From Methanofollis sp. W23 (GTDB lineage: Archaea; Halobacteriota; Methanomicrobia; Methanomicrobiales; Methanofollaceae): a DNA stretch of 64,000 nt. Below, piece after piece: positions 1 to 64,000 of the stretch (positions are counted from its first letter, which is position 1; every line of letters starts with the position of its first letter). The notes beneath the pieces are model-generated. The model had not been told where the DNA came from and did not search any database. It was given only the letters and a program-made list of their open reading frames with translations. A program made the translations under genes and the position numbers. The stretch is from contig NZ_JAGGMN010000001.1 of assembly GCF_017875325.1 (NCBI RefSeq), positions 1-64,000 of the forward strand, in the 5' to 3' direction.

Positions 1-11
1 TCATCCTCCCG

Positions 12-130
12 CCCCCCCCCCCCCCCCCTTTTTTTTTTTTTTTTGGTTTTTTTTTTTTTTTTTTTTTTTTCCCCCCCCCCCCCCCCCCCGCGGGGGGGGG
101 GGGGGGGGGGGGGGCCCCCCCCCCCCCCCC
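12..130. repeat. Homopolymer block cluster (C/T/C/G/C runs)
   Basis: Successive runs are C17 (12-28), T16 (29-44), GG, T24 (47-70), C19 (71-89), a GC step, G23 (92-114) and C16 (115-130). The C19/G23 and G23/C16 pairs are perfect inverted repeats that could form very stable hairpins, and the G run could form a G-quadruplex. Nothing like it occurs elsewhere in the window. An assembly or gap-filling artefact near a contig end is the first explanation to test. Confidence 0.9.
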
Positions 131-1386
131 ACGCCTGCACCTCGAAGAGGTGAGGCTTTCTACACAGTCGTTTTTTCAGGAATATTTTCGCAGTTCTGTC
201 ATGCCCTCCTGGGTCGGGGGTGCGGGAGAGGTCGGTGCTTTTTGGTCGTGTTCTCTTCTGATGTATGTGGTGCGTGTCTGATGGCGGTCCTATGGGTCTC
301 TGCGCTGCCTGGGCCTCCGTAAATCCGGGCCCTATGCTCGCTCCTATTCCCTCCCTTCCATGGGGGTTATGCCGCGGCCATGGGGAAAATATCACTCTCG
401 ATCATATCGGGGTTCTGGGGGGCAGGTGGTCCTGTGGTGTTCCCTGCGTTGGGGGAGATCTCGTCGTTCTGGCCAGATCAGAGATGGGGGCGTTCTGACC
501 TGGAAATGCATGCCCTGTTCCCAGATCCAGGGCCAATATGAGTCTGGCAGGGCCCGGGCCGGACGTCGTCTCCCCATGCCATAAGGTCCGGTTATATGCC
601 GGTGATTCTGGGCGCCATATGTCCCTGAAATCCCTCCCTGATCTGACGTCTGATCTCGCCCTTTCCAGGGGCGCATTCTGCGGCTATGGTGATCGATATC
701 ATCTGTAGTAATATGGGGGGTCTGAGGTGCCCTGGGGTCTCCTGATTTTCTTCCTGTTGGGGAAGATCGCCTCGCTCCGGTCAGATCTGAAAAGGGGCCT
801 GATCTGGCCCTGGATCTGGACCCCTGTCCCGGGATCGGGGGGCAGAATGGCCATATCTGGGGGGCGGCACCCCCTGGCGCGAGACGAGGGTGAAGGTTCT
901 GCGGTGCGTGCCGCCCTGATGCCCCTGGAGCACATCCCCAAACTCTCCTGGGGTGAAGATCTCCTCGACCTGAAGTGCATCCTTCCAGAAATTCTACCCG
1001 CTCTCCTCCACCGGGGGGAAGGCATGCATGCATGGATCCATAAGGAAAAGGGAGGATTCCTTCACCATATCTCCTGCTCTCTTCTGGGTGGGGGAGGGCA
1101 GGAGCGTGTTGGGATGCCCTCCTGGGATGAAGCGAGGGTCGCCGATCACCATGAGGGAGGTTCTATCCTATCGGTCTAGGGCCGATTCAGGGGGATCTGG
1201 TGAGTTTTTTCATAGAGGTCATCCCAGAACTCCCTCCCCTCTCCCTCGCTCCTGCCTGGGGCGAGTGCCGCCCCCAGACTCCCTGTGCCTCTCGCCAGGA
1301 GCGAGAGGGCGTGGGGCCACAATCGGTTCAGAGGAGTTGTAAGGGCCCGTATGTGCCCAAAAAAGTGTCAGAGGATGGAATACCTA
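131..1386. other. Gene-free region with decayed intergenic repeats
   Basis: No open frame here resembles a protein. The stretch is GC-rich and contains a segment (about 900-1030, minus strand) that matches DNA near 50590-50690 and 54830-54900 around a shared core reading GAATTTCTGGAAG followed by GCACT and TCGAGGAG. Other pieces (near 660-680 and 800-870) recur near 34070-34290. It looks like layered, degenerate dispersed repeats rather than lost genes. Confidence 0.6.
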
Positions 1387-2907
1387 TCATCCCTCTTTCC
1401 CTGTCCTTCTGACCAGGTTCACGGCATTGACCATCGCCTCGACCGAGGCGGTGACGATGTCGTCTGAGGAGGCCGAGGCGTCGAAGATGTGTCCGGCGGG
1501 GTCTTCCACCGCGATGGTCACATGGCCGATGGCGTCGGTCCCGCCGGTGATCGCCTCGATGGAGAACTCTTTCAGGTGCACCGGTTCAGGCAGGCATCCC
1601 AGGATCGCCCGCATCGCGGCGTCCACCGGGCCGTTGCCGGTGCTGCACGCCACCTTCTCGGTCCCGTCGACGACCATCCGGATCGAGGCCGTCGGGAGGG
1701 TGTGGTTCCCGGTGAGCACCGAGATGTCTGAGACCTGGACCGAGGGGGTCACGTCGCCCATCCCGATCACCTCGCCGGCGATCGCATAGAGGTCGGCGTC
1801 GGTGACCCGTCGGCCGCGCCCTGAGATCGCCTTGACCTGCTCTAAGATCTGGTCGAGCTGGGTGTCATTCGGGGTGAGCCTCACGTCGGCGAGCATCTGG
1901 GCGACCGCATGGCGCCCGGCATGTTTGCCGAACTTGATCCGGCGCCGGTGCCCGACCATCTCAGGGGTCATCACCCCTGGCTCAAAGGTCTCAGGGTGCT
2001 CCAGGATCCCGTGGGCATGGATCCCGCTCTCATGGGCGAAGGCATTCTCGCCGACGACCGGCTGGGCCGGCGGGACCGGGAGTCCGGCATAGCGCGAGAC
2101 CAGGCGCGAGGTCTCGACCAGGCGTGCGGTCTCGACCCCGGTCTTGATCCCGTAGACCGCCTCCAGGGCCATCACTGTCTGGGCGAGGTCGGCGTTCCCG
2201 GCCCGTTCGCCCATCCCGTTCACGGTCACCTGGACCTGCGAGGCCCCGGCTTCGACCGCCGCGAGGGTGTTGGCGACCGCGAGCCCGAAGTCGTTGTGAC
2301 AGTGGACGTCGATTGGGGCCTTCACCTCTTTCACGATCCGGGTGATCAGCTCCTTCATCGCCGACGGGGTCATCACCCCCACGGTGTCAGGGATGTTCAC
2401 CGCCGTCGCCCCGGCCCTGACCGCCGCCTGGCAGACCCTGACCAGGTCGTCCCAGTCGGTCCTGGTGGCGTCCATCGGCGAGAAGAGGACCTGGTCCACA
2501 TGGGCGCGGGCATACCCGACGACCTCGGCCGTGGCCGCGAGCACCTCGTCCATGCGCATCCGCACGGTGTGTTCGCGCTGGACCTCTGAGGTCGGGATGA
2601 AGAGGTGGACCATCTCGACGCCGCAGTCAAGGCAGGCGTCGACGTCTTCTTTACGCATCCGTGCCAGTCCGCAGATCGTCGCCCCGGTCCCGGCGTCGAC
2701 GACGGCCTTCACGGCCTCGCGTTCCTCTGCCGAGGATGCCGGGAACCCGGCCTCGATGGCCGTCACTCCGATCTCTGCGAGGTGCCTGGCGATCTCGACC
2801 TTCTGTCCGGTCGTGAATGATACCCCTGGCGTCTGTTCGCCGTCTCTCAGGGTGGTGTCAAAAAGAGCGATTGTTTTACGCGCGTTTCCAGGGGCAAAGA
2901 AAACGAT
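1387..2907 (-). CDS. leuA: 2-isopropylmalate synthase (archaeal LeuA family)
   Basis: Condenses acetyl-CoA with 2-oxoisovalerate in leucine synthesis. The N-terminal HMGL-like barrel shows [12 protein letters not shown] near the start, the metal-binding HCHNDFG segment and [12 protein letters not shown]; the C-terminal 110 or so residues form the LeuA allosteric dimer domain. Length is normal at about 505 residues. Homocitrate and citramalate synthases share this fold, so the exact substrate is inferred. The start is a problem: homology begins near 2907, but the only ATG/GTG/TTG codon in frame upstream is a TTG at 3048, which lies upstream of a good TATA box (2967-2978). A GGGGGT Shine-Dalgarno-like string abuts an ATC codon at 2907, so the true start may be non-canonical or a base may be wrong. 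The gene is single and divergent from the tRNAs. Confidence 0.85.
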
Positions 2908-2966
2908 ACCCCCTTGGTGTTGGTGTGCCTGCGTTGTTGCGAGACATACACAGAAAGTGACGTGTC

Positions 2967-2978
2967 GGTATATATAGG
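2967..2978 (-). promoter_or_regulatory. TATA box for leuA
   Basis: On the minus strand the sequence reads ACCTATATATACC. With the usual archaeal spacing of about 25 bases, transcription would start near 2945, about 40 bases before the proposed leuA start. This places the upstream TTG at 3048 outside the transcript. Confidence 0.6.
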
Positions 2979-3049
2979 TGCGCCCGGGGGGATCAGACGC
3001 CGCCGATACCTTTAATACTGAGATCGACCCACCTATGTAGCACAACAAA

Positions 3050-3154
3050 CCCGCCTTAACTCAGACTGGTAGAGTGCGCGGCTGTAGTTTGGTTCACTGT
3101 CATGGTGACCGCGCGGCTACCGCGATGTCCCCGGTTCGAATCCGGGAGGCGGGA
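3050..3154 (+). tRNA. tRNA-Tyr (GTA) with a 31-nt intron
   Basis: The acceptor stem pairs CCCGCCT (3050-3056) with AGGCGGG (3147-3153), with discriminator A at 3154. The anticodon stem pairs CGCGG (3077-3081) with CCGCG (3120-3124). The anticodon GTA is at 3084-3086, and the T arm is CCCGG/TTCGAAT/CCGGG. An insertion at 3088-3118, directly 3' of position 37, is the canonical archaeal intron site and can fold with the exons into the bulge-helix-bulge that the splicing endonuclease recognises. CCA is not encoded. Confidence 0.93.
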
Positions 3155-3165
3155 TCTTGCTGTAT

Positions 3166-3238
3166 GCCCAGGTAGTGTAGCGGCCTATCATGGTGCCCTG
3201 TCACGGCACCGACACGGATTCGAATTCCGTCCTGGGCG
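3166..3238 (+). tRNA. tRNA-Asp (GTC)
   Basis: The acceptor stem is GCCCAGG (3166-3172) with CCTGGGC (3231-3237), discriminator G at 3238. The anticodon stem GTGCC/GGCAC encloses the loop CTGTCAC, giving anticodon GTC. There is no intron. It lies 11 bases after tRNA-Tyr and is probably cotranscribed with it; a T5 run at 3246-3250 could terminate the transcript. Confidence 0.95.
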
Positions 3239-3366
3239 TCGTACCATTTTTGCGAGATTGTTCTGGTGACCTATGGGTCGGTCTCCAGTGCCTCTGCACC
3301 GGGGAGACGGCACAAATCTCTCTCTCTGTCGCTATCTTTCAGGTTCCCCTCAAGCCCGACGACCTC

Positions 3367-3648
3367 GTGCGGCTGCAGGAGCGACTGGCCTGGATCAGGG
3401 AGCACTTTGGTGTGAAGCGAATCGGCGTCTTTGGTTCTGTTGCCAGGGGAGATGAGGCACCTTCAAGCGATATTGATATTCTCGTCGAATTTACGCAGGG
3501 ACAGGCTACTTTCCAGAACTTTATGGATCTGATCCGGTATCTCGAACTCCTCTTCGGTCGGAGGGTGGTGGACCTGGTCACCACTACAGGGATTGATCCT
3601 TATCTCCGCCTGTACGTGGAAGATGAGGTGATCTGGTGTGAGGCGTGA
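3367..3648 (+). CDS. MNT-type nucleotidyltransferase (MntA-like antitoxin)
   Basis: Minimal nucleotidyltransferase of the DNA polymerase beta superfamily. The motif GSVARGDEAPSSDIDILVEF supplies the GS signature and the catalytic Asp pair. In type VII systems such proteins AMPylate and silence a HEPN RNase partner. The GTG at 3367 gives about 93 residues, the usual size. Longer in-frame starts run back into tRNA-Asp and are unlikely. The partner hepT-like gene follows directly but is damaged, so this antitoxin may no longer have a functional toxin to control. Confidence 0.72.
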   Translation: MRLQERLAWIREHFGVKRIGVFGSVARGDEAPSSDIDILVEFTQGQATFQNFMDLIRYLELLFGRRVVDLVTTTGIDPYLRLYVEDEVIWCEA

Positions 3649-3944
3649 AGGGAGTATCCTCCCATCAGATCGTGGATGAGATGACCTTTCTAGAGGAGCA
3701 GTCCATGAATGGTCTGTTTTGGAGCATTGAGGTGACCGGTGAGGTGGCGAAGCACCTCCCGCGCTCTTATCCCGAAGGTCTGTGGAGGAGTATGGTCGGG
3801 ATGCGGGACTGTCTCATCCATGCCTATTTTCGTGTGGACCTGAAGATCGTCCGGGATGTGCGTGTTCACGAGATCCCGGCACAAAAACCACTCGTCTGTG
3901 ATCGACTCAATAGGTGCGTTGAGGAAGAGGACAGCAGGAGGTGA
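3645..3944 (+). pseudogene. Decayed HepT-like HEPN RNase (DUF86)
   Basis: The frame retains the centre and end of a HepT toxin: WSIEVTGEVAKHLP, VGMRDCLIHAYF with the RX4HXY catalytic motif, and VDLKIVRDV. The expected N-terminal helix is scrambled: the MRRE-type start at 3641 is in another frame and hits a stop, and two short deletions appear before residue 25. The C-terminus also runs into unrelated residues. It overlaps the MNT gene by 4 bp, as an intact pair would. The damage makes a working toxin unlikely, although the motif itself survives. Confidence 0.6.
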
Positions 3945-4025
3945 CGCCCCTTGCCAGGTCTTCTTCGTGAGGGTCTGGTCCTTCAGGATCTCCCCGACGC
4001 CTTCTTTACCTCCAGGAGACGATAG

Positions 4026-4604
4026 GTGGGTATGGCGCATGAGCAGAATGCCCTTGCCGAGGAAGCCCTCACCCTCGCCCTCGGCGGGGCCGACGAGGCC
4101 AGGATCCGGAGGATGGCCTCTTTCCTCCTTGGACAGGCAGGAGGGTCTTCATCATCGGTCGAGGCCCTGGCGGCAGGGCTTCGCGATCCCGACAAGGGGG
4201 TGCGGGCCGGGGCGATGCAGGCCCTGGTCGCCTGCGGCCAGAAGGGGCTTTCTGTCCTCCTTGCCGCCCTCCGCGATCCCGACTGGCGGGTGCGCTACCG
4301 TGCCGCCGAGGGGCTCGGGCGTCTCGGCGAGCGGCGTACCGTCGCCCCGCTGATCAGGGCGCTCGCCGACGAGAAGGACCATGTCCGCTACATGGCCGCC
4401 AGGGCCCTCGGCCAGATCGCCGACCCTGCGGCCAGAGCGCCTCTCCTCCCCCTCCTCCGCGACCCCAATCCCCCGGCGCGGAAGGCGGCGGCGACGGCCC
4501 TCGGCCAGATCGGCGGGGCCGAGGCGGCTCTCGAAGAGGCCCTTGCCGACGAACCCTCTGGCGCAGTCCGCCGGGCGTTGCGAGACGCCCTCGGCCGTCC
4601 CTGA
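4026..4604 (+). CDS. HEAT-repeat (PBS-lyase-type) protein
   Basis: About 192 residues built from roughly 31-residue alpha-helical repeats with the recurrent pattern LRDPD-x-VR-AA--LG (residues about 50-180). These are HEAT/PBS-lyase-like repeats, which serve as protein-binding scaffolds. No catalytic residues are evident. The GTG at 4026 follows a GGAG at a 7-nt spacing; an ATG at 4032 is the alternative. The next gene starts after a single intervening base (TGAGATG), so the two are almost certainly cotranscribed and translationally coupled, pointing to a joint role with the SLOG/SLATT-like protein. Confidence 0.8.
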   Translation: MGMAHEQNALAEEALTLALGGADEARIRRMASFLLGQAGGSSSSVEALAAGLRDPDKGVRAGAMQALVACGQKGLSVLLAALRDPDWRVRYRAAEGLGRLGERRTVAPLIRALADEKDHVRYMAARALGQIADPAARAPLLPLLRDPNPPARKAAATALGQIGGAEAALEEALADEPSGAVRRALRDALGRP

Positions 4605-4605
4605 G

Positions 4606-5932
4606 ATGGACCGGTTCGTCGTCCCCCTCACGCTCAAACTCGGGGTCGTCGGGCAGGGCGACATCACGCCGGCGCTTGCCCGCCTCGACGGGCTCCTCTC
4701 CCATACCCCGCATGCCTATCATACCCTCTCCCTCGAGGGCACCAGGGCCCACCGGCAGGTCGCCTCGCTCGACGACCTTGTCGGGGCCTGCGACCTCCTC
4801 GTCATCTCTGGCCCTTCTGAAACTCCGCTCGCCGTCGCGAGGGCGATGGGGCGCACCGCCCTCCTCCTCTCCCCTGGGGGCCGGGTGCGGGTGGAGCCCC
4901 ATACCGACCGCGCCCTCGAGGGCCTCAGGGCCTATGACGCCTTCAATGCCGAACCTGTCAGCCCGCAAAAGATCGACGAGGGGGTCGCCGCCTGGTCGGC
5001 AGGGGTCCGTGCCGCCCTGCGGAAGGCCGGGCTTTCGTCTGCGCTCTTCGAGCCCCTGAACCGCTCTCTTCTCCCGCATTATATCAGGGCCAGGCTCCTT
5101 GCCGACCGCTACCGCCGCTGCCACCTCTGGGCCGGGACCGCCGTCTATGTCCTGGCCGCGGCGGCGATCGCCACCGTCGCCCTCCAGGTCCTCTTTCTCC
5201 CAGACCGCCCTGAGGTGATCTGGCTGGAGGTGGCCGAGATCGCCGCCGCCCTCTTCCTCCTCATCGCCGCCCGCACCCTGGACTGGCACCGCAAGTGGCT
5301 TGACTACCGCGTCCTTGCCGAACGGATGCGCTCGTCGCTCTTCCTCTGTTTTGTCTGTATCAGGTGCGAGTTCCCAGGCGCCCACCCAGGCCTCACCCTT
5401 TCGCATCCCTCAGAAGACTGGATGTCCAGGCTCTTTGGGGGACTGCTGGCGACGCGTCCCCTCGAGTACTGCCACCTCTCGATGCCCCTCGGTCCCCTCA
5501 AGGAGTTCCTCCTCTCTGCCTGGATCGACCACCAGGTCGCCTGGTATGCCGAGAAGGCGCGGAAAAATAGGGCCTGGTTCGAGCGCCTCCTTTATGCCGG
5601 CGAGTTTTTTTTTCATCGCCACCCTCATCGCCGCCGCCGCCCATGCCTCAGGGGTGGGGCACGGCTACGCCCCGGTGCTTGCGGCGGCGACCCTCCTCTT
5701 CCCGGTGGTGGCGTCGGCCCTCGGGGCGGTGCGGACCCAGCGCGAGTACCGCCAGAATGCCGAGCGGGCCTCCAGATTACTTACTCGCCTCTCGTCCATC
5801 GCCCTTGCGATCAGGGGGGCCGAGGATATGTCCACCCTCTGCTCGCTCCTCGGCCAGGCCGACGAGGCGATGCTGCGCGAGCAGCAGGAGTGGCGGGTGG
5901 TCTTCCAGTTCAGGGAACTCGAGAGTCTTTGA
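4606..5932 (+). CDS. SLOG/SLATT-like multi-TM protein, frameshifted
   Basis: The N-terminal 120 residues (LKLGVVGQGDITPAL, then ACDLLVISGPSE) have the look of a nucleotide-binding SLOG-like Rossmann domain. Two membrane helices follow (about residues 173-225) with RTLDWHRKWLDYRVLAERMR after them, a pattern typical of the SLATT two-TM effector domain. A run of nine T at 5605-5613 shifts the frame. Read with eight T it continues as FFFIATLIAAAAHAS, two more helices and a normal end at 5932; as written, the upstream frame runs to 5994 without similarity. It is either a homopolymer error, a real inactivating slip or programmed slippage. SLOG and SLATT modules are known from nucleotide-signalled conflict systems, so a defence role with the HEAT protein is an inference. 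Confidence 0.62.
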
Positions 5933-7541
5933 TCTCTTTGAGCAGACCTTCAAGCGTCCTGACCTCGTCCCAGGTGCAGCGGTCGCCGGCATAGCGCACC
6001 CGCTCGTAGAGTCTGACAAATGCCCTGACACTCTCTGCCGCGGGGCTCTCTTTGAGTGCCTCTGCGAGTTCGCGCGGGGTCTGCGCCTTTGTCCCGGCGC
6101 TCCGTGCAAGGTCGCCCCAGAGCCTGCCCGCCGCCTCCTCCGGGGTGGCGGGTGCAGGGGCTTCTGGGATCTCCTCCTCTTCTTCTTCCTCGTCGTCGCC
6201 GACGACCGTCTCGACCGGGAGGATGATCTCTCTCTCTTCTTCGTCCTGGCGGCGTCCCCGCCTCGACCAGCGCAGGAAGACGGCCCCTGCCAGCACCCCG
6301 ACGGCCAGCGCCCCGCCGGCGGTGAGAAGGGTCTGGGAGGAGAGGAGCGAGGGGCTGACCCTGAGGGTGACCTTCTCGCTGGCCGAGTGCTCCAGCGGGA
6401 ACCCCTCGCCGGTGAACTCGGCCTGGAGGAGGTGTTCGCCTGGTGCGAGGACGGTCTCGATCTCATACTCGCCCTCGTCTCCGGTGACCCCGGTCGCCAC
6501 GACCTCGCCGTCGGCGATGAGGTGTACCCCTGCCCCGGCGACCCCCAGGTCTCCGCAGGTGAGCCTCCCCTGGCAGACGCCCCGCTCCCCTTCGACGGTG
6601 GCCTGCAGGCTGAGCCTGGAGGGCGAGGGGCCGACCGTGAAGGAGACAAGGTCAGAGACCAGCCGCCCTGACGAGACATAGACGAGGTGTGTCCCTGCCC
6701 TGATCTTTCCCACCTCGTACGAGAACCCATAGTCCCCGCCCTCCCCTGTCGTCCCGCTCGCATAGAGTGAGCTGTCAAGATAGGTCTTGAGCGCCGCCCC
6801 CGCCTCCTGGCTCGTGAGAGTGCCATGCCAGCGCACGACCTCGCCATACGCCGCCTCTGCCGGGTCAAGGGCGATCGAGATCTGCGAGCCCGGCTCCCCA
6901 GGCCCCTGCTCAAACCCGGTCGTCTCCTCGACGACCTCGCGGAAGGTCTCGACACTCCTCTTGGTCCCTTCTGTCTCTGCCTCGTAGCGCTCCCCGATCT
7001 CTGCGAGGCCGCGGCTTCCCGAGGCATAGGTCGTATAGGACTCATCCAGGTGTTTCTTGAGCGTCTCGCCCTCGTAGACCACCGAGTAATACCGCGAGGG
7101 GTCGTCGCTGTCGCGGTAGGTGATCTCCAGCTCCTTGAGGTGGTCGAGGCGTTCGGTGCCGTTCACCAGGGTTTCCAGGGCGCCCTGGTTCTCCCGGCTC
7201 TTCTGCCTGAACTCGTCGAGGTCGGTCTCAGAGAGGTCGAGGGAGACGACCAGGTTGTCCATCGACCTGGTCATCTCGGCATATTCGTCCAGCTCCCTCT
7301 GTGCACTCTCCCAGTCCTTCACCTTCACCGAGAGGACCACGTGTTCGCCCTGCCCGAGGAGGTCCTGGAGAAGGGGCAGCACGGCCTCCCCCTTCTTCGG
7401 GTCCATCGGCTCGGCCACCGAGAGGTCGACCTCTCCCTCTGAACTGATGTTCTCTGCGGCATAGAGCAGGGGCTGCTGCGCATGGAAGAGGACCAGCGCC
7501 AGGCAGACGACGGCCAGGACTCCAAGGAGCATTCGTTTCAT
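5910..7541 (-). CDS. Membrane-anchored surface protein with C-terminal DUF4129-like domain
   Basis: A 543-residue protein with a signal peptide (MKRMLLGVLAVVCLALVLF), an extracellular region containing beta-sandwich segments that resemble carboxypeptidase-regulatory or Ig-like folds (residues about 220-390), one membrane helix (about 400-420) followed by basic RWSRRGRR, an acidic stretch, and a C-terminal helical DUF4129-like domain (about 460-543). DUF4129 proteins often sit near transglutaminase-like and MoxR-type genes, not seen here. The 3' end overlaps the convergent SLATT-like gene by 23 bp. The upstream small membrane protein overlaps by 4 bp, indicating an operon. Function unknown. 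Confidence 0.8.
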   Translation of the reverse strand: MKRMLLGVLAVVCLALVLFHAQQPLLYAAENISSEGEVDLSVAEPMDPKKGEAVLPLLQDLLGQGEHVVLSVKVKDWESAQRELDEYAEMTRSMDNLVVSLDLSETDLDEFRQKSRENQGALETLVNGTERLDHLKELEITYRDSDDPSRYYSVVYEGETLKKHLDESYTTYASGSRGLAEIGERYEAETEGTKRSVETFREVVEETTGFEQGPGEPGSQISIALDPAEAAYGEVVRWHGTLTSQEAGAALKTYLDSSLYASGTTGEGGDYGFSYEVGKIRAGTHLVYVSSGRLVSDLVSFTVGPSPSRLSLQATVEGERGVCQGRLTCGDLGVAGAGVHLIADGEVVATGVTGDEGEYEIETVLAPGEHLLQAEFTGEGFPLEHSASEKVTLRVSPSLLSSQTLLTAGGALAVGVLAGAVFLRWSRRGRRQDEEEREIILPVETVVGDDEEEEEEEIPEAPAPATPEEAAGRLWGDLARSAGTKAQTPRELAEALKESPAAESVRAFVRLYERVRYAGDRCTWDEVRTLEGLLKEIKDSRVP

Positions 7542-7810
7542 GAGGCAAGGATCTCCATGATCTTCAGGACCACGATATAGCCAAAGACCGCGACGCCGAC
7601 TGCCACGAGCGCCTTGACCCGCCGCATGGCCTGCGGCTGGACATAGGGCGGGTCGATGAGCACCACCAGGACTAAAAGCCCGATCAGCCCGAGCACAAAA
7701 TAGACCTCAAGGTCGAGTGCCCGGTTGAGGACCATGAAGAAGGCGACGATCCCGAACCAGAGGGCAAGTGCCCATGCGGCGATATATCTGGCGTCGCGCA
7801 TTGCGTTCAT
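7538..7810 (-). CDS. Small three-helix membrane protein
   Basis: Ninety residues with three hydrophobic segments (WALALWFGIVAFFMVL, YFVLGLIGLLVLVVLI, VAVGVAVFGYIVVLKIM) and the short basic loop MRRVKAL. The stop overlaps the start of the DUF4129 protein gene (ATGA), so the two are translationally coupled. No enzymatic motif is visible; a stabilising or assembly partner for the neighbouring surface protein is plausible but not shown. Confidence 0.75.
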   Translation of the reverse strand: MNAMRDARYIAAWALALWFGIVAFFMVLNRALDLEVYFVLGLIGLLVLVVLIDPPYVQPQAMRRVKALVAVGVAVFGYIVVLKIMEILAS

Positions 7811-8578
7811 ACGTCTTCATCGTCCCGGATTAATGTTGCGAATCCGCCTCTCTGCTCTCCGAATGCGCATGGACCCCCGGTTTCCTCTCTGGATATCATG
7901 GATCTCTCTGTACCGCCCTTTCACTCCACCTTTTTTTTGCGATTATACCCTCTGCACCGCTCCTGTCCGGTTTTTTCCTGGGCCTTCCTGCCCTGGGGCC
8001 ATGCCCCTCTCTGGAGGAGGCGACCCCGCGGGGCGCCCATCAGATCAGAGAGGCCCTGGCACCCTGCGCCCCCCTCTTCACCTGGTCCAGATGGGGCCGG
8101 GCCGGGCCGCCCTGGCAGATTGTGAGGGCTGCACTCTCCAGATCGTGTGCTCCTCTTTGAAAAGGGAGAAGAGCCTGAGCGTCGGTCTGCCTGGTCAGGT
8201 CGAAGCCCGGGTGCGTGACGGTCCTCTGGGCGCCGCGTCCTCGTCGTCCTCTCAGAGGAGAAGGAGGAGGGCGCTCTCCCCCTGATCCCGCCTGTGCGCC
8301 CCCGGCCAAATCCCCCCTCTCCCCTCCTCCTGTCCCCCCAACCCTGATATCGCAATATTTATAATTTCTGAATTTGTGCGCTTTTCCCCTCTCCCTCTGC
8401 CACAACCTATATTATGTGGCAAGTATAATTATCACCAATCTTTGTGGTGCTCCCCCAGACTCCACGTTCCTCTCCCTTTAAGCCGTATTTCGTCGTGCGG
8501 GTGATCCGAGGTTCCTGGAAGATAAGCGTGTGCGCTGGAGGGGGCAGATGTGAGTGTGAGTCTGTGGAACCAGGGAGG
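7811..8578. other. Intergenic region with GC-rich repeat debris and a promoter
   Basis: About 770 bases without a credible gene. The middle (about 7980-8300) is GC-rich. The right end turns AT-rich and holds two TATA-like strings, ATATTTATAATTT near 8354 and CCTATATTATG near 8406, either of which could drive the GT2 gene starting at 8579. Confidence 0.5.
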
Positions 8579-9619
8579 ATGTCAATAGGAACAGAGAGCG
8601 TGGCTCTCTCGGGCGGGGGTGCGACTGACGACCCGTGTGCGGTGTCGGTCGCAGGAGATGGAGCGCCGCGGTACCGCGAAAAGCGGGTCGCGGTCGTGGT
8701 GCCGGCGTATAATGAGGAGACCCTGATCAAGGAGACCCTGGACGGGATCCCTGCGTACGTCGAGAAGGTCTATGCCGTCGACGACGGCTCTGCCGACCGG
8801 ACCGGGGCGATCATCGACCTCTACGCGAGGCACGACCCCCGCATCGTCCCCATCCACCATGACCCGAACCGCGGCGTGGGGGCGGCGATCACCTCAGGCT
8901 ACCACCGGGCGGTCGAGGACGAGATGGACCTCGTCGCCGTCATGGCCGGGGACAACCAGATGGACCCGACCTACCTCCCCTCCCTCCTCGACCCCATCGT
9001 CGACGGCAAGGCCGACTACACCAAGGGCAACCGCCTCATCAGCGAGGACTACCGCACCGGGATGAGCAAATGGCGGAGCCTTGGCAACTCGGTCCTCACC
9101 TTCCTCACCAAGATCGCCTCAGGCTACTGGCAGATGATGGACCCGCAGAACGGCTACACTGCGGTCTCGACGAAGGCCCTTGCGACCCTCCCCCTCGACC
9201 ACGTCTACCAGGGCTATGGCTACTGCAACAACCTCCTGGTCTGGATGAACATCCACGGCATGAGCGTAAAAGACGTCGCCATCCCCGCGAGGTACGGCCA
9301 GGAGAAGTCGGGCATCCGCTACTCCACCTACATCCCCAAGGTCTCGCGCCTCCTCCTCGGCAACTTCCTCTTCCGCCTCAAGACCAAGTACGTCCAGATG
9401 AGCTTCCACCCCCTCGTCTTCTTCTATGCCGCCGGGGCGGTGCTCACGCCGCTTGGGGTTCTCGGGGGGCTCGTCGCCCTCTGGGAGAAGTTTGCGATGG
9501 GGTATCCGGTGCTCTTCGTGCATGGAGGGCTCTCGTTCCTGGTGTTTGTCTTCGGGGCGCAGTGTCTGTTCTTTGCGATGTTTTTTGATATGCAGGCGAA
9601 TGGGCAGCAGAGTTCATGA
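8579..9619 (+). CDS. GT2 family glycosyltransferase (dolichol-phosphate hexose synthase-like)
   Basis: The GT-A domain starts with VAVVVPAYNEETLI, then VYAVDDGSADRTG (DXD-like region), MAGDNQMDP and YGQEKSGIRY, the layout of dolichol-phosphate mannose/glucose synthases. Two C-terminal membrane helices (FFYAAGAVLTPLGVLGGLVAL and LSFLVFVFGAQCLFF) anchor it. It likely moves a sugar from a nucleotide donor to a polyprenyl phosphate for surface glycan assembly. The ATG at 8579 directly follows AGGGAGG. About 347 residues. It opens the glycan cluster running to 16.5 kb. Confidence 0.85.
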   Translation: MSIGTESVALSGGGATDDPCAVSVAGDGAPRYREKRVAVVVPAYNEETLIKETLDGIPAYVEKVYAVDDGSADRTGAIIDLYARHDPRIVPIHHDPNRGVGAAITSGYHRAVEDEMDLVAVMAGDNQMDPTYLPSLLDPIVDGKADYTKGNRLISEDYRTGMSKWRSLGNSVLTFLTKIASGYWQMMDPQNGYTAVSTKALATLPLDHVYQGYGYCNNLLVWMNIHGMSVKDVAIPARYGQEKSGIRYSTYIPKVSRLLLGNFLFRLKTKYVQMSFHPLVFFYAAGAVLTPLGVLGGLVALWEKFAMGYPVLFVHGGLSFLVFVFGAQCLFFAMFFDMQANGQQSS

Positions 9620-9671
9620 ATGTAAGTCTTAATGGTAATTTCTGTAATTGTAAGGTGCTGATGGGGGTAAA

Positions 9672-10790
9672 ATGAGGATTCTTATTGATATGGGACATCC
9701 AGCCCATGTTCATCTCTTTAAGAATTTTATCTGGGAGATGGAGAAAAGAGGGCATCGGGTTCTTGTTACAGCCCGTGATAAAGACGTCGTTACTCAGTTA
9801 TTGAAGGCGTACAATATTCCATATATTCCTGTGGGCAAAAAAGGCACGGGATCATTGAACCTGATAAAGGAGTGGACATTCAGGGATTTTGAGATTGTTC
9901 GCATCGCAAGAAAATTCAATCCAGATATTCTCCTTGGGGTGCTGAACCCTGCAACGGCCCATGCGGCGCGGCTCCTCGGGAAGGTGTCGGTCACCTTTAC
10001 CGATTCAGAACCTGAGATCGCGAAGTACCCGATTGCCGATACCATTACGCTGCCCTTCACCGACGTCATCCTCACCCTTTCCTCAGTGCAGCACGATTAT
10101 GGGGAAAAAGAAGTCCGTGTCAATAGTTACAAAGAACTCGCTTCCCTCCATCCACTCCGTTTTTCTCCGAACCCTGATGTCTTAGATATTGCAGGGCTGA
10201 CTCCAGAAGATGACTATGCCCTGGTCCGGTTTGTTGCCTGGGATGCCTATCATGACATGGGGCAGGGTGGGCTCACGCTGGAGGATAAACATGCCCTGAT
10301 CAGGGAACTTGAACAATCGTGTCGTGTTTTCATATCTTCAGAGTCTCCGTTGCCTCCAGAGTTTGAGAAGTACCGTCTCCCCATCCCTCCGGAGAGAATG
10401 CACGACTTCCTCCATTATGCGAAGATTTTCGTCTCCGATTCGCAGACCATGACCACAGAAGCGGCTCTGCTGGGAACCCCTGCTGTACGTTGCAATAGCT
10501 TCGTGGGCAAGAATGATATGGGAAATTTTGTCGAGTTGGAGGAGCGCTATCACCTCATTTATAACTGTAGGGATGGACCTTCGGTACTCTCGAAAGTGCG
10601 TGAATTGCTCAAGTTTCCGAACCTTAAGGATGAATGGGCCAGGAGAAGGGAGCCTTTACTGCATGAAAAGATTGATCTGACGGCTTTCATGGTCTGGTTC
10701 ATTGAAAACTATCCCCGGAGTTTTGCGGAGATGAAGGAACATCCAAAGGTGCAGTACTCCTGTGTTTCAACTCGGAGGGATGCGTTATGA
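9672..10790 (+). CDS. DUF354 family predicted glycosyltransferase
   Basis: The 372-residue product begins MRILIDMGHPAHVHLFKNF, the hallmark of DUF354, a GT-B-fold family related to the UDP-GlcNAc epimerase/MurG group. Further conserved pieces are VTFTDSEPEIAKY, RFVAWDAYHDMGQ and the donor-site-like DSQTMTTEAALLGTPAVR. Such genes occur in archaeal and bacterial surface-polysaccharide clusters; the sugar is unknown. A GGGGGT ribosome-binding site precedes the ATG. A short frame begins at its stop codon (ATGA at 10787) but is not continued. Confidence 0.88.
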   Translation: MRILIDMGHPAHVHLFKNFIWEMEKRGHRVLVTARDKDVVTQLLKAYNIPYIPVGKKGTGSLNLIKEWTFRDFEIVRIARKFNPDILLGVLNPATAHAARLLGKVSVTFTDSEPEIAKYPIADTITLPFTDVILTLSSVQHDYGEKEVRVNSYKELASLHPLRFSPNPDVLDIAGLTPEDDYALVRFVAWDAYHDMGQGGLTLEDKHALIRELEQSCRVFISSESPLPPEFEKYRLPIPPERMHDFLHYAKIFVSDSQTMTTEAALLGTPAVRCNSFVGKNDMGNFVELEERYHLIYNCRDGPSVLSKVRELLKFPNLKDEWARRREPLLHEKIDLTAFMVWFIENYPRSFAEMKEHPKVQYSCVSTRRDAL

Positions 10791-11090
10791 GTGCTGTTGC
10801 ATATGTGGGTCCTCCTGTTGGTCATCTGTTTAGCCATGTTGTCACAGAATTGTATCATTTAATCGGGATCTCCGGTGAGATCTCATGAATATGCACGTTG
10901 TTAACCTGCAGAGAGGAGCCTCAGGTAGATCAGCACGTGCCTCTATGGGGCAAAGGTTGCGATCATGGTCCTCCCCTGTGAGAACAACATCAATGACCTC
11001 TGCAGAGTCCTTCTCGATCAAGATCCTTTTGGAACTTGCAGATTTTTGTATTGGCATTCGAAGGTATCGATTTTCATTAAGGGTTTTATT
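10787..11090 (+). pseudogene. Broken short reading frames of unknown origin
   Basis: An ATG overlapping the DUF354 stop opens a 33-residue frame ending at 10888; later in another frame a stretch with MVLPCENNINDLCR runs up to the next gene. Together they look like the debris of a gene lost between DUF354 and the amidotransferase, since intact neighbours here are tightly packed. No family is recognised. Composition shifts from GC-rich to AT-rich in this gap, so it may also be a cassette junction. Confidence 0.3.
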
Positions 11091-12233
11091 ATGACTGGCT
11101 CACGAGTTTGTACAAGGTGTGTTTGTGACGATAGCATTCCGGGAATATCTTTTGATGAGAATGGAGTATGCAGTCTGTGCAAAAACTACGATCTCATCGA
11201 ACAAGAGTTTCCCTTAAGTGAGGCTACCCAGCAAAAATTTCAGCAGATTGCTGATAATATTAAGAAAAATCAAAGGAATTCTAAATATGATTGTCTTATT
11301 GGCGTCAGTGGGGGAACAGATAGCATCTATACCCTTTACATTGCGCGCAAATATGGTCTTAACCCACTGGCGTTGCATGTTGATGATGGATGTGACACAG
11401 AAGTATCTATTCACAATGTCCAATCTGCGATAAATATATTAAACGTTGATTTATTCACTGTAAAAATTGATGCCAAAGAACTCGCTGATCTAGAATTATC
11501 TTTCTTTAAAGCATCTATTCCAGATGTGGAAACCCCTCCTGATATGGCAATAACTGCGTCGTTATATAAATGTGCCGCGCAGTTTGGGATAAAATACATT
11601 TTCGTCGGCAATTCGTTTAGAACGGAAGGGAAGATGCCGCCGGGATGGAGTTATGGTGATGGGAAATACTTAAAATCCATTCATGCTTGTTTTGGCCGTA
11701 CAAGTTTGAAAACGTTCCCGAATTTAATGCTCATCGATTATCTTTATTATTTTATATTCAAGAGAGTAAAGATAATTAAGCCCCTATACTATTTGCCATA
11801 TGTTAAGAAAGACGTAAAGCAACTTCTGGAAAAAGAGTTAGGGTGGATAGATTATGGGGCAAGCCATCATGAATCCGTATACACCCGATTTGTACAGGGA
11901 TATTTGCTTCCAAAGAAGTTTGGCATCGATAAAAGGAAAATTCATTATTCAGCATTAGTTCGATCCAATCAAATGACGCGGGAAGAAGCGTTGATTAAAC
12001 TGAAATCGCCCGCCTGTAGTGATGATATGGTTAAAGAGGATATTCATTATCTCTGTAATAAATTCGGCATTAGTCTTGAAGAGTTTGAGGAGATAATTAA
12101 TTCTGAACCAGGATCCCAGTCTGAATTTGATTCATACTATCCTCTGGTCTGCAAGTTACAATCTGTCATTGAAATTGCATACAGGTTGCACCTGTTCCCT
12201 ACGAAAATATATGGAAGTTATAATAGGGAATGA
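11091..12233 (+). CDS. N-acetyl sugar amidotransferase (WbpG/PseA-like)
   Basis: The product (about 380 residues) begins with a CxxC zinc-ribbon-like pair (RVCTRCVCDD, then CSLCKNY), followed by the PP-loop ATP pyrophosphatase motif GVSGGTDSIY near residue 70 and FVGNSFRTEG. This matches the N-acetyl sugar amidotransferase family, which turns an acetamido group into an acetamidino group on surface sugars using ammonia delivered by HisH/HisF-like partners. No such partners are in the window, so ammonia may come from another source or the partners are elsewhere. The ATG at 11091 fits the family start; the longer frame from 10965 does not. AT-rich relative to flanking DNA. Confidence 0.85.
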   Translation: MTGSRVCTRCVCDDSIPGISFDENGVCSLCKNYDLIEQEFPLSEATQQKFQQIADNIKKNQRNSKYDCLIGVSGGTDSIYTLYIARKYGLNPLALHVDDGCDTEVSIHNVQSAINILNVDLFTVKIDAKELADLELSFFKASIPDVETPPDMAITASLYKCAAQFGIKYIFVGNSFRTEGKMPPGWSYGDGKYLKSIHACFGRTSLKTFPNLMLIDYLYYFIFKRVKIIKPLYYLPYVKKDVKQLLEKELGWIDYGASHHESVYTRFVQGYLLPKKFGIDKRKIHYSALVRSNQMTREEALIKLKSPACSDDMVKEDIHYLCNKFGISLEEFEEIINSEPGSQSEFDSYYPLVCKLQSVIEIAYRLHLFPTKIYGSYNRE

Positions 12234-12239
12234 TTTGAG

Positions 12240-13421
12240 ATGCTCAATAATTTATTGATTATCGCACCGGAATACTTTACTTTTGTTAAGGATCAGACTG
12301 AAGCAATCTCTCGTTACTTTCAAAATATACAGGTTTTTGTTCGGTACAACCCTTTCGCTGAACTATCGGCGATCTGGCCCTTTAGAGATCTAGATACTTT
12401 TAGATTAGATCGGCGTGTTAGCATTGTGGATCTTCCGGCAAATGTCCATATAACTCCAACTCCTCTATATTATCTACCTCTTGATTATAATTACAAAGTA
12501 CTTGGCAAAACTCATTATAGGAAGATATGTGGATATGTCAGTCGAAATGATCTAAAAGGAGGTATAGTTCATGCGCACCACACTTGGTCCGCAGGCTATG
12601 TCGGTGCCCGCCTCAAGGAGGAACACGATGTCCCATTTGTAGTCACAGCACATGGCTATGACATTTACTCCCTTCCCTTCAAGGACGCTGAATGGCGAGC
12701 AAAGATCGAATACGTGCTCAACACCGCAGATCACATTATCACCGTCAGCCAGAGTAATCTTGCGTGCATAAAAAAACTGGACGTCTCCACACCAGTCACA
12801 GTCATACCCAACGGGTTCAGGAGCGATCTTTTCTACCCTCGTGACACTTCAGAGTGCAGAAGAGCGCTTAACCTCCCTCAAGATAAGAAGATCATCCTTA
12901 CGGTGGGGAACCTGGAGCATGTCAAGGGTCAGAAGTATCTTGTCGAAGCCATCTGGAGGATCACTCGGGAAAGAAAGGATGTCTTGTGCGTGATCGTCGG
13001 TGCCGGGAAACTTCACGCGTCCCTCGAACGTCAGATCCACTCACTTGGCCTTGAGGATTATATTATGCTCGCTTGTGGAAAGCCACACGACGAAATTTCC
13101 CTCTGGATGAACGCCTGTGATCTCTTTGTCCTGCCAAGCCTCAACGAGGGCAACCCTACGGTCATGTTCGAGACCCTCGGCTGCGGGAAGCCCTTTGTCG
13201 GGACGAAGGTCGGGGGAGTGCCTGAGGTCATTACGTCGGATGATTACGGCCTGCTGGTCGAGCCCGCTGATCCTGAGGATCTGGCGGAGAAGATCCTGGT
13301 GGCCCTGGATTGCAAATGGGATCGAGAAGCGATCCTCACGTATGCAGAGCGTTTTACATGGGAAAATATCGCAAAGGAGGTCATGTGTGTGTATGATCAG
13401 GTATTAAGGATGAGATCATGA
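12240..13421 (+). CDS. GT4 family glycosyltransferase
   Basis: GT-B glycosyltransferase of 393 residues. The N-terminal acceptor domain contains HAHHTWSAGYVGARL and VVTAHGYDIYS; the C-terminal donor domain contains ILTVGNLEHVKGQKYLVEA and the EX7E-like SLNEGNPTVMFETLGCGKPFVG. It starts 6 nt after the amidotransferase stop and ends in an ATGA overlap with the next glycosyltransferase. Codon use changes along the gene: the first third is AT-rich and the rest GC-rich, as if the gene were recombinant. Confidence 0.9.
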   Translation: MLNNLLIIAPEYFTFVKDQTEAISRYFQNIQVFVRYNPFAELSAIWPFRDLDTFRLDRRVSIVDLPANVHITPTPLYYLPLDYNYKVLGKTHYRKICGYVSRNDLKGGIVHAHHTWSAGYVGARLKEEHDVPFVVTAHGYDIYSLPFKDAEWRAKIEYVLNTADHIITVSQSNLACIKKLDVSTPVTVIPNGFRSDLFYPRDTSECRRALNLPQDKKIILTVGNLEHVKGQKYLVEAIWRITRERKDVLCVIVGAGKLHASLERQIHSLGLEDYIMLACGKPHDEISLWMNACDLFVLPSLNEGNPTVMFETLGCGKPFVGTKVGGVPEVITSDDYGLLVEPADPEDLAEKILVALDCKWDREAILTYAERFTWENIAKEVMCVYDQVLRMRS

Positions 13422-14557
13422 TGAAGATCGCACTTATTACAAACTACTGGAAGAACAGCGATGGCGGCGGGGTCAAGACCTATCTGGTGAACCTTGTCGA
13501 CGCCCTGAAAAACAGAGGCGCCGATGTCGATGTGATCTTCCGATGGGGTGACGATCCTGAGCACTCCTGTGGTGGGAAGAATAAGATAGCCTTCCCCTTC
13601 GTCTGCTACCGGCAACTCAAAATGATCCGCCCTGAGGTGATCTATTCCCAGGGTACCTGGTATTGTCTCCTCCCAGGTGTGCTCTACAAAAAACTCCACG
13701 GGTGTACGCTGGTTCACACCTTCCACACCGAGCCTGACAGGGGGTTGCCGCTCCCGGCGAGGGTCTTCTTCCAGAGCCTCCTGAACGCCTGCGACTGCGT
13801 GACTTTTGTCTCGAAGAAACTGCAGGAGCGGGTTGTCGAGGTTGAAGGACTTTCGTTTTCGAAGACGGCGATCACCTATGCGGGGGTGCGAGCTGGTGAG
13901 GTCACGGAAGGAGAGATCAAGCGGTTCCGTGAGCAGTATGGGATCGGTGAAGATGCGATTGTTCTCCTGGCCATTGGCATGACCGCCCTCCCCTACAAAG
14001 CTGAGGGGTTGAAGCTGCTGATCCGGGCCGTCAAGATCTTGTGGGATACCTATCCGAATATTGTGCTCATCGCGACTCGTGAGGGGAAGTACTCTGAAGA
14101 GCTGAAGACATTCGCACGTGAGGTAGGTGTGGAGGAGCGGGTGGTCTTTACAGGCGATGTGGAGAACCCCTTTGTGCCGCTGAAGATGTGCGATCTGTAT
14201 ACGCACATCACGCTGGGTGATGGGCTACCGTTGGCCCTCCTTGAAGCGATGGCAATGGGGAAACCCATCGTTGCGACGCCTATTGCCGGGATCCCTGAGG
14301 CGATCACTGATGGAAAGAACGGGCTCCTTGTTGCGCCGGAGGCGGAGCAGGTTGCGGAGAAGATCGGTCTTCTTCTGCGGGATAGGGAGTATGCGGAGCG
14401 GCTTGGGAGATGCGCGAAGAAGACAGTGGAGGAGAGATTTACCTGGGAGCAGGCGGCGGAGAGATTTTTGCAGTGCTATTTAGATGGCGGAAATGTTCGT
14501 GAAGATCAAAGACCTGTGGGGAGATCCTCTGTGGAACATACTTGGCAAAGAGAATAA
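13418..14557 (+). CDS. GT4 family glycosyltransferase
   Basis: A 379-residue GT-B enzyme that overlaps the preceding stop by 4 bp. The N-terminus has a glycine-rich loop, NYWKNSDGGGVKTYLVNL, and the middle has HTFHTEPDRG. The donor domain shows LLAIGMTALPYKAEGLKLL and GDGLPLALLEAMAMGKPIVATPIAGIPE. It probably transfers an NDP- or GDP-sugar during surface glycan assembly; donor and acceptor are not predictable. It is the last gene of the coupled stretch before a 210-base gap. Confidence 0.9.
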   Translation: MMKIALITNYWKNSDGGGVKTYLVNLVDALKNRGADVDVIFRWGDDPEHSCGGKNKIAFPFVCYRQLKMIRPEVIYSQGTWYCLLPGVLYKKLHGCTLVHTFHTEPDRGLPLPARVFFQSLLNACDCVTFVSKKLQERVVEVEGLSFSKTAITYAGVRAGEVTEGEIKRFREQYGIGEDAIVLLAIGMTALPYKAEGLKLLIRAVKILWDTYPNIVLIATREGKYSEELKTFAREVGVEERVVFTGDVENPFVPLKMCDLYTHITLGDGLPLALLEAMAMGKPIVATPIAGIPEAITDGKNGLLVAPEAEQVAEKIGLLLRDREYAERLGRCAKKTVEERFTWEQAAERFLQCYLDGGNVREDQRPVGRSSVEHTWQRE

Positions 14558-14767
14558 AAATGAATGTTGAAATCCCACGAATGAATAACTAAGTAGATTC
14601 GAGGCAAACTATGGTAGGGTTTATCCCTCATCCCCATAGGTCGATCAATAGACAGATGGATCATTGGTAGTGGAATTCTATAGATCAAGTGTCCTGCAAA
14701 ATAAGAATCTAGATATCTTCTTTCAGATGAAGTATATAGTGTGTATGACGTGAAGGCCCAAGACCGA

Positions 14768-16546
14768 ATGAATATTCCAGAGTTTTTTTCGGGTGGAAAA
14801 TATTCAAAGATCCTTCTTACTTTTGGGTTTATCCTTATCATCCATAATTTTCTTATCTTATATTCCCACCAACCCCAGGGCTATGTTGTGGATATCTACT
14901 CAGTCCTCCCGCTTTCCTTTTACGGTGCTTCGATACTCTGCTACCTCATCAGTTCCCTTGTTTTACTCTCGAACAGGGGCAGTGCGAAAAAATATGGCAT
15001 CTTACTGCTGATCCTCAACCACGCTACTATTCTTATGATCCCCTATATGCTTGGCTACTACTCTATGGGCCGGGCAGATGATATGTCATATATTGGCGAA
15101 TATGTTCATATCAGCAATACAGGTGCCATCAATGGGTGGGATATCTACCCTGGAAGTCTCATTCTCGGTGCCACTCTTTCAATAATATCTGGGATCCCTG
15201 CAAATGGTGCGGCTTTTGTGGTACCGTTTGTCTTCTCGTTTATTTTCATCGGCGGACTGTGCCTGTGCTGTCGTTTTTTCCTGAGAGAGGAAAAATTGGT
15301 GAATATTGCGGTCCTTTCATCTTTTATCTTCTACCTTGGGCCTTACAATTTTCTTAACGTCCCCCATGCTCTCTTCTTTGCGTACATGCCCTTCTTTATC
15401 TTCGTACTGAGCAGGTATATCAAAAATATTGACTCTGCAAATGTTTTTCTGATCCTCATCACGACTATTCTCGTCCCCTTTATGCATCCGTTTATTGTTC
15501 TCTTTGTATTTGCGCTCCTTTTGGTTCTGATCGTGTTTAGGGGGGTATTGAACTGGTTTATTGAGGGAAATTATTGGCGTGCTACCCATCCCCTCCTTGT
15601 GTTGTGTATTGGGTTTTTCTCGTGGTTTATTTACTGTGATACACTCCTGGGTAATTTGAGGGTGAGTTACCGGTGTTACCTCCAGAAAACGACAGAACCT
15701 GTCCTGCTAGAAACCGCAGATAAACTTGCTCGTATCAATATTGATCTATTCAAAATGACAAAACTGCTATTTGTTTATTACGGCCGGTATTTTATCCCCC
15801 TGATCATCATCGGTATTGCACTCATAGTGGTTTATCTTAACCGTGATAAGATCTCTCAGTTCTTAAAAAACCGTATGCATTTCTTTTTGATATTCTATAT
15901 CATGTTCCTGGTCGCTGAGGCGGTTCTCTTCCTGAACCCTATGTTTTCTCATCAGCCCGATCGGTTGACAAATTTAAATTTCATGGTTTATGCTCAGATA
16001 CCACTGTTTGTGATTGCTCTCTCTGTTCTATTTGCAAAATCAAAATTTTTCAACCGGAGGGTGATGATACTCCTCCTCATTCTTTTGGGAGGCATATGGG
16101 GTCTGAGTCTTTTCGGGACGTTTGATTCTCCTCATATTTTCAGGACCAATGTGGCTCTAACATATAACGAAGTAGAGGGCATGGAGTGGTTTTATGAGGC
16201 AAGGGAGGGTGAGAACATCATTGTTCCTCTGAGTCAGATTGGGAGGTTCCATGCACTGTTTGATGATGGGGAATCTGACAATCGTATCCCAATACCACCA
16301 AATCACTTTGGCTATGGCTCCTCTTATAGGTCTTTTGCCGACATAAATTTGGAATACGGCGAGCAGAGTTATGTTGTCTTGTTGACTCTTGATGAACTCT
16401 TGTATCAGAAAGTTCCTGGGTACATGGAGCTAGGGCGTTATACTGCGGGAGATTACTCTCGGTTTAGGAATGATCAGTCGATTGACGCTAAAGTCTATGA
16501 CAATTGTGATATTGAGATCTACGATATTGAGGGCAACCAAAGGTGA
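14768..16546 (+). CDS. Large multi-TM membrane protein of a glycan cluster
   Basis: About 592 residues with a dozen or more hydrophobic segments and a periplasm-facing C-terminal domain of about 130 residues (from around TYNEVEGMEWFYEAREGENI). The loop MGRADDMSYIGEY after the third helix resembles the acidic first loop of GT-C glycosyltransferases, and the overall layout resembles archaeal membrane proteins such as DUF2206 members. A lipid-linked sugar transferase or polymerase role is an inference. The ATG at 14768 is preferred; a GTG at 14741 is possible. Low-GC coding DNA. Confidence 0.72.
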   Translation: MNIPEFFSGGKYSKILLTFGFILIIHNFLILYSHQPQGYVVDIYSVLPLSFYGASILCYLISSLVLLSNRGSAKKYGILLLILNHATILMIPYMLGYYSMGRADDMSYIGEYVHISNTGAINGWDIYPGSLILGATLSIISGIPANGAAFVVPFVFSFIFIGGLCLCCRFFLREEKLVNIAVLSSFIFYLGPYNFLNVPHALFFAYMPFFIFVLSRYIKNIDSANVFLILITTILVPFMHPFIVLFVFALLLVLIVFRGVLNWFIEGNYWRATHPLLVLCIGFFSWFIYCDTLLGNLRVSYRCYLQKTTEPVLLETADKLARINIDLFKMTKLLFVYYGRYFIPLIIIGIALIVVYLNRDKISQFLKNRMHFFLIFYIMFLVAEAVLFLNPMFSHQPDRLTNLNFMVYAQIPLFVIALSVLFAKSKFFNRRVMILLLILLGGIWGLSLFGTFDSPHIFRTNVALTYNEVEGMEWFYEAREGENIIVPLSQIGRFHALFDDGESDNRIPIPPNHFGYGSSYRSFADINLEYGEQSYVVLLTLDELLYQKVPGYMELGRYTAGDYSRFRNDQSIDAKVYDNCDIEIYDIEGNQR

Positions 16547-16562
16547 TATGTCGATTTTCTGG

Positions 16563-16694
16563 TAGTGCCCCTGGCAATAACTGATAACAAAAACCCCCTC
16601 TCTGTGCGAGTTTCTGTTATGAATACCGATCACTGCTCGATGGAATTCAGTCAGATTTTTAGAAATAGATTTTCAGTTCTATTCTGGGGCACTA
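16563..16694. mobile_element. 132-bp MITE with TAGTGCCCC inverted ends
   Basis: The left end reads TAGTGCCCCTGGCAATAACT and the right end, on the complementary strand, TAGTGCCCCAGAATAGAACT. Both start with TA, the target used by IS630/Tc1-mariner elements. There is no coding capacity. A second copy of the left end with four differences lies at 19828-19855, and an IS630 transposase fragment lies just beyond this element. Confidence 0.65.
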
Positions 16695-16789
16695 CCGAAT
16701 CTTTCCTGCTCTCTCGCGCGCTGGAGGGCTTCTGCCCCCGGAACCCCCCACGACGAGAATAGGCGGGGCGGCAATGAAGCAGTGTTTCC

Positions 16790-17058
16790 CTCTGATCGGT
16801 TCTCTGAGATGATCGAGATCCCTGATAAAATTTCGAGAGACAATGCGCTTCATTCCCCTCCAAATGAACTCAATATGATTCAGATCTGGAGAATAAATGG
16901 GCAGGTAGACGAGATTTATGTTCAGTTTCATGGCACATTCCATCGTAGCATGTGCATGATGAGATCGGAAATTGTCTAGGATGATCACGATGTTTTTCTC
17001 TGGGTTCTCTTCTCGAATTTTTCCAATAAAATCACAGAAATCTTCTTTTCAGGAGGAT
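16790..17058 (-). pseudogene. IS630-family transposase fragment
   Basis: The minus-strand frame reads IREENPEKNIVIILDNFRSHHA and then LPIYSPDLNHIEFIWRGMKR, the end of the DDE catalytic domain including the SPDLNxIE motif of IS630/mariner transposases. The upstream (N-terminal) part is cut off exactly where an IS256-type element begins at 17059. After LDHLRE near 16800 the frame runs into unrelated residues. It cannot encode an active enzyme. Confidence 0.78.
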
Positions 17059-18311
17059 AGTGTAACGAATCTTCTGTAAAAACTTATCAGGCCCTGCCTC
17101 CAACCTAGATTTGCAGAAAGGTGAAACAGGGCATGAATCCTTTATCTTTTATCGAAGATTATCTTTCCGATAATGTGAGAGTGGCATGAAGAATCTTATC
17201 ACGTGGTACCTCAACCAGGTGATGCTGCTGGAGGCGCTCAGCAGGCTGGAGCCGAGCAGTATGAACGAACTGATGCGCGGCAGGTACACCGAACGGGTAC
17301 AAGAGTCGCTTTCTGAAAACTCGCTATGGCGATCTCGTTCTCCAGAAACCTCTGTTTCGTGAATTTCCCTTCGAAACTCAGGTGTTTGGACGTTATTCTC
17401 GGGTTGAGAAAGCCCTTGTGAACGCGATCTCCGAATTTTATCTTCAGGGTGTTTCAAATCGCCGGATCCAGGAAATCGTTGTTCATCTGGAGATTGATCA
17501 ACTCTCCCCTTGTTTCTGTTTCTCGGATGGAACACGACCTCTACAGATCCATGCATTTCTCCAGAGACCAATTGAAGAGGAAATTCCCTATATCTTTGTC
17601 GATGCCTCCTATTTCAAAATCCGAGATGGACCCCAGTACATCACCAAAGCTCTTCTGGTGATCGCTGACGTGCAGGTGGATGGTTGCTGAAAAACCCTGG
17701 GGGCCAGAATCATAGAATGTGAGAATGAAGAGTTCTGGTTCGGTCTGTTCGAGGAACTCAAAGAACAAGGATTAACTGGTGTCAAACTGATCGTCTCAGA
17801 TGGTCATGCAGGGATCCTGAGAGCAGCAGAAACTGCTTTCCTCGGTGCATCATGGCAGATGTGTTCGGTCCACTATACTCGCGCGGTTTTGAGAAATATT
17901 CCCAGGAAACATCAGAAAGAAGTTGCCGAGAGTTTGAAGGAGGCATGTGGGAACGAAGAGGGACTTCAGAAGGTCGGTCGCAGATGATCAGAATAAACGA
18001 GGATATCGGAAATCAGTGAATATCATCGAGATATCCCTTATGGGACTCATTATTTGCACGATATTCTCGAAAGAACACGCAAAACGGATTTGAACAATGA
18101 ACATGATGGAAAGAATCAACAAGGAACTGAAGAGGAGAACAAAAGTTGTAGGAGCATTTCCAAACGAAAATTCACTTCTCAGGCTGGCAGGATCTATCTT
18201 GATGGACATCAACGAGGAGTGGGTGACTGGCAGAAGGTATTTTGACGATGGAGAAGGGATGATCAAGCAAGGAGACAGGGATCAGACAAATTACAGAAGA
18301 TCTGAGACACT
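17059..18311 (+). mobile_element. Decayed IS256-family (mutator-type) insertion sequence
   Basis: Terminal inverted repeats share AGTGT and, five bases further in, ATCTTCTGTAA: at 17059-17079 on the plus strand and 18311-18291 on the minus strand. The element is about 1253 bp. It interrupts the IS630 fragment. The 8-9 bp direct duplication expected for IS256 is not present in the immediate flanks, so one side may have been rearranged. Confidence 0.75.
17186..18257 (+). pseudogene. IS256-family transposase, multiply broken
   Basis: Reading frame pieces in order: MKNLITWYLNQVMLLEAL, then (shifted) YGDLVLQKPLF and FGRYSRVEKALVNAI, IFVDASYFKIRDG, ITKALLVIADVQVDG followed by a TGA, LIVSDGHAGIL, SWQMCSVHYTRAVLRNIP, and finally MERINKELKRRTKVVGAFP with EEWVTGRRYF at the end. 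These are the conserved blocks of mutator-type transposases, with the DDE residues distributed across them. At least three frameshifts and one nonsense codon inactivate it. Confidence 0.85.
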
Positions 18312-18565
18312 AACTTTCATTTTGTTCATCAAATATGATTCCTACTTTGATTACGATCAATTTTACGATTTTAATCGGTACATTTTCTGGAAGGGGAATA
18401 TTTTTGGATGTGATTTTCTAGGTGGCGAATATTTCAATAATTAAATGGAGTATTGGCGCATTGGAGGGGCATAAAGGGAGGGGAGATTTTGGAGGGGGCT
18501 AATGTTCAATTCTACATAATTTCGTTAAACTTATCATGCAAGTCAATATATAATTACATAAACTG
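18312..18565. promoter_or_regulatory. AT-rich gap with TATA box before the TagF-like gene
   Basis: AT-rich DNA with no gene. A TATA-like string, AATATATAATTAC, lies at 18544-18556, so transcription would start near 18575, inside the longest frame of the next gene. This suggests that the true translation start lies downstream of the GTG at 18566, or that the transcript comes from further upstream. Confidence 0.45.
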
Positions 18566-19822
18566 GTGTTTATTTTGTCCGAATCGTCCAATCTATGTAG
18601 CACACAGAGAGTTTGGAAATCTTCAGTTCGTAATGCCCTAAAAGGTCTTTTTTTTAGGACACTACGAACCCTAAATGCAATTATTCCAAAGAAGGATAAC
18701 CAGATCCTTTTCGCAAGCGTACCTGATTACTCAGACAACGCAAAAGCGCTGTATGAATATGTCGTAAAAAACCATAAACATCTTCAGTACGACATTATCT
18801 GGCTAGTTAACGATCCCAAGATATTGCAAATATTAAATCAAGAGAAAATAAATGCTCATCTCAATATGAGTATCTGTGGGTTATGCTGCCTTCTCAGATC
18901 AAAATATATCATCGGAACTCATAATCATGGTTCCCGTGTTAAGGTGAAAAATCAATACCAAATAAACCTTTGGCATGGGATGCCTCTTAAGTCTATGGGA
19001 TATATGATGGATTCAGCAACAGATGATGTGCTAAAGGATGTTAAAATAGGGGGAGATGCCAATGATATGCTAGTTGCGACGTCAAGCACTACTAGAAATG
19101 CGCTAGCGGCTAGTTTTCTTACCGATCCGCGAAAGATAGTTGTCACTGGTCAGCCACGTAACGATTATCTCTTTATGAAGGCTGATAAGAGGCATAGATT
19201 AGCTCGCTTGTTGGAAATGGATTTATCAAAATACCGTAGATTACTCTTGTATATGCCAACATTCCGAGTTGGTTATGGTAGGGTCGACGGCATACCTGAA
19301 CATTTGGATATTTTGATGTCCGAATCTTTTAACAAATTTTTGGAAGATAACAATATATTGTTTGTTCTGAAGATGCACCCATCCGAGGAATATTATCCAT
19401 TCTCTCAGGATAAAGTTAAACAATGCAACAGAAATGTTGTTATACTGAAAACAGAGTGTCTTGATAATCATCTCACAAGTATATATGAGATACTTCAGGA
19501 TTTTGATATTTTAATTACAGATTATTCTTCGATATATTTTGATTTTCTACTTTTAAATAGGCCTATAATATTTTTTGCTTTTGATTTGGAACAATATCGG
19601 CAAAATAGAGGTTTTTCGCTTGAACCTTACGATTTTTGGGCGCCAGGACCAAAAGTTACTACGATCGAAACGCTGGTCGAAGAAATCCAGAAATGCATTT
19701 CAAACCCAGATTACTATGAAAAAGAGAGAAAAACTGTCAATAATCTAATTAACCAATTCCAAGATGGAAATTCATGTGAAAGAGTCTGGGAACAGATCCT
19801 ATACAAGGTGAGATCTCAATGA
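18566..19822 (+). CDS. CDP-glycerol:glycerophosphate glycerophosphotransferase-like (TagF/TagB family)
   Basis: About 418 residues. The family features are all visible: ASVPDYSDNAKALYEYV, HNHGSRVKVKNQYQINLWHGMPLKSMGY, VVTGQPRNDYL, LLLYMPTFR, FVLKMHP and DFDILITDYSSIYFDFLLLNRPIIFFA. Such enzymes move glycerol-phosphate or ribitol-phosphate units from CDP-alcohols to build teichoic-acid-like polymers or cap glycans. In this archaeon the acceptor is presumably a surface glycan. The GTG start at 18566 is uncertain because a TATA box lies just upstream. AT-rich; flanked on both sides by insertion sequences, with a LicC-like nucleotidyltransferase beyond them. Confidence 0.85.
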   Translation: MFILSESSNLCSTQRVWKSSVRNALKGLFFRTLRTLNAIIPKKDNQILFASVPDYSDNAKALYEYVVKNHKHLQYDIIWLVNDPKILQILNQEKINAHLNMSICGLCCLLRSKYIIGTHNHGSRVKVKNQYQINLWHGMPLKSMGYMMDSATDDVLKDVKIGGDANDMLVATSSTTRNALAASFLTDPRKIVVTGQPRNDYLFMKADKRHRLARLLEMDLSKYRRLLLYMPTFRVGYGRVDGIPEHLDILMSESFNKFLEDNNILFVLKMHPSEEYYPFSQDKVKQCNRNVVILKTECLDNHLTSIYEILQDFDILITDYSSIYFDFLLLNRPIIFFAFDLEQYRQNRGFSLEPYDFWAPGPKVTTIETLVEEIQKCISNPDYYEKERKTVNNLINQFQDGNSCERVWEQILYKVRSQ

Positions 19823-19827
19823 TTGGG

Positions 19828-19855
19828 TAGTGCCTCAGACAATTACTGATAACAA
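19828..19855 (+). repeat. Solitary MITE end (second copy of TAGTGCC terminus)
   Basis: Differs from the left end of the 16563-16694 element at 4 of 28 positions and has no matching right end nearby. It is followed immediately, at 19856, by the terminal repeat of a different element (GGCTCTGTTGAATC), which appears to have inserted into it. Confidence 0.55.
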
Positions 19856-20674
19856 GGCTCTGTTGAATCAGGCATGAGTCGAGAGCACGCCTCAGGCATA
19901 CCGCATGAAAAGTTTTTCCATGAAAACCCCCTTCCATCCAAATTCCTTCAGCTCTTAACTAAAATCTGTTCTGAGTTCTCTTTGATTTACAGTCTGAGGG
20001 ATCTTGGATCTCTCATCTTCCTCCCTTAGAACCTCTCGCGGATACGAAACGCATCAATTTCCAATAGAGAATGAGTTTGTGCTCGATCGCTTTCGCTCAA
20101 GGATCGACCTGACGAGATCAGGCGTGTCTGTTCTCTTTAGACCGGATCCGGATCGCGTTTCTTGAGGACAGCGAGTGCATCTGCTACGAGAGTAATGACC
20201 TCTTCGAAGGTGTAATGCGGCGATGCAGGGATTCTGATGGTATGAAAATTCTCTGTTTGAGGTTTTTCTTCTGGTTGAGTTTACCTATCGACGTATTCTT
20301 CATCATTGACGATCAGGTGCCAGATGATGGTGATTATCTTTCTCGCCAGAGCGATGATCGCTTTGCTTGCTCCAATCACGTGCTTCTTTGCTTCATACCA
20401 TTCTCGAAGAACATTTTTTTGTGCTCGTGTTGCAGCATGAGCGACCTGGTTCATGATCCATCTGGCATGTTGTTGAACCCCGTTTTGTGATCGAACAGTT
20501 TACAGTATGGTTCGCAGATTGGTACATCCTGGCCAGCAGCAACTTGGTACGGCGCGGTCATATCCAGTTTCTTCTGAAAATGATGGGATAGATGAATGTC
20601 TGTGGCGGTCTTTTTTCCATACGCGATCAAAGTCGCAGTTCAGCCTTCGAGGGCAATTCAACGGTTACTATCAT

Positions 20675-22280
20675 CCTAAGTTTGCCACTTTGGGTTCAAA
20701 CACCCAATGAGCTCATCCACTCTTGTGATCTACATTTTCCAGAATTTCACTTGGATACTGTATTTGACAGTTGAAGAATTTCCCCTCAAAATTTCATGAA
20801 ATCGCCCACTTATGATACAAAATCATCGTGTTGATGGCATCAAAATTCGAGTGAATGAACCTTTTTGTCTTTCTCTTCCACGAATCTATGGTAACTGTCA
20901 AATTCAATAGCGCCTTTTTGATGAATTTTGTTGACGTATGCTTCAGTTCCGGGATCTCAAATCTGATCATTGAGACAAATAACTGCGCAATAAACCCTAT
21001 GATTAACGCACCGTAAATGCTGTTATCTGTCCATACCCGCAATGGTTTGATCTCTATCTCATTCTTCAACGAGTTGAAGATCTTCTCGATTGAATCCTTT
21101 TTTCGGTATGTGAGAAGGGCTTCAGTAAGTGTCAAATTCTTACTTGATTTCAGGCAGAAAAACCCCTCTCTGCCGATGATGAACTTCTCTTCAAGGAGTT
21201 TGATGGCATCATTTTCCGAGAGTTCAACCAGTTTGGTCTGAATGGAGTAGTCCACATCAACAAGAAAGTTGTTAATCCGAAATCGCTTTGGGAGACTCTT
21301 ATTCTTCTCAATACTTTCCTGAATGGTTTTCGCTTCTTTTATCTGTCACACAATTTTTCTGGCTCTGGATTCCAACTGTTCTTTCTGTAACTTTTCTGAG
21401 AAGTAGAGATAATTGGTACTGTTTGGTTTCTCAATTTTTATCCCACGAATTCCTGATTCCGCATCAATAACATGAGGGCCATACGTTTCAAATTCAGCAA
21501 TGATCTTGTCATCACTCTTGTTGAGTTTCTTTCCGGTAATGTACTGCAGATTATCTGCCCGAATCATCCGGGTATTGGCGACACTATTCGCTCCTTTGTC
21601 GAATATGACCAGAGATCTCTCTCTGAGTCTGCCGCTTGATTGTCGATGGGTCTTCTTGAAGTGGCTCTGATCATTGAGATTGCCGGGTTCGATCGTCATC
21701 CCAATCGGGATATTGATGGGATCGGCAAGTTCGGTGACACCGACCGTAATCTGTTTTTTGTCCGGCCGATGATCACGGCTGTAGCCATATTTTCCAAGAT
21801 GAGCCTCAGTGCCATGAAGAACGATGCTGGTCCAGTCCATGTTGATGTTGGTATGCTCAAAATTATATCGCTCAAAAAGGACGTCCTGGATGTCAGAGAT
21901 GATTTCATCCCGGTTAGCACCAAGGATTTCAAGGACACGATACAGTGTTCTTTCGCTGAATGGGGGGAGATCAAATTCAGCAAGAACTTCAGGACGGTTG
22001 ATCCATTCGTGAGACCGTTTTATGCTGAAGTTATCAGTCAGTTTATAGCTAACAAGAGCTTTGAGGAGTTTGTTGAGATCTATCTCATTTTTTTGTGTTT
22101 CCCGAAAATCTCGGTGAAATTGAGAATCTCATAAAGTCGGGTAACGGCAAAGAGGGTTCCAATGGGAAAAGATATATTTTCATTGGGCTCAATCTGAATA
22201 GTTCTTAGTTCTGTTTGCATTTTGGTCGATTCAAGCATTACTAAGAACACACTTAGTTTTTTTCGACTGGCAAAGTTAGG
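20675..22280 (-). mobile_element. IS1634/IS4-like insertion sequence inside the IS110 remnant
   Basis: Inverted ends CCTAAGTTTGCCACT (20675-20689) and, on the minus strand, CCTAACTTTGCCAGT (22280-22266) match at 13 of 15 positions and bound 1606 bp. Flanking TATCAT and TATAAT may be a worn 6-bp target duplication. The element carries one transposase gene, now broken. Confidence 0.72.
20794..22220 (-). pseudogene. IS1634-type transposase with frameshift and nonsense codon
   Basis: Starts MQTELRTIQIEPNENISFPI. A frameshift near 22090 (in an A-rich run) diverts the frame, after which it resumes as IDLNKLLKALVSYKL, MDWTSIVLHGTEAHLGKYGYSRD, LVIFDKGANS and QYITGKKL. A TGA follows ARKIV near 21347, then the same frame continues through DYSIQTKLVELSENDAI, YRKKDSIEKIFNSLKNEIEI and RVWTDNSIYGALIIGFIA to its end. 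The order matches IS1634-type DDE transposases of the IS4 superfamily. Two lesions make it inactive. Confidence 0.82.
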
Positions 22281-22414
22281 TATAATGTAAGAAGACCGGG
22301 GCGATCATCTGGAAAACGTTTGATCCAGAACTCTCCAGAGTTCGAGAGAACAGCAGCAACAAAGAAGGTCTTGTGGACATCGATCCCACAAACTTTACTT
22401 CGTTGAAGTGACAT

Positions 22415-22606
22415 GGGCCTCTCCTAGGGGAGAGAAATGTCCCTCAAAGGCAATTTACCATTCGCGTTCAAAGACGCACGTATGCTTTTTAAATGGACAT
22501 AAAGCTAGATACTACAACAGGATTCAGATCCCACAAACTCGACAGCTTTCTCTCCCCATGAACCGCCAAAGAAACCAGATCATATTTCGAGTTTTTCATC
22601 CTGTAT
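22415..22606 (-). other. Non-coding end of the IS110 remnant
   Basis: About 190 bases upstream of the IS110 transposase start without an open frame. In IS110 elements this end encodes the bridge RNA that pairs with donor and target DNA. Short self-complementary strings are present (for example CCTCTCCTAGGGGAGAG near 22418-22434), but no bridge RNA fold was worked out. The transposase is dead, so any RNA would be a relic. Confidence 0.3.
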
Positions 22607-22649
22607 GCTTGAGCCCGGGGTTCATGCCCGATTCAACAGAGCCAAAGAT

Positions 22650-23369
22650 TCATATTTTATTGTATTTTATCTGATTAAGCACATCGTGTGCCTTTTGAAG
22701 ATCTTGATGGTTATCAATCTCTATCCAAGGTAAACCATCAGTACTAATTCCATATATATCCATTTCATTACAGATTTCTTTTATTGCTCTTTCATACCAT
22801 TCATTTACTTTTCCATCTTCAATAATATTTTCAACTTTTTTGAACAGTTTATCTGCACCATTTTTTGAAAACTTTGCCAATCCAATATATTCTCCAGAAG
22901 ATGATTTTGGATCCATGGTTTTATTAATATCTGTTAATTTTCTTTTATTGAGTTTGACCTTCATTTCCTCTTCGCCGAGGTTTTTATAATCATCAATAAT
23001 TAGGGAGTTTTCAAACCTTGTATAGATTAATTTATCTAACAATGCTTTGTCAAATAAAACATCTGAGTTGAGGAGAATAAATGATTCTTCATCAAGAATT
23101 TCTTTCACCAAAAACAGCGAATAAATATTGTTGCATGAGTTATACTCTTCGTTGTATACAATATTGCAGCCTGTCGCAAATTCTTTAATATAATCGCTCC
23201 CATGTCCTGTAATAATAAATATATCATTTCTATTGATGTGGCTATCTAACGCTTTCAATTGATAGTGCAATATTGGATATTCACCTACACTGAGCAAAGT
23301 CTTCGGAGTTTTTTCAGTTAATGGAAGTAATCTCTGTCCTATTCCAGCAGCAAGAATTACAGTTTTCAT
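22650..23369 (-). CDS. Sugar/alcohol-phosphate nucleotidyltransferase (LicC-like)
   Basis: About 239 residues with the nucleotidyltransferase signature MKTVILAAGIGQRLLPLTEKTPKTLLSV cut here into its elements: GxGxR loop and the PKxLL lysine. Later come FIITGHGSDYI, YNSCNNIYSLFLV and a metal-site-like LLNSDVLFD. The arrangement resembles LicC phosphocholine cytidylyltransferase and related NTP transferases. Two insertion sequences away sits the TagF-like gene, which needs a CDP-alcohol, so this enzyme may make its donor; that link is inferred. The ATG at 23369 fits the family start; the longer frame from 23462 enters repeat DNA. Strongly AT-rich. Confidence 0.83.
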   Translation of the reverse strand: MKTVILAAGIGQRLLPLTEKTPKTLLSVGEYPILHYQLKALDSHINRNDIFIITGHGSDYIKEFATGCNIVYNEEYNSCNNIYSLFLVKEILDEESFILLNSDVLFDKALLDKLIYTRFENSLIIDDYKNLGEEEMKVKLNKRKLTDINKTMDPKSSSGEYIGLAKFSKNGADKLFKKVENIIEDGKVNEWYERAIKEICNEMDIYGISTDGLPWIEIDNHQDLQKAHDVLNQIKYNKI

Positions 23370-23932
23370 ATAACCACAAATTATATTTGTAATATTACTA
23401 TTAAGAATGTTACTATTGAAGACCTGTGGAAACAGAGCAGGACACCATCGGGGGAACACCACTCACCTGCCGCACCTCACCTCTCCTCACCGCGGGGGGG
23501 TCCGGGGGTGCAACCTCCAGCGCGAGATTCCAAGAAAGATTCTACGATTGGGGGCGGCACACCTGATTGATCATCACGCCTTCCCACACCATCGGCCGGG
23601 GGCGCTGCCCCTGGATCCCCGGGATGAAGATAGGGTGGGGAAGGCAGAACGCCGATCATGCTGAAGGCGCATCTATCATCTGCATACCATCTTCAACGAT
23701 ATAAGGCTGGTTCAAATTCTCATGCAAATCCGGAGAGTAATCGTCAGGATCATTCATGGTGCTGGCTTGAAAGCCCCTTCATGTGCGTTTCAACAGAACC
23801 TGTCAAACAAGTCTTTGGTGGACGGGACGAGATATTTGGGGATCATTTTATCGCAACTATGGTTTACTCGATCATGTGGCAGGAACAACCATATGAGCGG
23901 TGGGCGATTTAGGGCGTGCTCTTGATATGACT
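23370..23932. other. Intergenic mosaic of dispersed repeats
   Basis: Holds a hairpin-forming GC-rich module (CCGGGGGCGCTGCCCC near 23590-23606), a module CCCGGGATGAAGATAGGG (23618-23635) that recurs near 33299-33316, and, on the minus strand at 23650-23760, a copy of the 100-base relic also found at 39685-39776 and 61851-61976. No intact gene. Confidence 0.6.
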
Positions 23933-24958
23933 TCATTCAGTTTTTTTGTATGTTCTCCGGTCCTTGAATATATTCAAGCAATTCTTTTGTGCTTTATGCA
24001 TGGTTTCTGTGAAAATCTTCTTTGTACTTCTTAAGGATTTATAAACGTTGGACGGCATACATGCCCAAAAAATGGCCCAATATTTCTTTCTAATAAATTT
24101 CCTTGTAACACAGTTATTTAATAGATTTCGTGCAATGTCTGGTCTTTTTGCGTGGATATTCCCCCAAGCTCTTCTAATCTGTCTTAGAGCGATGTATTCT
24201 CGAAGGTCTTCCAGCATCGCGGGCGATACTTTTCCTGCATCTATCGCCTTTTTGGCTATGCGAACGAAAACAGCTTCTCCAAGAGGTTCAACTCTATTAC
24301 ATGCTCTGTTTGAGGCTTCGGTATGATAGATTCCTTTGCTATTCCAACTGAAAGTGATGGGATATTTCAGAGCTATTCGCCCCCAGAGGTCAACATCTTC
24401 ACCCATCCACTCCTCTGTGCTGAATCCGTCCATCTCTTTTAGGATATATATGGGGATGGCAACTGTTGATGCTGATATCGGTGGATCCCCGAAGGTGGCA
24501 GCTTTAAAATAACTGGGGAGCAGACCCTCCCATGGTTCTTGGGGTATATCATCACTAAATGATGCGACATGGACTTTTGAATCCTTCTCTTTTACAAGGT
24601 ATGCTGTCCCATATGCCCCCGCTTCAGGGTAACTATCTCGTAATCTCAACAATGTCCTGAGGTGTTCCGTTGACCACTCATCATCTGCATCTAGAAACGC
24701 GACCAACTCCGCTCGGACCGCCTCAATCCCCCGATTCCTCGCGGCCGATACCCCCCGGTTCTCCTGCTGGATCAACTGGATCCTTGGATCATCAAACCCC
24801 CTGACGACCTCTGCCCCCTCATCGGTGGAGCCGTCGTCCACCACGATCACCTCGAAGTCCTGGAAGGTCTGGGCGAGGACAGAGTTCAGGGCGCGGGCGA
24901 TATAGGGGCCTTTGTTGTAGAGGGGGATGACGACTGAGACTGCTGGTATGTCTGTCAT
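23933..24958 (-). CDS. GT2 family glycosyltransferase
   Basis: A 341-residue GT-A enzyme: VSVVIPLYNKGPYIARALNS at the start, VIVVDDGSTDEGAEVV, RGVSAARNRGIEAV and FLDADDEW, the last carrying the DXD metal-binding motif. The C-terminal 90 residues are basic and partly hydrophobic, without a clear membrane helix. It begins 1 base after the pyruvyl transferase gene and is the last gene of a four-gene minus-strand unit. The 3' half is more AT-rich than the 5' half. Confidence 0.9.
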   Translation of the reverse strand: MTDIPAVSVVIPLYNKGPYIARALNSVLAQTFQDFEVIVVDDGSTDEGAEVVRGFDDPRIQLIQQENRGVSAARNRGIEAVRAELVAFLDADDEWSTEHLRTLLRLRDSYPEAGAYGTAYLVKEKDSKVHVASFSDDIPQEPWEGLLPSYFKAATFGDPPISASTVAIPIYILKEMDGFSTEEWMGEDVDLWGRIALKYPITFSWNSKGIYHTEASNRACNRVEPLGEAVFVRIAKKAIDAGKVSPAMLEDLREYIALRQIRRAWGNIHAKRPDIARNLLNNCVTRKFIRKKYWAIFWACMPSNVYKSLRSTKKIFTETMHKAQKNCLNIFKDRRTYKKTE

Positions 24959-24959
24959 T

Positions 24960-26219
24960 TCAATTTTCTCCGAGAAGGTTCTTCAGTTCTATTCCGGCAT
25001 TCAATGCAGACCTCTGAACCCCCGGGATCCGCTCTGTCAGATCGTTCCTGATTGCGGTGCGTTCATCGAGCATGGAGGTGATCCGTTCGGCAACCACTTC
25101 AGGGTTCAGATCTGCCGGGTCCATACAGTAGTCAGTATGCCCGAAGATGTCCTGGTTGATCCCCTGGGCCTTGATGCTGTAGGCGAAGCTCAGGGTCGGG
25201 ACGCAGGACGAGAGGGCGGCGATCGTCGAGTGCGTCCGTGCCCCTGCAAAGAGATCCATCTGGCTGATGATCCACTTCGTCTCTGCGGCGTTGTACTCCG
25301 GAGAAAGTAGGGTTATGGTATTGTTTTGATTTTTGATGAGGGAGAGCGCGTTTTGCATAAATGTGTGGTCATTTGAGGTCGGGGTGGTCACATGGGGGAT
25401 GAGGTAGATCGGCATCCCGGTCTTATTTGCCACACCTTCAATGATCGATGCCGCCATGCCGGTCCATGCTTTGAGATCGCCACCGGTGACATACTTCGCC
25501 ATCAGGGGGCTTAGGTTGAGACCGATCGCCTCCTCGTCGACGGGGAGCACGTCCTCGATCCCCTCTGGTTTGACCGGGTCCATGAGGAACGCAGGGTCCG
25601 CGACAGGGTAGACGTTCTCAGTTACCCCAATGCCTTTGAGGTAGTCAGTCGTGGCTGATTCTCTGGCAAAGATCCCGGTGACTTTCCGGAGGTGGTGGCT
25701 CATATATCGTTCATACTCTGGCATCGTATCGAATGGGCCGACCGAGGCGCCCCAGATAGCCAGAGGTTTTTTCTTCTCAAGAACGATCTCGTCAAGGCCG
25801 GTGAAGAGCGAGGGTACACCATAGTCAAGGGAGTAGTTGTCCCCGCCGACTGAGAGAACTGCAGCCGCGTCATCTAAGTGCGGGAGCATCTCGTGGTATA
25901 TCTGATATCTGAGCGCTCTCTGATCGAAGAGATGTCGGTACACATATAACCATGTTTCAGGTCTCCAGACATTCAGGAGAGCCTTTCTCTTATTCATCCG
26001 GTATGAACAGAGATGGGTGATGGCAGGGTCGGGCTCCTCCTGGCACTGTCTCCTGAATTGATCCTCACTCTGGAAGTGGCTGAGGCAGAGGAAACGGGGA
26101 TCCCTGAAGTATTCTCGGAGAATCTTTGTCGTCCCCCGCACGATCGCCTCGCACCCCCGGTTTGCGTACGGGCCGTTCCCGGCCAGAATAAATAACGGTC
26201 TCTCTTCATCCATGTTCAT
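24960..26219 (-). CDS. Polysaccharide pyruvyl transferase family protein
   Basis: The product of 419 residues starts LFILAGNGPYANRGCEAIVRG with the G-x-N-x-G-x-EA motif of CsaB/WcaK-type pyruvyl transferases, followed by SVGGDNYSLDYG, IWGASVGPFDT, YLIPHVTTPTSNDH, DLFAGARTHSTIAALSS and TLSFAYSIKAQGI. These enzymes add a pyruvate ketal from phosphoenolpyruvate to a sugar, giving the polymer a negative charge. The gene sits between an FrhB-like gene (4-nt gap) and a GT2, a combination common in exopolysaccharide clusters. Confidence 0.9.
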   Translation of the reverse strand: MNMDEERPLFILAGNGPYANRGCEAIVRGTTKILREYFRDPRFLCLSHFQSEDQFRRQCQEEPDPAITHLCSYRMNKRKALLNVWRPETWLYVYRHLFDQRALRYQIYHEMLPHLDDAAAVLSVGGDNYSLDYGVPSLFTGLDEIVLEKKKPLAIWGASVGPFDTMPEYERYMSHHLRKVTGIFARESATTDYLKGIGVTENVYPVADPAFLMDPVKPEGIEDVLPVDEEAIGLNLSPLMAKYVTGGDLKAWTGMAASIIEGVANKTGMPIYLIPHVTTPTSNDHTFMQNALSLIKNQNNTITLLSPEYNAAETKWIISQMDLFAGARTHSTIAALSSCVPTLSFAYSIKAQGINQDIFGHTDYCMDPADLNPEVVAERITSMLDERTAIRNDLTERIPGVQRSALNAGIELKNLLGEN

Positions 26220-26223
26220 AGCC

Positions 26224-27576
26224 CTATGCTTTTCTCTGAATATATCGTAGAGTTCGTATCGGGAACGTAATAATCTTTGATATTCGCTTCCCGACTGCCA
26301 GTCGTCTCAGATCCGGCCCCATTACCTCCCGGAGGCGCTCACCATCCCGCTCCTCGGCCTTCCAGAGTTTGCGGCTCAAAGCCCTCATACTCTCCTTCAG
26401 GTCAACTTCCTGCCGCAGGAAGGGATTCTTCGACCTCTCCGCTGCCACCCGTTTCTTCGGCATCTTCGCTCCATGATCAAGATACAGCCTGTATGCCAAC
26501 TGCTCTCTCTTTATCGCCACAACCCCGACCTGACTCTGCACCACCTGTTCAACAGCAATAGGATCAAGACAGATCCCCTGTCCTCGCTCAAGCACCTCCC
26601 GCACCGCCGGCGACCGCACCAGCACAAGGCTCGTCCCCCGACTATCCTTTGAGTATTCAGGCAACCACGCGTCCATGCACGTCACGTCCGCACACTCGGC
26701 AAAGACATCGTCGCAGTAGTTACAAGCGTTTGGCGTAAACCACCGGTTCGTCCAGGCCTCAGCGATCCCCTCGTTCCAGAAGATTTTGCGCTCCCCGCCG
26801 CCTGCGGTCGTGAAAGCATAGTGGTAATTACTCGCCGGGTGGTCCGGACTCTTCCCACGATAGCGCACCGCTGTCACCTCTCCCTGTACCCCTGCAAGGG
26901 CAGCGACATAGTCGGTGAAGTGCGTGCTCTTCAACTGCCCGCAGGTGAGACCCACGGTGACGACGATCCGCTCCCTGAGTTTTCTGTTCCGTCTCTGAGC
27001 AAGCCGGACCGCCTTGAGGAAGCAGGGGAGGCCGGTGATAGCGTAGCGCCCCGGCACGTCGAGGACATGCCTGATCACCTCCGACATCTCCACCGGGTAG
27101 TAGGCCGAACCAGCGCCGGTGCGGACATCCTCAGAGGTGTCGAAGACGCGGAAGGCAAAGAGTTTCTCCGGGTCGCCGGTAGGGGCGACGCAGATGACAT
27201 GGTCGACGACATCCTGGGTGAGCAGTGCTTCCAGGAGCCAGGTGGCCATACCGCCTGAGGCTGAGGTCTGGCGGTGCCTCTCAGAGTAACCGACATAGGT
27301 GGCAAGATAATAGCCGGTCTCTGAGCGGTGCTGGATGCCTGGCACATTGCCATAGAGTTCTCTTCCGATCGTGTCTTCGTTCTCTTCGTGGTCGGCGAAG
27401 GGACAGATCTTCAGGCAGAGCCCGCACTCTGTGGTGCAGGGCGTGATCTCGACCGGGTTAAGCTCACCGTACCGATTCCACTGCATTGAGAGGACATGCT
27501 GCGGGCAGAGAGCGGCACAGAGGCCGCACCCGATGCAGAGGTTGTTTTGTACAACGATCTCAATCACAGTAGCCAT
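26224..27576 (-). CDS. FrhB-like coenzyme F420 hydrogenase/dehydrogenase beta-subunit homologue
   Basis: About 450 residues. Two [4Fe-4S] motifs lie at the N-terminus (CIGCGLCAALCP and CTTECGLCLKICP). The FrhB N and C domains follow, with TSASGGMATWLLEALL, GLPCFLKAVRLA, GLTCGQLKSTHF, and CNYCDDVFAECADVTCMDAW carrying further cysteines. Homologues inside polysaccharide clusters are thought to reduce or modify a sugar using reduced ferredoxin or F420H2; the substrate is unknown. The ATG at 27576 follows an AAGGAT site and overlaps the flippase stop; the ATG at 27597 lacks a site. It is not part of an Frh operon. Confidence 0.85.
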   Translation of the reverse strand: MATVIEIVVQNNLCIGCGLCAALCPQHVLSMQWNRYGELNPVEITPCTTECGLCLKICPFADHEENEDTIGRELYGNVPGIQHRSETGYYLATYVGYSERHRQTSASGGMATWLLEALLTQDVVDHVICVAPTGDPEKLFAFRVFDTSEDVRTGAGSAYYPVEMSEVIRHVLDVPGRYAITGLPCFLKAVRLAQRRNRKLRERIVVTVGLTCGQLKSTHFTDYVAALAGVQGEVTAVRYRGKSPDHPASNYHYAFTTAGGGERKIFWNEGIAEAWTNRWFTPNACNYCDDVFAECADVTCMDAWLPEYSKDSRGTSLVLVRSPAVREVLERGQGICLDPIAVEQVVQSQVGVVAIKREQLAYRLYLDHGAKMPKKRVAAERSKNPFLRQEVDLKESMRALSRKLWKAEERDGERLREVMGPDLRRLAVGKRISKIITFPIRTLRYIQRKA

Positions 27577-29126
27577 GACGGAATCCTTCTTTGGCATACT
27601 CTAGGGAGGCATGAGCGGATCATCTCTCTCTCCTCTGGATGAAGAACGATATTCAGTATAAACAGCAGATACGCTACCGTAATCCCACATCCTGCCAGGA
27701 TGAGAGTTGGAAGCGTAGAAATGGTGAAGACCGATAATGTTGCAATCCCAGCCACGGACAAGACAAGTACTCCTCCAACTCCATACAACATCTTTTTCAG
27801 GTAGGTGAATATGGGAATTTGTATGACTGAGGCAATAAAGAGTGGATTAATCACTCCGTATCGGAGAAGGAGGGTGATGAGTCCTGCCAGGGCGACACCA
27901 TACATGCCGATATCAAAGATATGGGGGAGAAGTAGTGCCAATATGATATTTAGAAAACCCATAGGTAGTGTCAGGATTACTAAACTTCGAACACGATTAT
28001 AGGCTACTGTAATTGGAGATATGCAGGAGACCATTATCTGCAGAATGACTGGTGCAACACAAATCCAGATGAGTGGAGCAAGATGTGCAAATTCTACACC
28101 GACCCAGATTGTTAGGAGTTGAGATGAGAATATGCAGACTAATGCAATCGGTAATGCCATAAAAAGCCCTACAGTCTTAATCGTCGTCGATGTAAAGTGA
28201 ATCAATCCTTCTCGATCCCGTTTGGCATAATATGAATATGTCATCGGTGTGAACAAATTTGTGACTAAGGCTGCAATGCTTATCAGGAGCGTACTCCATA
28301 TCGCAGCAAGAGAATATTCAGTGCCTGCCACCTCCCCAAATAATTTATTTACTATGATCAGAGCGATCTGGGTATTGAGAAGTAAACCAATACTGTTGAT
28401 TAAGACCCACGCTGACATTCCTCCGATTTCCCTGAGTCGTGATCGTACAAATGATGCTGGTGAGATCTTCAGATAGGGGCATGTCCATTTTGAAAGAATG
28501 AATGCCATTGCAAATGTTACAACAGCAGATCCTGCATAGGAGAGGCCAACCATTACCAGCGACGGACCTAGGCACAAGAATAAGGTTAAAACCAGCACAA
28601 GTTGTGTGAAGAGATTGGTGCAATTCACATAATTCCGCAGGTCCAGCCTGTTATATGCAAACAGGATTACCATGAAGTTGCTGCTCCATGCACGAATGAG
28701 CACCGAGCCAAATATAAGAGCAAAGAGCAGGAATACATCTATTGCTGACTGGTTGCCTATATTGAAAAATACTGGAGCATACCATGCTGCTGCGAGAGCA
28801 AAGGGTATCAGAAGTAGGATGACACCCAGTGTGCCAAACAATGCTGTGTTGAATGTCTCATTTGCACGCTTTAAATCTGCACGCTGGAGATCAATCGTCA
28901 GAAAACGGGAAATTGACGTGTTTAGTGAGTCAATGACCAGAGTGATGTAACTTGTAATTGAGGTGGCTAAGGGTATCAGACCATATGCTGCTGTTCCCAG
29001 TGTGTCCAAGAAAAAGGGGACCAGCATCAGGCCAATGGCAATATTTAGAACAAAGTAGATGATATTTGATATGAAATTCTTCGGGAGTCTCTGCGTGAAT
29101 TTGATATCAAGGGGGGTTGTGCTCAT
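27564..29126 (-). CDS. Polysaccharide flippase (Wzx/MATE-like)
   Basis: A 520-residue protein with 12-14 hydrophobic segments; the N-terminus LPKNFISNIIYFVLNIAIG and AAYGLIPLATSITSYI, SRFLTIDLQRADLKRAN are typical of the oligosaccharide flippase family that moves lipid-linked repeat units across the membrane. The AT-rich sequence contrasts with a GC-rich, truncated paralogue at 30857-31375 that matches its first 160 residues. Downstream it overlaps the FrhB-like gene. Confidence 0.9.
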   Translation of the reverse strand: MSTTPLDIKFTQRLPKNFISNIIYFVLNIAIGLMLVPFFLDTLGTAAYGLIPLATSITSYITLVIDSLNTSISRFLTIDLQRADLKRANETFNTALFGTLGVILLLIPFALAAAWYAPVFFNIGNQSAIDVFLLFALIFGSVLIRAWSSNFMVILFAYNRLDLRNYVNCTNLFTQLVLVLTLFLCLGPSLVMVGLSYAGSAVVTFAMAFILSKWTCPYLKISPASFVRSRLREIGGMSAWVLINSIGLLLNTQIALIIVNKLFGEVAGTEYSLAAIWSTLLISIAALVTNLFTPMTYSYYAKRDREGLIHFTSTTIKTVGLFMALPIALVCIFSSQLLTIWVGVEFAHLAPLIWICVAPVILQIMVSCISPITVAYNRVRSLVILTLPMGFLNIILALLLPHIFDIGMYGVALAGLITLLLRYGVINPLFIASVIQIPIFTYLKKMLYGVGGVLVLSVAGIATLSVFTISTLPTLILAGCGITVAYLLFILNIVLHPEEREMIRSCLPRVCQRRIPSWLL

Positions 29127-29456
29127 GTTGTGTTCCTATGGGATGACTGAGGTGTATTGAGAGTTTTACATTCGGTACCATTTTAGTTTTCTGTACTGTC
29201 TTTTGATAAACATAGTGTCTTAAGACGCCTCCAGATCCCCCCTGAATGCTGATATATCTGCAGAAATAAAATCGAATTCAAGAGTCTGGTCCAGTTAGTA
29301 ATCGAGATGGTAGAAATCTCATACTTAGCCACTCCAATTTCTCTGATGATTCCAGAATCTCTAAGCGTTTGGGATAATCTCGTCCATATCTGATGATATC
29401 CCTCCCAATATCTTATATGGCTATTATTTGGGTTTATATGCGATTTTTAAGCCCTA
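29127..29456. other. Intergenic gap with a TATA-like box
   Basis: AT-rich, no intact frame. On the minus strand GCATATAAACCC (29434-29445) resembles a TATA box pointing toward the flippase gene. A short open stretch in the middle might be a gene relic, but no family is recognised. Confidence 0.4.
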
Positions 29457-30740
29457 TTAAACTTTTGAAATTATAGATCTAAGCTTCCCACTGTTTGCTC
29501 TACTTATGGTCTCCACAAAAGTAACCTCAATATTCATATCGCTTCCAAAAACTTGGTGCAGTTTGTTAGTTACTTTCGATTGTATCTGAGATCTGTCAGC
29601 ATTGGCAAACGGTTCAATAAACACATGTATCAAATCCAATCTTTCTTGGATAATTTGGAATTTAGAAATATCGGGTATGGTGCGGAAAGTCAATGTAAAT
29701 ATTCTAGGTGATATTTTATCTCCGGATGGGGTTTTGATAAAATCATCATATCTGCCTTCAACATGTTTCATCAAAAACCCTCCACGACCACATGAACACT
29801 CATCGTTTGTAGGAACTGCGATATCTCCTAGTTCATATCGAATAAAGGGCATTGCACTCGAATTAAGATTAGTAACAACCACTTTGCCCCTCTCGCCGGG
29901 AGCAACAGGATCACCATTACGATCTATGAACTCAATAACAACATTATCCATTGATATGTGATATCCCTCGTGGTTACTACATTCCCACGCAATACATCCT
30001 GTTTCCCAAGAGCCATACACATCAATAACATCAGCGTTAAATACAGATGATATATATCTCTTCACATCTGGAGGGTTTATCTCAGATGCGGTAAAGACAA
30101 GTCTAACCGCACTTTCAATACCATTTTGTTCGATCTGTTGAGCTATTATTTGCATTGCAGATGGATAACCCCATAGAACGGTAGGGTTGACTGTTCTCAT
30201 CACATTTATCTGATTAACCAATGGTTGGCATACATTTAGTGAATACCTTTTATTCAGTCCTAACTTCTGCAGCCATGAGGGGCGGTTGCTCTGGCCTGAA
30301 AAATTGAGGAATACATCTCTATGAGGGTTATATCCATTCTCTCTCCTTGCCATCTCATAACTTGCAGATGCATATGCAGCGGCATAATTATCATAAATTA
30401 TTTCTAGTGGCATTCCTGTTGAACCACTTGTTTTATGATGACTGCACTTATTTATATCATAATTTTTTGCATGGGCAGACGTACTTAATGATCTTAACGT
30501 CGTTTTTGTTGTTATAGGTAATTTTCTCAGATCATCAACGCATTTGATATCAGTGGGGAGAATCTTTGCAGAATGAAATAATTTATTGTAATAGGGAACG
30601 TTGTGATAGGCATGGTGCAGAATCTTGCGTAGTTTCTTTTCCTGTAATAATTGTAATTGTTGAGTGCTTAACCATGTATTTTTCTGAAGACTATTTACTA
30701 AGATTTGAGATCTAAAATGGTTAATTAAATTAATTCCCAT
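29457..30740 (-). CDS. Phenylacetate-CoA ligase-like adenylate-forming enzyme (CapK family)
   Basis: The 427-residue product has the AMP-binding loop HHKTSGSTGMPLEI near residue 105, VLWGYPSAMQII, VFTASEINPP, VYGSWETGCIAWECS and the A8-like YELGDIAV followed by CSCGRGGF and a GRYDDF motif. It belongs to the CapK/PaaK branch common in capsule and polysaccharide clusters, where such enzymes are thought to activate an acid for transfer to the glycan. No partner acyltransferase lies next to it. The gene is AT-rich and separated from the flippase by 330 bases. Confidence 0.85.
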   Translation of the reverse strand: MGINLINHFRSQILVNSLQKNTWLSTQQLQLLQEKKLRKILHHAYHNVPYYNKLFHSAKILPTDIKCVDDLRKLPITTKTTLRSLSTSAHAKNYDINKCSHHKTSGSTGMPLEIIYDNYAAAYASASYEMARRENGYNPHRDVFLNFSGQSNRPSWLQKLGLNKRYSLNVCQPLVNQINVMRTVNPTVLWGYPSAMQIIAQQIEQNGIESAVRLVFTASEINPPDVKRYISSVFNADVIDVYGSWETGCIAWECSNHEGYHISMDNVVIEFIDRNGDPVAPGERGKVVVTNLNSSAMPFIRYELGDIAVPTNDECSCGRGGFLMKHVEGRYDDFIKTPSGDKISPRIFTLTFRTIPDISKFQIIQERLDLIHVFIEPFANADRSQIQSKVTNKLHQVFGSDMNIEVTFVETISRANSGKLRSIISKV

Positions 30741-30856
30741 GCATCATCACTATATGTTATCGCCAAAATATGATTTTATCTACCAATAAATGTTTGCGCC
30801 ACTGCATCTCGCATTCTCTACCTGGGATAGTGAAATGATCAGATCGAGTTCCTCCG

Positions 30857-31375
30857 TTATCGCGATAGATCGCTGACAGGGCCAAGGTCGAGGCGGTTGT
30901 AGGCGAAGAGCTGGACCGTGAAGTTCCCACTCCATGAGCGGATCAGGAAGGCAGCCGAGACCCCAAGGAAAAGGAGGATCGCACCGGTCTCCTGCCCTGT
31001 AGGGACATGGAAGATCGATGGGGCAAAGTATGCGACCGCGAGGACGATTGGGACCATCAGGAGGATAACGGCGGTGAGTCCGAGGAGAGCGGTGTTGAAG
31101 GTTTTGTTCGCGGCTTCATAGTCCTCTCGCTGGAGGTCGACGGTGAGAAACCTGGAGACCGCGGTGTTGAGGGACTGGACGACGATCGCCACATAGCCGG
31201 TGACTGAGGTCGCAAGCGGGATGAGCCCGTAGGCGGCGACCCCGAGGGTATTGATGAAGTACGGGACCAGCAGCACCCCGATGACGACATTTGCCAGGAA
31301 GTAGGCAATGTTTGCCGCGAGGTTTTTGGGGAGTTGGGCGGCGAATCGTCGATTGGTCTGGGTATTGGTCTGCAC
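30857..31375 (-). pseudogene. Truncated flippase (N-terminal third)
   Basis: Residues 1-160 align with the flippase at 27564-29126 (LPKNLAANIAYFLANVVIG, AAYGLIPLATSVTGY, SRFLTVDLQRED, LFAYNRLDL). Immediately after NRLDL, near 30886, similarity stops and the frame ends within eight residues. Typical members have about 500 residues, so two-thirds is missing. Its codons are GC-rich, unlike the AT-rich genes on its downstream side, which suggests that foreign DNA replaced the rest of a native gene. Confidence 0.8.
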
Positions 31376-32583
31376 GGTCAGTCCTCAAATGAAAGAAGGT
31401 TAAAATTCTCGATCAGTAAACTTGGGGGATATGTTGAGTCTTTGTTATTGAATGTGTATCGATTCATGTCTTCTATTACAAGAAGTACGTGAGTACAACC
31501 TAAGGACCACCCCTCAAGGTCATCTGTGTCTCTATGCATCCTGGACGATCATACCTGGGTCGAGGGCGGCGGTGACGGACTCTTTCTCTCAATGAAGATT
31601 TTGTGCGAACGATCTTGCTCCTGATTAGATGCGGAGTCTTTTTCATGCGGGTTTCGATAAAGATTTGGATTTTTCTCAGGGGAAGGGGATTCATTCAAGA
31701 AATTCAGGGGGTAAAAAGTGCAGGAGTGAGTAGATGTCTTCTTGAAGAGGGAGGACGGGTCGCATGCCCAAACCGCCGGCAAGGATGAGGGTCTTCATGG
31801 AGGGTCGGTAGGATCTGGGCGCGGGAGAGGATGAGGGTCTTCATGGAGGGTCGGTAGGATCTGGGCGCGGGAGAGGATGAGGGTTGCGGTTTTTGTCTGC
31901 GGTGTTTCGGCGTCGGCGATTGCTCACGTCGGTCTCAGTGGTGAGGAGAGGAGGATGAAGGACAGGTGGACTGGCGCAGATGATCCTCGTGATGGCAGGA
32001 TTATTATCTGAATCGCTCATCGAACGAATACTATCTCGGATGCCGATAAAAAGAATTAATATCGGCTGTGTAGAAACCATCATCTCTTCCAGTGCACGCG
32101 TGACTCGCCCACCTTCCCCCCTCTTTGGCCGGGGGCTTGCCGCCCCTCGTCAGAGAGGATTCAGCCGTCTTAAGGGAAGAGTCATGAAGATCGTTGATCC
32201 ATTCTCCTCCCGCTCTCCTGGACCAAAGAGGTCACAAAGCCTGGTCTTTATTCCCTGCCTTCTCTGAGATCTGTTTAATCTAGAAGGCATCTCTCTGTAC
32301 AATTGTACACCTCCCCGGCCAGTTCTTCTCTTGATCAGATTTCAATCTCATCTGACTCTTCTTGGACATGCGGCTCCCTATACATAATTGCGGCAAGTCT
32401 ATGTCCAGCATCTCCCTGAACGATATCCCAAGGTCACGGTATCCTTGATATCATCGACTTTGAGTGTATCTGGGATCTGCGTTCAATGGAAGATAGTACG
32501 ATCTGGCTCCTCTTCTGATTCACCATGGGATATGATAATCAGCATGGAAGAACTATTGCCCTATAATTGAGGAGGAACCAGGC
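31376..32583. other. Intergenic region with tandem repeat and mobile-element traces
   Basis: Over 1.2 kb with no supported gene. It holds a 46-bp tandem repeat (31784-31880), a worn GGCTGTGTAGAAACC terminal repeat at 32064-32078 followed by the hairpin module GCCGGGGGCTTGCCGCCCC (32128-32146), and a perfect 14-bp palindrome TGTACAATTGTACA (32297-32310). Confidence 0.6.
31784..31880 (+). repeat. 46-bp tandem repeat, just over two copies
   Basis: Units begin GATGAGGGTCTTCATGGAGG at 31784 and 31830, and a third partial unit begins at 31876. The first two appear identical, so the duplication is recent. It has no coding role that can be seen. Confidence 0.85.
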
Positions 32584-32793
32584 ATGCGGGTGCAGTATAT
32601 CTATGATGCAGAGGGACGAAGGACTGGAGTGATTGTACCTATCGATCTCTGGTACTCGCTGGGTATTGAAAAATCTGTAGAAAAAGAGTGCGGGATCAGG
32701 GAACCAGAAAAATATCGAGGAATATATCGATCCCTCAAGGTCGATCTGAAAGATGAACTTCGAAAGATGCGTGATGAATGGGACCGACTATGA
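32584..32793 (+). CDS. Antitoxin of a VapBC-type pair
   Basis: Sixty-nine residues beginning MRVQYIYDAEGRRTGVIVPI, a short beta-rich N-terminus of the sort that binds DNA or dimerises, and ending in a charged helix (VDLKDELRKMRDEWDRL) suited to wrap the toxin. A good GAGGAGG ribosome-binding site precedes the ATG. The stop overlaps the PIN toxin start by 4 bp. The exact antitoxin family was not identified. Confidence 0.8.
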   Translation: MRVQYIYDAEGRRTGVIVPIDLWYSLGIEKSVEKECGIREPEKYRGIYRSLKVDLKDELRKMRDEWDRL

Positions 32794-33182
32794 GACGTTT
32801 CCTCCTCGATACCAATATTCTTATCTATTATCTTGCAGATGCCATACCATCTGAGAGCCTGGATGAGGTTGAGGATATGTTGACCTCTTCGTTTCGCATC
32901 TCGATCATCACAAAGATTGAGTTTCTTGGATGGAAAAAACACACCCCGGCAGGCTACGAGGTGGCTGAAGAGTTCATCCGATCTGCAGAGGTATACCCTC
33001 TGACAGAAAGAATTGCGGACACTTCTATCCATTTGCGTCAAACATATGGGATGAGACTTGCTGATGCTGTTATTGCGGCCACTGCAGTGGTTCATGACTG
33101 TGCACTTGTCACCCGGAATGAGGATGACTTTTCCAGGATATGTACACTTGAGATAGTGAACCCGTTCAACAAAGAAGAATGA
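32790..33182 (+). CDS. PIN-domain toxin (VapC-like RNase)
   Basis: 130 residues with the PIN fold signature: LLDTNILIYYL (first catalytic Asp), a central Glu in ITKIEFLGW, and RLADAVIAATAVVHDCALVTRNEDDF with the remaining acidic residues. Such toxins cleave tRNA or rRNA unless bound by the antitoxin. The ATG at 32790 sits in an ATGA overlap with the antitoxin. All catalytic residues are present, so this pair appears intact, unlike the MNT/HEPN pairs nearby. Confidence 0.9.
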   Translation: MRRFLLDTNILIYYLADAIPSESLDEVEDMLTSSFRISIITKIEFLGWKKHTPAGYEVAEEFIRSAEVYPLTERIADTSIHLRQTYGMRLADAVIAATAVVHDCALVTRNEDDFSRICTLEIVNPFNKEE

Positions 33183-33223
33183 CCTGGGGCTGGAGTGAAA
33201 AATCTATAAAACAGTGGAATATG

Positions 33224-33438
33224 GGCCCTGTAGAAACCCGTACCAATTCTTGGTGTGAGCGCGATTCAAGCGCCTTCCCACATCGAATGCACCGGACTCC
33301 CGGGATGAAGATAGGGCCGGGAAGGCACACTCAATCGTCATGAAGAGCGTAATGCCGTCTGCCACTAATCGCGCGCGGGGTCCGGGGGGCGGCACGCCCC
33401 CTGTCAAAGATACCTGTCCTGAGGATTTCTACAGAGCC
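33224..33438. mobile_element. 215-bp MITE with 16-bp TIRs and 8-bp target duplication
   Basis: Left end GGCCCTGTAGAAACCC; right end, read inward on the other strand, GGCTCTGTAGAAATCC (14 of 16 match). The octamer GGAATATG occurs directly on both sides (33216-33223 and 33439-33446), a perfect target-site duplication. The interior has the hairpin module GGGGGGCGGCACGCCCCC (33380-33397) and a segment, CATGAAGAGCGTAATGCCGT, that recurs at 61764. An 8-bp duplication and GGC-initiated ends fit IS6-type elements; no IS6 transposase is in the window. Confidence 0.82.
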
Positions 33439-33462
33439 GGAATATGGGTTTTTTGATTTCAA

Positions 33463-33621
33463 GGCTCTGTAGAAACCCTCATCTGTCGTGGGGAGCATGT
33501 GCGTCCCCCTCGCCTTCGTATAACTTCTCACCGGGGGCGAATGCCGCCCTGGGAAGATCTCTGATCTTCGAGTGGCAAGCCCCATGCCGCAGAGACTCAT
33601 CAAAAAGATTTCTACAGAGCC
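33463..33621. mobile_element. 159-bp MITE of the same family
   Basis: Ends GGCTCTGTAGAAACCCTCAT and, on the minus strand, GGCTCTGTAGAAATC. The interior has the GGGGGCGAATGCCGCCC module (33534-33550). It lies 24 bases from the previous copy. There is no exact target duplication, though TTTTTTGATTTC on the left and TTTTTTTATTTC on the right look alike. Confidence 0.72.
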
Positions 33622-33685
33622 TTTTTTTATTTCTTCCTCCCCTCCTCTTCTCCTGCCGCTACAAGAATGCGCCTGGTACAACTCA

Positions 33686-34000
33686 TCACCGATCCAGAAC
33701 CCGCCTTCTCCTCGCAGCCTGTCCATCTCCTCGCGCATCAGGGCAGAAGAGGTAGAAGACCGTGCGTGGGGTGCCGGTGGAGGTGAGGGTCGAGAAGGAG
33801 TCGATCTCCTGGAGGGTGCCGTCTCGTGTCTCGACCAGGACCGGGAATCTGTCCTCCTCAAGGAGGACGGATGCCGACTTGAAGAGCGAGTTCTCGATCT
33901 TCACGACGTCGGCGAGGATGAGGTCAGGGTCGCACCCGCACCCCTCGGCGACCGCGTCCTGGAGATGAGGGTTCTCCTCTGAAAAAAGATCGGTTGCCAT
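33686..34000 (-). CDS. Hypothetical protein, uncertain
   Basis: A frame of about 104 residues starting MATDLFSEENPHLQDAV, with plausible alternation of charged and hydrophobic residues (DPDLILADVVKIENSLF, RFPVLVETRDGTLQEI). The last 20 residues become arginine-rich and look non-coding, so it may be a truncated gene. No family recognised, no strong ribosome-binding site, and surroundings are mobile-repeat DNA. Confidence 0.35.
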   Translation of the reverse strand: MATDLFSEENPHLQDAVAEGCGCDPDLILADVVKIENSLFKSASVLLEEDRFPVLVETRDGTLQEIDSFSTLTSTGTPRTVFYLFCPDARGDGQAARRRRVLDR

Positions 34001-34015
34001 GATGAAAAGGGGCAC

Positions 34016-34659
34016 TGAATCTCTGGGCAGGAGATCCCCCGGAATCCGGCCAGGATCCAGGCTCTGTTCTGGCCCTTTCCAGGGGCGTACCGCGGCGCGA
34101 GGAGGAATACATTACCTGCAATAATACGTCCCATCTCCGGGCCGGGAGAGGGGTGGTTTCCACCGGCTACAGGGGAAAAGATGGTCTTTCCGAGGAGATC
34201 TGCAACGACGCTCGATATGGCCCTGGATCTGGAGGCGGGCCCTTGAATCCGGGGACGATATGGACGTATTTGGGGGGCAGGGCCACCGGTCCATGTGGAC
34301 TCTCATCCCTCATGAGAGGGGGCCGGTCGCTCCCTGCCTGGAGATAGGGCCGAATATACTCTTCATGGAGAGATCGAGTGTTCAACTCGATAGAAAAGAA
34401 TTACAGGAGCGCCTGGAACTCCTCGACAGTCAACCCGGCCTGGAGAAGAATCTTCTGAGAGGCTCACTCTGGAGCAAAGTTCCAATGGGGGAGCCAGGGA
34501 TCCACGCGCTCCAGGGAACGACGATCATTTTCATTGCGTAAGGATCTGATCACCTCGCCGCCCCAGATCACGGGAGGGATCATCATAGGGGAGATCTCTT
34601 CCACGATTCTAGAGTAGGTGATCTGTCCTCATCTCCCATGCCCCATTGCGCAGGACCGT
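34016..34659. other. Intergenic repeat debris
   Basis: No gene supported. Segments near 34070-34090 (CCCTTTCCAGGGGCG) and 34205-34290 (GGCCCTGGATCTGGA, then TTTGGGGGGCAGG) match pieces of the 131-1386 region, indicating a shared dispersed repeat. Confidence 0.5.
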
Positions 34660-35085
34660 TCACTCGAAGATCGCCCCGACCTGATCGAGCACCGCCCCTG
34701 CTGATCTCACCACATCATGGGCATCCTCTTCAGAATAGACACATCCATAATCTGCGCCCTCACGCGTACGCATCGCAAAGGTGAAGTCTTCGAGTACAGA
34801 TGACGGAAGAATGTTTTCATCGATATAAAGTGCTTCAACGGCGTGCCTGAGACAGACATGGCTCTTCTCTCGATAGCCTCTGGCAAACACCAGTGCACGA
34901 AGGGCATGAAACTGTGCATAGTACCCCTGGATGATCGCCCATTTCATGTTCCCCTCCGCAAGGGAGCGTCTGGCAGCAGTGAGGTCTTCTCCTGCTTCCT
35001 GCACTTATTTTGCGACCAGTGCATCATCGATTGGGATGCGCACGATCTTCCCTCGTCGCAGACACTGCTCAAACTGATACTTCAT
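34660..35085 (-). pseudogene. HEPN-domain protein interrupted by an in-frame TAA
   Basis: The frame starts MKYQFEQCLRRGKIVRIPID at 35085, reaches LVAK, then TAA at 35005-35007, and continues in the same frame as VQEAGEDLTAARRSLAEGN, MKWAIIQGYYAQFHALRAL, EKSHVCLRHAVEALY and FAMRTREGADYG. The body after the stop is a complete HEPN-type helical domain (about 114 residues). A single base change of a sense codon would explain the break. It overlaps the HTH-nucleotidyltransferase gene by 17 bp, so the pair was an MNT/HEPN module. A downstream GTG at 35004 might still allow a shortened product. Confidence 0.7.
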
Positions 35086-35671
35086 CGTACTCCTCGTGCA
35101 AAGTTTTTCCTCCGATTATGCGCTCGTAGAGAACTCGATCTGTGGTCTTCAAAGAACGGAACTCGCCGGGCGTGAGGATGATCGCTGAGATCTCCCGGTC
35201 GAGTCCGGCCTGAACTGCTGCAATACTCTCTGCCACCCGAGGCACATCCCTTGTCTCGATGAAGAGATCGATATCACTCTCATCGGTGTCTTCCCCGGTT
35301 GCCGCGCTTCCGAAGAGTATCGCCCGTGTCGCCTTTCCCTGTAACTGGAGGACCAGCGGGTTTATGTCAATGAGCGTGGCACAGATCTTGATCTCCCTGA
35401 GGAGCGGGTTCTTCATCGCTGCCTGGTACAGCACAAGACGTCCCCTCTCCTCACGGTGGAGCAGACCGGCCTCTGAAAGGCGGGCAAGTATTTCACTCGC
35501 CGTTCCCACTCCCAGATGAAGCAACCTGGCGATTTCACGGACATAAAATCCTTGATGGTAGTTTCTGCCCAGGAATCGGAGCACCAGAAATGACGTCCTG
35601 GAGAGTGTGTTCGTATTGCCGAACACATGTTCATTTTTGTGAACATAATCTTTTAAGGCTGCCGGTGTCAC
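35069..35671 (-). CDS. Winged-helix-nucleotidyltransferase fusion (MNT antitoxin-like)
   Basis: About 200 residues. The N-terminal half is a winged-helix HTH (LSRTSFLVLRFLGRN, REIARLLHLGVGTASEILARL, EAGLLHREERGRL). The C-terminal half is a minimal nucleotidyltransferase with AILFGSAATGEDTDESDIDLF, holding the GS motif and the catalytic Asp pair. The fusion could both repress the operon and modify its HEPN partner downstream. The GTG at 35671 has GAGGAGG just upstream; longer starts reach back to 35911 through residues without similarity. Its partner is interrupted by a stop codon. Confidence 0.78.
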   Translation of the reverse strand: MTPAALKDYVHKNEHVFGNTNTLSRTSFLVLRFLGRNYHQGFYVREIARLLHLGVGTASEILARLSEAGLLHREERGRLVLYQAAMKNPLLREIKICATLIDINPLVLQLQGKATRAILFGSAATGEDTDESDIDLFIETRDVPRVAESIAAVQAGLDREISAIILTPGEFRSLKTTDRVLYERIIGGKTLHEEYDEVSV

Positions 35672-35980
35672 GACCTCCTCATCACTATGCGTGAGGAATA
35701 CCCGTCGATGGCGATCACGGACACCCCCAGGAGAGAGGGAACCTCCTGCTCCCGGTCTGGGAAGAAACGCATGAGTACGATATGGTGGAAGGCGGTCTTT
35801 TGGGAAGGCCTTCGCTGGGATCTTAGACTTTGCCTTCTCAGCGATCTTCATCACGGGTGGTCCGGGAGTGAAATCCCCGCCGAGGCGGGGAGGGAAGACA
35901 GAGGAGATCAAAGCTTAAGACCGGGGCGGTCTAGAAAAGGGCCTGGAGGGGTTCTATGGGGCTATCTATCCGCCATACCC

Positions 35981-36400
35981 TCAGGCAGGGAGTTCCTCAC
36001 CACATCCCGACGCCCGCAGGAAGGACTCGACCTCCTGCCTGAATTGGTCGAAATCTCTGAGGTGTTCCTGCAGGATCGCAAACGTGAGGGCGTCGTCGAA
36101 TTGCTCCAGAGCGGTGGATGATGGATGGTTCTGAACCCTTTCATCGCCTTGAGGTTCTTGCGCATCGCTCTGCTGAGGACACCGTGGCGTATCAGGTGGT
36201 CGACGATGTCCTCGTCAGTGCCGGGGACACCGAGGCGGAGATCGGTGTTCAGCATCGCACAGATGTCAAAGACCCTCGAACGGCATATTCCATCCTCTTG
36301 TAGATGCCGTCCCTGACAATCCCGAGCCTGGTGCATGCCCCGGTCGGATCAGGCAGATGCTCTCGGTCATCTCCTGGAGTGTGGTCCTGATGGCGGCACT
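35981..36400 (-). pseudogene. HepT-like HEPN RNase remnant
   Basis: Pieces in three frames follow the order of a HepT toxin: GIVRDGIYKRMEYAVR, then LRLGVPGTDEDIVDHLIRHG and LSRAMRKNLKAMKGFR, then LEQFDDALTFAILQEHLRDFDQF to a TGA at 35983. The RX4-6H catalytic loop after MKGFR is exactly where a frameshift and deletion fall, so the active site is lost. It is the second HepT relic in the window. Confidence 0.65.
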
Positions 36401-36409
36401 TCTCAGAGT

Positions 36410-36600
36410 TTTCCTCATGGCATCGTCGACTCCCTGATAGAGTCATCGAGGCGGTGCTTGAAGGCGTTGAAGTCCCAGGTGGTCTCGTACAAAAACCGCT
36501 CCTCAGGGCAGGAGACCGCTCTGCCATAGAGCGGGAGGGGCTGAGAGATCTGGAGGTCATATGGATCGCGGAGGCGTTCTGCCATGCGCAAGAACCCTGA
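36410..36600 (-). pseudogene. Possible nucleotidyltransferase C-terminal remnant
   Basis: A short frame, MAERLRDPYDLQISQPLPLYG then ERFLYETTWDFNAFKHRLDDS, precedes the HepT relic where its MNT partner would be expected. It looks protein-like and has no upstream catalytic part. Assignment to MNT rests mainly on position. Confidence 0.35.
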
Positions 36601-37032
36601 ACCTCGACGCCTCCGCGGGACTTCTGTCGAAGGAGCCACCGAGATCTGATCCCTCTCTTGCAGCTCCCCTGGCGACCGAACCATTAGAGGATTACACACC
36701 AGACCTTCTCAAACCCTTCGCCCGTCCAGAGCCTCTCGGGCGCCTCTGCCACTGCAGACCCCTCGTGCACCTGGTAAGAGGAGGGGTCTTTCTTCTCATA
36801 ACTCGTCTGGCGGCAGGGTAGATATGCCGTGCCGTCTCTCAGGAACGAGCCTGGCGGCCGCATCAGAGGGCCGCGAAGACCTGGAGCAGAGGGATGGGGG
36901 GGTGCCTCTCTGGGATCTGGTACCGCAGGACAGGGATCTGTACCCCCTGGAGACTCACACGAATATTCAATCGTCTATGTATGAGTCAGGACCAGGGTTC
37001 CTGGAGATCCAAAAAAGAAGAGGGGATATCCC
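36601..37032. other. Gene-free stretch
   Basis: No frame here has support. Near 36970-37000 the sequence TATGAGTCAGGACCAGGGTTCCTGGAG is a worn relative of the GTATGCATGAACCC hairpin motif found at 39961, 62121 and 22605. Confidence 0.4.
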
Positions 37033-37536
37033 TCAGGCGAGGGCCGGTACATCGTCTGCCCAGGCCTCGATGCCCCTGAGGATCTCGATGTCCTCGAAAC
37101 CAGAGACCCGCACCGAGGTGCGGGTGAAGGCAACAGAGTAGATCTCGCCGTTGGCGTCGTGGCACCGCAGGCGGCAGGCATAGGTCTCGCGGGCAGGGTC
37201 GGCGCCCGCCCGCCCCCCGAGCGCAGACTCCAGAACGGTGTTGTCGAGGAGGGTGGTCCTTGCGGCGGTAAATCTCTCAAGGGAGGAGGTGCGTGCCGAC
37301 GCCGTACCGGCAGTCCGGCCAGGTCCGTGTTCATACTCGATACGGGTCGTATAGGCCTCTCTGACCTTCTCGACCCCGTCATGGGCGACACCGACACCCT
37401 CCCAGGGCGTGCAGTCCCAGGGGTTGTCGGCGAGGATGCTCTCGATGATGCCGCTGAAGGCGGCGGCATCGGCGATCGGTGCGTCAAGTTTTCGCACCGC
37501 GGTCTTGTTGACAGACGTTAGGACAAATTCTGCCAT
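37033..37536 (-). CDS. Hypothetical protein (167 aa), conserved-looking
   Basis: Starts MAEFVLTSVNKTAVRKLDAP and has an even, soluble composition with likely alternating strands and helices (AAFSGIIESILADNPW, RLRCHDANGEIYSVAF, RVSGFEDIEI). No transmembrane segment, no catalytic motif and no recognised family. A GGAGA site lies 8 bases before the ATG, and a TATA box overlapped by an inverted repeat lies about 65 bases upstream, so expression is probably regulated. It stands alone, facing away from the beta-propeller gene. Confidence 0.72.
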   Translation of the reverse strand: MAEFVLTSVNKTAVRKLDAPIADAAAFSGIIESILADNPWDCTPWEGVGVAHDGVEKVREAYTTRIEYEHGPGRTAGTASARTSSLERFTAARTTLLDNTVLESALGGRAGADPARETYACRLRCHDANGEIYSVAFTRTSVRVSGFEDIEILRGIEAWADDVPALA

Positions 37537-37588
37537 TTGTGTACTCTCCTGCCAGGACGGTCCCGGGCCCGCCTCAGGCAGAGAGGAG

Positions 37589-37605
37589 TATTACTTCAAG
37601 TAATA
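37589..37605. promoter_or_regulatory. Operator-like inverted repeat over the TATA box
   Basis: TATTACTT-C-AAGTAATA is a perfect 8-bp inverted repeat with a one-base centre. On the minus strand it overlaps GCATATATTAC, a TATA box for the 37033-37536 gene. A dimeric repressor bound here would block TBP. Confidence 0.6.
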
Positions 37606-37821
37606 TATGCCTGCCTTAGAAATTCTGCCCCTCTTAAATGTTTGTCTCAAGACCAGATGATGGATTGTCGTTTTGCATTGATCAGGACCAGGCATCGACG
37701 AGGAGATCTGAAATCCCAGGAGCGTGCGCCATCTGGATTTTTTTCCGGATGAATCTTATATTCAGGAATCAGAATCTTTATGTCTGATCTCTGGAAATAC
37801 ACTGGACAGATAGGGTGTGCG

Positions 37822-39486
37822 ATGCTCATGCATAGACGACGATCAATCCTCTGGCTTTTTCTGCTCCTTCTCAGCCTGCCGGCCGGCGTGCATGGAGACG
37901 GCGCCCTCTGGGACCATGGGGTCTCGTCTGAGATCGACGGGCTTGCCATGACCCCTGACGGGGCATATGTCCTGGTGGGGGGAGACAGGCTCCGCTTCCT
38001 TGCCGGGGACGGGACGCACCTCTGGGACAAGAGTTCTGCCACCTATATCGACTGTGCTGCAGACGGCCAGACCATTGCCAGGGCAAAAGGATATGAAGTC
38101 ATGCTCTTTGCCGGGAACGGTACAGTCCTCTGGCAGGAATCCCTGGACTTCGTCTGTGCAGGCCTGGCCCTCTCTCCTGACGGAAAATGGCTTGCCGTCG
38201 CCGAGGACCCCGGGCTGGTGTGCTTCTATGATACCGAGGGGACGCTCAGGGCCACGGTCGATACCAGGGGAGACCCAGACGACGATGACTACGACCCTGT
38301 CACCACGATCCAGGGGATCGCCTTCTCAGGGAAGGGGAGCCATGTCGCGGTCGTCTCCACCCAGGGCATCTATTATTATACCGGGGCCGGCCGGAAACTC
38401 TGGGCCCATGACGACGTACTGGACGGAGGTAGCGCCGTCGCCGTCTCAAGAAGCGGGGACGAGGTCGCCGTCGCCTCGGACGCCGGCATCCGTCTCTTCG
38501 ACGAGCGCGGAACCCTCCTCTGGGAAGAGAAGTCCCACCGCCCGATCACGGCGCTGGCGATCTCCCCTGAGGGCTCCCGCATCCTTGCCGGTTCGCAGGA
38601 CAAACTGATCACCTGTTTCGATGCTGCAGGAACACGGCTCTGGGAACATGCCGCCGGCGGGTGGTTCCGTGACATCGGGGTCTCTGAGAATGGGAGTCGC
38701 GTCATCGCCGGGTCCATGGATAACCAGGCCTATCTCTTTGACGGCGAGGGGAACGTGCTCAGGACAGAACCCCTTGACGGCTGGGTCGACGACGTGGCGA
38801 TCACCGCCGACGGCACCTTCGGCGTCGCCGCCTCGGCCCACCGGGTCATCGGGTTCTCGGTGCCGACGCTCGCCCTGGTGGAGACCACCGTCCCGCCGGA
38901 GACGACCCTGGCAGAGACTCCGGCGCCGACGACCGCCCCGACGAGCGCCCGGACCACCGCCTCCCCCACGACCCCGACACCACCTTCCGGGCCCGAGGAA
39001 GAGGGCGGCGGGCTGTCGCCCCTGCTCTTTGTCGGACTGCTTGGCGGTGCGGTCGTCCTTGGTGGCGGGTATTATTATCTGAAGGGCAGGAGGACCTATC
39101 CGGCCCCTGAGATGCGGACCCCTGAGCCCTGGTTTGATATCCCTGAGGAGGGGGAGGTGCCGGAGGAGAGAGGTGAACAGGTGGCCCCGGTCTCGTCTGC
39201 ATCCTGGGAGCAGGCCCTGGACGAAGGAGATACCAGAGAAGCCGCAAAATTGCTTTCAAAACAGATGACCCTCCTCATCGAGGAGCGGACCGGGACTCCC
39301 ATCTGTATCACCGACGACGCCCTTGCCGCCTGCCCTGAGCAGCGCGAGAACCTGGCCGCGTTCTTTGCGATGGCCGACTGCCTCGGATATGCCCCGAAGG
39401 TGCCTGAGAGGGGCGAGGTGGAGGTGCTTGTGGAGGTGTACCGCTACCTTGCCGAGCAGATCACGCCCCGTCACCAGGACCTCTGA
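37822..39486 (+). CDS. Membrane-anchored beta-propeller protein with cytoplasmic C-terminal domain
   Basis: About 554 residues. A signal peptide (ILWLFLLLLSLPAGVHG) leads into repeated blades of the pattern IxxLAxSPDGxxVxxGxxDxxxxxFDxxGxxLW, a WD40/PQQ-like propeller at residues about 25-365. A Thr/Pro-rich linker (about 370-395) and one membrane helix (LLFVGLLGGAVVLGGGYYYL) follow, then an acidic segment and a helical domain of about 100 residues resembling the C-terminus of the 5910-7541 protein. The ATG at 37822 follows AGGGTG by 5 bases; a second ATG lies 6 bases on. A sensor or surface scaffold role is a guess. Confidence 0.82.
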   Translation: MLMHRRRSILWLFLLLLSLPAGVHGDGALWDHGVSSEIDGLAMTPDGAYVLVGGDRLRFLAGDGTHLWDKSSATYIDCAADGQTIARAKGYEVMLFAGNGTVLWQESLDFVCAGLALSPDGKWLAVAEDPGLVCFYDTEGTLRATVDTRGDPDDDDYDPVTTIQGIAFSGKGSHVAVVSTQGIYYYTGAGRKLWAHDDVLDGGSAVAVSRSGDEVAVASDAGIRLFDERGTLLWEEKSHRPITALAISPEGSRILAGSQDKLITCFDAAGTRLWEHAAGGWFRDIGVSENGSRVIAGSMDNQAYLFDGEGNVLRTEPLDGWVDDVAITADGTFGVAASAHRVIGFSVPTLALVETTVPPETTLAETPAPTTAPTSARTTASPTTPTPPSGPEEEGGGLSPLLFVGLLGGAVVLGGGYYYLKGRRTYPAPEMRTPEPWFDIPEEGEVPEERGEQVAPVSSASWEQALDEGDTREAAKLLSKQMTLLIEERTGTPICITDDALAACPEQRENLAAFFAMADCLGYAPKVPERGEVEVLVEVYRYLAEQITPRHQDL

Positions 39487-39684
39487 GCATTTTAAAGGTG
39501 ATCTCCCGGCATTATGGGCCTCTGGCGGACCCTGGAGTGATGCCCCTTCTGCGGGGGTGCCGCCCGGCGCGAAGAGAGGCCCATGGACGGCAGATTTCGT
39601 CGATTATGCCTTTCCTGCCCCCTCCTTGCCCCTGGTGCGGGCATGGGGAAAGGCGGGTGAATCCTACGTGAACCCGGAGAGAGG

Positions 39685-39776
39685 GTGTACCATGAAAATG
39701 ATCCTGGCGATCCTCTTTCCAGGTTTGTATGAGCATTATATGCAGAGTACAGAGACGCCTTCAGCAGGACCGGCGT
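39685..39776 (+). repeat. Copy of the CATGATCCTG relic repeat
   Basis: Shares ATGATCCTGGCGAT, CTCTTTCCAGG, TATGAG, ATATGCAGA and GACGCCTTCAGCA with the copies at 61851-61976 and 23650-23760 (minus). In this copy a short frame starting MKMILAILFPG is open. Confidence 0.7.
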
Positions 39777-39964
39777 TCTCGCTTCCCACTCCGGTCGCCA
39801 TCCTGGCGGTGGCGAGAGCGTGGAGGGAGGCGTGGTGATCAATCAGGTGTGCCGCACCCCCCTGGAGAGAGGAGAGGGGTGGGCGGCACGAGGCGGGGGT
39901 CTCACAGCGTCTCCTGCCCTCAAGGATACCCCATGGAGCCCCACGTTCATCTTCAATCGCGTAT

Positions 39965-39985
39965 GCATGAACCCGGGGTTCATGC
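39965..39985. repeat. Perfect 10-bp-arm hairpin motif
   Basis: GCATGAACCC and GGGTTCATGC flank a single G. Imperfect copies are at 62123-62143 and 22607-22627, each preceded by GTAT and followed by a CCTGATTCTACAGGGC-type terminal repeat. Confidence 0.8.
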
Positions 39986-40106
39986 CTGGTTCTACAGGGC
40001 TATTTTTGTGGTCATTCTGTGGACCTCCGGTTTTTTTCTCCATATTGCCTGAGCCCCCGGGAACTATGTCATCAGGTCGATCTTCCAGTGGGTGCCTGGA
40101 GCCCCT

Positions 40107-40820
40107 CTACAGACCCTTCAATATGGCATGATACCGGTATTCATAATACATGGACGAGACAAATTCAGCACTCAATCCATTTCTCTTTGCGATCTCCTGT
40201 ATGGTCTGGGGATGGTGGGCATAACCCACCGTATATTCTGAAAGCCCTCTGAGTGTGCGTCTGATCATTTCCGCCTTCATGGCCGAGTATTTCCAGGCCA
40301 GGATTGCCGTACCTGGGCCGCGTCTGGCCTCACGATTGATGACGCCCAGATGAAAGAGCGGATAGATGCGCGGGTCAAGGCCATCAAAAAGGACAATCGA
40401 TCCCTCAGGACTGAGCCTGTCCTGTGCCTGGATGATAAAATTCTCCAGACGGTCTTGATCAAGGCACTGGATGACCCCGGCGGAAGTAATCCGGTCAAAT
40501 GTATCCCCGTCAAGGTGCTCCCACATGGTCCGGTCGTCTGCCTCTATCAGAGTCACATCTGAGACCCCGAATTTTTCCAGGCGCCTCTCTGCACTTGCAA
40601 GCATTGACGTGGAAAAATCGACGCCGACCACATCAGAAAAATTCTGGGTGTAATATACAAGGAGATCGGCCGAACCACACCCAAAGTCAAGCAGGGATCT
40701 CCCATGTTCCAGATGAAAGAGTTTCTCTCTTGCTTCTTTCTGCAAGAATCTCTCTTCCTGCCGTCGGTGTCCCCCGTTATTACGTTTATTCCAGTATCCC
40801 TGCCAAGGAAGCATACTCAT
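40107..40820 (-). CDS. Class I SAM-dependent methyltransferase
   Basis: A 237-residue protein with the Rossmann motif I RSLLDFGCGSADLLV, acidic post-I VVGVDFSTSML, motif II-like LIEADDRTMWEHL and DRITSAGVIQCL. It probably methylates a sugar, lipid or small molecule in the glycan neighbourhood; the substrate is not predictable. The start MSMLPWQGYWNKR at 40820 lies about 20 bases downstream of a strong TATA box, so the mRNA is likely leaderless. It is separated from the next operon by 277 bases. Confidence 0.87.
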   Translation of the reverse strand: MSMLPWQGYWNKRNNGGHRRQEERFLQKEAREKLFHLEHGRSLLDFGCGSADLLVYYTQNFSDVVGVDFSTSMLASAERRLEKFGVSDVTLIEADDRTMWEHLDGDTFDRITSAGVIQCLDQDRLENFIIQAQDRLSPEGSIVLFDGLDPRIYPLFHLGVINREARRGPGTAILAWKYSAMKAEMIRRTLRGLSEYTVGYAHHPQTIQEIAKRNGLSAEFVSSMYYEYRYHAILKGL

Positions 40821-40837
40821 ATTCGTTCCACTATATA

Positions 40838-40850
40838 TTTATATTGTCAT
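40838..40850 (-). promoter_or_regulatory. TATA box of the methyltransferase gene
   Basis: The minus strand reads AATATAAATATATAG. The distance to the ATG at 40820 matches the TATA-to-start spacing, implying a leaderless transcript. Confidence 0.65.
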
Positions 40851-40944
40851 TATCTGTTTGCGCCCCAATATCACCTAAAAGAAACATTTCCTATGTTTTA
40901 CGTCCCGAAAGCCGATGAAGAATAGTAGCCTGCACCTGCAGAGA

Positions 40945-41092
40945 TGGGGCTCTGTAGACCCCCTCATCTCGGTAGTGGGTGGGGAGGACCTGTGCCGCAT
41001 CTGCTCTCCTCCTCACGTGCTCTTTGCCAGGAGCGAGGATGGAGCGTGGCAGGAGAGATGGGTCGCCCCATGGAGGATTTTTCCAGGGTCCG
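40945..41092. mobile_element. Probable decayed MITE (GGCTCTGTAGA family)
   Basis: The left end GGGGCTCTGTAGACCCCCTC matches the family TIR. A worn right end, GGATTTTTCCAGGGTCC, lies at 41076-41092. No target duplication was found. It occupies the gap between the methyltransferase promoter and the end of the DUF2206-type gene. Confidence 0.45.
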
Positions 41093-41097
41093 CGGGC

Positions 41098-43278
41098 TCA
41101 CCCCCAGACACTCGAACCTCCATTTGATAAGATCTTATGTTTTTTCTCGAAGATGTAGGTATATTCCGAGACCGGCCTGGAGATCCCGTCATAATCGATC
41201 AGGTCCCCGTCGACGACCGAGAGGTACCGGAAATACACATAACTCTTCTTTGGCACCCACCCGTACTGGATGAACGACGACACATCTCTATGGTTCATGG
41301 GCCCCTGGCTCATCAGCCGTGAGACCCCGCACCCGTCAGAAAAGACCTTGAGTTCTGGGTCCATGTGCTCTTTCAGCCATTGTGCACTGCTTGATTCAGA
41401 GTCGTGGACATATTTCATCTCGTACTGGGGTCCCTCGTCGTGAAAGAGGAGGTCCCGGTGGTCCCCCGAGACCGTGTGGACCACGCCGCTGACCGAATAA
41501 AAATAGGGGACCATCAGGATGAGCAGGATGACGAGCGAGGCCTGGAACCGGTAATACGGGGAGAGGGCGTACCTGGCCTGGACCCTGCGCCTGCCCGAGG
41601 AGCAGACCATCAGGACCCTGGAGATTGCGAGTCCTCCCGCGACAAAGAGGACCGAGAGGAGGATGTTTGAGACCGGGAAGACGCGGGAGACCTCATATCC
41701 GGCCGAGACATAGGGCATGACGATCATCAGTCCGAGGATCAAAAACGAGATGATCACGAGCGTGATGAACAACCCTCCTGCCGGGCGTTTTTCAATGGAG
41801 GTGCGGATACATCTCTTCTGGTCGGCGACATTCTCCCTGAACCTGGCAAGAAGAGAGAGCAGCCCCATCCCGATATAGCCGAGAGTGGCCCAGGTCAGCA
41901 TGAGTTGCACACGGTACGGCCCTCCTTTCTCCACGGCCGCGGACCCGAAGAGTTTCTGGACATCGTCTCCGCGCGCTGTCGGGTCCAGGAAATAACCTGA
42001 AGAGTCGACAGTCTTGTGAATAAAGTCGACGAACATCTCGGCCGGGACCACGGTGACCAGGGCATACCAGAGATACATCAGCCCGAAAAAGTATGCCAGG
42101 ACGTCAAGGGGAGGAGACGGCCTGAGCGGGTACCTGACCGCGAGCACCTGGGTGCCGATCCTGGCCAGCAGCAGGATAAAGAAAAAGAGAAACGAGGTGG
42201 AATAATGTGAAAATACCGCCCCGGCGATGAAGAGGTAGAGGAAGACCCGTGCCTTGAGGGGAGGGATCTCCCTGGACAGGAGCACCATGAGGGTGAGGGC
42301 CAGGAACAGGATGGCGATGAAGGTTCTCGCATTCGAGGCGGTCGAGAGGAACTGGGCCTGGAACATGAAAAAGACCGCGGCGAGAAAGGCATAGACCTCC
42401 TCGAAGTAGCGGCTCGAGATGAGATAGACGACCAGGGGGGCGACCGAGAAGATCAGGCAGAACAGTACCTTGAAGAGCATCTCTGGCGGGGGGTTGAGGA
42501 GGAGGTGATAGACCGCCGGGAGTATCGAGGTGCTCAGGCAGGAGTCGAGCTGCGCACTCCCGACCACCGACCAGTGGGCGTTCTCCAGGGTCATCATGAA
42601 GGTATAATATTCCATATGCGAATCGGTCCCGATGATATGGTTCGACCTGAGGGCAAGCATCAGGAGCAACGAGATGCTCAGGCTCAGGATCATGACAGGA
42701 AATATCCCGCGAGAGAGGCGGGCACGGGCGGACGCGACCACCCCGGCAAGGACCGGGACAGCGATCAGGACGGCGATCAGCATCCGGTGGTCCCCGGTCG
42801 TGTTCATCAGGTCCATCCCCACGATGATGAGGGCGGGGAGGAGTGCCGCCGGGATGAGCAGGACCTTGTCGGCGGGGGTGAGCCGCGGGACCTGGACCTG
42901 GATCTCCTGGCCGGCATTCTGCCAGTACCATGCCAGGGCGAGCCCGATGATGAGAAGGTCCACGACATCGATGAGGAGGCGGGGGCTCAGCGGGGTGGAC
43001 ACCCCGAGGACGAGGAGGAAGACCTGGTTGTACACCAGCCCGCCCGCGAGCATCAGGGCGATGCTGGTCCCGAAGGCGAGCACGGCCTTCTCCAGGAACC
43101 CGACGTCCTTTAACCTGAGCAGGGCGACGATCAGCCCGCCAGGCAGGAGAGAGAGGACAAAAAACCCGATGACCTGCCTGAAGACCGGGAGGTCGAACCT
43201 GGTGCTGAGGTCAAAGAGGATGACGCAAGCGATCACTCCAAAAAGGACGGTCTGCGCCTTGAGTTTCATCGTCTTCAC
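41098..43278 (-). CDS. DUF2206-type polytopic membrane protein (GT-C-like)
   Basis: 726 residues with about fourteen to sixteen membrane helices and a C-terminal extracytoplasmic domain of about 130 residues (from around GDHRDLLFHDEGPQYEMKY). The acidic loop IIGTDSHMEYYTF after the early helices resembles the catalytic loop of GT-C enzymes. The family is typical of methanogens and found with S-layer or exopolysaccharide genes. It may transfer a lipid-linked sugar or polymerise repeat units outside the cell. Last gene of the seven-gene operon; its start overlaps the preceding glycosyltransferase stop by 4 bp. Confidence 0.82.
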   Translation of the reverse strand: MKTMKLKAQTVLFGVIACVILFDLSTRFDLPVFRQVIGFFVLSLLPGGLIVALLRLKDVGFLEKAVLAFGTSIALMLAGGLVYNQVFLLVLGVSTPLSPRLLIDVVDLLIIGLALAWYWQNAGQEIQVQVPRLTPADKVLLIPAALLPALIIVGMDLMNTTGDHRMLIAVLIAVPVLAGVVASARARLSRGIFPVMILSLSISLLLMLALRSNHIIGTDSHMEYYTFMMTLENAHWSVVGSAQLDSCLSTSILPAVYHLLLNPPPEMLFKVLFCLIFSVAPLVVYLISSRYFEEVYAFLAAVFFMFQAQFLSTASNARTFIAILFLALTLMVLLSREIPPLKARVFLYLFIAGAVFSHYSTSFLFFFILLLARIGTQVLAVRYPLRPSPPLDVLAYFFGLMYLWYALVTVVPAEMFVDFIHKTVDSSGYFLDPTARGDDVQKLFGSAAVEKGGPYRVQLMLTWATLGYIGMGLLSLLARFRENVADQKRCIRTSIEKRPAGGLFITLVIISFLILGLMIVMPYVSAGYEVSRVFPVSNILLSVLFVAGGLAISRVLMVCSSGRRRVQARYALSPYYRFQASLVILLILMVPYFYSVSGVVHTVSGDHRDLLFHDEGPQYEMKYVHDSESSSAQWLKEHMDPELKVFSDGCGVSRLMSQGPMNHRDVSSFIQYGWVPKKSYVYFRYLSVVDGDLIDYDGISRPVSEYTYIFEKKHKILSNGGSSVWG

Positions 43279-44441
43279 CCCCTGACCGCCTGCAGGATCT
43301 TCTGGTACTGCCCGACCGCCGCTTCATAGGTATAGCCCTCTTCGATCGTCAGGCGCGCCGCCCTCCCGATCCCTGCCAGGTCTGCATGGCCCCGCACCTG
43401 CTCCAGGCACTGCCGGAGGGTCGCAGGGTCGTTGTCAGGGGCGATGAACCCGGTCACTCCGTCGGTGATCAGGTCAGGCACCCCGCCGACCGGGGTTGCC
43501 AGCACGACGCACCCGCAGGCCATCGCTTCGAGGACGATGTTGGGGAGACCTTCCTTGAACGAAGGGACGACCAGCACCTGGATCTCGTTGAGGTGCTCGT
43601 GCAGGCGGGTATTCTCCACCCATCCAGGGAGGTCGATGCGGGCGTCCATCCCGGCCCTGGCGACCCTCGTCTCGACCTCCTCCCTGAGCGGGCCGTCGCC
43701 GATGACCACCGCCCTGCCCTCGTGTGCCGCCAGGACGGCGATAAGCGCCCTGACATATTCCCTGGTCCCCTTCTCTTCTGAGAACCGCCCGACATACCCG
43801 AAGACATATTCCCGCGCCGCCAGGGGCTTTTTTGGCGTAAACCTGGCCGTGTCCACGTACAGGCTCCCTGGAAAGGTCTTGTGGGGGTGGCGGGTGAGGT
43901 CGTAGAGGTCGATGAAGGCCGGGCTTTCAGGGACGATCGCGTCGGCCGCCGCATAGGTGACCGCCTCGATACACCGGTACAGGAAGACGAGTGCTGGGTT
44001 CTTCTGGCGCCAGGAGCGCCGGATCACCTCTGATGTCCGGGCGTCGGTCCTGAGAAGAACCCGTTTGCCGGCGACCTTCGCGGCAAGCATTGGCAGCACA
44101 AAATAGTCGGCCCCGAAGGCGAAGACCACCACGTCCTGGTCCCGCGCCAGCCTGAGGATCTGGCGGGTGACCCGCGCCTGGTGCAGGGCCAGGTACCAGG
44201 CCCTGGCAAGATAGGGCCGTTCCACCTCCAGGTCAGGGACACGGACCAGGGCGCACTCGCCAGGAGGATAGGTCTTGTCAGGCTGCTGGGTGAGGATCCA
44301 GGTGACGTCCCTGGAGAGGGGGCAGAGGATCCTGACCAGTTTGAGGGCCGTATAATAGAGGTTCTGGTTCCTGAACCAGCGCGAGGTCACCAGGACCACG
44401 CGGGGCCGTACCTGGGTGTCTGTGATGGGGGGGCCGGGCAT
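43275..44441 (-). CDS. GT4 family glycosyltransferase
   Basis: 388 residues; GT-B fold with VFAFGADYFVLPML in the acceptor half, FGYVGRFSEEKGTREYVRAL and the donor-site segment VVPSFKEGLPNIVLEAMACGCVVLATPVGG. Its ATG overlaps the stop of the phosphatase-family gene by one base (TAATG) and its own stop overlaps the next start by four. Donor and acceptor unknown. Confidence 0.9.
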   Translation of the reverse strand: MPGPPITDTQVRPRVVLVTSRWFRNQNLYYTALKLVRILCPLSRDVTWILTQQPDKTYPPGECALVRVPDLEVERPYLARAWYLALHQARVTRQILRLARDQDVVVFAFGADYFVLPMLAAKVAGKRVLLRTDARTSEVIRRSWRQKNPALVFLYRCIEAVTYAAADAIVPESPAFIDLYDLTRHPHKTFPGSLYVDTARFTPKKPLAAREYVFGYVGRFSEEKGTREYVRALIAVLAAHEGRAVVIGDGPLREEVETRVARAGMDARIDLPGWVENTRLHEHLNEIQVLVVPSFKEGLPNIVLEAMACGCVVLATPVGGVPDLITDGVTGFIAPDNDPATLRQCLEQVRGHADLAGIGRAARLTIEEGYTYEAAVGQYQKILQAVRG

Positions 44442-45952
44442 TATGTTCCCCCCTTCTCCTCAGGAGAAAAGACGCTCGTCCCGTCGTCCCCCCCGGTCCC
44501 TGGCACCCCCAGGATGTCGAGGACCGTGGGGCTGATGTCCATGAGGCCCAGGTGCGTCCTGGCAGGGCGGCGGGGGTCAGGGAGGCTGAGGAAGAAGACC
44601 GGGGTGTCGCCGCGATGGGAACCAGGATAAAAACTGTGGGTGGAGGAGGTGGAGATGACCGGGCCTTCGATCTCCCAGCCCGCGCCCAGGCCCTCTTTCA
44701 GTTTGAAGAGGATGTCAGGGTAGCGGTCGATGAACTCGCCGGCATACAGGGCCTCGCGGGTGGTCACCCACTCGAAGACCGGGTCCCCGGTCGAGGGGTG
44801 GGTCCAGGCCTGGAGGAGAGAGAGGATCGCCGCCCTTGCCTCGTCGTAGTCCTGGCCGTTCTGGAGGTGCGCTCTCTCGATGAGAATCCCGCCATAATTG
44901 TAGGCCTTGATCCCTGAGAGGTCGGTGCACCTGGCAACGGTCCGATCGAAATCGATGGACGTAGGGGTGGTGTACAGGTCTTTGATCCCCGGGTGCCTCC
45001 TGAGCAGGCGGAGTGCGGTCCCCCGCAGCCCTGTCCTCTGGACGAGGTCGGCCGCCGCCCGCTTCGCCTTCTCGCCGGTCCGCAGGAAGGGGGTGACGGC
45101 CCCTTCCCGTGCGGCGAGGAATCCTGCGGTCCGCAGGATCTCGTTGACATTTACCAGCCTGATCGGGCGCATCATGTGGCCGTGGTCGCTGACCACCATC
45201 ACCGCCATCTCGTCTCCGGCGGCGGCAGTCAGGGTGCCGATGGCGGCGTCGTAGCGCCGATAAAAGTCGCGGATGGCATGACGGTAGGGGTTGTCCTCTC
45301 CAGGGAAGGTGGGGTCTGCCGGGTCGCAGAAGTTCCAGAAGATGTGCTGGACAAAGTCCAGTGCCGACGAGTACCAGAAGAAGAGGTCCCAGGGCTCTGA
45401 GCCGAGCAGGTGTCTGGCACATGCGACTTCGGCGTCCACCACCCCGCCGAGCCGGTCCAGGAAGGTCTGGTACTCGGGCCCTGAGTCAGGGATGCGGGTC
45501 GGCATCAGAAGCCCGGTCGCCTCGGTCCCGAGGTCGAGGGGTGCAGGAAAGGTCTCGACCTGGTCGTTGGCCGGGCTCCTGGCGACCATGGCCCCGTGGA
45601 CCGGCCAGACCGGGAAGCCGATATGAGGGGTGACGACGCAGACCCTCCTGCCCGCGGCCCCGGCCGTGTCCCAGAAGGTGCGGCCCCTGAGCAGGGACGA
45701 GTCAAGGTGATTGCCCAGGTAGATCGAGGTCTTTTCCAGCGGGTCGACGAAATGCACCACCCCATGCCTGGCCGGGTTCTCGCCGGTATGGATGCTGGCC
45801 CATGCGGTGTCTGAGTCGGGCGGGAAGACCGAGTGAAGAGAATACGGAGATGAACGCGCCTTCATCGCCTGCAGGGCAGGCAGGTCGTCGATGAACTGGT
45901 CGACCAGTCTGGCGTCCATGCTGTCGATCCCGAGGACCAGGAGCCGCGTCAT
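44441..45952 (-). CDS. Alkaline-phosphatase-superfamily protein (type I phosphodiesterase-like)
   Basis: 503 residues. The first metal-binding Asp is in LLVLGIDSMDARLV, the nucleophile Thr probably in DTAWASIHTGENPARHG, and later metal ligands in AVMVVSDHGHMMRPI and SFYPGSHRGDTPVFF. There is no signal peptide, so it likely acts in the cytoplasm or on the inner membrane face. In glycan clusters such proteins may add or remove phospho-groups or act as phosphoglycerol or nucleotide-sugar hydrolases. It overlaps its kinase-like neighbour by 4 bp, suggesting related substrates. Confidence 0.85.
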   Translation of the reverse strand: MTRLLVLGIDSMDARLVDQFIDDLPALQAMKARSSPYSLHSVFPPDSDTAWASIHTGENPARHGVVHFVDPLEKTSIYLGNHLDSSLLRGRTFWDTAGAAGRRVCVVTPHIGFPVWPVHGAMVARSPANDQVETFPAPLDLGTEATGLLMPTRIPDSGPEYQTFLDRLGGVVDAEVACARHLLGSEPWDLFFWYSSALDFVQHIFWNFCDPADPTFPGEDNPYRHAIRDFYRRYDAAIGTLTAAAGDEMAVMVVSDHGHMMRPIRLVNVNEILRTAGFLAAREGAVTPFLRTGEKAKRAAADLVQRTGLRGTALRLLRRHPGIKDLYTTPTSIDFDRTVARCTDLSGIKAYNYGGILIERAHLQNGQDYDEARAAILSLLQAWTHPSTGDPVFEWVTTREALYAGEFIDRYPDILFKLKEGLGAGWEIEGPVISTSSTHSFYPGSHRGDTPVFFLSLPDPRRPARTHLGLMDISPTVLDILGVPGTGGDDGTSVFSPEEKGGT

Positions 45953-46614
45953 CTCCCCCCTCCTGCGTGGCCGATGACGGCCGCCCTGATCTCGTCGAGT
46001 GGACGCGTCCCGTCGAGGACGACCGCATCGATCGCCTCGGCCGCCCTGAGGTAGAGGTGCCGGCGCTCGCGCAGGTACTCGACCGACGGGGTATCGGTCT
46101 TGCGCGCCAACGCGACCTCCTCGGGGAGGTCGATGAGAAAGGTGAGGTCAGGGCTTGGAAACCGGTCCAGCATCCTGTGTATCGTCGACCTGATCGCCTC
46201 CTCAGAGTACTGGAAGTCGACGGCAAGATCGGTGAGCACGGTGTCCATGACATAGCGGTCGCAGATGAGGGTGCGCCGCCTGAAGGCGACCGGGAGGGAG
46301 ACCTGGACGAGGAGTTGAAGGGTGTACTCCCAGAGGGCGAGGCGCTGGTACAGGGTCGCAAGCACGGTGTGGTCCCTGGATGCCTGCTGTTTGGACCCGG
46401 CGTACTCTCCATAGTTGGAAAAGGCGTCTTTGTCCCTGAAAAAGAAGAGACGCCCGAGATACATCACCGGCCTGAGAAGCACGGGCTGGTAGCGTCCATA
46501 TACATATGCGGCATCAATGCCGCGGCTCTGCAGTTCTTCGACGAGGTCTCGTGCCAGCGTGGTCTTGCCGGACCCGTCGATCCCGGTGAAACAGATGATC
46601 GTTCCTTTTCTCAT
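45949..46614 (-). CDS. Thymidylate-kinase-like P-loop kinase
   Basis: 221 residues. Walker A is CFTGIDGSGKTTLARDL, the DRY motif is LICDRYVMDTVL, and the lid-side FLIDLPEEVALARK follows, as in dTMP kinases. It is embedded between a glycosyltransferase and a phosphatase-family gene with 4-bp overlaps on both sides, which is odd for a housekeeping kinase. A role in phosphorylating a glycan, polyprenol or sugar nucleotide precursor is conceivable but unproven. True dTMP kinase activity cannot be excluded. Confidence 0.82.
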   Translation of the reverse strand: MRKGTIICFTGIDGSGKTTLARDLVEELQSRGIDAAYVYGRYQPVLLRPVMYLGRLFFFRDKDAFSNYGEYAGSKQQASRDHTVLATLYQRLALWEYTLQLLVQVSLPVAFRRRTLICDRYVMDTVLTDLAVDFQYSEEAIRSTIHRMLDRFPSPDLTFLIDLPEEVALARKTDTPSVEYLRERRHLYLRAAEAIDAVVLDGTRPLDEIRAAVIGHAGGGR

Positions 46615-47621
46615 TGCATCTCCTCCCGCAGCCCGGTGTACAGCGCCGAGACCTCGCCGGCGACCAGGTCCCAGTCATAGGGGAGCACCATCTGCCTGGT
46701 CCCGACATGTTCCTCCTGTCTCTCCATCAGGCCCCTGACCGCTCCGGCATAGCCCTGCCCGTCCTCGACGATGGTCACTCCCTCGTGTTTTTCCAGAAAT
46801 AGGCTGACCCCGTCAAACCCGTGCGTGATCACCGGCAGGTCGCAGGCCATCGCCTCGAGAATAGTGAGCGGGAGAAACAGCGTCGTCCCGGGCGGGAAGA
46901 TATACCCGTCGGCCATCTGGTAGAGTTCTTCGATCCGCGCAAAATACCGGTGCCATACGATACATCCGGCCTGCCGCAACCGCTCGACAGCCCCAGGGTC
47001 CGCTCTGAACCTGGACCCCCCGGCGACCACCACCTGGCATGCAGGCACCTCTGCCTGGACCTGTTTAAGCACTGCAAGCCCGCGGTCAGGTTTCAGGTGG
47101 CCGACATGCAGGAGGACAAAACGGTCTTCTGGGAGACCATACTGCGCTCTCAGTGCCGCCTTCTGCGCCGGCGAGACCGGGGCAAACTTTGTGAGGTCGA
47201 CCCCGTGTGGGAGATAGGCGGTCCGCATTCTGGCCCTGGCAAGGAGGTCGCCGGCCTGTCTGGACTGTGTCAGCACCAGGTCGGGCGCCAGGGGAGGACC
47301 CAGGCGCTGGAACCAGGGACTGCCAAGGAGCGAGAGTCCATGGGGATGGAGTGCCGAGAGCACACATGACGGGTGGCCCTGGCAGAGCGATCTGGCGGCA
47401 CGCAACAGGATGAAACTGCGGACGGTCGGCGCCGAGATGCAGTGCACGACCTCGGGGTCGAAGCCCCGCAGGCGGTGCCAGAACCCGGGGGTATGGACGT
47501 CCTGCCCGTCGAGAGGGAGCACCTCGTGGGAGGGGGCCAGGTGGTGGGAGAGTCTTCCCGTGACATTCCGGTAGCCTTCGTCAGGATCGCCTGACAGTGC
47601 ACCGATCAGACATATCTTCAT
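46611..47621 (-). CDS. GT4 family glycosyltransferase
   Basis: About 336 residues starting MKICLIGALSGDPDEGYRNV; DLVLTQSRQAGDLLA in the middle, VLLHVGHLKPDRGLAVL and FPPGTTLFLPLTILEAMACDLPVITH in the donor domain. The ATG at 47621 overlaps the previous stop by 4 bp and is preferred over the ATG-like start at 47669. It is the third glycosyltransferase of the operon. Confidence 0.88.
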   Translation of the reverse strand: MKICLIGALSGDPDEGYRNVTGRLSHHLAPSHEVLPLDGQDVHTPGFWHRLRGFDPEVVHCISAPTVRSFILLRAARSLCQGHPSCVLSALHPHGLSLLGSPWFQRLGPPLAPDLVLTQSRQAGDLLARARMRTAYLPHGVDLTKFAPVSPAQKAALRAQYGLPEDRFVLLHVGHLKPDRGLAVLKQVQAEVPACQVVVAGGSRFRADPGAVERLRQAGCIVWHRYFARIEELYQMADGYIFPPGTTLFLPLTILEAMACDLPVITHGFDGVSLFLEKHEGVTIVEDGQGYAGAVRGLMERQEEHVGTRQMVLPYDWDLVAGEVSALYTGLREEMQ

Positions 47622-48799
47622 GCGATCTCCTGATACAGGGCTTCGGTCTGTTCTGCGACCTTTGCCCACGACCTCCCTTCCACCCCCGCCCGTGCCTGGC
47701 GCCCCATCGCCTCTCTCTCCTCATGGTTTGTGAGCACCCTGATCACCTGCGCCGCCAGGTCCTTTGCGTCCCCGGTCTTCGAGACAAGGCCGTTTTTTCC
47801 GTCCTGGACCAGGGCCCTGAAGACCGGGATGCTGCTCACGACCGCCGGCACCCCTGCGGCGGCGGCCTCGAGGACGGTAAGCGGGTATGCCTCTGCGTAC
47901 GAGGGGAGGACAAAGACGTCGGCGGCATGGTACAGGGCCGGTTTCTCGTCTTCCCTGACCACGCCGGTGAAGATGACCGAGTCTGCAATCCCCAGTGTCT
48001 CTGCGGTGTCCCTGAGTCTCTCCCCGAACGGTGTTGTCATGCCGGCGATCACCAGCCTGGCGTCTGGCACCGACCTGAGCACCGCCGGCATCGCCGAGAG
48101 CAGGACTGCCAGACCTTTCCGCGGCACGAGGTTTCCGAAGAAGAGGACGAGAGGGTCATTTTCAGGGAGGCCAAGTGCGGTTCTGCAGGCCACCTGTGGC
48201 GACCTGGTCTGGAACTCGGCAGGATTGATCCCATTCGGGATCACCCTGACCTTCTCCAGGTGCGGCCCCAGGTAGGGCGAAGACGCGATCATCTCGTCTG
48301 AAAGGGCGATGATGCGGGCACTGTGTGTGAAGGCGGGTTGCAGGTAGAGTTTTGTGTAGCCTGAGAGCAGTGCACGCCGCGCCAACCCCCCCGCCCCCCG
48401 GTCGGGGTCAAGATGGTGGGTGACGACCAGGGGTGTCCTGGTCTGTCGCGCCGAGCGGAGAGCGGCAATGGTGGCAGGCGGTGACCCGGCATGGAGGTGA
48501 ATGACGTCGGCGTCCCTGTCAGGGGGGTGGAAGAGATAGTCCAGGGAGATGTCGGTTTCGGCGAGTTTGAAATTTTTGCCATGCCTGAGGACGGCAATAT
48601 TCCGGTACCGGTCATGGAGGTCGTCCTGGTCTGCGGAGGTGGTGGAGATCACGACGTCATGCCCTTTCCGGTCCATCTCCAGGGCCAGGTGATAGACCAC
48701 TTCGCCGACGCCGCTTCTCACATAGTCTCCTCCGGGCGGGATCTCGTCGTTGAAAGGGCGTTTATAGGGAAAGTCTGTCGTATACATGATGATTTTCAT
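47618..48799 (-). CDS. GT4 family glycosyltransferase
   Basis: About 393 residues starting MKIIMYTTDFPYKRPFNDEI; glycine-rich SGVGEVVYHLALEM, VVTHHLDPDRG, then LVLFFGNLVPRKGLAVLL and the E-rich donor site VLPSYAEAYPLTVLEAAAAGVPAVVSS. The ATG at 48799 lies within the 4-bp overlap with the upstream gene; the longer frame to 48988 is not supported. Confidence 0.9.
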   Translation of the reverse strand: MKIIMYTTDFPYKRPFNDEIPPGGDYVRSGVGEVVYHLALEMDRKGHDVVISTTSADQDDLHDRYRNIAVLRHGKNFKLAETDISLDYLFHPPDRDADVIHLHAGSPPATIAALRSARQTRTPLVVTHHLDPDRGAGGLARRALLSGYTKLYLQPAFTHSARIIALSDEMIASSPYLGPHLEKVRVIPNGINPAEFQTRSPQVACRTALGLPENDPLVLFFGNLVPRKGLAVLLSAMPAVLRSVPDARLVIAGMTTPFGERLRDTAETLGIADSVIFTGVVREDEKPALYHAADVFVLPSYAEAYPLTVLEAAAAGVPAVVSSIPVFRALVQDGKNGLVSKTGDAKDLAAQVIRVLTNHEEREAMGRQARAGVEGRSWAKVAEQTEALYQEIA

Positions 48800-49932
48800 T
48801 TCCCGTTCACGACCTTCTGGTAGATCGACTCGTAGTTCTTCGACACTGTCTCCCAGGTGTATTTTGTCCTGACCAGGTTCTGGCCTATCCTGGAAAGCCG
48901 CTGGCTGAGGGCGTGGTCTCCAGAAACGGTCAGGATCGCTTCTGCAAGGGCCTGTTCGTCTCGCGGCGGGACCAGGGAGGCGCAGCACGAGAAGTGGTCG
49001 CGGACCCCGGGGATGTCGGTGGTGATGACCGGCAGCCCGAAATACATCGCCTCAAGGACGACCGTCGGGCAGACTTCTGAAAGCGAGGGGAGTACGAAGA
49101 GATCGGCATGACGATACAGGTATACGAGTTCGGCCTGGGTCACCGCCCCCATGAGAAAAACAGAATCTGATACGCCGAGTTCTCTGATCAATTCGGTGAA
49201 ATAGTCCTGGTCCTCTCCCTCGCCGACCAGGATGCATCTCAGGTCTGTGGTGGGGTCGGTCTTTTTGATGGTGGCCATGGCACGGATCAGCCATTCCAGC
49301 CCCTTTCGCCGGATAAGTCTCCCGACATAGAGAAGGATGAACCCGCTGGACGGCATGCCTGCCGGCGGTTCTTCTGGGACCGCATCAAGTTGTCTGGGGT
49401 CGACGGCGTTATGCACGACAAACATCTTGTCCATGGCATGGGGATGGATCGAGAGCACGTAGGCGCGGTCGTCGACAGAGTTTACCACGATCCCGTCGGC
49501 ACGGGCGAAGATGCTCCATCCGATAGTGAGGCTGTAGAGTCGTTCCAGGCGGTCCCTGATGTGGTCTCCAAAGATCAACCGTCCATGGCAGGTCAGGAGC
49601 ACCGGGAGGTCGTTGAACATCCGGCCAAGTGAGGTGGCGATTGCGGCGGTGCTATGTTCGTTGTGGGTGTGGACCAGGTCATAGTCTTTGTATTCCCTGG
49701 TAAGATGGAAAAAACCGGGCGTAAGTGGGTTGCGTAACGGCCGGGCCAGACACCGGTGTCTGAAGATCTGGACGCCGTCGATCTCGTCCATGCCGCGGAC
49801 TGCAGGGTAGTCTGAGGTGATCACGTCGACTTCATGGCCTCTCTGGATGAGAGATTTGCTCAGGTTGTGGACATATGACTCCTGCCCTCCATGGTAGGGC
49901 AGGTAGTATGGGACACATTGCAGGATCTTCAT
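48796..49932 (-). CDS. GT4 family glycosyltransferase (operon first gene)
   Basis: 378 residues: MKILQCVPYYLPYHGGQESYV with the N-terminal GG loop, LVHTHNEHSTAAIA, FILLYVGRLIRRKGLEWLI and FVLPSLSEVCPTVVLEAMYFGLPVITTDIPG. PimA/GtfA-like layout. It heads a coupled seven-gene unit running to 41098. No clear TATA box was seen directly upstream; the nearest candidates lie in the 50.2 kb AT-rich patch (AATATATTGCG near 50262). Confidence 0.9.
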   Translation of the reverse strand: MKILQCVPYYLPYHGGQESYVHNLSKSLIQRGHEVDVITSDYPAVRGMDEIDGVQIFRHRCLARPLRNPLTPGFFHLTREYKDYDLVHTHNEHSTAAIATSLGRMFNDLPVLLTCHGRLIFGDHIRDRLERLYSLTIGWSIFARADGIVVNSVDDRAYVLSIHPHAMDKMFVVHNAVDPRQLDAVPEEPPAGMPSSGFILLYVGRLIRRKGLEWLIRAMATIKKTDPTTDLRCILVGEGEDQDYFTELIRELGVSDSVFLMGAVTQAELVYLYRHADLFVLPSLSEVCPTVVLEAMYFGLPVITTDIPGVRDHFSCCASLVPPRDEQALAEAILTVSGDHALSQRLSRIGQNLVRTKYTWETVSKNYESIYQKVVNGK

Positions 49933-50761
49933 GGATCATTACCTCTGCCCCGAAAGGTGGGTTTTCCCTTAAAGCGCAGAGATTCCAGAACCCTGAGAGG
50001 TGAAATCAGGTCTTCTTCTCCGGGGTTTCCGCCAGGGCGGGCGATCGCGCATGATGGGGATCAGGGTCTGGTCTCTCCAAGGGGCCACGTCTTGCGGGAT
50101 TTTTTTCTCTGACAAAGCATTCCGGTCTGGAGCGGGCCATATCTCTGGAATGTCACGGTGTGGATCAGGTATGGCGCCGCGATGCAGTGGTGCATCCAGG
50201 CCGTCCCCCCCGTATGGGATTGTCGAAGAAATGATCATTCCGGTATATTTATTTTTCCCACAATATATTGCGATGAATATGCCGGGGCGTGCGGCCCGGG
50301 GCATTGTAGCGGGTCTGTCCCCCTGAACACGGCAGAGTCCCTGAAAAATTGGTCTAGAGGAATTCCTCTTCTGGAGGGGTGTCTGAACTGGCCCTCTCCC
50401 CACCGCGTCGGGATGGTGCGCCGAGGACTGGGATCTGCTCTTCAGGTGTTTCTGCGACCAGGGGGTTCAAAGTCTATCTGGGAGTTATCCCAGAACGCTC
50501 ACGCCCTCGTCCTCACTGATGAAGAGACCCCTGCATCTGTCGCCTCCCCCGCGACCCTTCATCGGCGGAGGGTCTGGGGGGCGGCACGCTCCCCTGGCGG
50601 AGGAGAGGGTTTCGAATTTCTGGAAGAAAGCACTCGGGTTCGAGGAGGTGGTCACCCCGAGAATGTTCCTGGATATGCTCCTGATGAAAATTGCTCTGAA
50701 GCGTGTGTCCGCGTTATGGGCGGCAGATCTTCAGGGCCAGAATAAAAAAAGAGTTTTGAGG
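49933..50761. other. Intergenic region with hairpin/repeat modules
   Basis: No gene. An AT-rich patch at 50225-50280 may hold promoter elements. The right part (50560-50690) carries the GGGGGGCGGCACGCTCCCC hairpin module followed by the GAATTTCTGGAAG core that also occurs at 54830-54900 and, inverted, at 900-1030. Confidence 0.6.
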
Positions 50762-53700
50762 TCAGGACCTGCCTGACGCCCATTCGACGGCTTCGTCGAA
50801 GAGTTTCCATCCGTCTGTGGTCATGGAGTCTGCGACGAGGTCTGAGAGGAAGAACCCGACGCGGCGTGCCGGGGCGGTCATGCCGACCATCTCGTCGCCT
50901 TTGTCGTAGCCGAAGATGACCGCCTTGTCTGGCTGGCCGGCGACGGTGGCGACCTTCACGGCGTCTGAGGACGGGAGACCGTACATCTCCCAGCCTGCAG
51001 TGCCGGTGACCGTGACGGTACCGCTCAGTCCGCCGGCGAGTGCATGACCTGCATCGGCGATCAAGACCTGCGTCTGGTCTGCCTCTGCATAGTAGTCGGT
51101 GCCGCGAGAGCCCCCTGTCATCTTGAGGTCGTCATAGACCCAGGCCTCGCAGCTGACGACCGGGACAGCCACGTCGCGGAAGGTCGCGCCAAGGTTCGAG
51201 GTGCTGGAGGAGATGATCACGAGGTCCTTGCCGTCTGCGTCGGCGGCGGAGACCGCATCGTCATCCATGGCCATGACCATGTAGCCCTGCTCCTCGAGGT
51301 GGGCCTTCACCGCGGCGTCCCCGGCATTCAGGGAGGCGCTGTGCGTCACGAAGAGGACCGTGCCGTCACCCGGCGTTGTGGGTGGAGGCGTCGGTACGCC
51401 TGGCTCCTCAGTGGCCCATTCGACGGCTTCGTCGAAGAGTTTCCATCCGTCTGTGGTCATGGAGTCTGCGACGAGGTCTGAGAGGAAGAACCCGACGCGG
51501 CGTGCCGGGGCGGTCATGCCGACCATCTCGTCGCCCTCTTCGTAGCCGAAGATGACCGCCTTGTCTGGCTGGCCGGCGATGGTGGCGACCTTCACGGCGT
51601 CTGAGGACGGGAGACCGTACATCTCCCAGCCTGCAGTGCCGGTGACCGTGACGGTGCCGCTCAGTCCGCCGGCAAGTGCATGACCTGCATCGGCGATCGA
51701 GACCTGCGTCTGGTCTGCCTCTGCATAGTAGTCGGTGCCGCGAGAGCCTCCTGTCATCTTGAGGTCGTCAAAGACCCAGGCCTCGCAGCTGACGACCGGG
51801 ACAGCCACGTCGCGGAAGGTCGCGCCAAGGTTCGAGGTGCTGGAGGAGATGATCACGAGGTCCTTGCCGTCTGCGTCGGCGGCGGAGACCGCATCGTCAT
51901 CCATGGCCATGACCATGTAGCCCTGCTCCTCGAGGTGGGCCTTCACCGCAGCGTCCCCGGCATTCAGGGAGGTGCTGTGCGTCACGAAGAGGACCGTGCC
52001 CTCCTCATCTGGTGTCGGTGTCGGCGTTGGCGTTGGCGTTGGCGTTGGTGTGGGTGTCGGTGTTGGTGTGGGCGTTGGCGTTGGGGTCGGCGTGGGCGTC
52101 GTACCCGCGTCAAGCGACCAGGTGAGTGCCGCATCAAAGAGTTTCCACCCTTCGGGTGTCATGGAGGCGGCGGTGTTGTCGGAGAGGAAGAGCCCGACGC
52201 GGCGTGCCGGGGCGGTCATGCCGGCCATCTCGTCGCCCTCTTCGTAGCCGAAGATGACTGCCTTGTCTGGCTGGCCGGCGATGGTGGCGACCTTCACGGC
52301 ATCTGTCGTGGGGGCCCCGAACATCTCATAGCCTGCAGTGGTTGCCACGGCCACGGTGCCGCTCAGCCCGGCCGCCATCTCGTGTCCGCTGTCGACCACC
52401 TCGACCTGCGTCTGGGCGGCGACGGCCCCATAGTCCTTGTTGATCGACGTGCCGGTCAACTTCATATCGTCAAAGACCCAGGCCTCCCAGACCAGTGCCG
52501 GGACGGTGACGTCACGGAACGTGTCATAGACGCCATAGCCACAGCTCGAAGAGATCAGGACGACATCCTTGCCCTCTGCATCAGAGGTGGAAGACGCCCC
52601 GTCGTCGACGACCGTGACCGCGTAGCCGAGGTCTTCGAGGTGGGCCTTGATTGCCTGGTCACCAGAGTTCAGGCCGGCAGTGCCCGCGACCAGGAGGACA
52701 TTCTTGCCTGGGACCGGGGTGGGGGTCGGGGTTGGGTCTGGGGTTGGGATGGGTGTTGGGGTTGGGTCCGGTGTCGGGATGGGCGTTGGTGTGGGGGTCG
52801 GGGTTGGCCCGGTGTTCTCCACATCACACCCGACAAACGGCGTTCTGGCATCGTTCACGGCCACATTGTAGACCGAGACAAGGCCTTTCGAGGAGGCAAG
52901 GTTGTTGACGCCGATTGCATACCCCGAGATCGTCGAGTCCGCGATCGTGATCTCAGACGGGTTCTTGGCAAGCGAGTAGACGGTGACGCCTGCCGTGGAG
53001 CGAGGCGTGGAGGTGTCGATGGTCATCCCGCGGATCGCCACATTGTGCGTGGTGCCGGTCCAGATGTACACCGGGTCAGGGGAGTCTGTGATCGTGCAGT
53101 CCTCAAGGGTCAGCCCGGCCTCACCGATCGCGAGTACCCGCACGCCCTTCAGTGATCCTGTGTCTGTACACCCGGTGAGGGTCGCTCCGTCGGAGAAGTC
53201 GCACTGGTAACCGACGATGTTCCTTTCAGAGACACAATTTTCAAGATACGTGTTCTCGTTGACCAGATATCCTGCACCAAAGTCAGGCGAAGGTGCGCCG
53301 GACTTTTCTTTCTGGCCATTGTCACGGCTGATGCAGTTGATCATCTTGATGCTGCTCAGTGCCGGGGGAGGTTCGGCATGGAAGCCAGATTCCCAGCATC
53401 CTTCTGCGATACACCCGATGTACACGATGTTCTGGGCATAGTCAAGGTATTCTGCGACATCGAAGCCCACGTCCCAGGCCTCGCTGTACTGGTGGCTGGT
53501 GCCATAATACTGGTCATACTTGCCGCAGTTGATCGCCTGGCAGTTCTCGTACGTGATGTCTTTGACGGCCATTGGAGACCCGCCCCCATTGTGGACAAAG
53601 CCCCAGCGGTCGACGTCGATTGCATTACAATTAATAAACTGGATGTCTTCGAGCACCTCGTTGTAGGCATAGACCATGAAGGCCGCCATGTACGAGTTGT

Positions 53701-54142
53701 CCACATCATAGACCGTCACATTCTTGACGATGTTGTGGGACGTGCTGATGTACACCCGGCCGGTCCCGGTGATCCGGAAGTCTGAGAGGGTCACGTCATG
53801 TCCGGTGGTGAGTCCCACAGACCCTGATGAAATGAAGTGAAGGACGGTGTTCTCGTCACCTTCACCCTTCAGGGTCATGTAACTCCTGGGTTTGATGTTG
53901 CCGGTCAGGTGATAGGTGCCTTCTTTCAGGAGCACGCTCCCGCCCGTGGAGGGAAGGGCGGCAATCGCGGCGTTGATGACATTTTGATCGTCATTTCCTG
54001 TACATACATAGTCAGCCTGACTTTTTACTAATCCGCTGCTGTCGTTTGGAGCAACAACGAGCGAAAAGTCATCCATTGCACTCACCGGGCTCAATACGAG
54101 TATCGAGCACATGATGAGTATTAATTGCAGTCCTGATTTCAT
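50762..54142 (-). CDS. Secreted beta-helix surface protein with three repeated C-terminal domains
   Basis: About 1126 residues. A signal peptide (LQLILIMCSILVLSPVSA) leads into a right-handed parallel beta-helix, pectate-lyase-like (residues about 30-450), with typical rungs such as NVTVYDVDNSYMAAFMVYAY. Three domains of about 180-190 residues follow, each starting VLxVxxxxxLNxGDxAxKAHLE and ending PARRVGxFLSD...GWKLFD, joined by Thr-Pro repeat linkers. The fold of the repeats looks like a flavodoxin/ThuA-type alpha-beta domain; their function is unknown. Repeats 2 and 3 are nearly identical at DNA level (636-bp period). No C-terminal anchor is visible. ATG 54142 follows GGAG. Confidence 0.85.
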   Translation of the reverse strand: MKSGLQLILIMCSILVLSPVSAMDDFSLVVAPNDSSGLVKSQADYVCTGNDDQNVINAAIAALPSTGGSVLLKEGTYHLTGNIKPRSYMTLKGEGDENTVLHFISSGSVGLTTGHDVTLSDFRITGTGRVYISTSHNIVKNVTVYDVDNSYMAAFMVYAYNEVLEDIQFINCNAIDVDRWGFVHNGGGSPMAVKDITYENCQAINCGKYDQYYGTSHQYSEAWDVGFDVAEYLDYAQNIVYIGCIAEGCWESGFHAEPPPALSSIKMINCISRDNGQKEKSGAPSPDFGAGYLVNENTYLENCVSERNIVGYQCDFSDGATLTGCTDTGSLKGVRVLAIGEAGLTLEDCTITDSPDPVYIWTGTTHNVAIRGMTIDTSTPRSTAGVTVYSLAKNPSEITIADSTISGYAIGVNNLASSKGLVSVYNVAVNDARTPFVGCDVENTGPTPTPTPTPIPTPDPTPTPIPTPDPTPTPTPVPGKNVLLVAGTAGLNSGDQAIKAHLEDLGYAVTVVDDGASSTSDAEGKDVVLISSSCGYGVYDTFRDVTVPALVWEAWVFDDMKLTGTSINKDYGAVAAQTQVEVVDSGHEMAAGLSGTVAVATTAGYEMFGAPTTDAVKVATIAGQPDKAVIFGYEEGDEMAGMTAPARRVGLFLSDNTAASMTPEGWKLFDAALTWSLDAGTTPTPTPTPTPTPTPTPTPTPTPTPTPTPTPDEEGTVLFVTHSTSLNAGDAAVKAHLEEQGYMVMAMDDDAVSAADADGKDLVIISSSTSNLGATFRDVAVPVVSCEAWVFDDLKMTGGSRGTDYYAEADQTQVSIADAGHALAGGLSGTVTVTGTAGWEMYGLPSSDAVKVATIAGQPDKAVIFGYEEGDEMVGMTAPARRVGFFLSDLVADSMTTDGWKLFDEAVEWATEEPGVPTPPPTTPGDGTVLFVTHSASLNAGDAAVKAHLEEQGYMVMAMDDDAVSAADADGKDLVIISSSTSNLGATFRDVAVPVVSCEAWVYDDLKMTGGSRGTDYYAEADQTQVLIADAGHALAGGLSGTVTVTGTAGWEMYGLPSSDAVKVATVAGQPDKAVIFGYDKGDEMVGMTAPARRVGFFLSDLVADSMTTDGWKLFDEAVEWASGRS
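50775..52000 (-). repeat. 636-bp tandem duplication inside the surface protein gene
   Basis: CATTCGACGGCTTCGTCGAA occurs at 50781 and 51417, and about 590 bases that follow each are nearly identical, with only scattered changes. The duplication encodes the second and third C-terminal domains and is recent or kept uniform by gene conversion. Confidence 0.9.
52003..52110 (-). repeat. Hexanucleotide repeat encoding a (Thr-Pro)n linker
   Basis: Imperfect GTTGGC/GTCGGT units encode about 17 Thr-Pro pairs between domain 1 and domain 2. A second, shorter tract (52715-52812) encodes the linker after the beta-helix. Such tracts change length easily by slippage. Confidence 0.85.
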
Positions 54143-55005
54143 GGATGCTCCGTTAATTCGTGGATTTCTGGCGTGCTGTCTGGAATTTTGATGGAATGAT
54201 TGCACATAATCTGATCATTTAATCGGATATAAATTATTCCAATTTATATTTCAATCCCCTGTAAGTATTATGCAAAATATGATGGAATTTGGGTATAATT
54301 CGGGAATTATATAGTGCCCCTTAAATCTCGCGACTGATCATTTTTTCTCGAATACATCGTCATGCAGTCCTGGATGGGGGAAGGACGTGAATGGGGGCAT
54401 TAAAAATGAAGAATAACGCGCAAAACCGCGCTGCATCGAAATATGTCCGGTGTGGCGGTACAGGATCTCGTCCCCAGAATTTCAGGTCAATGCTCCTGGG
54501 GCGACCGCCTGAGACCGGTCTTTTGGCCCTGTCATGAGCCGATCTCAGGATCGTACTCATAAAATGCAATTTTTGGTTATGGAGGTCATCCAAACACTCT
54601 CCTGCTTTCTCACTCCCTGAAAATTCGTTACCCACCTATGGGTTCATGCCCTCCCCTACCACCGCGCCAGGGGCGCTGCGCCCCCTGACCCTCTGGGATG
54701 GCGAATGGGGCGGGAGGACAGAGTGATGATCGTGAAGACAGGATGCGGTTCCCCCGCCAATTTTCATTCGCGGGGGTGCGGGAGGCGGCCAGCCCCCCGT
54801 AGCGAGAACCATCAAGAGGCGATCTACAACGCCGGAATATCTGGAAGGAGGCGCTGAGGTCCGAGGAGATGCTCACTCCAGGAGCGATGTGGGGATATGT
54901 TCATCGAAAAATACTCTGTGCCGATGGCGTGAACCCCTGCCCGCTCTCCCGCCAAAAAAAGCCCGGCCCTGTAAGCCGGGGTTCAGGGCGGCGGTGAAAG
55001 ACGAC
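54143..55005. other. Intergenic region: promoter plus repeat debris
   Basis: The left part holds a TATA box for the surface protein gene (AATATAAATT on the minus strand, 54241-54250), with a leader of about 75 bases. From 54640 to 54900 lie GC-rich hairpin modules (CCAGGGGCGCTGCGCCCCCTG near 54665) and a copy of the GGAATATCTGGAAGG core. The gene downstream ends at 55006, preceded by a G/C-rich inverted repeat (GCCCGGCCCTGTAAGCCGGG, 54961-54980) that could act as terminator. Confidence 0.6.
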
Positions 55006-56403
55006 CTACAGCCCTCCCGCCTCAGGGAAGAGAGGGATCGAGGTGCCGGCGCACCCGATGCAGTCCTCTGTCGCCTCCCCTATGATGAGATTCTCCACCC
55101 TCACCTGTCCCCGTATCTCTGCCTCATTCTTCACCCCCAGGGCATACCCCTCTATCCTGGAGCCGGTGATCAGGATCTCGGCCGGGTCCTTTGCAAGGGC
55201 GTCGATGGTGATGGCAGGTGAAGGGTGCGGCGTCGCAGAGTGGATTGTCATCCCCTCGATCAGGACATTCCTGGTCGTGCCGGTCCAGATATAGACCGGA
55301 TACTCGGTAGCCTCGGTCTGGCACGAACGGAGTGTCAGGCCCTTCTCACCGATGCTGTGGATCCGAAACCCTTTTTCTGATCGCTCGTCCTTGCACTCGA
55401 CCAGGACACTCCCGTCCGCCGCCGAACAGTCGAACCCCACCAGGTTGTCGGCTGAAAGACATCTTTCCAGCGTTGTTTCCTCGTTGATAAGGAACCCCGC
55501 CCCGAAATCCGCAGTCCCTCCGCCACTCTTCTGTTTCTGACCATTATCTCTTGCCTCACACCCGATGAACCGGATCGAACGGAGCACCGTGTCGGGTTCG
55601 ACATGAAATCCCGATTCCCAGCATCCGCTTGCACTACAATCGATATAGGTGATATTCTCTGCCGATTGGAGTGATTCGGCAACGTCGAACCCGACATCCC
55701 AGGCCTCGGTGTGCTCCTGGTCTTCCCCATAATACTGGGCATATCGGCCACAGTTGACGGCCCGGCAGTCGGTGTAGGTGATGTCACGGACTCTATGTGT
55801 CGTCCCCCCGCCGTCATGGACGAATCCCCATCTGTCCCCGTCGACCGCCTCGCAATTGACAAATGCGACGTCTTCGATCACCTCGTCGTACGCATAGACC
55901 ATGAATGAAGCGATATAGGAATCATCGACCCCGGTCACTGCCACGTCCTCGACCAGGTTGTGCGAGGTGGAGATATAGACCCGGCCGCTCCCGGTCACGC
56001 CAAAACTGGAGAGGGTGACATTGTCTCCTCTGGTGAGCGCAACCGACGCCGAGCCTGAGAACTGAAGCACCGTGAGGTCGGCCCCCTCGCCGGTCAGGAC
56101 CGCATTTGCCCCTGGCCGTATCGAGTCAGAGCAATGATAGGTGCCTTCCACCAGGTAGACCTGCCCCCCTGATTCGGGGAGCGCTTCAAGGGCGGCATTG
56201 ATCTCGACCTGATCGTCGGTCCCGTCGCAGAGATAGGCAGCCTCGTTCTCATAGGGAGACCCGACCGGGGCGATGACGATCGCGTTCTCCAGTCTCTCCT
56301 CTCTCCCATACAGGATGATCTCTGAGAGAAGGTCGTAGCCCACCATCAGGGCGAGCACGACAATGATCAGGATGAGCAGTCCATGGGCCATATCAAGACG
56401 CAT
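55006..56403 (-). CDS. Membrane-anchored beta-helix protein, paralogue of the surface protein
   Basis: 465 residues. An uncleaved N-terminal membrane helix (LLILIIVVLALMVGYDLL) is followed by a right-handed beta-helix closely matching residues 30-450 of the neighbouring protein: DDQVEINAALEALPESGGQVYLVEGTYH style N-terminus, GRVYISTSHNLVEDVAVTG, EAWDVGFDVAE, CWESGFHVEP, DFGAGFLINEET and PVYIWTGTTRNVLIEGM. It lacks the Thr-Pro linkers and repeated domains. Pectate-lyase-like folds include lyases, epimerases and plain adhesins; conserved catalytic residues were not established. An ATG 12 bases downstream is an alternative start. Confidence 0.85.
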   Translation of the reverse strand: MRLDMAHGLLILIIVVLALMVGYDLLSEIILYGREERLENAIVIAPVGSPYENEAAYLCDGTDDQVEINAALEALPESGGQVYLVEGTYHCSDSIRPGANAVLTGEGADLTVLQFSGSASVALTRGDNVTLSSFGVTGSGRVYISTSHNLVEDVAVTGVDDSYIASFMVYAYDEVIEDVAFVNCEAVDGDRWGFVHDGGGTTHRVRDITYTDCRAVNCGRYAQYYGEDQEHTEAWDVGFDVAESLQSAENITYIDCSASGCWESGFHVEPDTVLRSIRFIGCEARDNGQKQKSGGGTADFGAGFLINEETTLERCLSADNLVGFDCSAADGSVLVECKDERSEKGFRIHSIGEKGLTLRSCQTEATEYPVYIWTGTTRNVLIEGMTIHSATPHPSPAITIDALAKDPAEILITGSRIEGYALGVKNEAEIRGQVRVENLIIGEATEDCIGCAGTSIPLFPEAGGL

Positions 56404-56980
56404 CTGTCATTCTCTTCCAGTTCTTTCTCTGGTCAGGAAGCCACAAAGCCGGTATGATCAACCCCCACCTGGTGCACCAGACCATATAAGGATGCAGGAC
56501 CGATCGGTCCGGGTGCCTTGTACCGACTATAGGGAGTACACGTCCGTATTCTCGCATCCAGGGCCATTGCATTTTTCTCCAATCTTGAAACAGAATATGG
56601 CTCCTGGAACCGTAGTGTATATGGGATAAGATATATATATTGCTTTATGTATTTCATCTATGGGTCGGACCTGCCCCTATGGCGGCGTGCGTCCCCACCC
56701 TGGATGACCCGGGCCTGGAGGCCCCCTCGTATGAGAGAGTTCTCTTTGGCCGGGTAAGCTCCCTGCCAGGGCGATCTTTCAAACTCCAGCGAGGTCAGCA
56801 TGAAGAGGAGACCTGCATTTCTGGCGCCAGGAAAAGGCTCTGTTCCGTTTTCTCCAGGAAAGAGGGGCATCCATGGTGTGTACGCCTCTCTGTCATGGTC
56901 CCTATCGCAAAACGCTACCGGAGGTGAATCGAGCATCCTATTCCCGACCTGAAGGTCGGGGGCATTGGTGCCTGGTGAAG
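56404..56980. promoter_or_regulatory. Divergent intergenic region with palindromes and TATA boxes
   Basis: Between the beta-helix gene (minus) and a GT4 gene (plus). Contains CTGGTGCACCAG (56470-56481), CCATATAAGG (56482-56491) and GGACCGATCGGTCC (56497-56510), two perfect palindromes flanking a TATA-like string. A self-complementary TATATATATA core at 56631-56640 could serve either direction. The right 300 bases show nothing further. Confidence 0.5.
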
Positions 56981-58249
56981 ATGAAATCCCAGGAGAGTCA
57001 GCCCTTGAAGATCCTCATTGCCGACCCGCTCGATCTCTCTGACCCGATAAATGGGAGGCAGGTCCATGTCTACGAGATCATCAGGGGGCTTGCACGCTCT
57101 GGTCACCAGGTCTATGTCCTGTCCGGGCAGGAACCAGAGTTCTCAGGCCAGGGATCTATCACATGCCTTGCGATCGACGATACGAACCTCACCACGATGT
57201 ACGCCAGTGTCGTGGGCGCACTCTTCAGGCTGTTTGGTGCAGGCCAGGTCGACGTGATATATTCGAGGACTTCGCTTTTTGGGGCTCTCTCCTCTTCAAT
57301 ATCCAGAATTTTCGGTGCAAAACCGATAGTATGTGAGGTAAATGGGTTTTTTGCAGATGAAATAGAGTTCATCAACAAGAACCGCTCTTCCACCACGATC
57401 AAAGACCGGATCAACCTTGAGATCTGCCAGAAGTCAGAGCGCTACCTCCTCGGTCACGCCGCCAGAGTCGTCGCGGTCACCGAGGGGATCAAGCGCCTGA
57501 TCGTGGAAGGAGGCCTGGCCGAAGCGGATCGGATCAGCGTCATCGAAAACGGAGCAAACACCGACCTCTTCAGACCAGGCGACCCTGCCGATGCACGGGC
57601 TCATATGGGACTCTCGCAGGATTTTAGATATCTCTGCTTTGTCGGGAACTTTGCCCCATGGCAGGGACTCCAGTATATCGTCCAGGCGGTCCCGGCGATT
57701 GTCAGGGCCCATCCTGACTGCCGTGTGCTCCTGGTCGGCGACGGGGTGATGAGGGAGGACTGCACCAGGATGGGAGAGGCCCTGGGTGTCTCAGACTACC
57801 TGATCTTTTATGGCCCTGTCCCATATACCCGGGTTCCGGCCTGTGTACAGGCGTCAGACATCTGCATTGCGCCGTTTGTGAGGGAGAGGAACGCGGTCAT
57901 CGGACTTTCGCCGCTGAAGGTCTATGAATATATGGCATGCGGGAGGCCGGTGGTCGCCAGCGCCATTCCAGGCGTCAGCGAATTGCTTGTCCGTTCTGGC
58001 GGGGGCGTCCTGGTCAGGCCCGAGGATCCCCGTGCCCTTGCAGAGGCCGTCATCAGGCTCCTTTCCTCAGATGACCTGCGCCAGACCATGGGTGAACGTG
58101 CCGCCTCCTATGTGCGGGACCACCACACCTGGGCGAATGTGGCCGCACAGGTCTCTGCAGTCTGTGAAAAGGCGGCCGCGGCAGATCTCGAGGTCCCCGT
58201 CCCGACTGCCGCCCTCAGATCTGGGGCCAAGACCGATGACCCGCGGTGA
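56981..58249 (+). CDS. GT4 family glycosyltransferase
   Basis: About 422 residues: KILIADPLDLSDPINGRQVHVYEI at the start, DVIYSRTSLFGALSS, VVAVTEGIKRLIVEGGL, YLCFVGNFAPWQGLQYIVQA and the donor-site segment CIAPFVRERNAVIGLSPLKVYEYMACGRPVVAS. The ATG at 56981 is directly preceded by GGTGAAG; longer frames extend into non-coding DNA. It is the first gene of a plus-strand trio with a flippase and an asparagine-synthase-like enzyme. Confidence 0.9.
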   Translation: MKSQESQPLKILIADPLDLSDPINGRQVHVYEIIRGLARSGHQVYVLSGQEPEFSGQGSITCLAIDDTNLTTMYASVVGALFRLFGAGQVDVIYSRTSLFGALSSSISRIFGAKPIVCEVNGFFADEIEFINKNRSSTTIKDRINLEICQKSERYLLGHAARVVAVTEGIKRLIVEGGLAEADRISVIENGANTDLFRPGDPADARAHMGLSQDFRYLCFVGNFAPWQGLQYIVQAVPAIVRAHPDCRVLLVGDGVMREDCTRMGEALGVSDYLIFYGPVPYTRVPACVQASDICIAPFVRERNAVIGLSPLKVYEYMACGRPVVASAIPGVSELLVRSGGGVLVRPEDPRALAEAVIRLLSSDDLRQTMGERAASYVRDHHTWANVAAQVSAVCEKAAAADLEVPVPTAALRSGAKTDDPR

Positions 58250-58356
58250 CCATCGTTCACTCTGTTGAAATATGGAGGATATGGGGACGACCCCCTCGAA
58301 AGGACCTGCCAGATGACCTTCAGATCAGACAAAACCCCGCAGGAAGGGTGAACCTT

Positions 58357-59811
58357 ATGGCGCGATTTGCAGTCAATGTCCTGAAACTGGTATCTGCAAG
58401 TGTGGTAGCGCAGGTGCTGGGATTCCTTCTCCTCCCCATCATCACCCGTCTGTACGCTCCGATCGATTTCGGCATCTTTCAACTGGTCATGTCCATCACG
58501 GCGATCGTTGTCGTAGTCGCTCCTTTTTCCTATCAATTTGCGCTTATGCTCCCGAAAAAGGACAGCGATTCCATAAACCTGCTGGTCCTCTCGTTAGGGA
58601 TTGCACTCCTGATCACCCTGGTCACCGCCGTCCTGCTCATAGGGGGTTCGGACCTGATCGAGGAGAGGGTCGGCGTGGTCGGGTTTGGTCACTACACCTA
58701 TTTTGTGCCGATCCTTGTAGGTTTTAATGTGATTTACTTCATCCTGACATATTGGCTCTCACGAAAAGGCAGATATGGGGTGATAGGCCTCTCAAAGGTT
58801 CTGAACAACACCTTCTCAAAGGCGGTTCAGATCGGGGCAGGGCTCCTTGCAGCCTCACCCCTGGGGCTTCTCGGCGGCATGATCGCGGGTTTTGCCGTCG
58901 CCGACCTGGTCATGATCAGGGGCATGAAAGAGGACCGTCACCTGGTGGCCGACGTCAACAGGGAAAAGATGAAAAGTCTTGCGTCACGCTATCGACGCTT
59001 TCCCCTCTTCAACACCGGTTCAAACCTCACCAATACCCTTTCTTCTGAGGTCACCCCCTTCATGCTCGCGTTCTTCTTCAGCCCGGTGGTCACCGGGCTC
59101 TATGCCCTCGCCCACCAGGCCGTCAACATGCCGGTCCGTCTCATTGGCATCTCCACGTCGCAGGTGTTCTTCCAGAAGGCAAGTGAAGTGCAGAACCAGA
59201 CCGGGAACGTGAAAGAGTTTGTCCAGACAGTCCACACCAGTCTGATCAAACTGGGGGTCTTCCCCACGCTCCTCACCATGCTCATTGCCGAAGATCTCTT
59301 TGTCCTGGTCTTCGGGTCTGCCTGGTTGATGGCCGGGACATTTACGCAGATCCTTGCCCCATGGTTTTTCTTCGTCTTCTTGTCACTTCCTCTCTCAAGC
59401 ATATTTTCGGTGCTTGAAAAACAGAACATCGACCTCTCATTCAACCTGCTCATCCTGGTGTCCAGGGTCGTGGTGCTGGTGGCCGGGGGGATCTCTGGCG
59501 ACCCGGTCCTGACGATCCTGCTATATTCTGCGACCGGTGTCCTCTTCTCCGGGTTCATGAACATCTGGATCCTGCGGCTCTCAGGGATCAGCCTATTCAC
59601 TTCGCTCTCGACTATTGCCAGGTACGGGGCTCTTGGGGTCGTGATCGCCTCGCCTCTCATGGCAGTAAAGGTTCTTGGATCCTCCTTGATTGTGCTCCTG
59701 GTCATCTCAGTCCTTGTGACCGGTATTTATTATGCATGTATTATTTCGTATGACAATCGTCTCAGGACGACCTTCTTTGACCTTATTGGAGGGGAACGAA
59801 AATGGGTGTAA
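58357..59811 (+). CDS. Polysaccharide flippase (Wzx-like)
   Basis: About 484 residues with twelve to fourteen membrane segments. It opens MARFAVNVLKLVSASVVAQVLGF and has PIITRLYAPIDFGIFQLVMS, a conserved element of polysaccharide biosynthesis flippases, then FSYQFALMLPKKDSD. The ATG at 58357 is preceded by AGGGTGA at a 5-base spacing; the longer frame from 58246 overlaps the GT4 stop by 4 bp and lacks support. It overlaps the next gene by 10 bp. Confidence 0.9.
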   Translation: MARFAVNVLKLVSASVVAQVLGFLLLPIITRLYAPIDFGIFQLVMSITAIVVVVAPFSYQFALMLPKKDSDSINLLVLSLGIALLITLVTAVLLIGGSDLIEERVGVVGFGHYTYFVPILVGFNVIYFILTYWLSRKGRYGVIGLSKVLNNTFSKAVQIGAGLLAASPLGLLGGMIAGFAVADLVMIRGMKEDRHLVADVNREKMKSLASRYRRFPLFNTGSNLTNTLSSEVTPFMLAFFFSPVVTGLYALAHQAVNMPVRLIGISTSQVFFQKASEVQNQTGNVKEFVQTVHTSLIKLGVFPTLLTMLIAEDLFVLVFGSAWLMAGTFTQILAPWFFFVFLSLPLSSIFSVLEKQNIDLSFNLLILVSRVVVLVAGGISGDPVLTILLYSATGVLFSGFMNIWILRLSGISLFTSLSTIARYGALGVVIASPLMAVKVLGSSLIVLLVISVLVTGIYYACIISYDNRLRTTFFDLIGGERKWV

Positions 59812-61577
59812 CGGTTCAGTTGTCAAATCGGTATTCGCCATGGCGAAAGATAGAATATGATGACACTTCTTTCTGGATCAAGGGCCGTCTCCATCACCGC
59901 ACCGCCCTTCTGGACGATGCGGAGACTGCCAGGCTCTTTCTTGACGCATTCAGAAAATGCAGAGGAGGAGACCTTGCGCCGTGCCTTGCCCTGCTTGCCG
60001 ACCTGAACGGGATCTTTACCATCGTCGCGGATGACGGCGAATCAGTGGTCTGCTCCACAGATCCTATCAGAAGCATCCCGTTGTTTTTCAAGACCGAGAA
60101 CGGAACCCTGTATATTTCAGACGATGTCCATGCCCTCCATTCCTTTTCCCCCGCCTGGCCTGATGAAGAAGACTGCCTGGAATTTCTGTTGTCAGGGTAT
60201 GTGACCGGGCAGTCCACCCTGCTTGGAGATGTGGGGCAACTGCCTGCCGGCACATGCATGGCATATGACCGCAGGACCGGGGAGATCACCATGGCACCGT
60301 ACTTCCATTTCTGGTGCAGGAAGGTTCCTGACAGGTCTGAGGAAGAATTGGTGGCCGAACTGGATCCGATCTGCACCGCCGTCTTCTCCCGTCTCCTCGA
60401 GACCACCGAGGCAGAGGGCCGACACCTTGTCGTCCCGCTGAGCGGAGGACTGGACTCCCGCATCCTGGTGGCGATGCTCGGTCGGCTCGGGGCTAGGGAA
60501 GTGACCTGCTTCACGTATGGGTCCAGATATAACCTTGAGTCCTCGATCAGCCGGAGAGTGGCTGGAGTGATGGGATATCCCTGGCATTTTATCGAATATA
60601 CCCCTGAGACCTGGCGTGATCTTGATGATTCCGGAGACCTGGACCGGTATTTCAGGTATGCCGGCAATCTTGCGTGTCTTCCCCATGTCCAGGACCTGCC
60701 GGCGGTGCGTGCACTGCAGGAGAGGGACCTCATCCCTGACAATTCGGTCATTGTACCCGGACACGGGTCTGACCTGCTTTCAGGCTGTAAGATCCCGGAG
60801 ACCTATGATCCAGGTCTGGGTTTCACGGCCGGAGAGGTCGACGACCACCTGATCAACGTCCATTATTCAAATGTCGCATGGGGGAACGACCCGACCGTGC
60901 GCCGGTGTGCCGTGGACCGGATCCACGCGGCACTTGCCCCCCTGGGAGAGCCTTCCCGCAGGGACGAGGTGAATGGGGCGGATATGATCGATTATTTTGA
61001 CTTTCATGAGAGACAGGCCAAATATATCCTGAACTCGATGCGCGTCTATGAATTTTATGGATATGAATGGCGTCTCCCGTACTGGGACCTCGAGTTTGTC
61101 TCTTTTTTCCTCCAGACTCCGGTCCAGTACCGTATCGGGCAGCGCCTCTACAAACGGTTTGCCAGAGAACGCCTGTTCTCAGGAGAATTCTCTCGTCTCA
61201 GGCAGATCGAGTGCACGACACCCTTTGACTCTTCGGCCCTGTCGCGTGCCCTGACCACCCTTCGCCGGTGTCGTGTCCCGTATGACCGGATCAGCAAGAT
61301 GGGACTTTATTCACGCTGGTGGCGGGATCTCAAGCCGTTGCTGGAGGACCGTTTCTCCGACCGCCTGGACGTCTGCCCTGAGTATCCGGCCATCAGGCAG
61401 GTGATAGGCGGCCGGGACGCCGGCCTGAGGGGGGCGAATATCATCGGACTGTTGAATATTGAGTATCTGGTCAGACAGACCGGGGTCTGCTTCCTCCGGG
61501 AGGCGGGTCTCGGAGAGGTCGGCCTGGAGCATCCTGGGAAAGAAGAGGGGGGTGTCGAAGAAGGGGGGAGGAGATGA
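59802..61577 (+). CDS. Asparagine-synthase-like amidotransferase without N-terminal Cys
   Basis: 591 residues. An Ntn-type glutaminase-like domain occupies the first 190 residues but begins MGVTVQLSNRYS, so the catalytic Cys2 of true asparagine synthases is absent. The ATP pyrophosphatase domain has VVPLSGGLDSRILVAML near residue 225 and PGHGSDLLSG further on. In O-antigen clusters related proteins amidate uronic acids; here it could use free ammonia or another nucleophile. The last residues are acidic and low-complexity. It is coupled to the flippase and probably acts on the same glycan. Confidence 0.82.
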   Translation: MGVTVQLSNRYSPWRKIEYDDTSFWIKGRLHHRTALLDDAETARLFLDAFRKCRGGDLAPCLALLADLNGIFTIVADDGESVVCSTDPIRSIPLFFKTENGTLYISDDVHALHSFSPAWPDEEDCLEFLLSGYVTGQSTLLGDVGQLPAGTCMAYDRRTGEITMAPYFHFWCRKVPDRSEEELVAELDPICTAVFSRLLETTEAEGRHLVVPLSGGLDSRILVAMLGRLGAREVTCFTYGSRYNLESSISRRVAGVMGYPWHFIEYTPETWRDLDDSGDLDRYFRYAGNLACLPHVQDLPAVRALQERDLIPDNSVIVPGHGSDLLSGCKIPETYDPGLGFTAGEVDDHLINVHYSNVAWGNDPTVRRCAVDRIHAALAPLGEPSRRDEVNGADMIDYFDFHERQAKYILNSMRVYEFYGYEWRLPYWDLEFVSFFLQTPVQYRIGQRLYKRFARERLFSGEFSRLRQIECTTPFDSSALSRALTTLRRCRVPYDRISKMGLYSRWWRDLKPLLEDRFSDRLDVCPEYPAIRQVIGGRDAGLRGANIIGLLNIEYLVRQTGVCFLREAGLGEVGLEHPGKEEGGVEEGGRR

Positions 61578-62231
61578 TCCCGATCTGTCGTGGCAGATCC
61601 CCTCCCCTGCTGGGTGGATGACAGGAATGTTCAGCGGACCTGCGTCATCTTACAAAATACGATTCTGTAGAATCCCTCACCATTCCCCCCTCTCTGGCCG
61701 GGGGCGCGTGCCGCCCGCACCCCCATGAGGAAGAGAGGGCCTGGAAGACATATTCAATCACCATGAAGAGCGTAATGCCGTCCACCGCCTCTCGATCGCG
61801 TGGAGAGGCGGGAAGATGACTCAGTTGCCCCTTGGGGAAATAGGCAAAGGGTTTACCATGAACATGATCCTGACGATACTCTTTCCTGGTTTTTATGAGA
61901 ATTTGAACCATCCCGATTTCGTCGAAGATGATATGCAGATGAGAGAGACGTCTTCAGCATGATCGGGTGTGCCGCCCCAGATCGTAGAATCGTCCCTGCC
62001 ATCTCGCCCTGGGAGCACTCCTCCTGGAGGTCCCTCACGGCGAGGAGAGGGGTGGGGCGGCAGGTGAGTGGTGTCCTGCGCTCACGCGGGGGCCTGGAGA
62101 CCCACTCATCTTCGTCCCGTATGCGTGAACCAGGGGTTCATGCCTGATTCTCCAGGGCTGATTTATCCCTGCCCCTCTCTCCTGATCAGCGAGAGATGGG
62201 GGTGATCGACCCCCTGCAGTTCTGGGAAATT
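61578..62231. other. Intergenic element of the GGCTCTGTAGAA family with inner relics
   Basis: No gene. A left terminal repeat GATTCTGTAGAATCCC (61661-61676) and right end GATTCTCCAGGGCT (62146-62159) bound about 500 bases. Inside, in order: hairpin module GCCGGGGGCGCGTGCCGCCC (61696-61715), CATGAAGAGCGTAATGCCGT (61763-61782), the CATGATCCTG relic (61851-61976) and the hairpin GCGTGAACC/GGTTCATGC (62123-62143). Confidence 0.65.
61851..61976 (+). repeat. Copy of the CATGATCCTG relic repeat
   Basis: Most complete copy. It contains a 35-residue frame starting MNMILTILFPGFYENLN; the minus-strand copy at 23650-23760 has a matching frame beginning MNDPDDYSPDLHENLN. Similarity covers about 100 bases, ending in CTTCAGCATGATCGG. 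Confidence 0.72.
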
Positions 62232-63239
62232 TTACCCTGGCGAAAAAAGACTTTTTAACGTTGCGATCCGCTTGAAACGGGGCGAACGAGTGGTTGCCCC
62301 GTAGTACGGGACGAGACGTGCCCCGAAATTCATCGTAAATTCCGAGAGAAATGGGAGATTTGCCGTCATCATATTGACCTGCCCACACCCCTGTTCTTCC
62401 AGTTCCCTGAGCGAGTCTCTGACCAGGAGAAACGAACCCCCGCATGCCCGTAATTCAGGAGAAGTGACGGCCGCCCACCGGCAGGCCTTCTGCAGAAATG
62501 TGAGATAGAGATCCCCCCCGATCATCTCGCCGGACGCGTTCTCCGCGACCATCAGTCTGCACTGGCCAGAGCGGGAGAAGGTGTCGAACACCCCCTTGAG
62601 GAACTCGATACTCACCGCAGGGGAGGTGCCGCGGCGCCTGAAGGTCTCGGCAAACAGGGAACAAAATTCGGCGATATCCTCTGACGCCCTTATTGAGATA
62701 TTATTCTCTCCTGCTTTTTTCAGATTGCGCCTCGCATTTCTTGAGAGTTGAAGGGTCTCGGGGCTCAGGTAATAGGTGTAAAAGACGCCAGGGTCCCATC
62801 CCTCCCAGAGGAATGGCCTGATGTCGGTGTACCCCGGGGTGTTGACGATGTGGATGCTGTCGACCCCACCGTTGCCGAGATTTTTGATAAGGGATTGGGT
62901 TACAGTGGTTTTCCATCTCTCTTTTGCCATACTGGGGACCGAATCAGGGGGCGCGAAGAGAACCCCGCCAAATGGCGTCATCGGTGGGATGGAAGTGCCT
63001 ATGGTAAACATCCCCATCTTTCGCATAAACAGGGGGCACCCCCCCGCCAGGTTGTCCCCCACCCAGCACCCATAGATCCTGTATTCTACCCCTTGCAGGC
63101 TACTGACCGTCTTGAGCCATTGAGAGGTATGAAAAAGGGATCCAGACGGGGATGTATGGACATATTTGTCCCATAAAGGATATTCCCCGGGTTCCAATAC
63201 TCTAACAGGAAGATCGCGTGTACTGGCACTATTTTTCAT
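62232..63239 (-). CDS. FemAB/GNAT-like N-acyltransferase
   Basis: 335 residues. The N-terminus reads SGSLFHTSQWLKTVSS and the middle SRNARRNLKKAGENNISIRA, FAETFRRRG, then ENASGEMIGGDLYLTFLQKACRWAAVTS and ACGGSFLLVRDSLRELEEQGCGQVNM, the layout of BioF2-like/Acetyltransf_6 proteins related to FemAB peptidyltransferases. These add acyl or aminoacyl groups, often to sugars or cell-wall precursors. A GGAAGG ribosome-binding site lies 5 bases before the ATG. Divergent from the deacetylase-like gene, so the two may share regulation. Confidence 0.85.
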   Translation of the reverse strand: MKNSASTRDLPVRVLEPGEYPLWDKYVHTSPSGSLFHTSQWLKTVSSLQGVEYRIYGCWVGDNLAGGCPLFMRKMGMFTIGTSIPPMTPFGGVLFAPPDSVPSMAKERWKTTVTQSLIKNLGNGGVDSIHIVNTPGYTDIRPFLWEGWDPGVFYTYYLSPETLQLSRNARRNLKKAGENNISIRASEDIAEFCSLFAETFRRRGTSPAVSIEFLKGVFDTFSRSGQCRLMVAENASGEMIGGDLYLTFLQKACRWAAVTSPELRACGGSFLLVRDSLRELEEQGCGQVNMMTANLPFLSEFTMNFGARLVPYYGATTRSPRFKRIATLKSLFSPG

Positions 63240-63472
63240 AATTTCCTTCCTGATCTATTACTCTGATATGCAGTTCTACTACGTATCTGGGGAGGGGGGC
63301 ATCAGCATGATCACAAAGAGATGCCCTCTCTTCCCCCTGTCGCAAAGTGTTCTCGCACGTCAGGATCCTCTCCATGCTGCATCATTCTTTCTGCAGACTG
63401 ACAATCGATCCAATCCGACGATATCTCACACGGGGGATATAATTATATGTATATAGATATTGCCATATATGT
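63240..63472. promoter_or_regulatory. Divergent promoter region
   Basis: AT-rich towards 63440-63472, with TATGTATATAGATAT (63446-63460) as a TATA box for the plus-strand gene, putting its transcription start within a few bases of the ATG at 63473. No convincing minus-strand TATA box was identified. Confidence 0.5.
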
Positions 63473-64000
63473 ATGGCGCCCGTCCTACGGCAGGGCACGC
63501 GAGTGGACCTTAGCCCTTCAGAACCAGATCCATTGGCCTCTTCGCTCACCAAAAAACGCCTGATCACCCAGAAAAGTACGGTCCATAGCTCGGGACAGAC
63601 TATGCAGATACATGAGATCCTGCAACAGGACCCTGAGATCTGGCATCTCTTCACCTGCGAAGAGGAGTATGGGGCGCCATACAGGGACAGGTACGACCGC
63701 TTCCCCCACTATATGAGCAGCAACCGGCAGGTCTTCGAACCCAGGGTCTCACACTACCTCTTTGAGCGGGGGTATCATCCCGAATATCCTGAAGGCCAGC
63801 CCTTTGCGGTCTGCCTCACCCATGACATCGATGTCGTCTACCAGTCGTACCCGAAAAAAGGGCTCGACCTCCTCCTTGCCCTGGGACGCGGGAACAGGGC
63901 CGGTCTGATGCAGGGTGTCAGAGACCTGAGGGGCCCGAAATATCCCCTCTGCAACTTCGAGGAGATTATCGCACTTGAGGAGAAGTACGATGCTACGTCG
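63473..64000 (+). CDS. Polysaccharide-deacetylase-like protein, cut by window end
   Basis: An open frame from ATG 63473 continues past the window edge. It reads MAPVLRQGTRVDLSPSEPD and later EEEYGAPYRDRYDRFPHYM, HYLFERGYHPEYPEG and PFAVCLTHDIDVVYQSYPKKG. The LTHDID segment is the metal-binding motif of a polysaccharide deacetylase/NodB-like group that occurs in glycan clusters. An internal ATG at 63602 is an alternative start. At least 176 residues are present. Confidence 0.7.
   Translation, partial: MAPVLRQGTRVDLSPSEPDPLASSLTKKRLITQKSTVHSSGQTMQIHEILQQDPEIWHLFTCEEEYGAPYRDRYDRFPHYMSSNRQVFEPRVSHYLFERGYHPEYPEGQPFAVCLTHDIDVVYQSYPKKGLDLLLALGRGNRAGLMQGVRDLRGPKYPLCNFEEIIALEEKYDATS

Follow-up and report, generated by a model that had tools for sequence, protein, structure and literature searches.

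What kind of element is the 215-bp unit that lies between two identical octamers in Methanofollis sp. W23, and which enzyme moved it? We addressed this question in the window, i.e. the whole stretch of 64,000 nucleotides that was analyzed, and then in the genome and the genus. Re-reading of the sequence at 33216-33446 gave the unit, its inverted ends and the flanking octamers exactly as an earlier sequence-only reading had described them:

33216..33223, no strand: left target-site duplication GGAATATG, read from the sequence
33224..33438, minus strand relative to the 232-bp consensus: copy of the MITE family that we call family A, 215 bp
33224..33239, plus strand: terminal inverted repeat GGCCCTGTAGAAACCC, corresponding to the IS5 tip upstream of the transposase gene
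33423..33438, minus strand: terminal inverted repeat GGCTCTGTAGAAATCC, counterpart of the IS5 tip next to the 3′ end of the transposase gene
33439..33446, no strand: right target-site duplication GGAATATG, read from the sequence

The two tips are identical at 14 of 16 positions (GGCCCTGTAGAAACCC against GGCTCTGTAGAAATCC, the latter as the reverse complement), and the family A profile matches 33224..33438 over model positions 1-232 with an E value of 2.4e-45. The interior is hairpin-rich and devoid of coding capacity of note, and no Rfam family was found for this copy. A PIN-domain (VapC-like) gene occupies 32778-33182, the MITE unit being located about 40 bp downstream of it. Other matches of the profile in the window comprise one internally deleted copy and several fragments:

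33463..33621, minus strand: family A copy no. 2, 159 bp, internally deleted (model positions 142-232 and 1-52)
32064..32145, minus strand: family A fragment with one tip (GGCTGTGTAGAAA), profile E 8.4e-11
23575..23691, minus strand: family A internal fragment, profile E 7.1e-19
54647..54832, minus strand: family A truncated copy, model positions 2-185, profile E 8.3e-23
61667..61811, minus strand: family A fragment, model positions 54-226, profile E 4.6e-19

Both tips of copy no. 2 are perfect, and its duplication is not recognisable (4 of the 8 positions are mismatched). With at most one mismatch allowed, the tip GGCYCTGTAGAAA occurs 5 times in the window, versus 0.10 expected. The confident family A matches add up to about 0.9 kb of the 64-kb window; the earlier suggestion that a MITE family explains much of the intergenic DNA here was therefore too strong.

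The size of the family was estimated from an 800-kb sample of the genome, taken as 40 stretches, and from tip counts over the whole genome. At one mismatch or fewer, the 13-base tip GGCTCTGTAGAAA was found 237 times on the forward and 246 times on the reverse strand of the 2.9-Mb genome, while the same pattern read backwards gave 0 and 2 matches. A consensus of 232 bp was derived from 29 copies of 222-240 bp (mean column conservation 0.81); identity in this set is 94% for the closest pair and 70% for the median pair, and the divergence of copies from the consensus ranges from 9 to 30%. The family profile gave 331 non-overlapping matches in the 800 kb, covering 46 kb (5.8%, fragments included), and 214 matches (36.5 kb) at E below 1e-10; it had no match in the reversed 800-kb sequence. 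Most of these matches are truncated, and 80 are near full length (at least 200 of the 232 model positions). When extrapolated to the whole genome on the basis of length or of tip counts, these figures point to roughly 240-290 near-full-length copies, plus many fragments. That the unit defines a MITE family, as proposed from the sequence alone, is thus borne out by about 480 tips in the genome and the 80 near-full-length copies in the sample; other bounded copies exist. Furthermore, the family is present in 11 of the 12 genomes of the genus. One of them, G001 (an assembly of 2.4 Mb, 81% complete), contains 319 + 326 tip matches, more than the window's genome.

We then considered how the copies are bounded. 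Exact 8-bp flanking repeats were observed in 20 of 92 neighbouring inward-facing tip pairs in the 800 kb, whereas re-pairing the flanks of the same 92 pairs gave an expectation of 0.06; exact 9-bp repeats were absent. These data indicate that the duplication and the boundaries are properties of the family. In the 29 copies, divergence was not correlated with the number of duplication mismatches (Spearman 0.08, p 0.69), and decay of the duplication was for this reason dropped as a measure of age. The joined flanks of six copies were also searched across the genus for empty orthologous sites. Four sites proved empty in at least one sister species, each with a single octamer-like sequence:

189426-189599: empty orthologue in G001, octamer exact
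909090-909321: empty orthologue in G001, one octamer-like sequence
120082-120347: empty orthologue in G009 and G002, one octamer-like sequence
702973-703093: empty orthologue in G004, one octamer-like sequence

Hence, a single octamer-like sequence and not two is present at the orthologous sites of four other copies, and together with the 20 exact octamers this upholds the claim that the unit moved as DNA with an 8-bp duplication. For copies inserted in other repeats, uninterrupted related copies exist in the same genome. The window's own site has no empty orthologue that we could find in the genus, and it is occupied in G005. The G005 sequence matches at 95% identity as far as the octamer (GGAATATC) and then continues (L184:1670-1807) with a 138-bp unit of the same tip type, with a differing interior and the left octamer only. 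The two units may go back to a shared insertion that later changed or to separate insertions at one target. Among sites with 0-1 duplication mismatch, 11 of 33 fall in open frames that are 150 codons or longer, versus 489 of 600 random positions. Taken together, the abundant tips, the 8-bp duplications and the empty sites in sister species show that the 215-bp unit is a MITE and a member of a large family.

One copy, G000:C1:795652-795883, is nested inside another dispersed repeat, which contains TTTACCATGAAAATGATCC and has many related copies; this repeat may represent an element family of its own, with different tips.

A search of the genus with PF01609 recovered DDE transposase loci that are enclosed by tips of the MITE type. 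These IS elements, 954-1008 bp in length, are bounded by the tips GGCTCTGTAGAAACCCT / GGCTCTGTAGAATTCCT or slight variants of them and flanked by exact 8-bp duplications:

G005: IS with MITE-type tips, 1008 bp, duplication GAACAATC
G009: IS with MITE-type tips, 954 bp, gene disrupted
G003: IS with MITE-type tips, 1007 bp, three loci

The G005 transposase belongs to the IS5 family according to the NCBIfam model NF033579 (transpos_IS5_2), with 237 bits for a cut-off of 140. Relatives of this IS5_2 transposase at 54-66% identity were found in Methanoregula-type MAGs and in Methanolobus, and in two of the Methanoregula-type MAGs they are bounded by the same tips and by exact 8-bp duplications. Of 18 tip positions, 14-17 agree between the IS and the MITE consensus. 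Moreover, the two ends differ from each other in the same way in the MITE and in the IS, one being AAACCC-like and the other AATTCC/AATCC-like. The duplication is 8 bp long in both, and the target is of a similar type: the duplications have a common symmetric AT-rich G..C profile, the IS set being limited to n=7. The 8-bp duplication suggests the ISH1 group, to which we presume that the partner IS5-family element belongs. Beyond the tips, no convincing similarity was found between the MITE interior and the IS, so the view of the MITE as a deletion derivative of the IS lacks support. These comparisons make it very probable that the unit is an IS5-type MITE, most likely moved in trans by an IS5_2 transposase whose source has since decayed. 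It is this transposase, judging from the sequence comparisons, that probably moved the copies studied here. Elements of other types in the genus, however, have tips of about 13 bp in common with them, and a different transposase reading similar tips could therefore have moved some of them.

A rival view is that several IS5-like or other DDE transposases (IS5_2, IS5_3, others) with near-identical 12-13-bp tips acted at different times and that the family has no single autonomous parent. Two elements fit such a history. In G005, a 1488-bp element that encodes an IS5_3-like transposase is bounded by tips GGCCTTGTAGAATCAGGC / GGCTCTGTAGAATCAGGC and by the exact duplication GATAATAT, and a 1395-bp unit of G006 has tips TGCACTGTAGAAAACC / TGCTCTGTTGAAATCC, also with an exact duplication. 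Positions 14-18 of the consensus tips (ACCCTC / ATCCTC) nevertheless agree more closely with the IS5_2 tips than with the CAGGC type, and we regard a multiple parentage as unlikely.

Other candidates for the partner were discarded. An ISL3-type partner was rejected, PF01610 being without match in the window's genome. The PF01609 gene in 19856-22643 was rejected as well, since it is IS1634-like and has an internal stop codon and its unit is without duplication. The unit at 19856-22643 itself is 2788 bp long and has near-perfect tips GGCTCTGTTGAATCAGGC; the IS1634-like transposase in it is broken, and an 8-bp duplication is absent. Over its outer 50-60 bp this unit shows 90-94% identity to the 1488-bp G005 unit (L102). 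The G003 genome is rich in active-looking IS, with 48 PF01609 matches including many identical copies, and it has only 8 MITE-type tip matches at one mismatch.

The hairpin-rich interior also raises the idea of a structured repeat retained by the host (REP-like or with a function at the RNA level), for which transposon ends would be only the origin. The 232-bp consensus folds at -125 kcal/mol, the window copy (33224-33438) folds as RNA at -84.2 kcal/mol and is modestly more stable than its shuffles (z -2.4), and the presence in 11 of 12 genomes points to long persistence. Against this, RNAalifold gave almost no consensus structure (the alignment is poor there, which makes this not a strong negative), the copies lie 9-30% off the consensus and most profile matches are truncated; retention by the host is thus very unlikely. 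An origin from an IS6-family element, as assigned by the sequence-only reading, is the least credible of all: the 8-bp duplications and the GG-starting tips with a CTGT motif do resemble IS6 tips (PMC7986276), but searches with PF13610 (IS6/IS240) gave no match either in the window's genome or across the 12 genomes of the genus, the few distant PF13610 loci in the order have no such tips within about 1.5 kb, and the elements of the same genus that do carry the same tips belong to the IS5 family.

Returning to the IS5_2 transposase as the probable mover, we looked for its source in the window's genome. NF033579 had no match there. A weak match in a protein search corresponds to a 157-bp IS remnant (C1:1034476-1034632), a fossil in which two pieces of the transposase gene are joined by a deletion and which ends in an intact 18-bp tip. 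This fossil was all that the NF033579 and protein searches found of an autonomous partner in the window's genome, and the family therefore looks orphaned there, while the autonomous IS is intact in sister species. In G001, only a 43-45-residue remnant of an IS5_2 transposase was found. An autonomous partner in the same genome is not required for MITE status and bears rather on current mobility. Since the IS is present only as a fossil and the 29-copy sample contains no near-identical pairs, movement of the MITE has presumably ceased.

The following mechanism is proposed. The MITE would consist of two transposase-recognition tips of about 17-18 bp around a gene-less, hairpin-rich filler. The IS5-family DDE transposase of an IS of about 1007 bp would bind both tips and either cut the unit free or copy it. 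The unit would then be inserted at an AT-rich octamer (GAAATTTC type) by joins staggered by 8 bases, and repair of the stagger would yield the 8-bp duplication. Later decay of the autonomous IS to the 157-bp fossil would have left a large, diverged family with no recognisable transposase source.

A larger unit of 1998 bp at C1:652756-654753 is built from two equally oriented family A copies and a partial one, arranged around an acetyltransferase gene. The product of this passenger gene has double GNAT acetyltransferase domains, and the gene has 35% G+C versus 59% G+C for the region. The outer flanks of the composite share TATTTTGT exactly and the inner flanks do not. Because re-pairing of flanks predicts 0.12 exact outer matches among the 75 pairs of that size class, the duplication by itself is no more than suggestive; considered with the composition and the layout, it tips the balance in favour of movement of the passenger. 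More tentatively, we put forward that an orphaned IS5-type MITE family, with a copy number well above that of the cited archaeal families, may have mobilised foreign genes as composites, the 1998-bp unit being the first case.

With this analysis, a very abundant archaeal repeat is reassigned to another transposon family, and its probable mover is identified. Family A is also a clear example of MITEs that have survived their transposase in one genome, whereas sister species retain an intact autonomous IS; cross-mobilisation and the fate of orphaned MITEs can thus be put to the test. Since the family makes up about 5-6% of the sampled DNA, it can be expected to confound the prediction of genes, the annotation of repeats and the comparison of strains in the genus.

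Prokaryotic MITEs, archaeal ones included, are well known, and family A is thus a new family of a known class, unusually numerous for an archaeon among the cases compared. An earlier description of it was not found in the literature searched, the coverage of which is incomplete. Its closest counterpart is the IS5 family defined by NF033579 (transpos_IS5_2), with which it shares the 17-18-bp tips, the 8-bp duplication, the AT-rich G..C target and the genus; in contrast to the IS, the MITE has no transposase gene and its interior is unrelated. The IS6 family resembles it in the 8-bp duplication and in GG tips with a CTGT motif, but has cTGTt / caaa motifs where the MITE tip is CTGTAGAAA, and no IS6 transposase was found in the genus (PMC7986276). 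The TIME-COMPs are like C1:652756-654753 in having two miniature elements around a passenger and an outer duplication only, but they are bounded by Tn3-derived elements, whereas the composite here has IS5-type tips, is archaeal and is a single predicted example (PMC13367494). Among bacteria, ERIC reaches 711 copies in Photorhabdus luminescens, and the 235-bp Chunjie MITE of Geobacter uraniireducens is accompanied by another 37 copies with tips (178-235 bp) and by 57 partial copies (PMC10969869). Chunjie is like family A in its size, its internally deleted and partial copies and its intergenic location; it differs in its host and its far lower copy number, and the likeness rests on features other than the tips. 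The MITEs SM1-SM4 of Sulfolobus solfataricus, with 25-44 copies per family (PMC10969869), are likewise short, gene-less, tip-bounded, dispersed and dependent on a transposase acting in trans, but their tips are different, and family A has several-fold more copies in a genome where no intact partner IS was found.

Follow-up and report, generated by a model that had tools for sequence, protein, structure and literature searches.

Why should an operon of glycosyltransferase genes also encode a relative of thymidylate kinase and a member of the alkaline phosphatase (AlkP) superfamily? The operon in question lies in a window of 64,000 nucleotides, the whole stretch of DNA analysed here, from the archaeon Methanofollis sp. 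W23, and it comprises seven genes, all on the minus strand, whose identities as four family 4 glycosyltransferases (GT4), a thymidylate-kinase-like protein (PF02223), an AlkP-family protein (PF01663) and a DUF2206 protein (PF09971), first proposed from the sequence alone, were confirmed by Pfam. From high to low coordinates, they encode GT4a (378 aa, 48796..49932), GT4b (393 aa, 47618..48799, joined by an ATGA overlap), the atypical GT4c (336 aa, 46611..47621), a P-loop kinase of the thymidylate kinase (TMK) fold with a seemingly rewritten acceptor pocket (221 aa, 45949..46614), the AlkP-superfamily protein (503 aa, 44441..45952), GT4d (388 aa, 43275..44441, with a TAATG junction) and a predicted membrane protein with 15 hydrophobic segments, DUF2206 (41098..43269, or up to 43278 with an alternative GTG start). 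GT4c, the kinase and the AlkP protein are, in that order, the three parts of the module discussed below.

The gene content of the window places the operon in a predicted glycan region. An AglJ-like transferase (below the family cut-off), a WbuX-type amidotransferase (above the cut-off) and two GT4-like genes are found at 8.5-14.6 kb, the 23.9-27.6 kb stretch carries genes of the GT2, pyruvyl transferase and FrhB-like types, and GT4, asparagine-synthase and polysaccharide-export-type (PF13440) genes lie at 57-61.6 kb, while a methyltransferase gene on the same strand as the operon (40107-40820) comes next after it. An Rfam scan of 124 kb returned one tRNA.

Listed from low to high coordinates, the junctions overlap by 4, 1, 4, 4, 4 and 4 bp, as the sequence-only reading had described, with the start of the last gene doubtful. 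The choice of start decides two of the six junctions. For the DUF2206 gene, the second start, ATG 43269, located 9 bp downstream of GTG 43278, is the likelier one because it is preceded by gggggtga and stands 5 bp past the preceding stop. The base rate of such junctions was estimated on 464 kb of the genome (the window and 20 further stretches) using a simple gene caller of our own. A start overlapping by 4 or 1 bp was possible in 67 of 243 adjacent same-strand pairs, and with the called starts, under which the run in the operon counts as 4, overlaps occurred in 50 of 252 pairs. The 4-bp overlap was the commonest single junction of this sample, in which the run of six in the operon was the longest and the next longest was three; a simple independent model expects ~0.5 runs of six genome-wide. 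Among four close relatives, the overlaps from GT4b through GT4c and the kinase to the AlkP gene were present in all and that between GT4a and GT4b in three, whereas the AlkP-GT4d and GT4d-DUF2206 junctions did not overlap in any of them. A more distant member of the genus (G003) overlaps at the outer junctions, these last two among them, and at neither the GT4c-kinase nor the kinase-AlkP junction. Strict co-production, which had been drawn from the overlaps, is unsupported because 4-bp junctions are common and the four close relatives lack the overlap at two of the six; the run is read as dense packing and is weak evidence of strict coupling.

The kinase scores 52.3 bits against PF02223 (cut-off 27 bits) and its predicted structure is a TMK fold (pLDDT 88; Foldseek E 1.4e-9; Z 20.9 and rmsd 2.1 over 185 residues against 4rzx), a match to be read with caution as the alignment used for the prediction contained 15 TMK rows. 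For comparison with its relatives, we aligned 17 glycan kinases with 14 further kinase-like rows and 63 TMK rows, these last being the genome's own Tmk and 62 sequences from the best 80 of 141 loci in a wider contig collection. Like the TMKs defined by TIGR00041, the operon kinase and the other glycan kinases share the P-loop Gly and Lys, the DR motif and the LID arginine (17/17), but they differ at four positions whose conservation was measured here and which we take to be the TMK acceptor pocket. The pocket Arg (0/17 glycan kinases vs 62/63 TMK rows), Ser/Ala (0/17 vs 63/63), Tyr (0/17 vs 62/63) and Gln (0/17 vs 60/63) are lost, and an Asp invariably replaces the Ser (17/17 vs 0/63). The 14 other rows were mixed (Arg in 5, Asp in 7); they include three Clostridia kinases in which the Asp is present and the Arg, Tyr and Gln are absent. 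In a phylogenetic tree, a branch with support 100/99 separates 34 kinases of module loci from 5 TMKs, a split that comes with the warning that long branches meet there. Damage or draft errors seem to affect the kinases of G075a and G022.C31a.

The operon kinase, which sits in a glycan operon, also falls below the TIGR00041 cut-off (48.2 vs 83.25 bits). Searching the genome with PF02223 gave a weak, split match in the operon and a strong one outside the window (C1:72694-73233, 122 bits), and the gene around the latter passes TIGR00041 with 127.4 bits. The sequence-only reading was to fall if the operon kinase proved to be the sole dTMP kinase of the genome; this candidate role was rejected on the failed TIGR00041 score, the lost pocket and the presence of that other gene. 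Likewise, an ordinary dTMP kinase next to a bystander phosphatase is extremely improbable: the PF02223 score above cut-off would agree with it, but the acceptor pocket and the TIGR00041 score speak against such an enzyme, and the conservation of the neighbours across the 31 kinase loci surveyed below speaks against a bystander. So the protein is a kinase of the TMK fold that most likely acts on another acceptor than dTMP.

Among 12 genomes of the family (all from one genus, the genome of the window included), the kinase and the AlkP protein were both found in the same six, adjacent in all six, and both were unmatched in the other six, of which two are drafts (81% and 88% complete). Across 294 genomes of the phylum, the kinase was detected in 21 and a relative of the AlkP protein in 47; each of the 12 AlkP places scoring at least 243 bits had a kinase place no more than 3 kb away on its own strand, while of the other 52 AlkP places (at most 138.5 bits), two came as close as ~7 kb to a kinase, and one is a contig-end piece. 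A scan of the wider contig collection with single proteins returned no match. An alignment scan of the same collection yielded, among the best 80 of 141 loci, 62 kinase rows nearest to the genome's own Tmk and 14 nearest to a glycan kinase, and the three best of these 80 came from Clostridia MAGs (two of Ruminococcus, the third labelled Clostridia), in which GT4c, the kinase and the AlkP protein follow one another in order. One of these Clostridia loci, scanned further (L128), carries Wzz- and AAA_31-type genes and is thus a locus of capsule type. In a Clostridia order (295 genomes), kinase and AlkP occurred in the same two genomes, adjacent to each other, one of the two being the genome from which the query was taken. 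The synteny that the sequence-only reading had proposed to examine thus holds: in the phylum sample as in Clostridia, the two genes are kept side by side amid genes for glycosyltransferases, and the conserved unit of the operon is GT4c-kinase-AlkP.

The AlkP protein scores 119.9 bits against PF01663 (cut-off 23 bits) and its predicted catalytic residues are intact: D10, D199, D256, H257, H446 and S/T47, read as metal ligands and nucleophile, are present in 16 of 16 AlkP rows and H203 in 15. The PDB sequences nearest to its profile are mostly ENPP nucleotide pyrophosphatases of the PF01663 branch, with which it shares the metal ligands and the nucleophile position, but from which it differs by matching over about the first fifth only (positions 8-104 of 494 in the best alignment), by the absence of a hydrophobic segment (no 19-residue stretch above hydropathy 1.6) and by its kinase and GT4c neighbours. 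In its predicted structure, it resembles nucleotide pyrophosphatase, phosphoglycerate mutase, choline sulfatase and phosphonate hydrolase about equally well (Z 15.7-16.5); since the model is poor (pLDDT 54.5, pTM 0.63), these predicted ties weigh little and leave the substrate undecided. An in-frame TAG in some AlkP relatives, a conceivable hint of pyrrolysine, looks like a terminal stop, as the gene calls stop where those matches do.

This likeness to ENPP enzymes, together with the dTMP kinases that are the closest folds of the kinase (albeit with TMK rows in its alignment), would fit a role in nucleotide housekeeping, in which the AlkP protein would hydrolyse sugar nucleotides or the nucleotides left over as by-products and the kinase would rephosphorylate a nucleoside monophosphate. 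We consider such a role quite unlikely: the acceptor-pocket residues expected for it are lost, and the need would be general, yet matches to the kinase and the AlkP protein turned up in only 21 and 47 of the 294 genomes.

More can be learnt from what stands beside the kinase elsewhere. The 31 kinase loci surveyed at E 1e-5 comprise 28 places from the search of the 294 phylum genomes and three genus members. The kinase had an AlkP partner in 16 of them, a PF14907-like nucleotidyltransferase-type partner in 10, either fused to the kinase or within ~2.2 kb, another Pol-beta-like protein in three and neither in two, and in none of the 31 did AlkP and nucleotidyltransferase occur together within ~4.5 kb. 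A strong GT4c match (at least 386 bits) was found upstream in all 16 AlkP loci, in 3 of the 10 PF14907-like loci and in none of the five others; a few places where the GTc profile outscored the second GT profile, but with few bits (G284, 76 bits; G201, 50; G003, 35; G051.C46, 22), and one such place in the fresh test described below (G778, 80), were left uncounted. As the profiles were seeded from loci that they then searched (NT5 6, PB 3, AP 16, GTc 19 and KIN 17 seed rows), these seeds match by construction, and the PF14907-like matches of G029, G836 and G830 are weak (29-32 bits). Against PF14907 itself (NTP_transf_5, cut-off 31.2 bits), L081 reached 35.9 bits, L075 22.8, L089 25.9 and L139 29.7, with no match for L073 and L074; the cut-off was exceeded in one of the four fusions scanned. 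A D-x-D pair is invariant in the six aligned PF14907-like rows, and no nucleotidyltransferase was among the PDB matches of the PF14907-like profile. Conversely, no such nucleotidyltransferase match appeared at E 0.1 in 19 AlkP loci (the three of Clostridia included), and the genome of the window gave no PF14907 match in a search that was positive in 6 of 14 control genomes. A reverse search for AlkP in 34 other loci returned two 13-bit matches in L084 and one of 233 bits in G167, where a distant AlkP relative lies ~5 kb away from the kinase, which has a Pol-beta-like protein next to it.

Few independent events stand behind this exclusive partnering. On the best tree, 5 changes are needed to explain which kinases have AlkP and which a nucleotidyltransferase, and for the AlkP label a minimum of 3 is imposed by the starred branches; these branches hold three independent pairs, for which the sign test gives p 0.25-0.5, significance being unreachable with three and requiring six or more. 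We also ran a fresh test at E 1e-3 on 349 and 340 genomes, taken from the phyla to which a Bathyarchaeota MAG and a Euryarchaeota MAG belong, both assumed to differ from the phylum of the window. Of its 21 kinase places, 10 had a PF14907-like partner (9 within 3 kb, some of them weak), two a Pol-beta-like one and nine no partner, these last including G596a, with a TMK-like motif, and G618, at a contig end; AlkP was found near the kinase in none of the 21. As sampled, the kinase-nucleotidyltransferase pair is the wider association, and the AlkP pairing a variant of the phylum of the window and of some Clostridia.

These exchanges bear on what the pair may do. The kinase could supply a precursor, producing a sugar phosphate that the AlkP protein, as a phosphatase or phosphomutase, converts to the sugar-1-phosphate of an activated sugar. 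Sugar routes made of a kinase, a phosphatase and a nucleotidyltransferase exist, and phosphoglycerate mutases are among the structural ties of the AlkP model, which count for little at its low confidence. We nevertheless hold precursor supply to be unlikely, as no sugar-1-phosphate nucleotidyltransferase was detected among the 29 window proteins scanned (out of 50 called genes) and a Pol-beta-type protein substituting for the AlkP protein would carry out a different step. Alternatively, the two could act on one phosphate, added by the kinase and taken off by the AlkP protein, and thereby control the length of the chain or its attachment; that a kinase and a member of a phosphatase superfamily stay adjacent speaks for such control or editing, which is nonetheless very unlikely because in many loci the partner is a nucleotidyltransferase-like protein, not expected to remove phosphate. 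A phosphodiester-leaving transfer is likelier than phosphate removal since AlkP and Pol-beta-type proteins hold the same place.

We therefore favour, with some reserve and at a little under even chances, a reading in which GT4c, the kinase and the AlkP protein form one glycan-assembly module that adds a phosphate-linked substituent to a surface glycan. The kinase would phosphorylate an acceptor of the glycan pathway, which may be a hydroxyl of a sugar in the lipid-linked glycan or else a small molecule, alcohol or sugar. By means of its Ser/Thr nucleophile, the AlkP protein would then convert the kinase product into a substituent joined to the chain by a phosphodiester; in other loci, this task would fall to the nucleotidyltransferase-like protein. 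GT4c might act directly before or after this phosphodiester step, the other GT4s would build the chain and DUF2206 would act at the membrane. Since a kinase that departs from TMK and an AlkP protein are conserved neighbours among glycosyltransferases, a phosphate step in glycan assembly, as the sequence-only reading had suggested, is reasonable to propose; its picture of a kinase and a phosphatase working on the same phosphate has become less likely. That reading had also called the step undescribed, in agreement with our search of the open-access literature of one library, where no description of a phosphate step of the GT4c-kinase-AlkP type was found.

Several known systems lend plausibility by analogy only. 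In pseudomycoidin, the kinase PsmK and the nucleotidyltransferase homologue PsmN are reported to give a hexose on a phosphate, a likeness in both enzyme types and product, but they act on a peptide, and the review describing them leaves open whether PsmN itself adds the hexose, as a host enzyme may do so instead. LicD/fukutin-type proteins perform a phosphodiester transfer, and lic-type phosphocholine decoration similarly moves a phosphate-linked substituent to a glycoconjugate, whereas the operon kinase is of TMK fold and its partner in the window is AlkP-type. EptA and LtaS are AlkP-fold transferases and membrane enzymes; the AlkP protein of the operon has no membrane segment, which counts against the module reading favoured here. 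That TMK-derived kinases with interchangeable AlkP and Pol-beta transferases constitute a cross-domain class of surface-glycan phosphate-decoration modules is possible, if rather doubtful. Were these readings true, proteins labelled thymidylate kinases by PF02223 similarity alone would be recognised as glycan enzymes, phosphate in the surface glycans of such organisms would gain a genetic handle, and a single step would be served by two unrelated folds, a prediction testable in relatives of the organism of the window and in gut Clostridia.

GT4c itself is atypical. It scores 49.7 bits against PF13692 (cut-off 27 bits), and E-x7-E is a motif of GT4 glycosyltransferases. The first Glu of this motif is absent in all 19 GT4c rows, which keep the second, whereas it is present in the three other GT4s of the operon; this missing residue is a hint that its donor or acceptor is unusual. 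In the PDB, DUF2206 matched only armadillo-type chains, the majority designed ones, with E values of 0.24 or worse. DUF2206 proteins are also encoded in the regions retrieved around the kinase loci L073, L076 and L087, and in the genus relatives L068, L070, L071 and L072.

Four loci around related kinases (L075, L081, L089 and L131) encode the kinase and a nucleotidyltransferase-like domain within one protein, the latter lying C-terminal of the kinase in L075 (4162-5922) and N-terminal of it in L081 (9152-10876), L089 (7843-9528) and L131 (3378-4625). Five further kinases, recovered from a survey of two other genome groups (L249, L250, L251, L252 and L253), lie in open frames of 310-341 aa and share a common motif, DRYFYDYYIRFK in four of them and DRYFYDYFIRFK in the fifth; profile search of the DNA surrounding these five detected neither AlkP nor nucleotidyltransferase near the kinase. 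The kinases of two relatives look damaged: the one in L075 (~10963-11487) has an in-frame TAA, and in the one of L076 (9332-10003) the frame changes around the P-loop; either defect may stem from draft errors.

Within the operon, the atypical transferase GT4c (window 46611-47621) lacks the first Glu of E-x7-E, the motif of family 4 glycosyltransferases, as do its relatives (19/19 rows of alignment A3). Upstream of the operon lie two beta-helix/pectate-lyase-like proteins, the larger (window 50762-54205) containing Pro-Thr linkers and the smaller spanning 55006-56403; in the genus relative L068, a similar protein of 1138 aa adjoins the operon in a different orientation.

The window also carries a second set of glycan genes on the + strand (8564-14557), including genes for an AglJ-like transferase, a WbuX-type N-acetyl sugar amidotransferase (score above the family cut-off) and two GT4-like proteins, as well as adjacent GT2, polysaccharide pyruvyl transferase and FrhB/FdhB-like genes (23933-27597).
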